64,000 bases of DNA from Platanthera guangdongensis. Lineage: Eukaryota > Streptophyta > Magnoliopsida > Asparagales > Orchidaceae. The position numbers and the translations under genes are program-made. Numbering within the stretch: the stretch's first letter is position 1; each line of letters begins with the position of its first letter. Shown here piece after piece: positions 1 through 64,000 of the stretch. The DNA lies in the NCBI GenBank assembly GCA_039583875.1, contig CM077147.1, positions 108,484,124 through 108,548,123 of the forward strand, in the 5' to 3' direction. The notes under the pieces were generated by a model, which saw only the letters and a program-made list of their open reading frames with translations, had not been told where the DNA came from and made no database searches.

Positions 1-256
1 CTCTATGCTGCTCACTGCAGGCATGCCTTCCGCTTATTAGGGAGAAGCAGTCTTGACTGCGAATCACCTTATGAATCAAGTTCCTTATGCTAAGTTAGAG
101 GTTACACCCTACGAGCTTTGGTTTAAGCGACCCCCGTCTTTAATTAGACTTAAGACCCGGGGCTGTATAGCCTATGTCAGGGTTCCTGACCCTAGACGGT
201 CTAAGGTTGGACCTAGGACCAATACATGTGTCTACTTAGGTTGTGCTGAAGATAGT
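1..256 (+). pseudogene. Copia element A: integrase C-terminal fragment, cut by insertion of B
   Basis: The frame starting at base 2 encodes the end of a Ty1/copia integrase: a TPYELW motif, then a segment with GPRTNTCVYLGCAEDS, the usual part after the DDE core. TAG at 38-40 sits where the family has Trp (AYWGEAV), so TGG to TAG is likely. The frame runs to Ser (254-256) and resumes in the same frame at 12602 on the far side of element B, so the insertion lies exactly between two codons. This is the oldest layer of the left half of the window; its 5' part is outside the window. Confidence 0.85.
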
Positions 257-399
257 TATTGGGTACACTGGAAAATGTATACCAGATTTGAAGAAGCCTC
301 ACCCTACTCAATGATATGCATCAAGGTGTATTTGATGTGTTTTGAGTTTATATGTGCAGGTTAATTAATTGCAGGAAATGCAGAAAAATTTCTAAGTCC

Positions 400-985
400 A
401 TGTGTCAACACCTAGAGAAGTAGTGTCGACACTTATGAAGGCTTGTGTCGACACTTGAGAAAAGCTGTGTCGACACTTGGAGTAGACAGTGTCGACACTT
501 GGAAAGGCTGTGTCAACACAAGAAGAAATTGTGTCGACACACGGAGAGATAAAGTCGACATCAACTGTGTCGACACCAAAAGGTAGTATCGACACACAGG
601 AATACTTAGTCGACATCAAATGTGTCGACACATAGAGGTAGTGTCGACACACAGAAGTATTGGTCAACATCAACTGTGTCGACACACAGGACTTGTGTCG
701 ACACACAGCAAAGCATCAACAAAGTTAAAGTAAAGAAGTACTTGTGCCGACACAAAGGAGATGTGTCGACACACAACAAAGTTTCAACTATGTTAAAGAA
801 GAAGTATTTGTGTCGACACACAGAATCAGTGTCGACACATTCAACAAAAGGCTGTGTCTAGAAGGGTTAACAACAACAAAGGAGTTGTGTCGACACCACC
901 AAGGCATGTGTCGACACTTACTCCACTTGTGTCGACACTTAGTCTATTTGTGTCGACACATAATGAAGATCAGTCTCAACACTTT
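400..985 (+). repeat. Array of GTGTCGACAC palindromes in U3 of B
   Basis: About 17 perfect and several one- or two-base variant copies of the self-complementary decamer GTGTCGACAC (SalI core) lie here. Copies start at 423, 445, 467 and 489, exactly 22 bp apart, then 510, 531 and 552 at 21 bp. From about 567 the spacing settles into a 15/19/20-21 pattern, a ~54-55-bp higher-order unit present at 567-621 and 622-675. The same array recurs at about 975-1,000 bp-scale equivalent positions of the 3' LTR, 10975-11580. Confidence 0.9.
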
Positions 986-1112
986 CAGACAGAGATAGTA
1001 TTTCAAGAAGTGACTGGATGACTTGACAGCTGCCATTCCTAACCAGTCTACTGCAACTGTCAAAGCTGTCAGAAGTTCGTTAGAAACCGGATCAGCCGGT
1101 TACCATGGATGA

Positions 1113-1126
1113 AGACTATAAAAAGG
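1113..1126 (+). promoter_or_regulatory. TATA box of B 5' LTR
   Basis: GACTATAAAAAGGTC lies about 130 bp after the last GTGTCGACAC copy; the 3' LTR has TATATAAAG at the equivalent place (about 11709). Transcription would start about 30 bp downstream, placing the dyad array wholly in U3. Confidence 0.65.
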
Positions 1127-2004
1127 TCTTTCTACTTCAACAGACGAAGATAAGAATCAATAACAATATAGATTGAAGATCTACACAGATATCGACCAAC
1201 ACAAAAGAAGAAGACCTTCGATAGAAGATCTAAGAAGTTGGAGAGAGAGAGAGCTCCATCTAAGAAGTGCAGTTGCTGAACCAGGCTGCCAAGAAAGATT
1301 CAGATTATGATCTGAATCTCAAGTCAGAATTTGATTGAAGATCAACTTCTCAAGAGTTCAACCCTACTGAGTTCAGATTCAAGAAGCTTTGAAGAAAGCT
1401 AAGAGAGGTTGTGCTCTGCCATCAAGTTCTTCCAAGAACTGTTCAAGAAGCCATCCATCCCTTCTCTCTCTATCTGGGTGGTGGTTAATTACTTTGAAAA
1501 CATTATTTTTTGTAGGATCTATTCTAGATCTGAGTTGTAAGCCTATTATATAAAGGCTGAGTGTAGGAGAATATTTTCTCTGAGTGGTAGGGCTGTGAGC
1601 TTGAGGTGTAGGAGATTGTGATCTCTGAGTGTAGGCCTTATTGAAGGCTGAGGTAGGGCAGTTGGCCTGAGTTGTAGGAGTGTGGATGCACTCTGAGTTG
1701 TAGGAACCTGGTTTAGGTTCTGAGATGTAAGATCTGAGGATCTGAAGTGAAGTGCAGAAGTTAGGCCGAATCTAGTATACTGCTAGATAGGCGAAGGGGG
1801 AAAGTGGATGTACCCAGACCTTAGGGAACCACTATAAATACTGTGTGCACTCTGTGATTGATTGTTTCTGTGATTGATGTGTTGTGTTAGCAGTAGTATT
1901 TGCATTTTATTATTAGTTAACTGAACAGCTGGACTGCCTTAAAAGAAAAACAGGAATTACACCTATTCACCCCTCCTCTAGGTGGTTAGGCACTAATTCT
2001 TTCA

Positions 2005-2019
2005 AGTTGTATCAGAGGG
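2005..2019 (+). other. Primer-binding site of B
   Basis: Directly after the LTR end the text TTGTATCAGAGG resembles the plant initiator tRNA-Met complement TGGTATCAGAGC, with two changes. The position immediately inside the 5' LTR supports the call. Confidence 0.7.
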
Positions 2020-2085
2020 AGGTTACTCAAAGAAGGACTTAACAGTCAGAGTGAGATCCATAAGGCAGATTCAAGAATCAAGAAA

Positions 2086-4123
2086 ATGGGTTCAGGTGAA
2101 AATCATAAGGAACTAGGTTCAATGAAACTACCCATATGCAGAAAGGAGATATTTGGCATCTGGAAAGAAAGGGTCAGGTTGTTTATGGAGGCTTCTGATC
2201 CAAGGATCTATATTACAGTCAAGGAAGGACCTTATATCCCAATGAAGATTTCAATTCTGGATGCAAACCAAAGAATTCCCAAGGATTTCTCAGAAACGGC
2301 TAAGGATGAGATCATCCTGGCAACTATGGATAAGAGAACCCAGAATATCATAGTTAGTGTCATAGATGATGCAACCTTCTAAAATTTGATTCACTGCAAG
2401 ACCTCCAAAGAAATGTGGGATACTTAAATAGTCTACATGGAGGGTTCTGAAGAAGTAAGACAAGATAGAAAATCTATGTTGAACCAGGAATATGAGAGTT
2501 TCAGACAAGGAAAGTCTGATAGTATAACTGAGTGTTATAAAAAGTTCTATAGGATAGTGAATGAGTTGATGTCATATGGGAGAATCTTCAGTACTTATGA
2601 ACTGAATGATAAATTCCTAAGATCCTTGACAAAGGATTGGGACACAAAGATTTGTGTCATTAGGGAAGTGACCAAACTTGCAGATATCTCTCCACCAATC
2701 TTGTTTGGAAAACTGCTGTCATATGAGATGCAGCTAATGACAAGGAAAGAGGAAGAGAAAAGTGCAAAAGGTGAGCATAGAGAAAAATCTGTGGCCTTCA
2801 AGGTTGAAGCCACTAAGAAAAATAGGAGGATGTCTCCATCACCTCCTAAGAATATTGCTGAAACTGCTTCAGAAAATTCAGACAACCAGAATTCAGACAG
2901 TAGTGACTCAGATGAGGATTTTGCAGCATTTACTAGACAGTTTCAGAGATTCCTGAAGAAGAAGCAGTGGAAGTCTAAGCCTTCCACATCTCAGCCTAAG
3001 GATGATTATTATCGAAAGAAAAAGTCATCCAGGAAGGACAGGAGCAGGTCTAAGCCAAGCAAATCTACAACATCAAAGATAGTTTGCTACTGCTGTAATA
3101 GGCATGGACATGTTGTGGCTGAATGTCCAGATAAAAGAAAAGAGACTACAGATAAGAAAAAGAGTCAACACCAGAGCAAGAAGGAAAAGTCTTTGTTGCT
3201 AAGAAGGAGAAGAGCTTGACAGACCAATCTACTTCAGAGTCAGAATATGAAGCTGAGGCCTATATTGGTCTATATGCAGCAGATGAAGAAGAAGAGTTTC
3301 TCCAGGTGCTGAACTTTATATATGAACAAGAAGACCATCAGTGCAAGGGACTGATGGCTGTGTCAGAAGAAGACAAGTGGCATGATTAGCCTGGTCCTAG
3401 TAAGGTACAATATATTTCTAGAAATTTAGAATGCAGTACTGAATCAGAGTCAGCAACATCTGCATCAAGTGATGTGGATGGATCTGAGTCTGAAGGTGAT
3501 ATTCATCAGCTGATAAATGAATATGGAGACTTGCTGCAGACACTTAAGAAGAGCAAAAACCTGGCCAAAAATCTGGCTAAGGAAATTGCAGATCTTAAGA
3601 TGGCTGCATCTGATTCAGAGAAATTGCTGGATCAGAAGTTGAATGAGATAGCCAGACTGAAAAACATTACTGTTATTCAGATGTGTACTATCACATTCAA
3701 GAATGATCAGATTAGAAATCTGGAGGTCAGACTTCAGAAGGAGAAAGAGATTGTAGCTAGTTTTCTAAACCTAAATCTGTATTACCCTTGATTGATGAGT
3801 TTGTACCTCAACAAGGTAAGGCTGGGTTAGGGTTTAAGAAAACTGCATGGATTGCTAGGTCTAAATCTAAAGGCAAAGCCCCAGCACAAAACAAGAAGCC
3901 TGTTGTAGATAATTCAGCTAGGGTTGTACCTAAACAAAGGTACAACAAGTTTGAGTGCTGGTGTTGTGGCAAGGTAGGCCACTTTGCCTTAGATTGTTGG
4001 CACAATTCTAGTGTCACGGAGAGTAGCAATCTGCCTGCTAGAAATGCTACAGGTAGATTTGTTAAATTTCAGACTAACTTGCACCAAGCACCCAAAAGTT
4101 ATTTGGGTTCTAAGGCTAAGTAA
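2086..4123 (+). pseudogene. gag: gag of SIRE element B (two zinc knuckles, disrupted)
   Basis: The N-terminal part (from ATG 2086) is a UBN2/Retrotran_gag_2-type capsid domain. A basic CCHC knuckle CYCCNRHGHVVAEC follows near 3090-3131, then a Ser/Asp/Glu-rich and coiled-coil linker (about 3474-3770), then a second knuckle CWCCGKVGHFALDC near 3957-3998. The protein would form the virus-like particle and bind the genomic RNA. Breaks: TAA at 2380-2382, a second stop near 2425 in the same frame, a frameshift near 3200, a stop near 3388 and a shift near 3785. TAA 4121-4123 separates the last gag segment from pol in the same frame. Confidence 0.88.
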
Positions 4124-7100
4124 TCTGTGTTGCAGGTGAGTCCAAGTAGTCATGCCCCAATATGGTACTTGGACAGTGGATGTTCCAGGCACATGACTGG
4201 AACAAGGGGGTTGCTGAAGGACTACACACCTATCATGGATGACCCTAAAGTAACCTTTGGTGGTTCAGAAAAAGGAATCATCAAAGGCTTTGGTAACATT
4301 TCTAATAACCAGATTACTATCTCTCAAGTGGCATATGTGAAGGGTTTAAAACACAACCTTATAAGCATAAGTCAGTTGAGTGATTTAGGATATGACATTT
4401 CATTTATTAATAATGGATGTCATATCAAAAGGTCAAGTGATCAAAAGGTCATATTGACAGGATATAGAAAGAGAAATGTTTATTTTCTTAACTTTGAGTG
4501 TGAGAACAATGTTTCTTCTATTTGTCTTGTAGCTGATGAGAGAGTCTCACATTGTGTTAAATGGAACAAGAGGCTGGCTCATCTTAACTATAAGACTATT
4601 GGCCAACTCTTTAGCAAAGAGTTAGTGAGGAATGGTCCTCAAGTTAAGTGTATAAAGGATGAGATATGCTCAGCTTGTCAAAAAGGCAAGCAGACCAAAT
4701 CCACCTTTCATAGCCTTGAAAACAAGGATTCAGTGAGGTGTCTATACCTCTTGCATATGGATCTATTTGGTCCTATGTCAGTTCATATTCTAGGTAGGAA
4801 GGTCAACACATTTGTGGTGGTAGATGACTATTCTAGATATTCCTGGGTGTTCTTTCTAAGACAAAAATCTGAAACCCCAAGTGTCTTATATAGTTTTGTT
4901 AAACAAATTCAGAATGAGTTGGACAGTACAGTGGTCAAAATCAGAAGTGACCATGGCACTGAATTTCAGTCTGAAAGTATGACAAGACTATGTGAAGAAT
5001 TTGGGATTTTTCAAGAATTTTCCTCACCTAGAACACCTCAGCAAAATGATATTGCTGAAAGGAAGAATAAAACATTGATAGAGGCTGGTAGAACTCTATT
5101 GAGTGACACTTCTCTCCTAGAATATTTTTTGGCAGAGGCAGTAAACACTGCATGTCATGTAATCAATAGGGCTACTATCACCAAGAGCCACAAAAAGACT
5201 CCCTATGAGATTGTGAAGGGCAGAAAACCAAACTTATCCTATTTTAGGATCTTTGGTTGCAAGTTCTATATACTTAACAATGGCAAGTCTTATCTAACCA
5301 AGTTTGCTGCCAAATCCCAAGAGGGGATATTTGTTGGGTACAGCAACAATAGTAAGGCTTATAGAGTCTACAACTTGATTACTCAAGTTGTAGAAGAGTC
5401 TGTACATGTAGTTTTTGATGAAACAAGACTGATTAATAGTAAGTTCCCAAGTAGTGCTTGTAGTTCTACAGGTATAAATGAGAGAATGGACAAGCTTACT
5501 ATTACAGAAGAATCAACTGCAAATTATAAAGTGGTAAATGGTGGTTGCTGTCCAGGGGGAGTACAAGACTCTTAAGATGCTGAAGAAAGCCAAGAGGTGC
5601 AGCTTAATGAAGAGGCTGGAGGTATTCAACCTGAAGATAGACTATCTCAAACTAATAGACACTTAAAGGATCATCCAGCAAATCAGATAATTGGTGATCC
5701 AAGACAAGGAGTGCAAACAAGAAGCAGGAATCTGAGCACAGTTCTTTGCCCCAGCTTCCTATCACAAGTGGAACCAAAGAAATTTGAAGAAGCTGTTCTA
5801 GACCCACATTGGATTGATGCCATGCAAGAGGAGCTGAATTAGTTCAGAAGATGCAAGGTCTAGAAGTTAGTTCTTAAACCAAAAGACCACAACATCATTG
5901 GAACCAAGTGGATCTTTATGAACAAATTGGATGAGAATGAGATCATTGTGAAGAATAAAGCAAGACTTGTTGCAAAAGGGTATAGGCAGGAAGAAGGTAT
6001 TGACTTTGATCAAACCTTTGCCCCAGTAGCAAGACTGGAAGCAATCAGGATGTTCTTTGCTTATGCAACATATCAAGGTTTCAAGGTATTCCAAATGGAT
6101 GTAAAATCAGCATTCCTAAATGGAAATCTAAAAGAAGAAGTCTATGTAGAGCAGCCCTCAGGTTTTGTTGATCCTCTCAAACCTGATTATATTTATAAAC
6201 TTAGGAAAGCATTGTATGGGTTAAAACAAGCCCCAAGGGCTTGGTATGAAACCCTGTCTAGTTTCCTCATTGAGAACAAATTCTCAAGGGGGAAAATAGA
6301 CAAGACTCTATTCCTTGGGGAATCTAAAGGAAAGATAATCCTAGTCCAAATATATGTTGATGACATAATATTTGGGTCTACTGAAAGTAATCTTTGCAGA
6401 AAGTTTGCAAAACGTATGCAAGGAAAATTTGAAATGAGAAGTATAGGGGAACTTAAGTTCTTCTTGGGTCTCCAAGTAAGACAGACTGAACATGGCTTGT
6501 CCATATCCCAGTCTAAGTTCACCCTGAAGTTAATAAAGAAGTATGGTATGGAATCATCCACTACCATGAGAACTCCTATGGGGTCAAGTGTGTCTCTTAG
6601 TAAGGATGATGCAGGGAAACCTGTAGATGAAACTTTGTATAGAGGGATAGTTGGCTCCCTTATATATCTGACTGCTAGTAGACCAGATATCATGTATGCT
6701 ACATGTGTCTGTGCTAGGTACCAAGCATGCCCTAAAGAATCTCATCTGACTGCAGTAAAAAGGATTTTGAGATATCTTAAGGGCACACCTTATCTAGGCC
6801 TTTGGTACTCTAGGAATGGAGATTTTCTACTGACAGGCTATTCAGATGCAGATTTTGCAGGTTGCAAGGAAGATAGAAAAAGTACTACAGGCACCTATCA
6901 ATTTCTAGGTGGAAGACTAGTGTCTTGGAGCAGTAATAAGCAGACCAGTGTGGCAATCTCCACAGCTGAGTTAGAGTATGTGGCAGCAGGAAGTTGCTGT
7001 GCACAACTATTGTGGATTCAGCACCAGCTAGAAGACTATGGTATTCAAGTAAGTAGAACACCTTTGCTTTGTGACTCTACAAGTGCTATTTCAATTGCAA

Positions 7101-7297
7101 ATAATCCTGTCTCACATAGTAGGACTAAGAATATAGAAATTAGATACCATTTTCTTAGAGAACATGTAGAGAAAGAGGACATTTAACTAGAATATGTCAA
7201 AACAGATTATCAAATTGCTGATATGTTTACTAAGCCTCTAGATGAAACTAAATTCAATAAGTTTAAAATTGAATTGGGAATGTTGAACTTAGAATAG
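4124..7297 (+). pseudogene. pol: pol of SIRE element B (PR-INT-RT-RNase H) with five in-frame stops
   Basis: One reading frame runs the whole length. Protease has DSGCSRHMTG at 4172-4201. Integrase has the HHCC region near 4580-4700 and catalytic D (4760), D (4949), E (5057) with 35 residues between the last two. Reverse transcriptase has YVDD at 6353-6364, and RNase H follows to about 7290, ending FTKPL...LGMLNLE. Stops lie at about 5573, 5840, 5861 and 7184, before the terminal TAG 7295-7297. At several of them the family has Gln or Trp, so C-to-T or G-to-A change explains them. No frameshift was seen, so this copy decayed by point mutation. Confidence 0.93.
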
Positions 7298-7759
7298 TTT
7301 AATAAAATTGGCTAAGTAAAATGGTGTCGACACAAGGAGTTGTCTGTGTCGACACATAGAAGTGGTGTCGACATTCCAGAGAAATGATGTCGACACATCT
7401 AGAAAGTCTGTGTCGACACTTCAACGAAATAGTGTCGACACATCCAGAGTAGGTGTCGACACATCCAGAAGTGGTGTCGACACTTAGGTTCAATACAGAT
7501 TTCATCGAGTAGAGTTTCGACTAATCGTCGAGCGCAGATGTATAAGTGTCGACACATAAATTCTGTCAACTATATTAGTGTCGACACATAGTAGTCAACA
7601 CTGTTGTCGAGAATTAAGTAGTCGGTGTCGACACTTTTCAACAGTGTCGACACATTTAGAGGATTATGACGCGCCTTTTCACCTTCGTTTTTAGAAAGGT
7701 ATAAATAGGTCTTCAACATTGTTTGTCGACACGCTCTCAATAGTTTCGATACCAAAACT
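7298..7759 (+). promoter_or_regulatory. Internal LTR-like promoter: GTGTCGACAC array plus TATA box upstream of ORF3
   Basis: Between pol and the third ORF there are about 12 GTGTCGACAC copies or variants, with starts at 7324, 7346, 7365, 7387, 7410, 7432, 7453 and 7474 (19-23 bp apart), then 7546, 7578, 7625 and 7644. TATAAATA follows at 7700-7707 and then AGGTCTTCAACA. The U3 of the LTR has the same order: array, TATAAAAAGGTCTT, then TTCAACA. This looks like a second core promoter of the same build, 53-102 bp upstream of the possible start codons at 7760 and 7809. Confidence 0.6.
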
Positions 7760-10594
7760 TTGTTTCGACATCTCTCTCATCTAAATTCAAGATTTCTCAA
7801 AATCCTAATGGCGCATAAGCTTAAAGAGAACGTCAATGAAGGATATGAGCTAGTACGCAACGCATTTGACCATGCGGAACCAGAAATTAAGGAGGTAGTA
7901 ACCCTAATTACTGAGAATGGGCTGGAGTATCTAGTTTCTGAGCCAACCAAGATTTGGAAGAAGGAAGTACTCGAATTCTATAGTGCAGCCACGTTGGATT
8001 CTACTGGACTCAAGATCAAGTCTGCAGTTCATGGTGCGGAAGTTAAACTGAGTATGAAGAGTTTAAGGAAAGTTCTACATCTACCTAGAATTCAAGAGGA
8101 AGTAGAAGTGCCCTCTTCCAAGACAAGGGAAGAACTTCAATGGTGTGGATTGGATCCCACCATGAAGATTGGATCCTCAATGAATAGAAAAGGATTGAAT
8201 CAGCAAGACAAATTCCTTTCAGAAATAGTTGGCAAGGTGATTTTGTGCAAGCCAGGTGGGCATGATAGGATATCAGCTCATATGTTCAGTTTAATGACAA
8301 GGATCATCTTTAAACTAAAAACTGATTGGTCAGCAGTTATTTTTGAGAAGATTACAGAAAGCATTAAGAAGCCCAATCTAGGTAGAATTATGAGCCTGTA
8401 CTTAGCTGTAACTATTCCAGAAGTAATGGAACAAGCAGCTGGTTCTAAAATTAACCACATGAGGAGAATGGACATTAGGATTATCTCAAGATGGGATAGG
8501 GTCCTGACTAAGGACATGCCTGATGAGGAAAGACAAGAGGTTCCTGAGAAATCTATAGTACAAGAAGTTCCTGCACAAGGCCCTGCAGATGAAGCACAAG
8601 TGTAGGGGGAGCAACCATCTGCTAGCCCCATTCACTTGGATCCACTCCAGGGGGAGCCTCACCATGAGGAAGTGTCTACTCACTTGGACAGTGAAATGGC
8701 AACACAAATAATTCTTGAGGTAATCAGTGAAGTCAATCAATCAATTTTCAATATTGAGAATGAAATGCTAACTGAATCTTTGATTGATATTGATCAGACA
8801 ACTCAGTTACACAGTCAACCACAAGTTGTAATCTTGGAGGATACATCAGCAGTTGCTGATGCTCCAGAAATAAGAAACTCTCATGTCCCTTCTCAACAAG
8901 AATTTACCCTATAAGAGCTGTTTCCTGATTTAGTGCAGGCTAATATTGAGGGGGAGCATGCTGGTTTTGAGGGGGAGAAAACTGCTTTTGAGGGGGAGCA
9001 TATAGAAACTCAGGAGGAGAATACAATGACTGAGGAGGAGCAAATTAGAACAGAAATTGAGGAGCAAAGGACTCAGGGGGAGCTAAGTAAGACTACATAG
9101 GACTTACCTCCTAATCCAAAGGATAGAGTAGATATATCCAGCACCTCTGATTCTGAGGATGCAGCTGAGGTTCAAGCTAAGAAGAGGAAGCTTATGGTCT
9201 TTAAAAGGAGAAGCCAAAGCTACAAAAAGGCATTACAAACTATTGCTTCATAGCCTGCAACAACAATTGATTACAGTTCATTGTTAATATCTTTACAAGT
9301 GAAGCTGTATGAGCAAAGGATAGCAATGGAGAAGTATATAGATGAGACTCACGAAGATCTCCAATTCTCCTTGGCCCAAGACATCAAATCCATAAGATTT
9401 GAGGTGAATCAAAATAAAAAGTAAATGACTGACTGTTTCCACAAAGGAGGTAATGTAGTGGTTTACCTAGCCACACACGAAGAGAAAATCAAGACACAAG
9501 TGGATGATATAGCAGTTAAGCAGGGCTGTCTTAGAAAATCAGATTAGGATGAATGATAATCTGACTGCATCCCATAATGCAATTATTACAGAATTGAAAA
9601 ATATTACAACAGCCCAGCCTGCTGATAAGTCTAAAGCCAAACCAGAGTTTGATAAGGAGAAGTTTTATAAGGACTTCCAGGAAGGCATAACTGCTGTCAA
9701 AACAACTATTGAGCTGTCTCAAAAGACTATTTCTGGACTGCTATTGAAGTTAAAGGGTTCTTATAAGGATGGAGTTAATTTTCTGGATGAACAGATCAGA
9801 TTTCATAAGGATGATCTTAGAGATCATGTGGCTAGAGAAGTCATAAAGGGGGAGAGAGTACTAGTCAAAGCTGGATCTGATCATACTAAATGGATTTCCA
9901 ATAGCATCAGAGCCACACTTGGATATCCACCCCTATGTGATGATGACAATGTGGTTGAATCTGGTATAAATCCTGCTATTTTTGGAGGTGAGCAAGTTGA
10001 AGTTGCTCAAGTAATATACCCTCCAGAATATTTTGAGATGATACATCATGAAGTACAATCAATGTATAGCCCTCCAGAGGGTAATAAAAATATTATCATT
10101 GAGAAAATAGACAAGCCTGTGTCAGAGGCAGTTTTGAAAGAGCAAGAAGCTTTATTGTCAAAGAAGAGATTCAGAGAACAGGCTGAGTTGAAGCCAGATT
10201 TTGAGCAGTGGAGTCCTACTTCTAGAAATATTATACTGACTGCTTGGAAAGCTGCAAAGGACAATACCCTAGAGAGGGGCAAATGGTACTCTGAATAAGA
10301 ATGGAGAAAACATGAAGCCAGGCAAGAAGCTATTGTACAGTATAGAAGGAAGGCAAAACTTAGGAAGCTACCTCCTAATGCACAGGAGCCTAGCAAATAT
10401 TCCCAAAGCCTTATCATTATTTTGAAAGACAAAAGATAAGGGCTGAAGAGCTAAAGAAGAAAGATAAAAAGGGCAAGAAGCCAGTTGATGACACTGATGT
10501 TTCAGTTCAAGCCAAGATTCAATCTGGCAAGGGCATTGTCATCAAGGAGCAGAGCAGCCTTAGATTAGATTTACTAGATTTTATCACATTGTAA
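7760..10594 (+). pseudogene. Third ORF of SIRE element B (post-pol accessory gene)
   Basis: An open stretch from 7760 (or ATG 7809, MAHKLKENVNEGYEL) to a TAG at 8603 encodes about 265-281 residues. The pattern EFYSAATL...AVHGAEVKLS...VLHLPRI resembles the plant-transposon-associated domain found in accessory ORFs of large plant LTR elements. The same frame continues through stops near 8603, 8912, 9098, 9251 and 9422, with acidic EGE repeats and coiled-coil text, shifts near 9545, and stays open to 10298 and on to about 10594. SIRE elements are often said to have an envelope-like ORF here, but I see no signal peptide or membrane segment. The role is unknown. Confidence 0.75.
8603..9090 (+). 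repeat. Cluster of PPT-like GAGGGGGAG tracts inside ORF3
   Basis: Purine runs of the form AGGGGGAG occur repeatedly: near 8605, 8650, 8948, 8970, 8990 and 9075, with relaxed GGAGGAG copies between. In frame they encode repeated EGE and GE(H/K) peptides. They resemble the polypurine tract that primes plus-strand DNA, so they may be coding repeats, extra priming sites, or both. Confidence 0.5.
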
Positions 10595-10817
10595 AATTTA
10601 GTGTCTAAAATCTATGTAAACTTCTATTAAAGAAACTTTTGTAGTTGAAGCAAAACATGATTGATGCTTGTTCTGTGTTAGCATTATTATTATTCTGTGA
10701 TGATTTGTTTTATATGTTTTGTTTAAGAAATTACCCTATCATATAATGTTGTTATACATCATATTGTGTATTTGTTATGTATGGTGTATATCATTGACTA
10801 AGGGTTATGACTTCTCC

Positions 10818-10831
10818 AAATAGGAGGAGAT
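10818..10831 (+). other. Polypurine tract of B
   Basis: AAATAGGAGGAGATT lies directly before the TG of the 3' LTR at 10832, the standard plus-strand primer site. The 10595-10817 stretch before it is AT-rich and without a recognisable gene. Confidence 0.75.
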
Positions 10832-12596
10832 TGTTGGGTACATTAGAAAATGTGTACCAGATTTGAAGAAGCCTCACCCTACTCAATGATATGCATCAAG
10901 GTGTATTTGATGTGTTTTGAGTTTATATGTGCAGGTTAAGTAATTGCAGGAAATGCAGAAAAATTTCTAAGTCCATGTGTCGACACCTAGAGAAGCAGTG
11001 TCGACACTTATGAAGGCTTGTGTTGACACTGGAGAAAAGCTGTGTCGACACTTGGAGTAGACAGTGTCGACACTTGGAAAGGCTGTGTCAACACAAGAAG
11101 AAATTGTGTCGACATACAGAGACAGTGTCGACACACGGAGGGACAAAGTAGACATTAACTGTGTCGACGCCAAAAGGTACTGTCGACACACAGGAATACT
11201 TAGTCGACATCAAATGTGTCGACACATAGAGACAGTGTCGACACACAGAAGTATTTGTCAACATCAACTGTGTCGACACACAGGACTTGTGTCGACACAC
11301 AACAAAACTTCAACAAAGTTAAAGTAAAGAAGTACTTGTGTCGACACAAAGGAGATGTGTCGACACACAGCAAAGTTTCAACTACGTTAAATAAGAAGTA
11401 TTTGTGTCGACACAGAGAATCAGTGTCGACACATTCAATAGAAGGCTGTGTCGAGAAGTATTAACAACAACAAAGGAGTTGTGTCGACATCACCAAGGCA
11501 TGTGTCGACACTTACTCCACTTGTGTCGACACTTAGTCTATTTGTGTCGACACATAATGAAGATCAGTCTCGACACTTTCAGACAGAGACAGTATTTCAA
11601 GAAGTGACTGGATGACTTGACAACTGGCATTCCTAACCAATCTACTACAACTGTCAAAGCTGTCAAAAGTTCGTTAGAAACCGGATCAGCCGGTTACCAT
11701 GGATGAAGACTATATAAAGACATTTCTCCTTCAACAGAAGAAGATAAGAATCAATAACAATATAGATTGAAGATCTACACAGATATCGATCAACACAAAA
11801 GAAGAAGACCTTCGATAAAAGATCTAAGAAGTTGGAGAGAGAGAGCTCCATCTAAGAAGTGCAGTTCCTGAACCAGGCTGCCAAGAAAGATTCAGATTGT
11901 GATCTGAATCTCAAGTCAGAAGCTGATTGAAGATCAACTTCTCAAGAGTTCAACCCTACGGAGTTCAGATTCAAGAAGCTTTGAAGAAAGCTAAGAGAGG
12001 TTGTGCTTTGCCATCAAGTTCTTCCAAGAACTGTTCAAGAATCCATCCATCCCTTCTCTTTCTATCTGGGTGGTGGTTAATTACATTGTAAACATTATTT
12101 TCTGTAGGATCTATTCTAGATCTGAGTTGTAAGCCTATTATATAAAGGCTGAGTGTAGGAGAAAATTTTCTCTGAGTGGTAGGGCTATGAGCCTGAGGTG
12201 TAGGAGATTGTGATCTATGAGTGTAGGCCTTGTTGAAGGCTGAGGTAGGGCAGTTAGCCTGAGTTGTAGGAGTGTGGATACACTCTGAGTTGTAGGAACC
12301 TGGTTTGGGTTCTGAGCTGTAAGATCTGAGGATCTGAATTGAAGTGCAGAAGTTAGGCCGAATCTAGTACACTGCTAGATCGGCGAAGGGGGAAAGTGGA
12401 TGTACCCAGACCTTGGGGAACCGCTATAAAAACTGTGTGCACTATGTGATTGATTATTTCTGTGATTGTTATGCTGTGTTAGCAGTAGTATTTGCAGTTT
12501 ATTATTCATTAACTGAACAACTGGACTGCCTTAAAAGAAAAACAGGAATTACACCTATTCACCCCCCCTCTAGGTCGTTAGGCACTAATTTTTTCA
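10832..12596 (+). repeat. 3' LTR of SIRE element B
   Basis: TGTTGGGTACA at 10832 matches the 5' LTR over its full length, including the dyad array (about 10975-11580), TATATAAAG near 11709 and the end TTTTTTCA at 12596. The target duplication ATAGT follows. By eye the two LTRs differ at scattered single bases and a few short indels, a moderately old insertion. Confidence 0.92.
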
Positions 12597-12601
12597 ATAG
12601 T

Positions 12602-14276
12602 GTTGCTGATAGGTTCCTTGATATTTCTAATAATATCATAATAGAATCTAGGGATGCAGTGTTCTTCGAGAATAAATTCCTCAAAGATAAGAACTTAACG
12701 ATCCCAGGTATGCAAGCAACTATTACTGAGGAAGATCCTGAATCAGTACCGAGTACCTCCTATTCCCTTCCGGTAGATAACTCTGGCCTAGAGTCTAGGA
12801 GGACTTCAGTGAGAGAGAGAACCCCCAGGACCTTCGGTGGTGATTTTAAAGGGGCTAAAACTGTAGGGTGCAAGTGGGTTTTGAAAAAGAAGTTAAATCC
12901 CGATGGTAGCATAGCCAAGTATAAAGCACGCCTGGTGGCTAAAGGTTTCACACAAGTAAGCGGAGTAGACTATTTTGATGTATACTCACTCGTGTGTCAC
13001 TTAGCAATCATTAGGGTTATCCTTGCTATTTCGGCCATTGGGAACTTTGTTGTTCATCAAATGGATGTTAAGACTGCGTTCTTGAACGGAGATCTGACCG
13101 AAGAGATCTACATGAGTCAACCTGAAGGTTTCATTGTAGACGGTCACGAAAACAAGGTCTGTAAGCTTTTAAAGTTCCTATACGGATTGAAACAAGCACC
13201 GAAATTATGGCATGAGAAGTTTGACTATACTGTAAAGAACATGGGATTCCTGTCGAGTCTCTCGGACAAATGTCTTTACATATGTCATAGATCAGACAAA
13301 GTCGTTATAATATGCTTGTACGTGGATGATATGCTTATTCTTGGATCTGATCAATCCGAAGTGGATGACGTAAAGTCAGGTCTAATTAAAGAATTTAGCG
13401 TGACAGACCTCGGTGTAGTTGACACTATACTAGGTATGCAAGTGAGCTTTGGGAAACATGGCATTTCCCTAAGTCAAAGCCATTACATCCAGTCCATGTT
13501 GGACATGTGGGGATACAGTGAACGTAAAGCGGCTGAGACACCATACGATTATTCTAACCGCTTAAAGCCCAATGATGGAGCTGCGGTTCGACAGTTAGAT
13601 TATTCTAAACTGCTTGGTAGCCTCATGTACGCTATGGTATGTACGAGACCTGACATAGCCTTTACGGTCGGCATGTTAAGTAGGTTCGCTAGCAATCCTG
13701 GCCAAGACCATTAGGATGCCCTTGATAGGCTAATGAGATACTTAAAGCACACCCGACAGTATGCTTTATGTTATAGTGGTCATCCTCTAGTTCTGTAAGG
13801 ATATTTTAATGCATCTTGGTGCTCAGAAGTAAATGACAGCAAGTCCACTAGTGGATTCCTCTTCATACTAGGAGGAGCAGCTGTAGCCTGGAAGTCCAAG
13901 AGACAGTCGTGTATTACACTCTCATCAATGGAATCCGAACTCTATGTTCTAGCTTCCGCTGGTGAAGAAGTAGAGTGGATAAGAGATTTGGTGATGGACA
14001 TTCCACTGTCGAGCCTAAAACTGAGTTCTGTTGTATTTTACTGCAGCAATCAGGCTACTAAAACGATTGCTACGAACACGTTGTTTAATAGCAAAAGAAG
14101 GCAACTACGGATGAAACAAGCCTGGTTGACCTCCCTTACGAGTCAAGGGATTGTGAACCTCGTTGATGTGAGGTCAAAAGATAATGTTGCAGATGCCCTT
14201 ACTAAAGGATTAACTAGAGCTCTCACAATCAAAACATCGGGGGAAATGGGATAAGAGTTCATAGAAATATGAAACT
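12602..14276 (+). pseudogene. pol: Copia element A: RT and RNase H
   Basis: The frame broken at 256 resumes at 12602 with the usual end-of-integrase text (IIESRDAVFFENKF). Reverse transcriptase follows, with GCKWVLKKKLNPDGS, HQMDVKTAFLNGDL and YVDD at 13319-13330, then RNase H with SKSTSGFLF and the end VADALTKGL, final stop 14252-14254. Stops at 13712-13714 (Trp expected) and 13796-13798 lie in the same frame. The motifs fit a Tork-like copia lineage distinct from B. The element is cut again at 14276 by F and resumes at 26461. Confidence 0.9.
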
Positions 14277-15836
14277 TGTAACACCTCCCCTGTAATGACC
14301 GTATAATATGGGTTCGGCTGGGGCCCCACAATATACGGACGCCACAGCTTTAGTATTATAAGTTGATATAGCTACCCACACTCAAAACACTTTGCACCAC
14401 ACAGCGGAAACATAAGCAAGACTAGAAGTTATCCACTACTACAAGGGTAATAACAATGGCCTTAAGGCCTTACAACATAAGAAAGTCCAAGCTCAAGTAA
14501 TACAACAGTCAAGAAAGTGCATTGCACTCCTAGTCTACCTCGGCACGCAAGCCGGACAACATGAGTCTCAAACATACAACATCATATAAGTAGAGCTATA
14601 AAAGAGAAGAAACACTTCATGAGGCTTAGGCCTTTCTAGCCGGCGAGCTAGCTCCTGCGTGCGACCCTTGCCCTATAAAAATTATTAGTAACGTGGGTCA
14701 GCAAAGGCTGACCTTAAACTGTGTAACAAACACATCTCCTCCCGGCCGCCCCTAACGGACCCCGGGGTACTCCTCCAACCTACAAGTTAGCACTTCGTAT
14801 GCAATATTCATAAGCAAGAAAAGAAACTACAGAAACAGGCTTGGATGTCACACACATCATACATGTTCTCTACTAGTTGAGCATATAATAAAAAGGGCCT
14901 ACTTATGCAACATGTATGCAATAACCCGGACTTCACCCAAGGCACCCTATCTCGTATGCATCTAGCACATTATCACATCACATGGGTACTCATCGTTTCC
15001 CCATTGGCATAAAGCCACAATCAAAGGGGGTAACTCAATTTCCCCCAACGGCACACAGGCCGCCATATGGAACTCTTGCAAAGGCCCCACCTACTCAAGG
15101 TCTTAGACCCGGGCTTGCCGACAAGCTCTGACGTCTCATGTTAGGATTCCAACGAACACAAACTGACTGATTCTAAGAAGCCTTGCCGGACCCCACCCGC
15201 TCATGGCCTCATTGCCCGGGCTTGCCCCCATGCTTGGCATTCTCATCAGTCTCACAGAAGGGGACTAGTCTCGCAGGGACACTCTCCACACATGACATGA
15301 ACGTCACGGGATAGCCAGCCGACCACGGAGACACAGCCACGCCTTGGCACATCACAAACCAAGACAGTTCCACCCTAGTCCCTCATTTGTACTGCAGCAT
15401 TCCTGCGCACCAAGGAAACCATCTACCAACAATGCGGAGCTAACCTTGTCAACCAAGGAAACCATCTACCGCCATTGAGGAGCTAACCTTGTCCGGTTCC
15501 GACTACACGTACTCACTTGAGAAAAAGGTGAAAACATCACCACATCACATACGACATCTTGCCGCAACAGAAACTCTACGAATCCTTAAAGTTCGTATGC
15601 AACATCACCGAGTCGGACTAACGGTCGTGACTACGGCTTCACCCACAATGCCTAATCCACTAATGGAGCGGATCTCTAATGCAAGACATGCCGGGGACGG
15701 ACTCAATCAACCCGGAGGTTCCTCTTGAACCTTGGCAACCAAAAACCCCTCTCATTTGAGAGTTTGGTGCCCAAAAACTAGAAAGAAAAGATGCTAAAGA
15801 CATGCATCCTAAAACTGAGAGGAGAAGTGTTGTTAC

Positions 15837-15860
15837 CTTCCGATTCCTCTTCCTAGCCAT
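15837..15860 (-). CDS. gag: Predicted LTR-encoded first gag exon of F
   Basis: ATG and seven codons give MARKRNRK, ending AAG before the donor-like GTAACA. The position matches the equivalent exon in E, G, H, L and N. The partner LTR has the same exon at 25428-25451. The gag exon it would join has been lost by deletion. Confidence 0.55.
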
Positions 15861-16139
15861 GGCAAAATAGCCGGATGAAAACCCTCGCAACGATCTAGCC
15901 TCCACGGATCTGGACTCGGCTCGTGATTTGGAGCACCGAAGCTTCTCCTATAGCCCAAACCCTCCTTCACCTTCTTCCTTGCTCTCCCTTCTCTCTAGAA
16001 TTTAGTAAGAGAAAAGCTTGAAGAAGAATGAGGGTTTCCAACCCTATTGTCGGACTTAACTCCCCAAGAGCAGTTCTGGACCATCAGATCCCAAAATAAG
16101 GGAAAGAATGGCCACGACCCGTCTGAAAAATAAAACACC

Positions 16140-16800
16140 TGGGCCGAACACGGCCTGACACACGCCCGTGTCCAGGGCCGTGTACCCCATTTGCCATCAC
16201 AAATCGACGCGCCTGGAACAGCACACGGGCATCCTACACGCCCGTGATCGACCCGACACGCCTGTGTCCCTACTGACACGGTCGTGTGGTCGGCCATGTG
16301 ACTCCATCGACACAGCCCCGAAAACAACCCGAGAAGGACACGGCCTGGGACACGCCCGTGTCCCAAGCCGTGTGCGAAGTCTCGACAATCGTCGACAGCC
16401 TTTGTGTCGACACCGCGGAAAAACGTCGAGCGAAGATCGTCGACCATGCGGGACACGCCCTGTGACACGCTCGTGTCACAGGCCGTGTGCCCCAGTATCG
16501 AAACTCGACACTCGTCGAGTGGAAATCGTCGACTGAAGTTCGTCGATCGACCCACACGGCCTTGGACACGCCTGTGTCCTAGGCCGTGTGCCTTGTCTCG
16601 ACACATTGTCGAGCGAAAGCGTCGAAACCCCTGGCCGAGTGTCGACACGGGCTCGACACGCCCTGCGACACGCCCGTGTCGCAGGCCATGTGCCCTGTCT
16701 CGACACATCGTCGAGCGCAAAGTGTCGACTACGTGGCCAAGTCATCGAGTCCAGCCTGACACGGCCGGGGACACGCCCGTGTCCCGGGCCGTGTGCCCCT
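16140..16800 (-). repeat. Dyad-rich tandem array in F LTR
   Basis: Repeats about 100-105 bp apart each hold a dyad with spacer CC or CT between arms GACACG and CGTGTC. Outer flanks change together: TGTGACACG/CGTGTCACA at 16461-16480, CTGCG/CGCAG at 16663-16684, CTGGG/CCCAA near 16345. GTGTCGACAC decamers lie between them. Confidence 0.85.
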
Positions 16801-16863
16801 GCCAGAAACCAAAAATTGGCCAGAAACGCAAATCGACCCTCTCTCAAAATCTGGGGTGTTACA

Positions 16864-16880
16864 ACTCTCCCCCCCTTAAC
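16864..16880 (-). other. Polypurine tract of F
   Basis: On the minus strand CTGTTAAGGGGGGGAGAGT stands directly before the LTR start TGTAACACC. This is the expected plus-strand primer position. Confidence 0.7.
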
Positions 16881-19800
16881 AGAATTTCGTCCCGAAATTA
16901 CAAAGCAAAAGGGAACACACTTAAATGGTACCTGAAATGAAGAGTTCTGGATACTCTTCTAGCATGGCTTGCTCTCGTTCCCAAGATTGCTCCTCACGAC
17001 CGCAGTTGTCCCATCGGACTCTCACGAGTTTAACTTCTTTATTCCGCAACTGTCGAGTCTCCGAATCCCTATAGCGATTGGACAGACTCGCGTCCTCAAG
17101 TCTTCCTCTATCGGCACCGATGTCGGCTCAATCACCACACTAGCCTCCACCAAAGCTTTCCTCAAGATGGAGACATGGAAGACGTCATGCAAACCACTCA
17201 GCTCCGCGGACAGCGCCAACTGATAGGCTACTTCTCCCACCCGTTCAACAACTTCAAAAGGTCCCAAAAACCTTGGACTCAACTTCTTGAGTCGGCGAAT
17301 CTGTGAGACGCCTTTGAACGGCTTGATCTTCAAATAGACTCAATCACCTACCGCAAATTCCAACTTCTTGTGACGAGCATTAAAGTATTTGACTTGCCGG
17401 TCTTGCGCCACCTTCACACACTCTTGAATGGTCCGTACCAACTCACAAGCGTCAACTACCACCTCCTTTCCCAAAATTTTGGTGTCTCCCGCCTCTGCCC
17501 AAGACATTGGTGTTCGACACCGCCTCCCATATAAAGCTTCGTATGGCACCATTTTTATGCTTGCTTGATAACTATTATTGTATGCAAATTCCACCATGAA
17601 GAGGTGATCTTCCCACCTCTTGCCGAAGTCAAGAATGCATATTCTCAGCATATCCTCCATAGTACGGTTCGTTCTTTTGGTTTGCCCATCAGTTTCAGGA
17701 TGGAATGTCGTACTGAACTTTAGCTTCGTCCCCAAACTCTTTTGGACTAATCTCCAGTCCTTGGACGTAAACCGTCCATCTCGATCGCTGACTATGCTCT
17801 TAGGAATTCCGTGCAGTCGCACAATATTGCGAACATACAATTCCACCAGCTTCTCCACGCTGTCCTCTTTTCTATTTGGGATGAAGTGGGCTACCTTGGT
17901 TAAGCGGTCCACGATCACCCAAATAGCATCATTACCCTGCTGTGATCTAGGCAAACCATGTACAAAGTCCATGAAGATGTCATCAAATTTCCATTCAGGG
18001 ATTGGAAGGGGCTTCAGGAACCCGCCCGGCTTCTGGCACTCGGCCTTCACCAAGGCGCAAGTCTGGCAACGATTCACATACAAAGCTACGTCCCGCTTCA
18101 GCACCGGCCACCAAAAGGATTTCTTCATATCCAAGTACATCTTTGTACTGCCCAGGTGAATGGAGTACTTTGTGAAGTGAGCCTCAAACATCAACTCCTC
18201 ACGGAGTTTGCCGAACTGCGGTATATAAACCCTTCCGTCCTTCCTCAGAATCCCATCAATCATCTCCCAGGTGCTGCTCTCGCCCTTTTGAGCCTCCAAC
18301 ACAAAAGGTTGAAACTCCACATCCAGCCGAGTCGCTTCCCGAATGCGATCGGACAAGTCGTTTTGCACTTCAATCCAGTTCAACTGAGCCACGCTGGACT
18401 CGCCTCTCGCCACACATTCCAAACCAAGGGACTCCCATTCCCGTACCAACCGCTCATCGTGAGCTTCGATCCAATTCCCTTGCCCCGAGTACTTCCTACT
18501 AAAAGCATCCGCCACCACATTTTCTTTACCTGGCGTATACTGAATCGCCACCTCGTAGTCTCCAAGAAATTCAACCCACCTGTGTTGCCGCATATTCAAG
18601 TCCTTTTGATCCAAGAGATACTTCAGGCTTTTATGATCCGTGAAAATCTCCACCTTTGCACCGTACACATAATGTCATCATATTTTCAACGCAAAAATTA
18701 CCGCCGCCAACTCCAAGTCATGGACGGGGTAATTCCTCTCATGAGGCTTCAGCTGTCTAGACCCAAAAGCTATCACCTTGTCATGTTGCACCAAAACGCA
18801 ACCCAAACCGCATCCCGATGTGTCACTGAAGATCTAAAATCCCTCGATCCCTTGCGGTAGACTTAGGATTAGAGCCATCATCAGTCTCTCCTTCAGTGCT
18901 TCAAATGCTTGACTGCACTCTTGAGTCCACACAAACTTATGATCTTTACGAGTGAGTGAGGTAAGGGGTAGAGCTATCCGCGAAAAATTCTCCACGAATC
19001 TCCTATAATACCCGGCTAGTCCAAGAAAACTTCGGAATTCCGCCACGGTCCTCAAAATTGGCCAATCTCTGATGGCTTCCACTTTTGTTGGATCCACTGC
19101 CACCCCATCCCCACTAATCACGTGGCCCAAAAATGCCACCTTCTCTAGCCAAAACTCGCACTTGGAGAACTTTGCATATAACTAATTCTCCCTCAACACT
19201 TGCAAGACCACTTTCAAGTGGGTCTCATGCTCCGCTTCCGATTTGGAATACACCAAGATGTCATCAATGAAGACAACCACAAAAGAATCCAAGTATTCCC
19301 GAAATACTCGATTCATAAGATCCATGAACACGTGCGTTCGTCAACCCGAACGGCATCACCGTAAACTCAAAGTGTCCAAACCTTGTACCAAAGGCAGTCT
19401 TGGGTATGTCCTCATCCCGAATTCGCAGCTGATAATAGCCTGACTTTAAGTCCAATTTGGAATACACCACTGACCTCACCAATTGGTCGAATAAGTCGTC
19501 TATCCGAGGAATCAGATACTTATTCTTGACGGTCAATTTATTCAACTCTCGGTAGTCTATGCATAGCCGCATACTACCGTCTTTCTTCTTTACAAACAAC
19601 ACCAGCGCGCTCCACGACGAAGAACTGGGTCTGATATACCCTTGCTCCAATAGTTCCTGTAGCTGTACTTTGAGTTCGGCCAATTCCTTTGGTGGCATCC
19701 TAAATGGAGGACGTGACACCGGCCTAGCCTCCGGCACCAACTCGATCGCAAATTCGATCTCCCGCCGAGGAGGCGCTCCAGGAAGTTCGTCCGGAAACAC

Positions 19801-20300
19801 ATCCTTGAACTCTGCCACTACGGGCACTTCCTTAACAGACAACTGGGAGAGACGAACCTCCAATAACGCTGTAAGCGCTACACCACCCTGGTTAACCGCC
19901 CGCATCAACTGCATGACCGAAATCAGGGAACAAGCCACTCCACAAATGCCCTCAAATTTGACCTCTGCCTGCCCTTTGCTCCTTAGGGTCACTACCTTAG
20001 ATAGGCAGTCAATACTTGCGCGCTGCTCTGCAAGCCAGTCCATGCCCAAAATGACATCGAACTCAACCAATGCTAAAATCGCTGCTACCAAAACGAAGTC
20101 AACTCCGTCCAACTCCCAACAGATGCGCCCTTTGGCCCCGGTTGTCATGGATGACCCATTGGGCATGCGCACTTTCAGCTCCGCGTCCGCCGAGAAAGAC
20201 TCAACTCTTATTCTCCGGATGAAGCTCTCCGCGAGAAAGGAGTGTGATGCTCCAGTATCGAACAATACCCTAGCGGGGTATCCAGAAACTAATATGAAGC
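16881..20300 (-). pseudogene. pol: pol of F (PR-RT-RH-INT), frameshifted
   Basis: From high to low coordinates: protease with [10 protein letters not shown] (about 20275-20240); RT with [12 protein letters not shown] and, in another frame near 19278, [11 protein letters not shown] connection (19139-18834); RNase H with TDHKSLKYL (18668 on); integrase with the HHCC region, [11 protein letters not shown] and HPETDGQT; and the C-terminal domain ending near 17022. Frameshifts near 19300, 19140 and 18830-18670 and a stop near 17340 disable it. The RT catalytic residues survive, so decay was mainly by small indels. Confidence 0.9.
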
Positions 20301-20372
20301 CTACAACCGGGACACCACACAAAAGGTCTAAAAGTATGAAGCACAAAGTTTAAACTTAAATTTTCTTCATAC
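20301..20372 (-). other. Predicted intron between gag and protease, F
   Basis: 72 bp, with donor ACAG|GTATGA at 20373/20372 and acceptor GTTGTAG|G at 20301/20300. Splicing joins VVTG to [10 protein letters not shown] in frame (phase 1). Unspliced RNA stops at a TAA five codons after the Gly codon, leaving Gag alone. The same junction is seen in E and H. Confidence 0.65.
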
Positions 20373-21475
20373 CTGTCACCACATCGGTTTGGCGGATCGC
20401 TTCCTGCTGTCCAAGGTTGTAGGCCCTTGGTTGCACCGGTTGGAACCGGGAAGCGCTCGACTCTGCCATCTTCCCTTTCTCTGCAGCACTGGGGCCGGAG
20501 CGTACAGTCTGCTCCTGCCTTGCCACTTGCCCCGCTCCTCCTTGGGTACAAACACGAGCTATGTGCCCCATCTTACCGCAGTTGTAGCACGTCGGCGGTC
20601 CCCTAGAGTTTGAACCTCCAGGCATCCACTTGCTCTTCTCACCGGACCTGGATGTGTGAGGCTTATTCCTCCACCTACTCCCTTTAGAATTTCCATGGGA
20701 TTGGGAAGGCTTCCCTTCCCCTTGCTTTGGAGTAAAACCCTTACGAGGTTGTGTTCGCTCCAGATCACTTTCCAATATCCTGGCAGCCTCAACTAATTCA
20801 TTGAATCCTGCTCTCTTCATGGAGATGAGGGGTTGCCTCAGATTCTCCCTCAGCCCCTAGTAGAAGAGGTTATCCCTCTCTACATCGTCTGCCATTGTCG
20901 TTCCCGCGTAACGACCCAAACGGGTGAACTCCTGCACATACTCGTCCACCGTCCTGTCCCGTTGCATTAAGTGCAGAAACTGCCTCTGAATGCCAACCAT
21001 GTAGAAACGAGAATGTACCTCTTCAGAAAAGCATCCCCAAACTCCTCCACCGACAGGGTGCGTCCCGGGAACTGGCGGCCGCAATGGCTCACCCACCACA
21101 ACTTGGCGTCTCCTTCCAACATGAACGCCGCATATTCAGATTTCTTTTCTTCTGGCGTCTATGCCGCCCTCAAAAGCTCTTGAATGCGAACCCACCAATC
21201 CTCCGCATCTGTTGGCGTACCAACTCCGTTGAAAGACGGGGGATGGAAGCTCAGGAAGTACTTCAAGTGCCGGTCTCCATGTCCGACAACTACCCTTTCC
21301 GCCAAAGGCTCCACTCGCATGGCTTCTCCACCTGGCACGGCCGTCGCCGTATCCGGTGTAGCAGGGGTTGCTACTTGAGCTGCCGCTGCAGCTTGGGCCG
21401 CCACCATCGCTTCTGCAAGCATGCGGACGAAATCGGCCGGGTTAACACTCGTGCCCAAAAGACCTGGAGCAGTAG
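20373..21475 (-). pseudogene. gag: gag of F, truncated at its N-terminus by G
   Basis: The minus-strand text reads a Retrotran_gag-type capsid region (HLKYFLSFHPPSF..., DEYVQEFTRLGRYAG) and a CCHC knuckle CYNCGKMGHIARVC near 20600-20560, ending VYNLGQQEAIRQTDVVTG. There is a TAG at about 21159 and frame changes near 21100 and 20850. The N-terminus is cut at 21475 by element G, which is in the opposite orientation. Confidence 0.85.
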
Positions 21476-22279
21476 TGTAACGCCCCGAAACTCAAAAGAG
21501 CGACGGGGGACGTTTTGGGCCAGTTTTGGGTTCTGGCAGGAGGCACACATCCTGGGACACGGGCGTGTCCCAGGGCGTGTCAGGCCTGTGTCAACACTCA
21601 GCCGGCGAAGTCGACATTTTGCTCTCGACATTATGTCGAGACTGGGCACACGGCCTGGGACACAGGCGTGTCCAAGGGCGTGTCGACCCGTGTTGACACT
21701 CAGCACGCGAAGTCGACACTCTGCGCTCGACGAAGTGTCGAGACATGGCACACAGCCTGCGACACGGGCGTATCGCAGGGCATGTCGACCCGTGTCGACA
21801 CTCGTCCCGGGAGTCGATGAACTTTGCTCGATGATGTGTCGAGACAAGGCACACGGCCTAGGACACGGGCGTGTCCAAGGCCGTGTCATCAGGTCAACGA
21901 TATTCGCTCGACGAAGTGTCGAGTGTCAAGACCATGTACACGTCCTAGAGCCCAGGCGTGTTGAGTTAGACACGGGCAAGGACACGGGCGTGTCCTAGAA
22001 CCCGTGCAGTGCTCGGGTTGTTTTCGGGAAAAATCGATGGGGGTACACGGCCGGCCACACGGCCGTGTCAAGTGGAATACGGGCGTGTCAGGTCGAACAC
22101 GGGCGTGTTCGATGCCCATGTGTTGTTCCAGGCGAGTCGATTTTGACGGTGAATAAGGCACACGGCCCTGGACACGGGCGTGTGCCAGGCCGTGTGCGGT
22201 CCAGATTGGGCATTTCAGTCCCGAATCAAAGCCGTTTGTTTCTTTAATTAATGATCCAACGGCTGGGGATTGTTCCTGA

Positions 22280-22290
22280 AGGGATATACC
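22280..22290 (+). promoter_or_regulatory. Candidate TATA box of G LTR
   Basis: GGGATATACCCGGG lies after the dyad array and before a purine-rich leader. H has the same text at the equivalent place. Confidence 0.5.
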
Positions 22291-22483
22291 CGGGATTGGG
22301 CCTTAGAAACCCTCACTTTTCATGAGTGGTTATCTTTCTAAAACTTAGAGAGAGAGGAGAGCCAAGGAAGGAAGAAGAAGGTAGATCTGGCCATTGGAGG
22401 AGCTTCGAAGCTCCAAATCGTGAGCCAACTCCGGATCCACGGAGGCAAAGCTAGTGCGGTGCTTTTCGTCCGCTTACTTTTCC

Positions 22484-22507
22484 ATGGAGCTAAAGATGAA
22501 CGCAAGG
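22484..22507 (+). CDS. gag: Predicted LTR-encoded first gag exon of G
   Basis: ATG plus seven codons (MELKMNAR) end at AGG before GTAATG. The 24-nt length, exactly as in the other five elements, keeps gag in frame when joined to 24016. The intron would be 22508-24015 (1508 bp). Confidence 0.65.
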
Positions 22508-23576
22508 GTAATGATTCTCTTCTTGAGCATGAGTAGCTCTCCTTCTTTGCATAGGAAGCCCGCTCTCGCGAGTTTGCGGTGAGTTGGAGGCGTTCCTTTG
22601 GGTAGATATGTGAAGTCCCCGTTGTTTAGAGTCCGTAAGCGAGAACGGACATAGGCATGATGTGTGAAGCCTACCCGGACATGTTGGTCTGGATCGGTGA
22701 TGTTGCATTGCATAATGCCGGAGAAGACTCCGTGCTATTGGTTGTTTTTCGGGTTTTCTACACGGTAGATTGCAACAGGGAGCCTTGGGGATTAACCCAA
22801 AGGTGCACCCGGAAAACTGGGCGGATGCGTGATCTTGCCAACTTGGTGGCCTGAGAGCCAACTTGAACATAAACGGGTTATGTGAATTATGATGGAAATG
22901 GGACTCGGGAGAAGCTTGACCCGCGCAAATGGCTTAAATTGTCGTTGCGATGTGAGTACGGGTTAGATGGAACCGTACTCGTTCTATGTCGTTCGGTTAA
23001 AGAGACCTAAGGGTACGTGGCACTTGTCGTTGGCATAGATTAGGGTCTTCGGCGGTCTATGGCTTAAATTATCGTGACCCAGGCCAAGAAGACAAAATGC
23101 TCATAGGTTTGGCCGTCAAAGTGGCGGTGGTGAGTCCGGAATGTCTATGGCTTTAATTGACGTGACATCGACCGGTTCACCGAGAATGTGCCCTGAGAGC
23201 ACGGGGCGTGTGGCCGTGCGAGCCAACGTCTGTGATGAAATGAATATTGATATATTGCTCGCTTATGCTAATGAAATGCAGGGAAGGAGCATTGCCGCCC
23301 CGAGCCGGGGGCGGGATCATTATAATTTGGTCAGCATTGCTAACCGTTGCCTTGTTTTGCCACCATGCGGTGGTTTGTTGCTTGCAGGTACTGCTGGACC
23401 AAGCGGTCAATAGCGGGCTAAAGCCCAAAATGCGAAGCTGGCCCTCGAAGGCCTAATCGGAGTGTTTACTATTTTTATTCATGTATGACCGGCCTGCGTG
23501 CCGTGGTTGGTAAAACATGTAATATGAAGTGAATAATTTTGTAAGGCCTTAAGGCTTGTACTTGTGTATGCACAAA

Positions 23577-23924
23577 ATTCCTATTTTGGTATTAGTGGAC
23601 ATTCAAGCTTTAGTGCTGGGTTCTTTGTTGCAACTTTTATAAATTACTTCCGCTAGAATGCTCTGTGTAGGACGCTATGATTGGTTGGATGGTTTCCATG
23701 AGTAACCACCCGGTCTGTCTGTAGTATATGGCGTCGGGCCCCGACCGGACCTACTGCTATATGCTATGCGACGGATAGGGGGTGTTACAATTTGGTATCA
23801 CACTACTGGTTTTTGGTCGGGCTTAAGATGAATTCGTGAGCGAATTCTTTTTAAGGGGTGGTGAGCACATTGTGTGCGTCATCGTTATAACATTAAAAGA
23901 ACCCATGAATGTCCACTTAGGAAT
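23577..23924 (+). ncRNA. U5-leader long-range hairpin of G, spanning the PBS
   Basis: AGTGGACATTCA (23594-23605) is the exact complement of TGAATGTCCACT (23906-23917). ATTCCTA (23577-23583) complements TAGGAAT (23918-23924), with a 10-nt bulge on the 5' side only. The closed loop is 300 nt and holds the LTR end and PBS. It lies wholly inside the predicted gag intron. Confidence 0.6.
23793..23803 (+). other. Primer-binding site of G
   Basis: TGGTATCACAC starts three bases (ATT) after the LTR end, matching the tRNA-Met complement for the first eight bases. Confidence 0.8.
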
Positions 23925-24015
23925 GAAAATACATGTGTTTGAGGAACCTGCGTGTTCCTATAATTGCTGTTTGCAATTTTATTTGGTCGCTTAACGGTGT
24001 TTTGTACCACTATAG

Positions 24016-25136
24016 GTGACCAGAAGTGGCGTTGGGCCGTCGGAACGTCGAGTTTCTGAGGCTAGCGGTGCACCAGATGTTGCTCATGCAACACCTCTAT
24101 CGGCTGAGAACATACGATTGGTGGTCGAAGCAGTGTTGACCTTGATTAATGCACAGCCTACAAGGCAAACGCAGCAGCCCGCTCCTGCGATGGAGCAGGT
24201 ACCGCTGCAAGAGGCTGAGCCGAGGAGAGTGGAACAAGTTGTAGTGGAACTGTTGGTGCCAAGGAGGGCAACCGAGAGGCAGCTTAAGCATATAATGAGC
24301 TTTAACCCTCCGGTATTCTCGGGGTTGGGAACCCCATCTCAGGCTGAAGACTGGCTCTCCAGGGTGAAGAGAGTCATGACAGCAACGGAGACGGAGGAGT
24401 GGCAAATGACCACCATCGCTACGTTTCTTCTGGATGGTGAAGCGAGAATGTGGTGGGAAGGTTTGGAGCTGCACTTATTGCGAGGTAGGCAACTTGTTGA
24501 TGTCTCGATGGAAGAGTTCTCGAGATTGTTCTTGGCTAGATACCTCCCTTCGGCGCAGAAGATAGCATTGGAGAATGAGTTTCTGAAGTTGGTTCAGGGT
24601 GAGAGGAGCGTGGATGAATATCTCCACGAGTTTACTCGTTTGAGTCGTTATGCTAGATCCACTATCGTGGATGAGGAGCGCAAGACTAATCGCTTCTATG
24701 AAGGGTTGAGAGATGAGTTGAGGTTACTACTCTCGGGGCCGATGACGCAGGGTTTCTTAACCTTGGTCAACACTGCCCGGTCCTTGGAGAAGGACATGAA
24801 GAATGTACAAGCAAAGAAAATCTTGGGTGATAGGAAAGCTGAATTCAAAATGCCGATGAATTCAAAGTCTGGCTATCGGAGGTCCTTCAAGAAGCATAGG
24901 ACTTCAGGTCCAGCTCCTTCTGGTGCTTCTGGGGCGACTACGAGTCGGACCCCGGGCGCGTGTTTTACTTGTGGAAAGACAGGGCACTTTGCCCGTGACT
25001 GTTGGAGCGGACGTCCTAAGTCCGAGAGAATGCCGGGAGCGACTTATGAAGAGAAGGGCAAGGCGGTGGAGTCGACCGCGTCCCACTATTCTCCGGCCCA
25101 ACCAAGGGTCTATAATCTTGGCCAACAGGAGGCCAT
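24016..25136 (+). pseudogene. gag: gag main exon of G, open but 3'-truncated
   Basis: The frame begins at GTG directly after an in-frame TAG (TATAG|GTGACC) and is open for about 373 codons: a Pro/Gln-rich N-terminus, capsid domain (RQLKHIMSFNPPVFSGLG to SLEKDMKNV) and CCHC knuckle CFTCGKTGHFARDC near 24961-25002. It breaks off at YNLGQQEAI, about nine codons before the gag-protease intron expected from H. The text beyond 25136 is F's LTR and gives a meaningless tail. With no pol it could act only by supplying Gag. Confidence 0.88.
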
Positions 25137-26455
25137 CGCATACGGCATCTTGCCGCAACGGAAACTCTACGAATCCTTAAAGTTCGTATGCAACATCACC
25201 GAGTCGGACTAACGGTCGCGACTACGGCTTCACCCACAATTCCTAATCCACTAACGGAGCGGATCTCTAATGCAAAACATGCCGGGGACGGACTCAATCA
25301 ACCCGGAGGTTCCTCTTGAACCTTGGCAACCCAAAACCCCTCTCATTTGAGAGATTGGTGCCCAAAAACTAGAAAGAAAAGATGCTAAAGACATGCATCC
25401 TAAAACCGAGAGGAGAAGTGTCGTTACCTTCCGACTCCTCTTCCTAGCCATGGCAAAATAGCCGGATGAAAACCCTCGCAACGATCTAGCCACCACGGAT
25501 CTGGACTCGGCTCGCGATTTGGAGCACCGAAGCTTCTCCTACAGCCCAAACCCTCCTTCACCTTCTTCCTTGCTCTCCCTTCTCTCTAGAATTTAGTAAG
25601 AGAAAAGCTTGAAGAAGAATGAGGGTTTCCAACCCTATTGTCGGACTTAACTCCCCAAGAGCAGTTCTGGACCATCAGATCCCAAAATAAGGGAAAGAAT
25701 GGCCACGACGCATCTGAAAAATAAAACTCCTGGGCCGAACATGACCTGGCACACACCCGTGTCCAGGGCCGTGTCCCCCATTCGCCATCACAAATTGACG
25801 CGCCTAGAACAGCACACGGGCATCCGAAACGCCTGTGTTCGACCCGACACGCCCGTGTCCCTACTGACACGGTCGTGTGGTCGGCCGTGTGCCTCCATCG
25901 ATGCAGCCCCTAAAATAACCCGAGAAGGACACGGCCTAGGACACGCTCGTGTCCCACGCCATGTGCGAAGTCTCGACACTCGTCTACAGCCTTTGTGTCG
26001 ACACCACGGAAAAACGTCGAGCGAAGATCGTCGACCAAGCGGGACACGCCCTGTGATACGCCCGGGTCACAGGCCGTGTTCCCCAGTCTCGACACTCGAC
26101 ACTCGTCGAGTGAACATCGTCGACTGAAGTTCGTCGACCGACCCACACGACCTTGGACACGCCCGTGTCCTAGGCCATGTGCATTGTCTCGACATATTGT
26201 CGAGCGAAAGCGTCGACACCCTGGGCCGAGTGTCGATACGGGCTCGACACACCCTGTGATACGCCCGTGTCACAGGCTGTGTGCCCTGTCTCGATACATC
26301 GTCGAGCGCAAAGTGTCGACTACGCGGCCAAGTCGTCGAGTCCAGCCTGACATGGCCGGGGACACGCCCGTGTCCCGGGTCATATGCCCCCAGCCAGAAA
26401 CCAAAAATTGGCCCGAAACGCAAATCGACCCTCTCTCAAAATCTGGGGTGTTACA
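25137..26455 (-). repeat. Remnant of the 5' LTR of F
   Basis: 1319 bp matching 15545-16863 of F's other LTR, including the first gag exon (25428-25451) and the dyad array, and ending GGTGTTACA before AAACT. The first ~1.27 kb in plus coordinates is missing. The junction has ATC-CATACG-like microhomology between G gag and the LTR. Confidence 0.9.
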
Positions 26456-26460
26456 AAACT

Positions 26461-27227
26461 TTCCTCCAACGTTTATGTTTTGATACGTACGAGCCTATAG
26501 CTATCAACATTCAAGCATCTAAAAAGTAACAGACTGAAAACCCCAAATAATTTCTTGATGAAAACCCAAGATGGTTGGATGCTGGTTATTCCACACTTGA
26601 TAACCTAACGTCCTCCTATTGTAAGTTGATTCAAGAGTTATTCAACTGGGAATTGAAAGTTGTTGTAAATGTTAATCTAAACATTATTGGTCACAACACA
26701 TTATTCCACATTTGATAATGTTGCACGTGATGTGTGCCCACATGTGTTGGTGAGGCACATAGTGATTTGTAATGAGTAAGGTAATATAACTAGTCGTAGT
26801 TAGACTGGATGAGATGTTGACAAAGTTACTTCACCGTTGCTAGAAGTGCTAAGCTCATTTAGTAAGAGCTAGTTTACTTTAAATGTTACTGCATATGTTT
26901 ATGAATTCATAGAGTCTGACTCATGAAATTCCTTGCAGGCTACGATGGAGATTATGGAGGAGCTGTAGACCTGGACATGGATGACGATGATCTACTAGAT
27001 GAGTAGAATCATCAAATATTTAATTCATGTCTTTGTTTTGTAATAATTATTCAGACTATGTTTTTGGGATAGCATCTCTGTGATGGTTTGTCGTTTAGGC
27101 AAAACCTTTATTTTAATTTATTAGTATGGTCTGTCCTGATTGTTTTTACTTAGTTTGGATTATTATTTTGTCTACACTCCAGCACCACGAAACATCACCG
27201 TTATTTGTCACGAATATATGAGGAGAT
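26461..27227 (+). other. Last part of copia A and unassigned DNA; possible captured exon
   Basis: After F's target duplication the text resumes as the AT-rich noncoding tail expected after copia A RNase H. No LTR start was recognised. At 26939-27006 a short open piece follows a splice-acceptor-like TTCCTTGCAG. It encodes an acidic end DYGGAVDLDMDDDDLLDE with a TAG at 27004-27006, followed by T-rich 3'UTR-like text. It may be the last exon of a host gene carried by the element, but the gene is not recognised. Confidence 0.45.
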
Positions 27228-28738
27228 TGTAAGTGTATATTCAGACGAATAACAGGCTCGGGGGCTTTGCGCGAATAAACCCTAGGTTTAACTCTATATA
27301 ATCCTAGCTGAGGGCAACAGGGAGTGAGTTCCACTTAGACTCTCCTCCGTATATTTCGAGCGACCCTTCTCATTCGATAGAAGCAGAAAAATTATAAGGC
27401 AAGAAACTAGCCGAGTAGACTCAAAGAGTAATCGCCGGCTCTGCTGCTAACCGCTACTGAGTCTGCTGAAACTGGTTAGTCGCCAAACTGCAACCTAATC
27501 GCGCGGACTGCCCGTTATTCCAAAGTTGAGCAAACATTATCCGTTGATCAGCAAGCCGCCCAACCACGAGGTCGCCTAGCCGTAATAATCAAGCGAACTA
27601 TTGCTATCGAACTGAACAAGCCACCAGATCGGACAGCTTATTGAACTGGGAAACAAGTTGCAGAAGAGAAGACCGCCTGGTCGCAAGCCGCGACCTGCTG
27701 CTAACCGCTAGTTGCATACCTCAGAGTCTGCACTGTCCCTGACTGAAGTCAGAACAAAGTCTCTGGCTTCTCAGTGCTATACGCACAACCTGCACAGCAC
27801 AAACCAGTCAAGCACTTCAAACCGTGCGGATAAAAAATCCTGTCTGCAGCAACTACGCAAATCCACTTACTGTTCACTCGGTGTATATTGTTGTGACAGG
27901 GGGTCCTATTTATAAGCACAGAGAGGAGTGTGATCATCTCCCTAGTTGATAGGATCACCACCCTATCTTGCGGCGAGCACCAAGTGTATCCGCTAAGCCG
28001 CGAATACACAACCATACCGTCGCGACTAGGCTAGATAGCCAGTCCGCCAAGGTCGCACCACCAAGGTCTGATACCAAGCCAATCTGCCTGGTTGCCAAGG
28101 TAATGCCAGACTTGATTGTCATACAATCAGACTCTGTGAATATTGCCCCAGTCCGCCAACCTACGGACAGAACTACAGTCTGTACTCGCCTGCGGACACC
28201 ACTCCAGTCTGCATACCCCGAGCCCGCAGCCAGAGTACTCAAGGATGATAGCCGTCAAGCTCGGCGGACAGAGATATCAGTCAGCGCAAACCGCGCGTTC
28301 TCTCGGACTAAGCTAGTCTGCACAAACCGATGAACTCTGGCACCAGTTCCCTCTAACTGATGAACTCCGCGGTTATCACCAATCGTGACACCAGAGCTAG
28401 ACCAAGGCACACGCCATGCCGATCTCCAGAGCTCCAGTACAGTTCGCAATCCAAACTCTGCGAACTCCATATAAGCCCGCATCTTGCCTGTCTTGGCGAG
28501 CTCTGCGGATGATAACTATATTCGCCCGGTTACCTGGGAACCAACTTCCTGCTGATCACAAGCCGGATTGGGTAGCCGCCACTTCTGTCTGCGTAGACTG
28601 TACGAACAGACCTCCCAGGCTACCAGAGCACACGCTAACTTCAGCACCATTGCCGACCTGGCTAGCCGCCAGTCTTGTCTGCATAAACCGCGCGAACAGG
28701 CCGCCCAGGCTGCCATTTTCACTTCATAATTTTAAACA
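27228..28738 (-). repeat. 3' LTR of internally deleted copia I
   Basis: On the minus strand the LTR starts TGTTTAAAAT directly after the purine tract AAGGGGGAG (28747-28739) and ends CACTTACA at 27228, giving 1511 bp with TGT/ACA ends. CTTATAAATAGGACCCCC near 27915-27899 is a good TATA box for minus-strand transcription. The left end is less certain: TGTAAGTG after GAGGAGAT could also be read as copia A's own LTR start. No coding capacity is evident. Confidence 0.6.
27899..27916 (-). promoter_or_regulatory. TATA box of copia I LTR
   Basis: TATAAATAGG on the minus strand, followed by CCCCCTGTCACAAC, sits in the middle of the LTR with about 650 bp of R-U5 after it. Confidence 0.6.
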
Positions 28739-29945
28739 CTCCCCCTTGAAGTAAGAAGTGGTAACCAATCCCAGCACTCCATGTAAACGTGAACATAGCC
28801 CCTCTGTTAGCGCCTTTGAAAAGATGTCCATGACATAGTCCTCCCTCCGCATATCAAAGACCATAAGGGATCCCTCCAGCACCTCCTGAAAGGAGTCATG
28901 CTTCTCTCCGCCTTCTTCTCCAGCTTTAACACCCACTTGTACATCACAGGAGTAACACCATCAACCTTGGGCACAAGGTCACAAGCCTCGTCACCCCCGA
29001 GGGTAGTCACCTCCTCATCCTTGGTGATTTCCCACTCCTTAACTCCAGTAGTGCCTTCACAACTAGAAGGCTCTCACTTGATTAGAGGGCCTGCGAAGAA
29101 ATAATAGACCGAGCTCACCACATTCCCTTCGCAAAATTGAGCTATTGGGTTGGTGATCCTCTTTGATCTCCGAAAAACCTGATCACGGCTAGCCACCTCC
29201 GTTGCTTCTTCAGAACCAGCTCCATTCTAGGGTAAAACTGGAGCATCGCTCCCCTTGCTTCCTGAACAAGAAGCCTCCGCCCTGGAACTAGAAGTACCTG
29301 GAGCATTGTTCCCCCTACTTCCTAAACCATAGGCCTTTGCCCTAGAGCTAGAATAACTTGGAGCTCCTGGTGACACAGATAGCTTCATCAGAAGATCTTT
29401 AGCAGCCTCCTCCTACCCATCGTCTGACTTGCTTTCTGGCAGCTCAACAAAAGAGCCACCACCATACGACGTCAGCTCGTCGAAAACCACATCTCTCGAG
29501 ATGACAAACATCTTCGTCACTGGATCCATACACTTTAATCTCTTCTTCTGCTTATCATAGAACACGAAGACAAGCTTTCTCACCTTCGCATCCAACGCAT
29601 TCGGGACGTATACATAACAAGTTGACCAAAACACCCGAAGGTGTTCCATGTCGAACTTCTCCTTGAACAACAGCTCATGATGAGACTTCATGTTGATCAG
29701 ACTCAGATGTTTTAGATTGATGACGTATGCCTCACAGGCCATCCTCTCTGCCCAAAAGGCCCTATGAATGCCTTTGGCATAAAGCCAACACTTGCAGATC
29801 TCCATCAAATGACGGATCTTCCACTATGCTACTCCATTTTGTTGTGAAGTCTGCGCACAAGTAAGCTCTCTCCGGATTGCGTGCTTCCTGCAAAAGTTAG
29901 AGAACACGGATTTCGTGCTTTCTGCACAAGTGAGCTCTCTCTGGA
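28739..29945 (-). pseudogene. pol: pol remnant of copia I with RT deleted
   Basis: On the minus strand an integrase C-terminal part (SQQNGVA, HLRVFWSTCYVYVP, VISRDVVFDE; about 29870-29413) is followed by the start of RT (VTPVMYKWVLKLEKKA, near 28985-28935). The text then jumps to the last part of RNase H (YVMDIFSKALTEG) and the purine tract at 28747-28739. The RT core and most of RNase H are absent. A TAG interrupts NGVA-WK. At 29840-29945 a partly duplicated segment (CGCACAAGTAAGCTC and a variant copy) precedes the fusion to element J. Confidence 0.75.
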
Positions 29946-30188
29946 AGCTTTGGTCTGCTTGTCTTTTTGGCATGCAGAGCAAATGCTCTACTTAGTGCAT
30001 TTAATGTTAAAACCATTCCTAAATAGCTCTTTACTGAATAGCGTGCCTATGGTCTTATAGTTCAAATGAGCTACTCTCTTGTGCCATTTGACACAGTGTG
30101 AGGCTTTCTCATTTACAACTAGGCATATGAGAGAGTCTGCATTTAGACAAAGAAAATTTAAAAATTACACATTCTCACTCCTAGTGCC
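29946..30188 (-). pseudogene. pol: SIRE element J: integrase zinc-binding segment
   Basis: The minus strand reads CVKWHKRVAHLNYKTIG and a SICSACQKDKQTK segment, nearly the same as element B's integrase N-terminal region, with a TAG before SICSAC. It ends at the join to copia I near 29945, so the rest of J's pol is missing. The CACTA-like element at 30189-30835 splits it from J's protease. Confidence 0.8.
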
Positions 30189-30835
30189 CACTACAACAAA
30201 TTGCACTTATAGTAAAGACCTAAATCGTTACAATAAGTACCAAAACATCGTTACAAAAACTCTTTGGTAACGAAAAAACTTTATGTAACGGTGGTCCTCT
30301 AAAGCTCGACGCTAAAACTTCTTGTGACGAATGTATACGTGTCGTTACAAATAAATTAATTGTAACAAATTGTACTTCCTCACACAAAAAAGATTCTTCC
30401 TCACAATAAATTAGTTACAATAGTACAAAATTTACGTGCGGGCCCGCAGGCAGGCCCACTCGCTCGCCCGCGGGCTCGCCTGCGGGCTTGCCCGCCCAAC
30501 CGCGGGCCTAGCTGATTTCAAACATTCATTGCAAAATGGGCAATATAAACCTGAAATTCAAGTTTTAACTGGCGGTGTGGGACTAAAAAGAGGCCAGTAC
30601 AATTGATACATATTGTGAGGAAAATTTACTATTTGTAATGTAACGTTAGTGTTTTTACAAATAATTACATTTATAGTAACAGATTAATTATTATTGTAAC
30701 AAAATATAAAATATTCATTACAAAAAGTAATTTTCAGTAACAATAGAAAAAAATCATTACTAAATATAACTTTTAGTAACAAACTGTGTTTTAGTTATAT
30801 TTCAGTCCTTACGATATGTACAGTTTGTTGTAGTG
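30189..30835. mobile_element. CACTA-like MITE inserted in SIRE J
   Basis: A 647-bp AT-rich element with terminal inverted repeats CACTACAACAAA and TTTGTTGTAGTG. Flanks GCC (30186-30188) and GCA (30836-30838) fit a 3-bp target duplication with one later change. It has many short GTAACAAA-type subterminal repeats and no ORF, so it is non-autonomous. It interrupts J within the protease-integrase linker. Confidence 0.8.
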
Positions 30836-31168
30836 GCATGTCAAGATGACCTTTTGGTCACTTGACTTTTTTATATGGCACTCATCCTTATGGAATGAAA
30901 TATCATATTCAAGATCACAAAGTTGGCTTATGTCTATAAGGTTGTGTTGTGACCCTTCTACATAAGCTACTTTAGTGAAAGTGACTAAGTCATTTGAAAT
31001 CTTACCATAACCTCTGGTAATCCCTTTGTCTGCTCCAAAGATCACCTTTGGTCCATCCTTCACTGGAATAAAGTCCCTCAAATTGCTCTTTATTCCAGTC
31101 ATGTGTCTACAACATCCACTATCCAAGTACCAGATGGGCCTATCTCTGATGTTTGGACATACCTGCAA
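30836..31168 (-). pseudogene. pol: SIRE element J: protease and linker
   Basis: Minus-strand text RPIWYLDSGCCRHMTG is the copia protease motif. It continues through DLVTFTKVAYVEGSQHNL to SSDQKVILT, where the MITE breaks it. It is open in this stretch and very close to element B's protein. Confidence 0.85.
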
Positions 31169-31177
31169 TATAAAGAT

Positions 31178-32754
31178 TTATTTATCCTTAGGAACCCAAA
31201 TTGTCTTGGGTCCTAGGTGCTTGTTAGATGTGGCTCCATTGAGACCACCTGAGAATTTCTTAGCTGGGTATATTTTCTGTCCATGAGATACTGTATGATT
31301 GAACCAGGAGTCCAGGGCAAAGTGTCCAATCTTTCCACAATACCAACACTCATATTTATTGTATCTCCTCTTTGGAGGCACAATATGAACTTTATGCTGA
31401 CATTCCTTAGGACAGGAATCAACAGCTTTTACAATTGCATATTGACTGCGAGCAAGTTGTTTATTTTGCCTCACTATCGCAGCGGTCCTCCTTGGATGAA
31501 ACACATTAGGAATAGCTTTCCTATTCACAGATGTGCTAGGTGCTCCTGGTCCAGACTTCTGGATTTCTTTTCCTTTGGTCTGAGATACAGGTTGTAGCAA
31601 CACTGGACCCTTTTATTCTGTCAGCTTTCTGCTTCTCCTTCTCCTTCTCCTAGGTTTTATATAACCAAGACCACTTGTAGGAGTTCCTGAGAAGGTATCT
31701 ATTATGGGGAGAACAATCTTAGGTTTAGAGAAATGCTGAACAAGTCTTTTCTCATTTCAGGGTTTGAGTTCTAACTCCTGAATGGTTTCATCTCTTTATT
31801 TGAGCAACATAATTTGATCACCAATGATCTTATTTAGCATAGCTAACTTTGAATTTTTAAGACCAATCTGCTGAGTAGGCATCTCATGATGGTACTTAAG
31901 ACCTCTTAGTGATGCAAACTTGATAACTTGTTTTTTGATAAGCTTTTTGCTCTTTATAAGGGCCTCTAGAAATTTTCCAAACTTAACTATGAGCTGATGT
32001 CGTTCAGTATCAGTGTTGGACTCATGTGAATCAAAATTTGAGCTGCATGAGTCTGACTCATTCTTAGTCTCATAAACTGTAAGTTGTAGAACAAATAGAT
32101 TTGTCAAAGACCACCTCAGTATTCTGACAGTCAAGTGTTTTTGTTTCTTGATTATCAATCATTGTCATTAAGTTGACCTCCATATCATATTCATAGTCAT
32201 CACATAGTGATGCAGTTGTGAAGATCTTTACCTTATATATGGTTTCTCTGATAAAATCCTCTTCACAGGAGAACAATCCAATGTTAGCATGTTCTTCATC
32301 TGATTCAGTTGAATCTGAATCACTATCAGATAAAGTCTTTGGCTTATATGCCATCAGACACTTTTTTGACTTCTTATCTTTGTAGAACTTCTTTTCCTTG
32401 GACTTCCTGTTCTCCTTTCTCTTTACTGGACAGTCAGCATTGACATGTCCAGGCCTATTACAGCTATAACAAATATTATCAGCCTTAACTTGTATGTTCT
32501 GGTTTGAATCATACCTGACCATAGAGTTATTTCCGTGCTTGTCTTTGATTTTGCTGGAACTTAATCCAAATGATGTCTTCTTGTTCCATTACTTCCTTCT
32601 TCTCATCATCTTCTTGAATTGCCTAGTGAACAAAGCCAATTCATCATCTGACAGTACTTCTGATGAAGAATTAGTCCCAGAACTAACTGTATCTTCATCC
32701 CTTCTTGGTGATGGGGGACTTTCTCTTTTAGTCTTCAAAGATATATTGAAGTAT
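31178..32754 (-). pseudogene. gag: SIRE element J: gag, N-terminus lost
   Basis: On the minus strand come an acidic linker, a first CCHC knuckle CYSCNRPGHVNADC (32471-32430), a coiled-coil region (about 32060-31800) and a second knuckle CWYCGKIGHFALDSW near 31340-31290, in which the last Cys is Ser. Frame changes near 32080 and 31790-31610 disable it. The capsid part is missing: element K starts at 32760, after a possible target site CTAGT (32755-32759), within the linker. Confidence 0.8.
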
Positions 32755-32759
32755 CTAGT

Positions 32760-34234
32760 TGTCAACCTAAATCACCTAGAGGGGGTGAATAGGTGAGTTC
32801 TGCATCTTTTGCAGAATAAAAAACTTGAGAGTAATCGACACAGAAAATAACTAAGCGTAACTTGGACGACACAAGGAATTTATAGTGGTTCCCTAATCTT
32901 AGGTACGTCCACTTTCCACCTCACCTATCTAGCACCACGACTAGCCTCAGCTACTTCACTAAATCTCGGATTGCAACAATCCTACGACACAGAGCAACAC
33001 TCCTACAACTCGGAGATAACACACTCCTATAAACTCGGAGAACAAAGCTCCTTAAAACTCGGAGAACAAAGCTCCTACAAACTCGGAGAACAAAGATCTT
33101 AAAAACTCGGAGACAAAGCTCCTACAAGAGTTAAAATAATTGTTACAACAACTATAAAAACTTTATACTTTCAGATTTGAAATCTTTAAGGTTCTTCCTT
33201 CTTGAAAATTGAAAATCTCTGTGAAGATGTTGAGGAAGAAATCCTGAGAGAACTTTGATCTGAAATGCTTAGTACCAGACACGATCAAGTAGATATTTGA
33301 AGAACTTGAATCTATGATGTATCGAATCTTTTCTTCTTAGAATCGCTTGATCGAGATATGAGCAACAATTAAGAACGACGATGACGGTGCGGCTTCTCCC
33401 GATCTTAGAATTGCGATTGTGATTCTGAATAAAGTTAGGGTTGGCGATTCCTTTGAAAGGATCCACATGGACCAATCATGAGGAACTTAGGTTAAATCGA
33501 AATCCCATCAGACGATTTAAAAAGAAGTTTTCTGCAACCCTATTTCTCGAGAAGACATATGATTTCTTGAGAAGGATTTGCTTTCTCGAGAAATGGAATT
33601 GTCTTCTCGAGAAAATACTTAATGCAAATTCTTTGAACTGAAGAACTGATTTCTCGAGAAGGAACTTGACATCTCGAGAAAAATACTTAGCTTCTTGAGA
33701 AATAATTTTGACTTCGCGAGAACTGCTTTGTTTTCTCGAGAACTATACTTGGCTTCTCGAGAATTCTTCAGGGCTTTCTTGAGAAAAAGACTTAAAGATT
33801 ATTTTTGAGAATTTTCCAAGAAGTCTTAAGGTTTCTTGAGAACAACTTTGCTTTCTCGACAACTATACTTAGACTTCTCGAGAAGCACACTTCATCTTCT
33901 CGAGAAAAGTACTTAGGAAATTTTACTCTGAAAAACTAATTCTTCTTGTTGAAAACCAGCAGCCATTCCTTTATTCCATTGCTTTAGTACTTGAAAATGA
34001 AGTGCATCTCAATAGGGAGGTTACACATGAGTCAACACCTTGGGTCACACAATGAGGGATTACATTGCATGGTCCTATATTTAGTGACTCAGTGTAAACT
34101 AACATTGGTATACACTTAGCAATAATGATATGCAAGCACTCAACTAAAGAATAACATCAAATACATAATTAATTCAACTTAGTTCAAAAGTGACTTCACA
34201 CAAATATAGGTTATTGTAAATACAATACCCAACA
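32760..34234 (-). repeat. 3' LTR of SIRE element K
   Basis: In minus sense it starts TGTTGGGTATTG after the tract ATAGGGGGAGAT and ends GATTTAGGTTGACA, giving 1475 bp. The end CCTATTCACCCCCTCTAGG resembles that of B's LTR. At 32985-33130 there is tandem text built on ACTCGGAGAACAAAGCTCCT. The only SIRE gene linked to this LTR in the window lies to its right. Confidence 0.82.
33537..33906 (-). repeat. Array of TTCTCGAGAA palindromes in K LTR
   Basis: About 14 perfect or one-base-changed copies of TTCTCGAGAA (XhoI core) lie mostly 18-30 bp apart, for example near 33545, 33580, 33603, 33650, 33736, 33756, 33876 and 33897. They occupy the same part of the LTR as GTGTCGACAC in B and share its central TCGA. 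Confidence 0.85.
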
Positions 34235-35126
34235 ATCTCCCCCTATTTGTAGAAGTCAGAACCATCTACACTAAGGTGAATTATATCAAGATAATCAAAG
34301 AATTAACTAACAAATACAACAATATATGCAATAACAGTTAAGAGATAATTAGATCATCAAAATTCAAAATTTTATATATAGAGAGAATTTTTCCATAGAA
34401 ATGTCCAGGTCCACATAATTCCATAACACTGACAATCATAAATCATTTGTACTGTTGATGGTGTTGTCGATCCTTCTTCTCTTGTTGCCATTTCTGGTAA
34501 TTGAAGGGTTTGAGATAGTATTTTGGAGGATTAGGAGGAGCATTAGGATTATTGCGGCCATATTCATGATCATGAATCCTTCCTTTTGTCATAGATTTCT
34601 CATATAGCTCTCACTCCTTATGACTGTAATGATCATCCTTATTATCATGAAGTTCCACAATTAACATCAGAGTGTCTAGAATTAAGGACTTAGAGGTTGG
34701 ACTATAAATTTCAGCAAATTCCTTTTCTTTCCTTTTGGCATCTTCTTGACTTGGGATAGATTGGCTGGATGAAGCACCATCACCATATTTTCTTTTCTTA
34801 GGCACTAGTACCTCAGGAGGTAGGTCCTGAGGTATCTCTGGCTGATCAGAACTCCATACTTGAGAATAATTCACAAAAGGAACTCCATGTTGTCCAGGTC
34901 TGGGAGAAAATGTAGGTTTACAGACATTTAGATCAAGATGAGGAGGTGGAGCCTCATTTGGATCAACTTGAAACTCTGGAAAAATTTGATTGTGCATCCA
35001 TACAGTATAAGTATTTACACCCTTAATCTGTGTTTCTACATTAGTACTGATCTTTTTCAGTTGATTACCCCACTGAGTCTTCATTTCTTGAACTTTTCTT
35101 TCAAGATTTTCTTTCACCTTATTCTC
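34235..35126 (-). pseudogene. SIRE element K: C-terminal part of the post-pol ORF and purine tract
   Basis: The purine tract ACAAATAGGGGGAGAT (34250-34235) abuts the LTR. An open minus-strand stretch from 35126 to 34611 encodes VQEMKTQWGNQLKKIST and EFAEIYSPTSKSLIL; the latter parallels QWSPTSRNIIL in B's third ORF, so this is the same accessory protein. It is cut at 35126 by gypsy L. 34251-34610 holds no recognisable gene. Confidence 0.7.
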
Positions 35127-37358
35127 TGTAACACCCTCATCCATCACATGGAATATAATAGAAGGTCCGGTCGGGGACTCATGTCATATTCCACAGACAG
35201 TTAGTGGAGTTACATAAGAATACCAAATTTACAGGATAGGAATACGCATCCTAACTTAGAGCATTATAGAGGAAGCTTTTAAAACTGTTATAAGAACCCA
35301 CACAACACATGAATGTCCACTACAGCCACATTAGGAATGAAATAATATACACCAATACTATGGCCTTATGGCCTTACAATAGTTTGATCAATAAAAGTGT
35401 CTTACAAACTTCATCTCGCAGGCCGACCACACATGAACATAATAAAGTAAACATTTCGCTTTGGCCTTTAAGGGCCAGTACAGCATCAAGGGCTTCAGCA
35501 CACTACTTGCTACTAGGCTCACCTGTTCCTGCATAGGAACAATCCACCGCACGGTGTCAAAACAAGGAAACGGTCAGCTAAAGCTGACCAAATTATAACG
35601 ACCCCACTCCTTAACCTGGGCGGCGGTGCTCCTTCCATGCATTTCATTAGTATAATCAAACATGATAGTGAAAGTACAGTTTAAGCACACTTCACCACAG
35701 GCGTAGGCATGCACGACCACACACCCCATGCACTCAGGGCACATTCTCGGTGAACCCGGTCCACCACCACCCCCAGGACGACAAACATCGTGAGCATTTT
35801 AGTCTTTCCGTCCGAAGCCTAAGCCTCGCCCTCTACGCCAACAGTAAGTGTCACGTACCGTAGGTCTCTTTAACTGAATCGCATAGAGCGGGTATGGTTC
35901 CACTCAACCCGTTGCTCATACTGCCACGTCAATTTAATCCATAGGCATGGGTAAAGCTTCCCCGAGTCTCAAATTGATCATACAATAGTACATAACCGGG
36001 TTATACACAAAGTTGGTGCATGGGCCAAACAAACTGGGCTCCCAGAGCACACAACCTCACAACACTGGCCCCTAGGTCTCAAAGAGATAGGCCTCTCAAC
36101 AATAGAGTATCTGCCGGTGGTATTACTAACACTGCACGGTACCTGGCAGAAATACGTTTCTGCACAGTTTTTCGGGTGCACCTTGGGGTTAGTCCCCAAG
36201 GCTCCCTGCTGCAATCTACCGCGTAGAAACCCGAAAAACAAAATGGCACGGAGTCTTCTCCGGCAATACAAGAATAATGAAAATATCACCGATCTAGACC
36301 AACATGTCCGAATAGGCTTCACACACCATGCCTATGCCCGTACTTCGATTCTGGACTCTATATGCAAAACTACGGGGATAAACTATATCTATCTGAAGGA
36401 ATACCTCATACTCACCGCCCACTCGTGAGAGAGAGTTTCCTATGCAAAAAGGAAGAGGACTTCACATGTCCAAGAAGAGAATCGTTACCCTAGAGGTTCG
36501 CTTCGGCGACATGGAAATCTAGCCGGATGAAAAGCACCGCAACGGACTCGCCTCCGCGGATCTGGACTTGGCTCGCGATTCGAAGCTCCGAAGCTCCAAC
36601 AATGGCCGGAATCCTACTTCTTCTCCCTTTGCTCTCCCCTCTCTCTAACTCTTAGAAAGAGAAATGGCCAAATGGAATGAGGCCTAAACCCTCATTTCTC
36701 GGCTATATACTAACAGGAGTTGTCCTGGGCTGTCAGATCCCTCTAAAATGAAACGAATGGCCTAGATTGACCTTTCAAATCACCTACCTTGGGCCGCACA
36801 CGGCTTGTGACACACCCGTGTCACAGGCCGTGTCTCACTTTCATACAAGAATTCATCGATCTCTGAATCAGGACACGGCTTCTGACACGCCCGTATCAAC
36901 CTTGGACATGCTCGTGTCAAACTTGGACACACCCGTATCACAGGTCGTATGTCTCAATCGACACAGAAATTATCACGCCCAAACAATACACGGCTTTGGA
37001 CACGCCCGTGTCTGTGCTGGACATGCCCGTGTCCGCGCTGTACATGCCCGTGTCCGCGCTGGATACGCCCGTGTTCGACCTGGACATGCACGTGTCCCAG
37101 GGCGTGTTGCACACTCGACACAGTCTGGCAAACACAGAGCAGGACACGACTTTGGACATGCCCGTGTCTGCACTGGACACGCCCGTGTCTGACCTGGACA
37201 TTCCCGTGTCCTAGGCCGTGTTTAACACTCGAAAACTCAGACAATTCCAGAAAAGTACACGGCTCTAGACACGCCCGTGTCACGGGACGTGTGAAACCAT
37301 AATGGCTTCAAAGCTCTCAAAAATACTTCTCGTTCATATTCAAGTTTTTGGGATTACA
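35127..37358 (-). repeat. 3' LTR of L
   Basis: 2232 bp from TGTAACACCCTC to GGGATTACA. In minus sense it has the dyad array (about 37290-36790; GGACACGCCCGTGTCC units, several reduced to ATGCCCGTGTC), TATATAGCC near 36710 as TATA box, the first gag exon at 36512-36489, and a U5 copy of CATGAATGTCCACT on the plus strand near 35308. Confidence 0.9.
36489..36512 (-). CDS. gag: Predicted LTR-encoded first gag exon of L
   Basis: ATG plus seven codons (MSPKRTSR) end at AGG before GTAACG. The remaining gag of L is not in the window. Confidence 0.6.
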
Positions 37359-38290
37359 ATCCCCCCTTAAAAGAATTTCATCCTGAAATTACAGAATGGA
37401 AATGTACACAAAGTTAACTAGTACCTGAGTAGAAAAGCTCGGGATACTCCTCAAGCATGGTCTGCTCTCGCTCCCACGAAAGCTCCTCACGACCACAATT
37501 GTCCTATCGGACTTTGAACATCCTGATAGCTTTGTTCTGTAATTGTTTGACCTTTGTATCCTCGATCTGAATGAGTCTAACTTTCTTTGATAGCCCACTA
37601 TCGACCGAAACTTGATCCGCAACAACCACTTGCGCTGGTTCTTCCACGGCTTTGTGTAGGACCGAGATGTGGAATACATCATGCAATCCACTCAGTTCTA
37701 CCGAAAGAGCCAACCGATAGGCGGCTTCACCAACTCGCTTCAAGATCTCAAAAGGCCCAACATACCTCGGACTAAGCTTCTTTAAGCGTCGAATCCTTGA
37801 TACGCCTTTAAAGAGCTTTATCTTGAGGTATACCCAGTCGCCCACCGCAAACTTCATGTTCTGATGCTTGGCATTGTAGTATTTGGCATGTATATCTTGA
37901 GCAATCAGTAGTCATTCCCGAATCAATCGAATTGTTTACATAGCATCTTCAATCTCTCTTTGCTCAAAAAAAACTTTGATTCTCCTATTTCTACCCAAGC
38001 AAAAGGTGTACGACACCTCCTTCCGTATAGAGCCTTAAAAGGAGTCATCTGAATACTGGATTGGTAGCTGTTATTGTATGCAAACTCAATCATGTAAAGA
38101 TGGTTCTCCCACCTTTTACCAAAATCCAATGCACACATAAGAAGCATGTCTTCCATCATCCTGTTCACCCTTTCAGTTTGCCCATCTGTCTGAGGGTGAA
38201 AAGTTGTGCTGAAGTTCAGCTTGGTACCCAACAACTGATGAATGAGCCTCCAATCGTTAGATGTGAACCGACCATCACGGTCACTAACAA
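37359..38290 (-). pseudogene. pol: pol of L: integrase end and C-terminal domain
   Basis: The minus strand reads [42 protein letters not shown], then in another frame MKFAVGDWVYLKIKLFKGV and [13 protein letters not shown]. The tail near 37500 corresponds to H's chromodomain region in a shifted frame. Frameshifts near 37900 and 37520 disable it. The sequence is cut at the catalytic SDRDG motif by element E (target site AACAA, 38286-38290). Confidence 0.87.
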
Positions 38291-40270
38291 TGTAACACCC
38301 TCATCTGTTATATGACATATAATAGAAGGTCCGGCCGGGGCACCACAACATATGCCACGAACAGGCAGTAAAGTTACAGGTTAATATCAAAAATCATTCG
38401 CACCCTAACTCAGAGCATTCTAGCAGTAGCTTTTAAGTTGCTTGAACTCAACTCATATGACTATCCATAATATATAAACCAGCTTTTATATATAACATCA
38501 CGATGGAATGTTCTCCAAATACACAACAAGTCTGGCCTTATGTCCTTACAGTTAAGCTTTGTAACTATGAGTTTCACACATCGGCACGCAGGCCGACCAC
38601 ACATAAAAATAACATCATATGAACTTCTTTGGCCTTCGAGGGCCATCATAGCATCAGCAATAACAAGGGCTTCAGCCCCCGATTTTCTGCTCGGCTCTCG
38701 TGCACTTGCACGGGATAATCCACCGCAGTGCTGGCAAACAAAGCAACGGTCAGCGTTCAGCTGACCAATTTATAATGACCCTACCCCTTACCTAGGGCTG
38801 TGGTAATCCTTCCCTGTAGGCATAGCATTTTACAAGCAGATATATATATCACATAATGTGCACTCACGCACAGTCAATATATCACAAACGTCGACCATGC
38901 GGCCCAACGCTCCATGCAATTAAGGAACATTCTTGGTGTAACGGAAATACCAGGGTCCCACTGCCGTTTATGGCACATTATTGGTGTACCGGAAATACCA
39001 GGGTACCACCGCCGCTCGAAGGTCCGTTCTTAGTGTACCGAAAATACCAGGGTCCCACCGCCATTCGAAGGTCCGAGGCCCAACGACAAACTTGAGCATT
39101 TCGCAACACGGCCTTCAATTGGAGACTTTAGTCTTAATAGCACGCCGGCCTAATACTCTCATTATGTGTTTCTGCCGAATACCAATAGCCCAGACACTCA
39201 TGGTGGACAACCATAATGCGGAGACGGTTCAGCCTTTTCACGTTGCTCAAATCGCCAGTTCTATGACAAGACTGACGCAGGTCGGCCTCCCCTTATCCGT
39301 TCGGCATGAAGCCTTTTCAAGAGCTCACCAAGATCACAAATAGCCACACTGTCCCCTCGGGACTGGCTTCACAATCGCAGGATAACTAGGAGCCATCGCC
39401 AGCGACACTCACTATCGCCCAGCGTTAGCGACAGAACTCACTTTCCGTCCCCAGCCCTAACCTTATCTGGACCAACCATCCAGGAATCCCTGCAGCCACC
39501 TGCAGTGCCAGAAACACTGGTCTTTCATAGCATACAACACAAGCACTTGGCGAGTATTTTCCTGGAATTTCACTCTAGTACTTCCTGCTACTACCCTTCG
39601 CAGGCACAACCCACGGAATCCACAATCATACTCAACTATACGTGGAGTCCTCTCCGGTGTGCAAAATAAAACATCACCAATCCAGACCAACCTATCTAGA
39701 TGGGCTTCACACAGTATGCCTATTCTGTACTACATATTTCCGGATCTACATGCAAGACATCTTGGGGATATACAGAATCAGTCCAAGGGGAATCCCTCAA
39801 TAATCCATCTTTTGGCGGGGAAACCCATGCATATGCCAAATTAAGGACTTCACATGTCCAAGGAAGAAAGATCGTTACCCATGACGATCTCTTTGGAGTC
39901 ATGGAAAACTAGCCAGATGAAAAGCACCGCAACGGCCTTGCCTCCACGAATCTGGACTCGGCACGCGATTAGAGGCTCTGAAGCTCCACCGGCAGCCGGA
40001 TTCCTCTTCCTCCTCCCTTAATCTCCCCAATCTCTACCCCTTAGAAAGAGGGAGAAAGGCCTTTGATAATGAGGGAGTTTATCCTCAACTCATAGCCTTA
40101 TAACAGCAGGGAGATCTCAAGACCGTTAGATCCTAGTTGAAAGGAATGAACGGTCACGAAAAGCCCTGAAAAACACTTTCCTGGGCCGAACACGGCTTGT
40201 GACACGCCCGTGTCACAGGTCGCGTTCTAGATACGGTGTCGGACACGCCCGTGTCCAGCCCGTGTTCCTC
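38291..40270 (-). repeat. 3' LTR of E, first segment
   Basis: It starts TGTAACACCCTCATCTG and runs to the H insertion (TCCTC, 40266-40270); the rest is 49736-50118, giving about 2363 bp in all. It includes the first gag exon (39902-39879), TTATAAGGC near 40100 as TATA box, and short tandem text near 38935-39075 built on TACCGGAAATACCAGGGT. Confidence 0.88.
39879..39902 (-). CDS. gag: Predicted LTR-encoded first gag exon of E (3' LTR copy)
   Basis: ATG plus seven codons (MTPKRSSW) end at TGG before GTAACG, 24 nt as elsewhere. The 5' LTR copy that would be used is deleted. Confidence 0.55.
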
Positions 40271-42554
40271 TGTAACACCCCCTATCCGTCGCATAGCATA
40301 TAGCAGTAGGTCCGGCCGGGGCCCGACGCCATATACCACAGACAGACCGGGTGGTTACTTATGGAAACCATCCAACCAATCTCAACGTCCTACACAGAGC
40401 ATTCTAGCGGAAGCAATTTATTAAAGTTGCAAAACAAGAACCCAGCACAAGCATGAATGTCCACTAGCAAGATAATAGGAATGTTATTACAAAATACTCA
40501 AAAGTCGGCCTTAAGGCCTTACAAAAGTTTCACTTGTCTTTTACATGTTTTCCAAACTTCGGCACGCAGGCCGGCCATACATGAATAAAACATAAAACAT
40601 TTCACTTGGGCCTTCGAGGGCCAGCTTCGCAGAAAGGGCTTTAGCCCGCTATTGACCGCTTGGTCCAGCTGCACCTGCAAGCAAACAAACCACCGCACGG
40701 TGGCAAACAAAGCAACGGTCAGCAATGCTGACCAAATTATAACGATCCCGCCCCCAACTCGGGGCGGCGATGCTCCTTCCCTGCATTTCATTAGCTTAAG
40801 CGAGCAATATAAATATAGTCATTTCATCACAGGCGGAGGCTCAACGGCCACACACCCCGTGCACTCAGGGCACATTCTTGGTGAACGCAGTCTAAGTCTG
40901 CCGACTCACCGCCATCCTCTCTTGGACGACCAAACTATGAGCAGTTTGTCTTCCTGGCATGGGTCACGGTAATTAAAACCATAGACCGCCGAAGACCCTC
41001 ATCTATGCCAACGGCCCTAATCCGAACGACATAGAGTGGGTACGGTTCCATCTAACCCGTGCTCACAACGCAACGGTAATTTAAACCATATGCGCCCGCA
41101 ACGGTAATTTAAACCATATGCGCAGGTCAAACTTCTACCGAGTCCCATTTTCACCACAAGTCACATAACCCGGTTATGTTCAAGTTGGCTTCCAAGCCAC
41201 CAAGTTGGCAAGACCTCGTGTCCGCCCAGTTTTCCGGGTGCACCTTTGGGTTAGTCCCCAAGGCTCCCTGCTGCAATCTACCGCGTAGAAAACCCGAAAA
41301 ACACCAAATAGCACGGAGTCTTCTCCGGCCTTATGCAATGCAACATCACCGATCCGAACTACATGTCCGGGTAGGCTTCAACCAAAAATGCCTATGTCCG
41401 TTCTCGCATACGGACTCTAAACAACGGGGACTTCACATATCTACCCGAAGGAACGCCTCCAACTCTCTACAAACTCGCGAGAGCGGGCTTCCTATGCAAA
41501 GAAAAGAGCGACTCATGCTCAAGATGAGGATCGTTACCCTTGCGGTCCTCTTTGGCGCCATCGAAAAGTAATCGGATGGAAATCACCGCACTTGCGTTGC
41601 CTCCGTGGATCCGGAGTCGGCTTGCGATTCGGAGCTCCGAAGCTCCTCCAATGGCGGATCTAGCTCCTCTTCTTCTTGCCTTAGCTTTTCTTTCTCCAAG
41701 GGTTTGGAGAGAGATCAAGTGGAAAAAGTGAGGGTTTTCTAAGTCAAAACCCGGGTATATCCCTTCAGGAACAACCCCCAGCCATTGGATCCTCAGTCAA
41801 AGAAATGAACGGCTTCGATTCGGGACTGAAATGCCCAATCTGGGCCGAACACGGCCTGGCACACGCCCGTGTCCAGGGCCGTGTGCCTCATTCGCCGTCA
41901 AAATCAAATCACCTGGAACCTCACACGGGCATCGAACACGCTCGTGTTCGATCTGACACGCCCGTGTTCCAACTGACACGGCCGTGTATCTGGCCGTGTA
42001 CCCCATGATTTTCTCCCGTTTCCAACCCGAGCGCTGACACGGGTTCGGACACGCCCGTGTCCTTGCCCGTGTCACCTTGACACGCCTGGACTCCAGGCCG
42101 TGTACAAGGTCTCGGCACTTCGCGGCTAAGTGTCGACACGGGTCGACACGCCCTGCGACACGCCCGTGTCGCAGGCCGTGTGCCAGGTCTCGACACACTG
42201 TCGACACCAAAGTGTCGACTTCGCGGGACGAGTGTCGACACGGGTTGACACGCCCTGCGACACGCCCGTGTCGCAGGCCGTGTGCCGTGTCTCGACACAA
42301 CTTCAAAGCACTGTGTCGACTCCACGGCTAAGTGTCGACACGGGTCGACACGCCCTGCGACACGCCCGTGTCGCAGGCCGTGTGCCCAGTCTCGACACAA
42401 TGTCGAGACCAAAGTGTCGACTTCACGCCTTAGTGTCGACACAGGCTTGACACGCCCTGGGACACGCCCGTGTCCCAGGCCGTGTGCCTGCAGCCAGAAC
42501 TCAAACTGGCCCAAATTATTCCCCTTTTGCTCCTTTGAGTTTCGGGGCGTTACA
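40271..42554 (-). repeat. 3' LTR of H
   Basis: 2284 bp, TGTAACACCCCC to GGGGCGTTACA. In minus sense it has the dyad array, GGGATATACCCGG as TATA candidate near 41755, the first gag exon copy near 41561-41538, then U5 with the hairpin arm. A short direct repeat CAACGGTAATTTAAACCATA occurs near 41067 and 41100. Confidence 0.95.
41843..42484 (-). repeat. Dyad-rich ~101-bp tandem array in H LTR
   Basis: Four dyads of 22 bp lie at 42153-42174, 42255-42276, 42355-42376 and 42457-42478, a period of 100-102 bp. Arms are CTGCGACACG and CGTGTCGCAG with CC between; the last unit has CTGGGACACG and CGTGTCCCAG. GTGTCGACAC decamers (for example 42130-42139) lie between. The 5' LTR has the same array at about 49018-49662. 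Confidence 0.92.
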
Positions 42555-42575
42555 ACTCTACCCCTCTTAAAAGAA
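42555..42575 (-). other. Polypurine tract of H
   Basis: On the minus strand TTTTAAGAGGGGTAGAGT precedes the LTR start TGTAACGCCCCG. Confidence 0.8.
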
Positions 42576-45500
42576 TTTCGCCCACGAAATTACATAAAGG
42601 GAAAAACATGTACCAAAACTAAAATTTGTACCTGAGCGGAACAACTCCGGATATTCGTCAAGCATCGTCTGCTCTCGCTCCCAAGAGAGCTCCTCACGAC
42701 CGCAATTGTCCCACCGGACTTTGACCATCCTGATCTCTTTATTGCGTAGCCGCTTGACCTCCGAGTCCTCAATCCGCACGGGCTTGACTTTTGTCGTTAG
42801 CCCACTATCCACCGGCACTTGATTGGCCGCGATCACTTGTGTAGGCTCTTGCACCGCCTTCCGAAGCACCGAAATATGGAATACATCATGTAAACCACTT
42901 AGCTCCACTGAAAGCTTCAGCCGATAGGCCGCTTCTCCTACTCGCTCCAGAACCTCGAACGGTCCAAGGTACCTCGGGCTTAGCTTTTTCAATCGCCGCA
43001 CCCGCGAGACACCCTTGAACGGCTTGATCTTCAAGTATACATAATCGCCCACAGCGAACTCCACGTTCCTGTGCTTGGCATTATAGTACTTTGCTTGCCG
43101 GTCCTGAGCGATAAGCAACCTCTCCCGAATGGTTCTCACCAAAGAAGTAGCATCATCCACTTCCGATCGCTTATACAACTTCGACTCGCCCGTTTCTAAC
43201 CAAGACAACGGCGTGCGACATCTTCTACCATATAGGGCCTCGAAAGGCGCCATCTGAATACTTGCTTGGTAGCTGTTGTTGTATGCGAACTCCACCAAAT
43301 AAAGGTGGTCCTCCCACTGCTTTCCGAAGTCCAAGACACACATGCGAAGCATGTCTTCCATCGTTCTATTGACCCTCTCGGTCTGCCCATCCGTTTGCGG
43401 ATGGAAGGCTGTGCTAAACTTCAGCTTTGTTCCCAACATTTGCTGCACCAGCCTCCAATCATTGGACGTGAACCGCCCATCTCGGTCACTCACGATGCTG
43501 CGGGGCACACCATGAAGCCGCACTATGTTATCCACATAAAGCTTCGCCAGCTTCTCCACCGGATCATCCTTCCTATGCGGAATAAAATGCGACACCTTTG
43601 TTAATCGATCGACCACCACCCAAATGGCGTCGTTCCCCTTTTGCGACCTTGGCAAACCATGCACAAAGTCCATAGAGATGTCGTCGAATTTCCACTCCGG
43701 AATAGGCAAGGACTTAAGAAATCCTCCCGGCTTTTGGCACTCCGCCTTTACCAAGGCGCAGGTTTGGCACTTCGCTACATATAGCGCCACATCCTTTTTC
43801 AAACCCGGCCACCAAAATAGCTTCTTGATATCGCGGTACATCTTCGTGCTCCCCGGGTGAATCGAGTACTTGGTATGGTGCGCCTCGTACAACAACTCCA
43901 CCCGTAAATTGCCCACACTTGGGACGCACAAACGACCGTCCTTCCACAGCAATCCGTCCTCCACAACGAATTGGGAATTTGACCCATCCAGAGCCTCTAT
44001 CATGAACTGCTTCATATGAGCATCCATATCCAAAGCCTGCCGAATCCGATCAGCCAGGTCATATTGGACTTCAGTCCAATTCAGCACTGCTTCAGCACTA
44101 GATTGCCTATCCATACAAACAATCTCCAATGCCTCCAGCTCCTGCACCAACCGCTCATCATGCACTGATAGCCAATTCGCTTGAGCTGGGGCTCGGCGAC
44201 TCAACGCGTCCGCAACCGCATTCCCTTTGCCAGGCACGTAGTGGATCTTGAAAGTATAGTCCCCCAGGAACTCCATCCACCTACGCTGCCGCATATTCAG
44301 ATCTTTCTGATCAATCAAATACTTTAGGCTCTTGTGATCGGTGTAGATATCAATCTTCACACCGTACAAATAGTGTCTCCACAGCTTCAAGGCAAAAATC
44401 ACGGCCGCCAACTCCAAGTCGTGGACCGGATAATTCCTCTCGTGCACTTTTAGCTGTCTCGAGCCATAAGCTATCACGCTGCCGTGCTGCAGTAGCACGC
44501 AACCCAAACCACTGCCAGAAGCATCGCTATATATCTCATAGCCTTCGATTCCACATGGCGAACTCAACACAGGCGCCGTGGTCAACCGACACTTCAATTC
44601 CTCAAAAGCTCGCGCGCACTCAGGCGTCCAAACGAACTTATGCTCCTTCCTCGTCAAAGTAGTGAGAGGTAGCGCTATCCGCGAGAAGTTCTCTACGAAG
44701 CGCCTATAATAACCGGCAAGCCCCAAAAAGCTCCGGACTTCTGCTACCGTAGCAAGCTCAGGCCACTCCCGTATCGCAACAATCTTCGCCGGATCCACCG
44801 CAATACCCTCTCCACTCACTATATGCCCAAGGAACGCTACTGAGGATAGCCAAAACTCGCACTTCGAGAACTTGGCATACAACTGGTTTCTCCTGAGTGT
44901 CTCCAACACCAAATGGAGATGCTTGAAGTGATCCTCCTCACTTTGCGAGTACACCAAAATATCGTCGATGAAGACGATCACGAAATGGTCTAGGTACTCC
45001 CTGAACGTCCTGTTCATCAAATCCATAAATACTGACGGCGCATTAGTCAGCCCAAACGGCATGACCGTAAACTCATAATGCCCGTATCTCGTACTAAACG
45101 CTGTCTTCGGGATATCACTCTCCCTTATCCGCAGCTGATAGTACCCAGACTTGAGATCTAACTTCGAGTACACCGTCGACCCGACTAACTGATAAAAGAG
45201 ATCATCAATCCGGGGGATCGGGTACTTGTTCTTCTCAGTCAGCTTGTTTAGCTCCCGATAGTCAATACACAACCTCAAGCTTCCGTCCTTCTTCTTAACA
45301 AAGAGGACCGGTGCGCTCCAAGGCGAAGAACTCGGGCGCACATACCCTTGCTCCAACAACTCTTGCAACTGTACTTTCAGCTCCGCCATTTCCTTAGGCG
45401 CTAGCCGATACGGAGATCGTGACACAGGCTTTGCACCTGGCACTAGCTCGATAGTAAAATCTATCTCCCGTTGTGGCGGGGCTCCAGGAAGATCTGCGGG

Positions 45501-46000
45501 GAACACATCAGGGTATTCCGATACCACTGAAATACAATCCATCGCGGGCTTTGGCTTTGCAACCTCCACTAGTGTAAAGAACAGTTCTGCTCCGGCACGA
45601 ACCGCCTTCACCACCTGAAGAGCAGACATTAACGTCTTGCTCGACCCCTTTAAGCCCGTAAAAGTCGTCTCACGACTTGCTCCCAGCTTTACTTCCTTGC
45701 TACCGCAATCTATATGGGCCTGCTGCTCCGAGAGCCAGTCCATTCCAAATATGACGTCGAACTCCACCAACGGAAGTAAGGACGCCCGCAGGTCAAACTC
45801 CTGCTCTCCAATACGAACTTTAACTTCGCAGATCCTAACCGCTCGCATCGAACACCCATTGGGCAACAACACATCCAACTTGTCCTTCGCCATCGAAGAA
45901 GGGACTCCGATGCGTGATATAAATCCTTCGGACAAGAAGGAGTGTGAAGCTCCCGTATCAAAGAGTGCTCGTGCCGGATTTTCACAAATCAATACAAATC
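42567..46000 (-). CDS. pol: Gag-Pol of H, pol exon: protease, RT, RNase H, integrase, chromodomain
   Basis: Open to the stop at 42567. Counting from the TTG at 46037: protease DTGASHSF from residue 27; RT with [11 protein letters not shown] (256-266) and FIDD (356-359); RNase H with D505, E542, D567 and D610; integrase with HHCC (C757, C760), D790, D851 and E887 (35 residues between the last two); C-terminal domain [11 protein letters not shown] (about 1049); chromodomain-like [20 protein letters not shown] (about 1100-1120). All expected catalytic residues are present. The enzyme set copies the RNA to DNA and inserts it; the chromodomain is thought to steer insertion to marked chromatin. There is no ATG at the start; translation needs splicing from gag. 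Confidence 0.95.
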
Positions 46001-46076
46001 CTAAACAAGCAGTGGTAAGGTAACATATACATAACAAGCATATAAAGGAATTGACTTGCTATAAATTAAACCGTAC
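46001..46076 (-). other. Predicted intron between gag and protease, H
   Basis: 76 bp: donor ACAG|GTACGG (exon ends 46077) and acceptor GCTTGTTTAG|G (46001/46000). Removal joins VVTG to [16 protein letters not shown] in phase 1. Retention ends Gag three codons later at TAA (46068-46066). The pol frame is closed by a TAG inside the intron, so gag and pol frames do not overlap and a ribosomal frameshift is not an easy alternative. Confidence 0.72.
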
Positions 46077-47220
46077 CTGTCACCACGTCAGCTTGTTTAA
46101 TGGCCTCCTGTTGGCCAAGATTATAGACCCTTGGTTGGGCCGGAGCATAGTGGGATGCAGTCGACTCCACCGCCTTACCCTTCTCTTCATAAGTAGCTCC
46201 TGGCCTCCTCTCGGACTTAGGACGTCCGCTCCAACAATCACGGGCGAAATGCCCCGTCTTGCCACAAGTAAAGCACGCGCCCGGGGTCCGACTCGTAGCT
46301 GCCCCAGAAGCACCAGAAGGAGCTGGACCCGAAGTCCTATGCTTCTTAAAGAATCTTTGATAGCCAGACTTTGAAGTAGTCGGCACTTTGAACCCAGATT
46401 TCTTCTCACCCAAGCCTTTCTTCGCTTGCACACTCTTCATGTCCTTCTCCAAGGACCGGGCAGTATTGACCAAGGTTAAGAAACCCTGCGTCATTGGCCC
46501 CGACAGTAACAACCTCAGCTCATCCCTTAAGCCTTCATAAAAACGATTAGTCTTGCGCTCCTCATCCATGATGGTGGAGCTAGCATATCGACTCAACCGC
46601 GTAAACTCGTGGAGATATTCATCCACGCTCCTCTCACCCTGCACCAACTTCAGGAATTCATTCTCCATCGAGATCCTCTGAGTAGAAGGGAGGTATCTTG
46701 CTAAGAACAATTCCGAGAACTCTTCCATCGGAACGTCTATCAGTTGTCTACCTCTCAAATGATGCAGCTCCAAACCTTCCCACCACATCCTCGCTTCCCC
46801 ATCCAGAAGGAACGTAGCGATGGTGGTCATTTGCCACTCCTCCGTCTCCGTCGCTGTCATGACTCTCTTCACCCTAGAGAGCCAGTCTTCAGCCTGCGAT
46901 GGGGTTCCCAACCCCGAGAATAACGGAGGGTTAAAGCTCATTACATGCTTCAACTGCCTCTCAGTCGCCCTCCTGGGCACTATTGGTTCTACAACCACTT
47001 GCTCCATCCTCCTCGGCTCCGCCTCTTGAAGAGGTACTTGCTCCAACACAGGAGCTGGCTGCTGCGCTTGCCTCCCAGGCTGCGCATTGATCACGGCCAA
47101 CACCGCTTCAGCCACCAATCTTATATTTTCAGCCGACAAAGGTGTTGCGGGAGCAACTTCTGGTGCACTACTAGCCTCAGAACCTCGGCGTTCTGACGGC
47201 CCAACACCACTTCGGGTCAC
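46077..47220 (-). CDS. gag: gag main exon of H
   Basis: Open for 384 codons to TAA 46068-46066 if the gag-protease intron is kept. It has a Pro/Gln/Glu-rich N-terminus, capsid domain (RQLKHVMSFNPPLFSGLG through TNRFYEGLRDELR and SLEKDMKSV, about residues 90-250), a basic stretch and the CCHC knuckle CFTCGKTGHFARDC (316-329). It begins at GTG right after an in-frame TAG (TTATAG|GTGACC), with no in-frame ATG near, so I read 47221 as a 3' splice site. Exon 1 (24 nt), this exon (1144 nt) and pol (3434 nt) total 4602 nt, exactly 1534 codons. Gag builds the particle and binds RNA. Confidence 0.9.
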
Positions 47221-47309
47221 CTATAATGGTACAAAACACCGTTAAGCGACCAAATAAATTGCAAACAGCAATTATAGGAACACGCAGGTTCCTCAAACAC
47301 GAGTATTTT

Positions 47310-47658
47310 CATTCCTAAGTGGACATTCATGGGTTCTTTTTACTGTTATTACGATGACGCACACAATGTGCTCACCACCCCTTAAAAAGAATTCGCCCAC
47401 GAATTCACTTTAAGCCCGACCAAAACCAGTAGTCTGATACCAAATTGTAACACCCCCTATCCGTCGCATAGCATATAGCAGTAGGTCCGGCCGGGGCCCG
47501 ACGCCATATACCACAGACAGACCGGGTGGTTACTTATGGAAACCATCCAACCAATCTCAACGTCCTACACAGAGCATTCTAGCGGAAGCAATTTATTAAA
47601 GTTGCAAAACAAGAACCCAGCACAAGCATGAATGTCCACTAGCAAGATAATAGGAATG
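47310..47658 (-). ncRNA. U5-leader long-range hairpin of H, spanning the PBS
   Basis: CATGAATGTCCACT (plus strand 47627-47640, U5) is the exact inverse complement of 47318-47331 (leader). TAGGAATG (47651-47658) complements CATTCCTA (47310-47317). That is 22 pairs, with one 10-nt bulge (47641-47650) on the U5 side. The loop of about 295 nt holds the LTR end and PBS. Confidence 0.65.
47433..47442 (-). other. Primer-binding site of H
   Basis: On the minus strand TGGTATCAGA begins three bases (ATT) after the LTR end, matching the plant initiator tRNA-Met 3' end. Confidence 0.88.
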
Positions 47659-48712
47659 TTATTACAAAATACTCAAAAGTCGGCCTTAAGGCCTTACAAA
47701 AGTTTCACTTGTCTTTTACATGTTTTCCAAACTTCGGCACGCAGGCCGGCCATACATGAATAAAACATAAAACATTTCACTTGGGCCTTCGAGGGCCAGC
47801 TTCGCAGAAAGGGCTTTAGCCCGCTATTGACCGCTTGGTCCAGCTGTACCTGCAAGCAAACAAACCACCGCACGGTGGCAAACAAAGCAACGGTCAGCAA
47901 TGCTGACCAAATTATAACGATCCCGCCCCCAACTCGGGGCGGCGATGCTCCTTCCCTGCATTTCATTAGCTTAAGCGAGCAATATAAATATAGTCATTTC
48001 ATCACAGGCGGAGGCTCAACGGCCACACACCCCGTGCACTCAGGGCACATTCTTGGTGAACGCAGTCTAAGTCTGCCGACTCACCGCCATCCTCTCTTGG
48101 ACGACCAAACTATGAGCAGTTTGTCTTCCTGGCATGGGTCACGGTAATTAAAACCATAGACCGCCGAAGACCCTCATCTATGCCAACGGCCCTAATCCGA
48201 ACGACATAGAGTGGGTACGGTTCCATCTAACCCGTGCTCACAACGCAACGGTAATTTAAACCATATGCGCCCGCAACGGTAATTTAAACCATATGCGCAG
48301 GTCAAACTTCTACCGAGTCCCATTTTCACCACAAGTCACATAACCCGGTTATGTTCAAGTTGGCTTCCAAGCCACCAAGTTGGCAAGACCTCGTGTCCGC
48401 CCAGTTTTCCGGGTGCACCTTTGGGTTAGTCCCCAAGGCTCCCTGCTGCAATCTACCGCGTAGAAAACCCGAAAAACACCAAATAGCACGGAGTCTTCTC
48501 CGGCCTTATGCAATGCAACATCACCGATCCGAACTACATGTCCGGGTAGGCTTCAACCAAAAATGCCTATGTCCGTTCTCGCATACGGACTCTAAACAAC
48601 GGGGACTTCACATATCTACCCGAAGGAACGCCTCCAACTCTCCGCAAACTCGCGAGAGCGGGCTTCCTATGCAAAGAAAAGAGCGACTCATGCTCAAGAT
48701 GAGGATCGTTAC

Positions 48713-48736
48713 CCTTGCGGTCCTCTTTGGCGCCAT
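48713..48736 (-). CDS. gag: Predicted LTR-encoded first gag exon of H
   Basis: ATG plus seven codons (MAPKRTAR) end at AGG before GTAACG. Joined to 47220 it gives MAPKRTAR-VTRSGVG in frame; the intron is 47221-48712 (1492 bp). The exon lies about 195 nt after the TATA candidate, so in the RNA it is near the 5' end. Confidence 0.7.
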
Positions 48737-48928
48737 CGAAAAGTAATCGGATGGAAATCACCGCACTTGCGTTGCCTCCGTGGATCCGGAGTCGGCTTGC
48801 GATTCGGAGCTCCGAAGCTCCTCCAATGGCGGATCTAGCTCCTCTTCTTCTTGCCTTAGCTTTTCTTTCTCCAAGGGTTTGGAGAGAGATCAAGTGGAAA
48901 AAGTGAGGGTTTTCTAAGTCAAAACCCG

Positions 48929-48937
48929 GGTATATCC
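48929..48937 (-). promoter_or_regulatory. Candidate TATA box of H 5' LTR
   Basis: GGATATACCCGGG on the minus strand, downstream of the dyad array and upstream of a purine-rich leader. The same position carries TATA-like text in E, G, L and N. Confidence 0.5.
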
Positions 48938-49735
48938 CTTCAGGAACAACCCCCAGCCATTGGATCCTCAGTCAAAGAAATGAACGGCTTCGATTCGGGA
49001 CTGAAATGCCCAATCTGGGCCGAACACGGCCTGGCACACGCCCGTGTCCAGGGCCGTGTGCCTCATTCGCCGTCAAAATCAAATCACCTGGAACCTCACA
49101 CGGGCATCGAACACGCCCGTGTTCGATCTGACACGCCCGTGTTCCAACTGACACGGCCGTGTATCTGGCCGTGTACCCCCATGATTTTCTCCCGTTTCCA
49201 ACCCGAGCGCTGACACGGGTTCGGACACGCCCGTGTCCTTGCCCGTGTCACCTTGACACGCCTGGACTCCAGGCCGTGTACAAGGTCTCGGCACTTCGCG
49301 GCTAAGTGTCGACACGGGTCGACACGCCCTGCGACACGCCCGTGTCGCAGGCCGTGTGCCAGGTCTCGACACACTGTCGACACCAAAGTGTCGACTTCGC
49401 GGGACGAGTGTCGACACGGGTTGACACGCCCTGCGACACGCCCGTGTCGCAGGCCGTGTGCCGTGTCTCGACACAACTTCAAAGCACTGTGTCGACTTCA
49501 CGGCTAAGTGTCGACACGGGTCGACACGCCCTGCGACACGCCCGTGTCGCAGGCCGTGTGCCCAGTCTCGACAAAATGTCGAGACCAAAGTGTCGACTTC
49601 ACGCCTTAGTGTCGACACAGGCTTGACACGCCCTGGGACACGCCCGTGTCCCAGGCCGTGTGCCTGCAGCCAGAACTCAAACTGGCCCAAATTATTCCCC
49701 TTTTGCTCCTTTGAGTTTCGGGGCGTTACATCCTC

Positions 49736-50118
49736 AGTCCTCAAAGAACTGTCCAAGTACAGAGAAGGACACGGCCCTTGACACGTCTGTGTCACAGGCC
49801 GTGTACCCAACTCGAGGATCGTCGAGTGTATTTCGTCGAACTCACTCGAGAACTCGTCGAGCACATAGCAGGACACGGCCCTGGACACGCCCGTGTCACA
49901 GGCCGTGTACCCAACTCGAGGATCGTCGACTGCGTTTCATCGAGCTCACTCAAGACCGCCCTGCCAACACTCGAGTGCAGGACACGGCCATGGACACGCC
50001 TGTATCCCTGGCTGTGTTGCCTCACACAGAGTAGGACACAGCCTTAGACATGCCCGTGTCCCAGGCCGTGTTGCCCACCCTACTCAGCCCATTCATCCTC
50101 GAGAATTGGGGTGTTTCA
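49736..50118 (-). repeat. 3' LTR of E, second segment
   Basis: It resumes after H's target duplication, holds two to three GGACACG-type dyads and CTCGAG-rich text, and ends GGGGTGTTTCA (TTACA in relatives), followed by the purine tract (CTTGTAAAGAGGGGAGGAT on the minus strand, 50137-50119). Confidence 0.85.
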
Positions 50119-53100
50119 ATCCTCCCCTCTTTACAAGAAATTTCGTCCCGAAATTTTCATACAGTACTCAAGAAACTCTTCAACAAAAATGTGTTACAAC
50201 ATTTTATGTTCTGTACAACACAAACTGTTATACAAGTTTTAAAAAAACAATTCAGGAAACTCAGCACGCATGGTCTGATTCCGCTCCCATGTTAGCTTCT
50301 CATGGACACAATTGTCTCATCGGACCTTGACCATCCCGATTGTCATGTTCCGCAACTACTTATCAGCTTTATCTTTGATCCGAATGGGCTTAACCTTCGT
50401 CATTAGCCCAAATTCGATCGGTACACGATCATTCGCAATCACTTGAGATGGATCTTTTATGGCTTTTCGAAGCACTGAGATGTGGAACACATCATGCAAT
50501 CCACTCAATTCATCCAAAAGAGCTAGCTGATAGGCAACTTCACCAATTCTTTCCACCACTTCAAATGGACCAAGATATATCGTACTTAACTTTTTCAAGC
50601 GTCGAATCTTGGATACACCTTTGAAGGGTTTGATTTTCAAATATACCCAATCGCCAATCGCAAACTCAACATTTCGGTGCTTAGCATTGTAATATTTGGC
50701 TTGTCTATCTTGGCTATCAATAGCCTCTCCCAAATAGAGCGTATCGTCAAATTAGCTTCTTTGACTTCCTTACGCTTATATAGTTTAGATTCACCTGCTT
50801 CTGCCCAAGCTAGTGGTGTATGGCATTTTCGACCATACAAAGCTTCAAACAGTGCCATACTTATGCTCGCTTGGTAGCTATTATTATAGGCAAACTCTAC
50901 CATATAGAGATGATCTTCCCACCTCTTCTCAAAATCCAAGGCGCATATTCAGAGCATGTCTTCCATCGTTCTGTTGGTCCTCTCAGTCTGGCCATCAATT
51001 TGGGGATGAAAGGTCGTACTGAACGTTAACTTTGTTCCCAACAATTGATGGATTAGCCTCCAATCATTTGATGTGAATCACCCGTCACAGTCACTTAAGA
51101 TGCTACGGGAAACACCGTGCAATCATACGATTTGCTCAACATAGATTTTCGCCAAGACTTCCACTGAATCGTCCCTCTTGTTCGGAAGGAAGTGAGCTAC
51201 TTTAGTCAACCGGTCTATGATCACCCAAATCGAATCATTACCGCATTGAGATCTCGGCAAACCATGCACGAAATCCATTGAAATATCATCAAACTTCCAC
51301 TCCGGAATAGGTAGCGAATTCTGGAAACCTCCAGGCTTCTGGCATTCAGCTTTCACTAAGGCACATGTCTGACATTTAGCCACATAATGTGCGATGTCTT
51401 TCTTAAACCCTGGCCAGCAGAACAACTTTTTCAAGTCTTTATACATCTTTGTGCTCCCTGGATGAATTGAATATTTCATAAAGTGAGCCTCATACATCAA
51501 TTCTTCTCTTAGCTTACCCATACTTAGAACGCACAAACTACCATCTTTTCGCAAAAGGCCGTCATCCCAGGAGAATTTGTCATTTACTCCATACACTGCA
51601 TATCGTTGCAAACTTTCATCAAGTTCCGTTGCCCACCGAACCCTATTCGCAAGGTCACATTGTACCTCCATCCAGTGCAAGCACGCATGTGCTTTGGAAT
51701 TCTTGACAACACAAGAAATCTCTAACATTTCCAACTCCTGGATCAGATGCTCATAATGCATTTGCAACCAATTTGTCTTTGACTGAGTCGAACGACTCAA
51801 GGCATCTGCGACCACGTTTCCCTTCTCGGGAGTGTAGTGAATATCAAAGATGTAGTCCACGAGGAACTCCATCCACCTTCGTTGTCACATATTGAGATCC
51901 TTTTGATCCAATAAATACTTTAGGCTCTTATGGTCCGTGAATATATCCACCTTCACGCCTTATAAATAATGATGCCACAGTTTAAGTGCAAATATTACCT
52001 CCGCCAACTCCAAGTCGTGGACGGGATAGTTCCGCTCATGCACTTTCAACAGGCGTGAGCCATAAGTGATCACCTTTCCAAACTGAAGAATAACGTAGCC
52101 TAAGCCGCTCCCTGAAGCATCACTATAAATATCATAACCGTCTGTTCCACATGACGTTGTCAAAACGGGCACCGTGGTCAAACGACTCTTTAGCACTTCA
52201 AAAGCTCGAATGCACACCGACGTCCAAATGAACTTCTGATCCTTCCTCGTTAATGTGGTAAGAGGCAAAGCGATCCGTGAGAAGTTTTCTACAAAACATC
52301 TGTAGTAGTCTGCCAGTCCAAGGAAACTCCTAACTTCAGCCACCGAAGACAACACATGGCACTCTCAGATGGCTCTTATATTTGACGGATCCACCGCAAT
52401 GCCCTCTCCACTCACCACATGGCCAAGAAAAGCCACTGACGAGAGCCAAAACTCACACTTTGCGAATTTGGTGTAGAGCTTATTTCTCTGCAGGGTATGC
52501 AACACCAACCGTAAATGGTTCACATGATCTTCTTTCGGTTGAGAGTACACCAAGATATCATTAATGAAGACAATCACAAGCAGGTCCAAGTACTCTCGGA
52601 ACGTTCGGTGCATTAGATCTATAAACACCGATGGCGCATTACATAGTTCAAACGGCATTACATTGAACTCGTAATGACCATAGCGTGTTCCAAACGCTAT
52701 CTTGAAAATGTCACCTTCCAGAATTCGCAACTGGTAGTAGCCAGATTTCAAATCCAGTTTTTAGTATACTGTCGATCCCGCCAGTTGGTCAAACAAGTCA
52801 TCTACCCGTGGAATCGGATATTTATTTTTCTCCGTCAACTTGTTCAATTCATGATAATCGATACACAATTGCAGACTACCTTCCTTCTTTTTCACAAAAA
52901 GAACAGGTGCGCTCCAAGGTGACATACTTGGGCGTATGTATCCCTATTCCAACAATTCTTGCAGTTGAGCTTTTAGTTCGACCATTTCTTTTGGCGCTAC
53001 TCGATATGGTGAGCGGGCCACAGGTTTTGCACTGGAACCAGCTCAATCGAGAAATCAATCTCCTGCTGTGGTGATAATCCCTGAAGCTCCTTCGAAAACA

Positions 53101-53600
53101 CATCAGCGAACTCCGAAAAAATCGGAACGTCAATCACACTGCCTTTGGCTCAACAGCCTCAACAAGTGTGAAGAACAACTCTGCGCCTTTCTGAACTACC
53201 AAAACCACTTGAAGAGCAAACATCAATGTCTTGCTCGACCCTCGCATACCAGCGAATTTCGTTTCTCGTTCGGTATTCTGCTCCAGTGTGACTTCTTTTG
53301 ATTTGCAATCTATATAGGCACGCTGTTGCGAGAGCCAGTCCATACCAAAGATCACATCAAACTCCGATATAGGCAGCACCGATGCTTCCAACCCGAAATC
53401 CCAACTTCCTATTCGTACCTCCACAAAACAAGACCTATCCACATGCATTACACATCCATTTGGTAATAACACCTTCACATTATCTGCCACCATATGAATC
53501 GGTACACCGATCTGTGACACGAAGTCCGTAGATAGAAATGAATGAGAAGCACTAGTATCAAACAGTGCTCGCGCTGGACAGTCTCGAATAAGGACAAAGC
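50119..53600 (-). pseudogene. pol: pol of E, multiply disrupted
   Basis: In minus order: protease with LFDTSASHSF (Gly of DTG changed to Ser; 53600-53134), RT (52925-52365) with FINDILVYS instead of FIDD, RNase H (52355-51800), integrase zinc and core region (51500-50950) and C-terminal domain (50733-50356). Stops and frame changes occur near 53110, 52755, 52360, 51955, 51880, 51110, 50940 and 50730. Both the protease and RT active-site changes, apart from the stops, make it inactive. Confidence 0.92.
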
Positions 53601-53679
53601 CTAATACAAACACATAATACACAAGCTACAAACAAGGTATGAAATAGCATAAGTAGCAATCAAATATGTTACCGCATAC
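53601..53679 (-). other. Predicted intron between gag and protease, E
   Basis: 79 bp: donor CACTG|GTATGCGG (exon ends 53680) and acceptor TTTGTATTAG|G (53601/53600). Splicing joins VVTG to [15 protein letters not shown] in phase 1. Retention gives a TAA three codons on. The site matches F and H though the intron text differs. Confidence 0.65.
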
Positions 53680-54752
53680 CAGTGACAACGTCTCTTTGCT
53701 TTATGGCCTCCTGCTGGCCAAGGTTATACACTCGGGATTGCGCCTGGGATGTAGTGGACTCCACCACTGCCTTTCCCTTTTCAGCATATGATGCTCTTGT
53801 CTTCTTTTCCACCTTTGGTGGACCAACCCGACAGTTACGGGCTATATGCCCCGCTCTACCACATGTATAGTAGGTCCGAGACTCCTACCTCGAGGTTGTT
53901 CCCGATGCAACACTTGAGGGAGCGTCTATAGAAGACTTGAATCTCTTACCCCATTTCCTACGGTAATTTGATTTCCCCGGGTGCCGCACTTTGAACTCGG
54001 ACTTTGTCACCACCAAGTCCCGTTTTCCTTGCACTCGCTTCATATCCTTTTCCAATGCACACGTCGTATCCACCAATGCCTAAAACCCTTGATTTACCGA
54101 ACTTGATAGCAGGAATCTCAACTCATCCCGCAACCCTTCGTAGAACCGATTGGTTTTTCATTGTTCATCTGCGAAGATAGACCCCGCATAGTATCCCAAA
54201 TCCCAATCGTGTAAACTCATGCAAGTAGGTATCAACACTACTCTCTCCCTGAGTTAGACGCTGGAACTCATTTTCAATAACGATGTGTTGTGCCGCTGGC
54301 AAGTGTTTTGCCAAGAACAGTCACGAAAACTCCTCTATCTCGTCCCACCATAGCCGAGCCTCTCCTTCCAACAAGAATGTGGCCAAGGTGACCTTCTGAT
54401 TTTCCGCTGTCCTTATCGTCGTCAATATTCGCTTGACGCGCGACAACCAATCTTTCGCCTGCATTGGGGATCCCACACCCGTAAACGTATTAGTATTGAA
54501 GCTCATAAACTGCTTCAACTGTCGTTCAGCTGTGCGAGGATCAATAGCCTCAACAGGTTCTGGCCTTACACCAACCCATTCTAGCACCAATGTCGGTTGT
54601 GCCTGCCCAGTAGGCCGTACATGAATCATTGCAAACAGCGCCTCAGCAACTAAGCGTACTGTTTTCGCAAAAGGAGGTGTAGGCACCTCAGCTGGTGCCA
54701 CACTCTCATCAGAACGTTGGGGCTCAGACTGCCCAGCACCACTATGAGTCAC
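53680..54752 (-). pseudogene. gag: gag of E, disrupted
   Basis: It starts at GTG after an in-frame TAG (CTATAG|GTGACT), with THSGAGQSEPQRSDES then the capsid text RQLKQFMSFNTNTFTG. Stops and frame changes lie near 54320, 54160, 54080 and 53885. The knuckle reads YYTCGRAGHIARNC, so its first Cys is Tyr. It ends YNLGQQEAIKQRDVVTG at the intron. Confidence 0.88.
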
Positions 54753-54841
54753 CTATAGGTGGACAAGACACACATTAGCGACCTTGCACAAGCAATAACA
54801 ACAATATAGGAACGCGCAGGTTCCTCAAACAGGTGTATTTG

Positions 54842-55188
54842 CATTCCTTAGTGGACATTCTTGAGTTCATTAATGTTATAGTGGGTCGTATTTACATGTG
54901 CACGCCACCCCACAAAAGAATTCGACCACGAATTCGAAAGAGGAAGACCGAAATGCCTCTGATACCAAAATATAACACCCACATCCGTTACATGACATAT
55001 AATAGAAGGTCCGGCCGGGGCACACAACATATGCCACGAATAGGCGGCGAAGTTACAGGTTAATATCAAAATCATTCGCACCCTAACTCAGTGCATTCTA
55101 GCGGTAGCTTTTAAGTTTCTTGAACTCAACTCATATGAATGTCCACAATATATAAACCAGCTTTTATATATAACATCACGAAGGAATG
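54842..55188 (-). ncRNA. U5-leader long-range hairpin and PBS of E
   Basis: GAATGTCCAC (55137-55146) complements GTGGACATTC (54851-54860), and AAGGAATG (55181-55188) complements CATTCCTT (54842-54849). The loop is about 277 nt. It encloses the PBS GCCTCTGATACCA (54955-54967; TGGTATCAGAGGC on the minus strand). Confidence 0.6.
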
Positions 55189-55223
55189 TTCTCCAAATAC
55201 ACAACAAGTCTAGCCTTATGGCC
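54971..55223 (-). repeat. 5' LTR of E, first segment
   Basis: It begins TATAACACCC where the partner has TGTAACACCC, a G-to-A change of the terminal dinucleotide. It matches 38291 onward up to the N insertion at TGGCC (55219-55223), then resumes at 61060. Confidence 0.88.
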
Positions 55224-57283
55224 TGTAACGCCCCCACTCATCACATGGAATATAATAGTGTCCAGTCAGGGCCCCACGCCATATTTCACAGACAAGCGGT
55301 GGAATTACGTGTGGAAATCAATGTCTACTCATCAAAATCTACTCGTACCCTAACTCAAAAAATTCTAGTGCAGCATTTTAAGTTGGATGAACTCAGCTCA
55401 ATGAATGTCCACTAATATACAAACTCCACATTTATATATCAAAGTCATGAATGTATACAATACACACACACACACACACACACATGTACTTATGGCCTTA
55501 TAAGTTTCTCTTTACACATACATGGCTTTCTTCGCATGGCCTTCAAGGGCCTTTAGCAGCAAGCCTCCATTCCGCTCAAATCAATTCAATCATCAGCACC
55601 TGCAATTAGATAACCACCCAAGAGCAGCAAACAAAGTAACGGTCAGCATTAGCTGACCAATTATAACGACCCTACCCCTTACCCAGAGCAGTGGTTCCTT
55701 CCCTGTATGCATTGCCATCACAAGCTATCAATCTACCAATCACAACCATATCACAAATGCCGGTATCCACCAGACGCTCCGTGCACTCAGGGCACCTTAT
55801 TGGTGTACCAGGGGTCCCAGTCGTCCACCGCCGATCAGAGGTTCTTCACTTGTTGGTTGGGCGGTTCAATCCTAGTCCACCAATCCCGCGAGCTCGTGAC
55901 ATTTCGTCCATACCACTCAGAGGTATTACCTCACAACATCCACAAACAACCAGAGCAGATCGACACACCGAAGTGGTGTAGTAAGCCGGGTTTATCGTGC
56001 TCCCCAGGCATTAACACCAATCGACCCCTCACCTATTTCTGATCGACCCACCCCTGTGGTACACCAAGCCGGGTTTAACTTGGCTCCCCAAGCGTTTCCA
56101 CTAATCGATCCCTCATCTATACAGATCAACCCACCCTAGTGGTGCAGCAGGTCGAGTTTATCTGCGCTCCCCAGGCGCGCTACCAATTGATCTCTCATCA
56201 CAACCAGGAGCTTACTCAAAGCATCCATACATTCATAAGCACATCCATACATCCATCCAACAAAGCATAAACGGTTCATATCATCAAATCCAGGGAGTCT
56301 TCTCCGGTTTACCCATAATCACCACCAATCCAGACTACCCGTCCAGATGGGCTTCACACAGCATGCATATGCCGTACTCCACACTTCCAGCTCGAGATGC
56401 AAACACAACCAAGGAATCGCTTGCAATATCCACCTCTTGGTGGAGGATCCCATGAACATGCATAAAGAAAGGACTTCAATGTCCAAGAAGGAGATCGTTA
56501 CCCTTGAAGATCGCTTTGGCGCCATGAAGTAGCCGGATGCAAGTCACCTCCTCGGCTCTTCCTTCACGAATCTGATCTCGGATCTTCGCTCCGCACTTCG
56601 CATCTCCTCCAGTAGTTGGTTTCCTCTTCCTCCTTCCTTTCCCTTGCTCTCCATCTCTCTTGGAAAGTGAGAAGAAGAAGGAGAATGAAAATGATGGAGT
56701 AACTCCTCATTCTCGGCCTTATATCCACAGGGAAACTGCTTGGACACTTGGCTCCAGGATAAGGGAACGAACGGCTCAGATTTGTCCAAGAATTAGCTGA
56801 ATACGGCCTGACACGCCCTGTGACACGCTCGTGTCACAGGCCGTGTCACTTAAGCAGTAGGCAACCAACTTAAATCCAACCAGTACACGGCCGTGTGACA
56901 TGCCTGTGTCACACCCTACACGCCCGTGTCATGCCCGACACGCCCGTGTCCAATAGCCGTGTACTTCACACAACATACTCCCCACTTCACCCGAGAGGGA
57001 CACGACCATAGGACATGCATGTTTCCCTGGCCATGTACACCAGGACACACCCGTGTCCACCAGTACACGCAGTACCACCTAAATCCGCAAAGGACATGCC
57101 ATGTGACACGCCCATGTCACAGGACGTGTACCATGCACTCGACGATCGTCGACCAAAATTCGTCCACCACACATCCAACTGTCCAACCCGAGAAGGACAC
57201 TCCCTGGGACACGCCCTGGGACACACCCATATCCCAGGCCGTGTCACCCAAACCTGAACCACAAGTAGGTTTGGGGTGTTACA
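55224..57283 (-). repeat. 3' LTR of N
   Basis: 2060 bp, TGTAACGCCCCC to GGGGTGTTACA. It has an (AC)n microsatellite at about 55461-55484 (about 12 units; only about 6 in the partner near 59258-59270), tandem text GATC(G/A)ACCCACC near 55950-56200, a first-exon copy near 56525-56502 and the dyad array near 56800-57250. Confidence 0.9.
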
Positions 57284-57740
57284 ATCCTCCCCTCCTTCAT
57301 AAAAATTTCATCCCCAAAATTTGGCTTACCTCCAGATATTCACTAAAACACTCTTCATTACACCACACCATAGCAACCGAACTCGCAAATAAAATGAGCC
57401 GGGTTTGAGCTCAGAGGTCGCAGCTTGTCTCACCCCACGACATCGCACAAATCAAACAACATACAACACATACACACATACAGAACCTCCTCATGTGCAC
57501 ATTCATCCACAAAATTCATCAAGTGAACTATATTCAAAAACAACATCATATATATAGCCACCATGATACAACACCAAATGTGTACCAATATATACGTGAC
57601 ATATAACATCTATAGGTACAACCATCTCTGTATTCATGCCTGAGATACACCAGTACGAGTCACTTTTCTATGGTTCCTTTCGCTCAACCGCCTGATTAAA
57701 CACTCGTGGCGTCAAATTAAACACTCGAGGCTGAATTTCC
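57284..57740. other. N interior without a gene
   Basis: After the purine tract (GGAGGGGAGGATT on the minus strand at 57296-57284) there is AC-rich noncoding text where pol would be in full elements. No pol motif was found on either strand. Confidence 0.6.
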
Positions 57741-58852
57741 CCAATTTAACTTTGCGGCTCTTGCACTTCCAAATTATGCAATCGAGGTTGCATCCGGGAT
57801 GCAGATGACTCGGCCACCGCTTTACCCTTTTCTTCATAAGACGCACCTGTCTTCTTTTCACTCCCTGAAGGGGCATTCCAACAAAATTTAGCTATGTGTC
57901 CTTTCTTCCCGCAATTATAACATATATGTGTATCAACACGTCCTTGACCATAGGTCTCCCCCGAAGAAACAGTCGAAGGAGCTGATTCAGCATGCCTGAA
58001 TCTTTTCTTCTCTCATCTACGAAACTCCGATTGCTCCGACTGGGGCACTTTGAATTCTGGCTTCTCCACTGCCAGTCTCTTCTTCTCTCATACCTGCTTC
58101 AAGTCCTTCTCCGACGCCCGGGCTATATCGACCAATGCTTGGAAGCCTTGGTTCATTGAACTTGGGAGTACTAACCTCAATTCATACCGCAGTCCCTCAT
58201 AAAATCGATTCGTCTTTCGCTCTTCCTCCGTGAAGCTTGACCCCGCATAACGCCCTAATATGGTAAACTCATGCAGGTACATATCAATATCATTCTCACC
58301 CAGCACCAAACGTTGAAACTCATTCTCCATCGCAATCTGCTGTGACACTGGCAAATACTTGGCAAGAAACAATCTGGTGAATTCATCAATTGTGACCTCC
58401 GCTAATCATCGACCTGCCAAGTGATGCACTTCCATATCATCCCGCCACAATCTCGCATCCCCTTCCAGCAGAAAAGTGGCTAAGGTCACTTTCTGCTCCT
58501 CTGCAGTCCTGATTGTCATCAGTATCATCTCCACTCTAGCAAGCCAATCTTCCGCCTGCGTTGGGGAAGTCGCCCCACCAAACGTAGGTGGATGAAACTC
58601 CATAAAGTGCTTCAATGACTCTTATGTTGCTTGCTCGTCCACCACAACAACAACGCGCTCTTGCCTTGCACCAGGCCATACTGGCACCCCTGCAGGCCCT
58701 GCCTGCCCAGTAGGTTGTGCCTGTAACACTGCAAGCACCATCTCCGTCACCATACGTATGGTCTCCGCCGAAGGAGGCGTAGACGCTTCAACTGGTTCCA
58801 TACTCTCATCGGACCGCTGGGACTCAAACTGCCCAGCACCACTCCTCGGCAC
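57741..58852 (-). pseudogene. gag: gag of N with in-frame stops
   Basis: It starts at GTG after an in-frame TAG (GCTAG|GTGCCG). It reads PRSGAGQFESQRSDES, capsid text KHFMEFHPPTFGGATS and ENEFQRLVLGENDIDMYLHEF, then a CCHC region near 57920-57870. Stops: TAA 58624-58622, TGA near 58406, TGA near 58088, several in positions where C-to-T change of CAA or CGA would suffice. No protease follows. It is related to E's gag. Confidence 0.85.
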
Positions 58853-58940
58853 CTAGCTATGTACAAAACACCATTAATCAGACATGTCATAACGGTAAAT
58901 ATACATTGACTACACACTCACGCACTTTACGTGCATGGAA

Positions 58941-59252
58941 TACATTCCTAGTGGACATTCGTGAGTTCAATTATGTTCTTCCCTCCCAAACAATCTCAAC
59001 CTGGCTCTAATACCACTTTGTAACGCCCCGACTCGTCACATGGAATATAACGGTGGGTCCGGTCGGGGCCCCACGCCATATTTCACAGACAAGCAGTGGA
59101 ATTACGTGTGGAAATCAAAGTCTACTCATCAAAATCTACTCGTATCCTAACTCAAAATATTATAGCGCAGCATTTTAAGTTGGATGAACTCAGCTCAATG
59201 AATGTCCACTAATATACAAACTCCACATTTATATATCAAAATCAGGAATGTA
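58941..59252 (-). ncRNA. U5-leader long-range hairpin and PBS of N
   Basis: GAATGTCCACTA (59200-59211) complements TAGTGGACATTC (58949-58960), and AGGAATGTA (59244-59252) complements TACATTCCT (58941-58949). The loop is about 240 nt and holds the PBS GCTCTAATACCA (TGGTATTAGAGC on the minus strand, near 59004-59015; one change from the tRNA-Met complement). Confidence 0.6.
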
Positions 59253-61054
59253 TACAACACACACACACAAGGCCTTATGACCTTACAAGTTTCTCTTTAC
59301 ACACACATGGCTTTCTTCGCATGGCCTTCAAGGGCCTTAAGCAGCAAGCCTCCATTCCGCTCAAATCAATTCAGTCATCAGCACCTGCAATTAGATATTC
59401 ACCCGAGAGCAGCAAATAAAGTAACGATCAGCATTAGCTGACCAATTATAACGAGCCTACCCCTTACCCAGGGCAGGGTTCATTCCCTGTATGCATTGTC
59501 ATCACAAGCTATAAATCTACCAATCACAGTCATATCATAAACGCCGGTATCCACCAGACGCTCCGTGCACTCAGGGCACCTTATTGGTGTACCGGGGGTC
59601 CCAGTCATACACCACCGATCAGAGGTTCTTCACTTGTTGGTTGGGCGGTTCAATCCTAGTCCACCAATCCTACGGGCTGGCGACATTCCGTCCATACCAC
59701 TCAGAGGTACTACCTCACAGCATCCACAAACAACCAGAGCAGATCGACCCACCCAAGTGGTTTAGCAAGCCTAGTTTATCGTGCTCCACAGGCATTACCA
59801 CCAATCGACCCCTTCACCTATTTCCGATCGACCCACCCCTGTGGTGTAGCAAGTCGGGTTTAACTCGGCTCCCCAAGCGTTGCCACCAATCGATCCCTCA
59901 TCTATCTAGATCAACCCACCCTAGTGGTATAGCAGGTCAGGTTTATCCGCGCTCCCCAGACGTGCTACCAATTGATCTCTCATCATAACCAGGAGCTTAC
60001 TCAAAGTATCCATACATTTATAAGCACATCCATACATCCATCCAACAAAGCATAAACCGTTCATATCATCAAATCCACTGAGTCTTCTCCGGTTTACCCA
60101 TAATCATCACCAATCCAGACTACCCGTCCAGATGGGCTTCACACAACATGCATATGTCGTACTCTACACTTCCGGCTCTAGATGCAAACGCAGCCAAGGA
60201 ATTGCTTTCGATATCCACCTCTTGGTTGAGGATCCCATGCACATGCATAAATAAAGGACTTCGATGTCCAAGAAGGAGATCGTTACCCTTGAAGATCTCT
60301 TCGGCGCCATGAAGTATCCAAATGGAAGTCACCGCCTCAGCTCTACCTTCACGAATCCGATCTCAGATCTTCGCTCCGCACTCCGCAGCTCCTCCAGCAG
60401 CTGGTTTCCTCTTCCTCCTTCCTTTCCCTTACTCTCCCTCTCTCTTGGAAAGTGAGAAGAAGGAGAATGAAAATGAGGGAATAACTCCTCATTCTCGGCC
60501 TCATATCCACAGGGAGACTGCTTGGACACTTGGCTACAGGATAAGGGAACGAACGGCTCAGATTTGTCCAAGAATAGGCTGAACACGACCTGACACGCCC
60601 TGTGACACGCCCGTGTCATAGGCCGTGTCACTTAAGCGGTAGGCGACCGACTCAAATCCAACCAGTACACTACTGTGTGACATGCCCGTGCCACACCCTA
60701 CATGCCCGTGTTATGCCTGACACGCCCGTATCCAATAGCCGTGAACTTCACACAGAACACTCTCTACTTCACTCGAGAGGGACACGACCATGGGACACGC
60801 CCGTGTCCCAGGCCGTGTACACCAGGGCACACCCGTGTCCACCAGTACACGTAGTCCCGCCTGAATCCGCAAAGGACACGCCCTATGACACGCCCATGTC
60901 ACAGGCCGTGTACCCTGTACTCGACGATCGTCGACCAAAATTCGTCGTCCACACATCCAACTGCTCAACCCGAGAAGAACACGCCCTGGGACATGCTCGT
61001 GTCCCAGGCCGTGTCACTCAAACCTGAACCACAAGTAAGCTTTGGGGTGTTACA
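59019..61054 (-). repeat. 5' LTR of N
   Basis: 2036 bp, TGTAACGCCCCG to GGGGTGTTACA. It has TATAAGG-like text (GGATATGAGGCC here, GGATATAAGGCC in the partner) before the first gag exon, and a dyad array at about 60590-61015. It differs from 55224-57283 at many positions, so N is much older than H. Confidence 0.9.
60287..60310 (-). CDS. gag: Predicted LTR-encoded first gag exon of N
   Basis: ATG plus seven codons (MAPKRSSR) end at AGG before GTAACG. Joined to 58852 it gives SSR-VPRSGAG in frame; the intron is 58853-60286 (1434 bp). Confidence 0.65.
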
Positions 61055-61059
61055 TGGCC

Positions 61060-61390
61060 TTACAGTTAAGCTTTGCAACTATGAGTTTCATATATCGGCA
61101 CGCAGGCTGGCCACACATGAAAATAACATCATATGAACTTCTTTGCCCTTCAAGGGCCAGCATAGCAGCAACATCAACAGCAACAACAAGGGATTCAGCC
61201 CCCTATTTTCCGCTCGACTCTCCTGCACCTACACGGGACAATCCACCGCAGTGGTGTCAAACAAAGCAATGGTCAGCGTTCAGCTGACCAATTTATAACG
61301 ATCCTACCCATTACCCGTGGCAGTGAGAATCCTTCCCTGCAGGCATAGCATTTTATAAGCAGATATATATATCACACAATGTGCACTCAC
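61060..61390 (-). repeat. 5' LTR of E, second segment, truncated
   Basis: It matches 38548-38870 of E's other LTR up to GTGCACTCAC, then diverges completely. About 1.8 kb of this LTR, including TATA and first gag exon, is missing. Confidence 0.88.
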
Positions 61391-63086
61391 ATAAACCAAA
61401 AATTTCGTCCTCGAAATTTAAGTTAGGCCTACGGGGTTTCGAGTATGAAAAATAAAATGTAACATCCCAAGAGGTTGTAAGGAATACCTGACTGAAAAGC
61501 TCGGGGTACTTTTGTTGCATCATATCTTGCGGCTCCCAGGTATGCTCCTCTTGACCGTGATTCCTCCATAGGACCTTGACCAATGGAACCTTCTTGCGTC
61601 GCAAGACCCGCATCCCAGTATCCTCTATCTAAATCGGCTCCAGGTGCACCGATCGATCAGAAGATATAGGCTCATCTATAGTCGAAATCTGCTCCTCCGG
61701 CCGAAGTAGAGCTCTCCTCAGGGAGGAGACGTGGAAAACGTCGTGCAGGCCCTCCAGTTCTGGTGGCAGCTCCAGCCTATATGCTAAGGGACCGATCCGC
61801 TCAAGGATCTTGTAAGGCCCCATATATCTTGGGCTGAGCTTCTTCTTCCGACCACGCACCCGTGAAACTCCATGCATCGGTCGGATCTTCAAGAATACCC
61901 GGTCTCCAACTTGGAACTCTACCTGACGATGTCTCGCATCGTAATTCTTGTCCTGCCTACTCTGCGCCTTTAGCATCTGATCTCGTATCAGCCTCACCTG
62001 AGCTTCAATGTCCTCAACAAACTCCGGGCCCGGCACCTTCGGGTCCTCATCATGTATCCATGACAGCGGAGTGCTACACCTTCGTCCGTATAAGGCCTCA
62101 CAAGGGGCCATCCCTATGCTGGACTGGTAGCTGTTATTATATGAGAACTCGACCTGTGGCAACAACTTCTCCCAAGCCTCTCCGCAGTCCAGAATGCGTA
62201 GTCGCAGTAGATCTTCCAAAGTACGATTGGTGCGTTCCGTCTGCCCGTCAGTCTGGGGATGAAAAGTTGTACTGATTGTCAGCCGAGTGTCCAACTAGGC
62301 CTGCACTGATAGCCACTCCCGGGACGTAAACCGTTCATCCCGATCCGACACGATCTTTCTAGGAACGTCATGATAACGAACGAACTGCTCCACAAACTTC
62401 CGCACTAGCACACCAACCGAGTCATCCTTCCTGATCGGGATAAATCTGGCTACCTTCGTCAGCCGGTTGACGATTACCCAGATCGAATCGTTCCCCGTCC
62501 GCGATCGGGGAAGCCCATGTATGAAGTCCATCGCGATATCATCGAACTTCCACTCTGGTACCTAGAGTGGTTGCAATAAGCCTATGGTGTTCCTACACTC
62601 CGCCTTCACCAACTGGCATGTCTCGTAGTGGGTCACGAAGTAGGTGATATCCTTCTTCATGCCTGGCCAGTACATGGTCTTCTTTAGATCCGCAGTCATC
62701 TTCGTAACTCCCGGGTATACCCAATACCGGCTACAGTGGGATTCCGTCATGATATTCTCCCGGACCTGGCCTCCCTATGGTTTATAAACCCATCCTCTGA
62801 AGCATAACAGGCCATCCCTCAGTGTGTAATCTCCAGCAGTACCTGCCTCCAAGGCCCTGAATATCATCACCATCTTGGCGTCCTGCCTCTGCCCATCTCT
62901 GACTCGGTCTTGAATTTCATTTGTGGCGCTCATTGCGGCTAAATACTCCTCATAGAGCTCGGGGTCATCAGCCGATGCCAGCGTGATGTGCATATCTTCT
63001 AATCTCTGCACCAGCTCCATGGACATAATCTGGGGCACAGCTCTGGAGGTGGCAGCTCTCCAACTCAGCGCATCGTCTATCACATT
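61391..63086 (-). pseudogene. pol: pol fragment of chromovirus M (RNase H end, integrase, chromodomain)
   Basis: From 63086 down: NVIDDALSW (end of RNase H), a linker with LEDMHITLASADDPELYEEY, integrase HHCC region (CSRYWVYPGVTKM), [62 protein letters not shown], and chromodomain text VPLVKVLWRNHGQEEHTWE near 61585-61525. Stops occur near 62772, 62559, 62292 and 61627. The linker and chromodomain differ clearly from E, F and H, so it is another lineage. It joins E's truncated LTR at 61390 and is cut at 63087 by P. Confidence 0.85.
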
Positions 63087-64000
63087 TGTTGATGCACGAA
63101 AACACAAGGGGGGTCGAGCACCGCCAGCTAACGGTTCGAACACCGGGGAATATGGAGACTGCGAGTAGTGATCTACTAAGCGGATGAGGGCAGGAAGAAG
63201 AGCAGGGCTGTGAGCCACGGCAACAACAGACTTCGCCCGTCGCGGCCTGAATACCTCTCTTGCGACGAGCTTTCCCTTGATTGAATTAGGATTGGGCTAC
63301 AAGTGAAAGGAAAAGGCTGATAAGGGCAGAGCGAGGGGGAGTCCGCAAGGTACAAGATTCGACTCCGTAGCCTGTAACAAGTAGGCTCCTGGGTCTGAGT
63401 CAGCGTGCCTTGGGTGCACCACCTCCCCCCTATTTATAGGATAGGGGGCCTGCCCAAACGGGCAGGGCTAAAATAACCGGCTGCCCGGGGTACAGGAGAA
63501 CCGGGCAGCGGTGACGGGAAGCAAAAAGAAAGAACATGCCAGTCCGCGCAGGAGGGGCGGACTGGGCTCGCGGACTGAAGCTTTGCTGCTTGGCGCGATC
63601 CCGCTGGAGGGCGGCGGACTGAGCGGACAGATCCTTGCGTCCGCTGCTGGGGTACCATCCGTCCGATTGGTGACCTTGCCGGACTGGGCGGACTGACAAA
63701 TTGCGTCCGCGCCTGTTGAAAGGGGGGTTTTGGCATCTTGCATGATGTTGCGGACTGAGGGGTTAACATAATCCCCGCACATTTTTAAGTTTCCAGAAAA
63801 CTTCGAAAATGTTTCCTTAACCGCCGAGTCCGCAAGCCTCGAAAATGCCGCCAACGCTATAAATATCGCTGGAGGCCCTGGAACTGTTGAGAATCTCGAT
63901 CGACACGGGGTGCTATTCACCACTTGCGGTCTCCACTTTCCAGTCCGGCATGGCAAGGCTTGGAGCTTTCTTCTCTAGTCTTACTACAAAAGGCGACCCA
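63087..64000 (-). repeat. LTR of a further element P, running out of the window
   Basis: TGTTGATGCACG starts inside M's RNase H codons, with candidate target site ACATT (63082-63086). TATAAATAGGGGGG on the minus strand (63438-63425) suggests transcription leftward, so this would be a minus-strand 3' LTR or solo LTR. The text from 63540 to 63760 has repeated CGGACTG and GCGGACTG. The right end and class are unknown. Confidence 0.55.
63431..63438 (-). promoter_or_regulatory. TATA box of P LTR
   Basis: TATAAATA on the minus strand within CCTATAAATAGGGGGGAGG, about 345 bp before the LTR end at 63087. Confidence 0.5.

Follow-up and report, generated by a model that had tools for sequence, protein, structure and literature searches.

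The LTR element that we denote as H and its relatives probably carry two spliceosomal introns: one through which a short coding exon in the LTR, of M-x-P-K-R type (MxPKR exon), would be spliced over the primer binding site (PBS) to gag, and another that would separate gag from protease. An LTR start for gag, with splicing across the PBS from either the MxPKR exon or a second LTR exon considered below, is very likely. We also lean, with less assurance, toward a broader reading in which the two introns act as a switch, the spliceosome deciding whether a given primary transcript serves as genome, as Gag mRNA, or as Gag-Pol mRNA. A preliminary description of this DNA had proposed a gag start in the LTR that is completed by splicing, and our analysis supports that interpretation, most of whose testable sequence predictions were borne out; its observation was correct and is part of a larger arrangement, in that intron 2 and the RNA structures within intron 1 were missed there.

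The window, by which we mean the whole stretch of 64,000 nucleotides that was analysed, is plant DNA crowded with nested Ty3/gypsy elements. The features of element H are as follows.

40271-49730, minus strand: element H, with TCCTC flanking both ends
47446..49730, minus strand: H 5' LTR
48713..48736, minus strand: H exon 1, MAPKRTAR, in the 5' LTR
47221..48712, minus strand: H putative intron 1, GTAACG...TTATAG, 1492 nt
47431..47442, minus strand: H primer binding site, TGGTATCAGACT
46077..47220, minus strand: H exon 2, gag with a GTG opening (VTRSGVGPSERR), Retrotrans_gag and zinc knuckle
46001..46076, minus strand: H putative intron 2, 76 nt, 45% T, with the Gag stop TAA inside
42570..46000, minus strand: H exon 3, protease, RT, RNase H, integrase, and weak chromodomain

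H looks like a young element: the LTR pair is 99.7% identical, its gag is open over 384 codons, and its pol frame over 1163 codons from stop to stop. Pfam domains in H follow the order Gag-PR-RT-RH-INT, with a weak C-terminal chromodomain (E 0.00099, 19.4 bits, cut-off 25.1); membership in the Tekay/Del chromoviruses is putative, and the name follows the preliminary description. A first protein search with the gag ORF as query returned a single match. Among the matches listed, the most identical proteins were from Platanthera zijinensis and P. guangdongensis, and residues 1-480 of H pol are 90% identical to the gene model P0009, which points to an orchid as the probable source of the DNA. Viral contigs searched by gag and by exon pattern yielded no relatives, and 40 kb beside the window yielded no additional LTRs of the H/G/E/N/L/M/K group. 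The gag genes of E and N are broken copies, with stops at codon 144 and codon 77, respectively, and that of G (24016..25136, plus strand) is truncated. Element G (21476-25136, plus strand) ends abruptly within gag and directly adjoins a K LTR (25134-26456), and no 3' LTR of its own was seen.

A single gag-pol ORF with its own ATG is usual for the Tekay/Del clade, and such an ORF is absent here, since gag has no ATG and a stop separates gag from pol. Most groups of such elements have a single ORF (PMC6317226). The gag frame instead opens with GTG immediately after an in-frame TAG in each of the four copies for which this had been claimed, at 47223 (H, minus), 24013 (G, plus), 54755 (E, minus), and 58855 (N, minus). 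The first Met is encountered at codon 72 in H, 59 in G, 42 in E, and 18 in N, a position that is not conserved. Comparison of H and G over codons 1-58, which precede Met in both, gave 17.0/47.2 synonymous and 11.0/126.8 replacement differences (dN/dS ~0.19). Over the 41 codons that precede Met in both members of a pair, H-E gave 15.0/33.5 and 27.0/89.5 (~0.57) and G-E gave 21.0/33.8 and 28.0/89.2 (~0.31), respectively. Over the 70 or 62 codons before the first Met of H, dN/dS was 0.15 for H-G, 0.23-0.33 for four pairs, and 0.73 for E-N, although in G, E, and N the first Met already falls within this stretch, and both E and N are broken. H-G is the clean pair for this purpose, and pairs with the broken E are weaker. 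Collectively, these ratios support constraint on gag codons that precede any Met, which suggests that translation should enter gag from upstream.

A candidate for the upstream entry is found in the LTRs, where an ATG frame of eight codons followed by GTAAC or GTAAT is present in nine LTR copies of the window. It lies where the preliminary description had placed it, with the copy at 25451 reading MARKRSRK. In addition to exon 1 of H, the copies are the following.

41538..41561, minus strand: H exon, 3' LTR copy
22484..22507, plus strand: G exon 1, MELKMNAR, degenerate
56502..56525, minus strand: E exon 1, MAPKRSSR
60287..60310, minus strand: N exon 1, MAPKRSSR
39879..39902, minus strand: L LTR exon, MTPKRSSW
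36489..36512, minus strand: M LTR exon, MSPKRTSR
25428..25451, minus strand: K 5' LTR exon, MARKRSRK
15837..15860, minus strand: K 3' LTR exon, MARKRNRK

The ATG is kept in 8/8 distinct LTR exons, and the start reads M-x-x-K-R in H, E, N, L, M, and K and MELKM in G. When aligned, the ATG, a lysine codon, and the GTAA are fixed points and much of the remaining stretch is variable. A raw count of ATG..GTAA frames was dropped as evidence: the 13 matches on both strands are about twice the mean of 30 first-order simulations (mean 5.8, maximum 10), and the count is not striking alone, whereas the position of the matches is. A profile of the ~150 nt upstream of the exon matched nine places in the window, each of them directly followed by the exon; since the profile was built from these LTRs, this shows only that the window holds no near relative without the exon. 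TATA-like sites were identified by pattern at about -200 from the exon ATG in five of the eight exons (H, G, E, L, and M), and in H not one ATG intervenes between that site and the exon ATG. If transcription is assumed to start ~30 nt past -200, no other ATG precedes that of the exon in six of eight (H, N, L, M, and both K), whereas earlier ATGs are present in E (-129 and -78) and G (-162).

Selection on the peptide had been suggested from the similar, basic character of these sequences, and this suggestion held in part. For codons 2-8, pN/pS was 0.25 in the set H, E, N, L, M, 0.27 when N was left out, and 0.39 when K took the place of N, and overlapping control windows in the flanks were as low in 0/163, 0/163, and 0/150 cases, respectively; G was dropped from these sets post hoc because its exon looks degenerate. 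With G included, however, pN/pS was 0.50 and 8/149 control windows were equally low, and the K family gave no signal of selection on the exon (277/524 windows as low). Among the 25 of 30 K family loci that could be aligned, the ATG was present in 25/25 and the donor GTAA in 22/25, having been lost in 3/25. Overall, the evidence supports an LTR exon that resembles protein-coding sequence and appears to be under constraint. Gag models of other plants begin alike, including MAPKRATRST (P0058, P0094), MPPKRASTT (P0006), MASKRTTRAR (P0064), and MPPRRVYERR (P0096), in a comparison among 122 listed proteins of which many are fragments or have other starts. The LTR exon may thus represent an old gag N-terminus that was severed by an intron.

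The junction 48713^47220 that had been put forward for H is correct, with the exon at 48736-48713, the putative intron at 48712-47221, and gag from 47220. The corresponding intervals in the other window copies are as follows.

22508..24015, plus strand: G putative intron 1, 1508 nt
54753..56501, minus strand: E putative intron 1, 1749 nt
58853..60286, minus strand: N putative intron 1, 1434 nt

The phase of donor and acceptor agrees in all five testable cases (H, G, E, N, and genomic K copies), with eight whole codons before the donor and the acceptor at a codon boundary, as read from the sequences at each side and not from a joined translation. In H, G, and E, a branch-like TTAAC or CTAAT motif is present 21-22 nt 5' of the acceptor; N has CTGAT/TTAAT, and four of six K copies have CTGAT. 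The donor of H, AGG|GTAACG, is weak, as it lacks the G at +5 of usual donors; this counts against the proposed splicing but would fit partial splicing. A V-T reading occurs on both sides of intron 1 in H, where GTAACG follows the donor and GTGACC the acceptor; it is possibly a trace of how the intron originated and possibly due to chance.

To extend these observations beyond the window, we compared copies of the K and H families in the genome. Ten K stretches were taken and a leader was present in nine; the tenth, L046, has pol-like sequence directly after the PBS and was excluded. K copies have the LTR exon MARKRSRK|GTAACG ~1.58 kb before the LTR end and, after the PBS and leader, a putative acceptor CTGATTCCTTGTTTCTTGTTTTCTTGAAG|AGTGCAAGC in phase 0 with the gag opening SASNEAGTSRAREELSASSATAPG. 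This acceptor, TTCTTGAAG|AGT with a pyrimidine tract, is likewise in phase 0, is unrelated to that of H, and is not accompanied by a GTG at the gag start. All six K copies read (of the nine with a leader) have their first in-frame Met at codon 38, and most of the K copies read contain stops. For the H family, 20 stretches were taken from 40 scored LTR matches; 13 start with a PBS and the other seven showed none. These 13 5' copies all have the acceptor followed by VTRSGVGPSERR, all have putative intron 2 (12 by pattern and L050 by eye), and none is intronless. The exon, acceptors, phases, and intron positions are features of the DNA itself, with acceptor and intron 2 in 13/13.

Putative intron 2, which separates the zinc knuckle from the protease, is newly found here and had no place in the preliminary description. 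Beside the H interval given above, it was recognized in two further elements.

53601..53679, minus strand: E putative intron 2, 79 nt
20301..20372, minus strand: K putative intron 2, 72 nt

Position and phase (VVTG^) are the same in 3/3 elements (H, E, and K). Each interval starts with GTACG or GTATG, ends with TAG, contains in-frame stops, and is rich in T relative to its flanks (42-48% vs 13-37%). Leaving it out gives VVTGF[VI]L in the same phase in all three elements, and six Platanthera gene models read VVTGF across it as if spliced (P0009, P0012, P0022, P0023, P0027, and P0053). The gag model P0001 ends VVTGTV, as do the gag frames of 10/13 H-family copies, and four models (P0096, P0101, P0108, and P0109) have VVTG or VITG followed by different residues. 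An intron-like gap of 117 nt (GTACGCC...CGCCAG; L070, minus strand, index 5913-6030) also interrupts a decayed element from a different lineage that neighbours the window; in this one copy it shares the gag-protease position and the phase (VIIG^IVFIGG).

Gene models of Platanthera that reach the gag start bear on the choice of the LTR exon. None of the five uses the MxPKR exon. Three (P0022, P0023, and P0027) join other residues exactly at VTRS, one (P0043) starts MTRSG, and one (P0009) joins elsewhere; these models may be purely computed and were compared as proteins rather than as DNA. The proposal that a start in the LTR exon is spliced to gag is supported as regards the acceptor, which three models appear to use, and finds no counterpart in them as regards the MxPKR exon. 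The first exon of P0023 and P0027 ends AGLRA[ED], which matches an LTR site near 47750 in H, and the N-terminal stretch of P0022 resembles, by eye, the E leader read in frame.

47733..47753, minus strand: H rival LTR exon, MAGLRAE|GTTTGG, the site apparently used by P0023 and P0027

The models therefore speak for the acceptor and for an LTR start, but from the rival LTR exon, which suggests that the start may be elsewhere in the LTR than in the MxPKR exon, or not only there. Accordingly, the foremost alternative is that this second LTR exon (MAGLRAE in H, MTGLRAV in G, MLSGLHAE in K) is spliced to the same acceptor, with MxPKR as an upstream ORF or an alternative first exon. The site lies about 270-307 nt before the LTR end and is an ATG-started, phase-0 frame in H, in G (MTGLRAV|GTTGGT), and in two of six K copies (L010 and L032), where the donor GAG|GTAGAC is the better one. 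However, a pattern scan gave no match in E, N, M, or 4/6 K copies, and L has an open frame with GTG in place of ATG and another ATG further up. The donors GTTTGG of H and GTTGGT of G look poor, and RNA transcribed from the LTR promoter would carry the MxPKR ATG ahead of the second exon. The M-x-x-K-R start of H, E, N, L, M, and K, moreover, resembles whole gag N-termini such as those of P0058 and P0094. We consider this alternative rather unlikely, and favour splicing from the MxPKR exon.

It is improbable that Gag is instead made from unspliced RNA, through GUG or other non-AUG initiation or internal entry, with the LTR exon as a uORF. The GTG that opens gag directly after TAG in 4/4 window copies would fit such a reading, but the gag start of K is AGT, putative intron 1 carries many ATGs (34 in H; 34-53 across H, G, E, and N), three gene models apparently join another exon at the gag start, and non-AUG starts are rare in plants. 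That the elements are decayed or non-autonomous, with the missing start and the gag-pol break as damage, fits the broken or truncated E, N, and G and the stops in most K copies read, but is very improbable given that H looks young, that 13/13 H-family 5' copies share the acceptor and intron 2, that position and phase of the break coincide among H, E, and K, and that Platanthera models read across it; unless they all ride on another element, copies that multiplied recently would hardly all have lost both the start of gag and its continuity with pol by chance.

Under the two-intron reading, transcription would begin in the LTR upstream of the short coding exon. Intron 1 would begin at this exon, take in the remaining LTR sequence together with PBS and leader, and end at an acceptor that abuts the first codon of gag, and intron 2 (72-79 nt) would divide gag from protease and contain the Gag stop. 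That the PBS falls within putative intron 1 had already been proposed and is borne out by the H coordinates. Unspliced RNA would then be the genome, RNA lacking intron 1 the Gag mRNA, and RNA lacking both introns the Gag-Pol mRNA. From the sequence features we infer splicing itself, the choice of the LTR donor, the roles of the three RNAs, and any order of the two splicing steps.

Putative intron 1 also includes sequences with the potential to form RNA structures.

47627..47640, minus strand: LTR arm of a predicted long-range stem, AGTGGACATTCATG
47318..47331, minus strand: leader arm of the predicted stem, CATGAATGTCCACT
47389..47406, minus strand: palindromic leader hairpin of H, GAATTCG-TGGG-CGAATTC

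Complementarity between LTR and leader flanks the PBS and is exact over 12-14 nt in H, G, E, and N. One K copy (L042) has a 13-nt LTR-leader pair of different sequence, which suggests covariation. Matches of this length were reached in 0-3 of 200 mononucleotide shuffles. The LTR arm of the longest match is 443 nt before the LTR end in E and 160-197 nt in the others. Minimum-energy folds of the last 260 nt of the LTR with the leader, computed for unshuffled sequences only, paired 33-68 LTR bases with the leader in 5/5 elements. The stem may act in packaging or priming. In H, G, and E, the PBS is followed closely by a palindromic hairpin, GAATTCG-TGRK-CGAATTC, whose loop varies; leader hairpins by themselves were not significant (z -1.76 and -1.28).

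Unspliced RNA would keep the PBS and the predicted stem and have no AUG-started gag, as suits genomic RNA, whereas RNA without intron 1 could not be reverse transcribed. Since intron 1 holds both the PBS and the LTR-leader stem, RNA without it would never be a template and genomic RNA would never make Gag, so that Gag would have to act in trans. Intron 2 would persist only if its removal is coupled to that of intron 1: were it removable alone, copies lacking intron 2 would be expected, and none was present among the 13 H-family copies. This switch would hold with either LTR exon.

How a single RNA of an LTR element is allotted to translation and to copying is still an open problem. If the proposed switch is true, the answer is encoded in the DNA, with a gag start codon in the LTR that is usable only once the PBS has been spliced out. 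Strict trans-packaging is then predicted, and the survival of introns in an element that replicates through RNA is explained. Annotation of large plant genomes may also misread gag starts and gag-pol 'frameshifts'.

Comparison with known systems draws on excerpts of the sources cited. According to the excerpt of a 2025 review, plant LTR elements are generally without introns, with Ogre and EVADE as exceptions (PMC12786077). In Ogre (Ty3/gypsy, Tat), as proposed here, the intron is retained in some transcripts, yielding a shorter protein, and splicing opens the full polyprotein (PMC6317226). This trait is present by sequence in H, E, and K, where a retained intron 2 would end the first ORF and splicing would join the second. 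The Ogre intron, however, lies between gag-pro and RT, whereas intron 2 lies between the zinc knuckle and the protease and is joined by an intron over the PBS. EVD/EVADE (Ty1/copia, Arabidopsis) also sets Gag versus Gag-Pol by splicing, but there splicing removes the protease, and the excerpt names no intron upstream of gag (PMC12786077). Diaspora (Ty3/gypsy, soybean) has predicted donors in the LTR and predicted acceptors around the gag start (PMC1142308). Its gag has its own start codon, its authors call the relevance of the predicted sites unknown, and they stated that introns upstream of gag had not been reported as of 2005 (PMC1142308). In the excerpt of a paper on CRM, a search by terms for splicing, introns, or start codons found no passage (PMC3059260). 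Within the literature searched, which lay mostly outside subscription papers, and in the excerpts seen, no precedent was found for a required intron upstream of gag.

Closer parallels are found in three systems. BARE1 (Ty1/copia, barley) has a short intron at the gag end and separate RNA pools for translation and copying, which differ by promoter, cap, and tail (PMC3735527). Splicing in BARE1 yields Gag only, whereas here the spliced intron 2 junction would open Gag-Pol and the unspliced form would give the Gag stop. In Drosophila iERVs (ZAM and Beagle subclades), splicing joins a main exon to a short peptide-coding exon that lies upstream of gag (PMC12992720). The spliced product there is Env, whereas here it would be Gag. 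Avian retroviral env uses the first gag codons, similar to the env exon of Drosophila iERVs. RTBV P4, of a plant pararetrovirus, is produced from a short leader ORF spliced to a distant ORF (PMC5902531), although RTBV is not an LTR element and the spliced product is P4. As far as these excerpts go, BARE1, the Drosophila env exons, and RTBV P4 are the nearest precedents for the arrangement described here.
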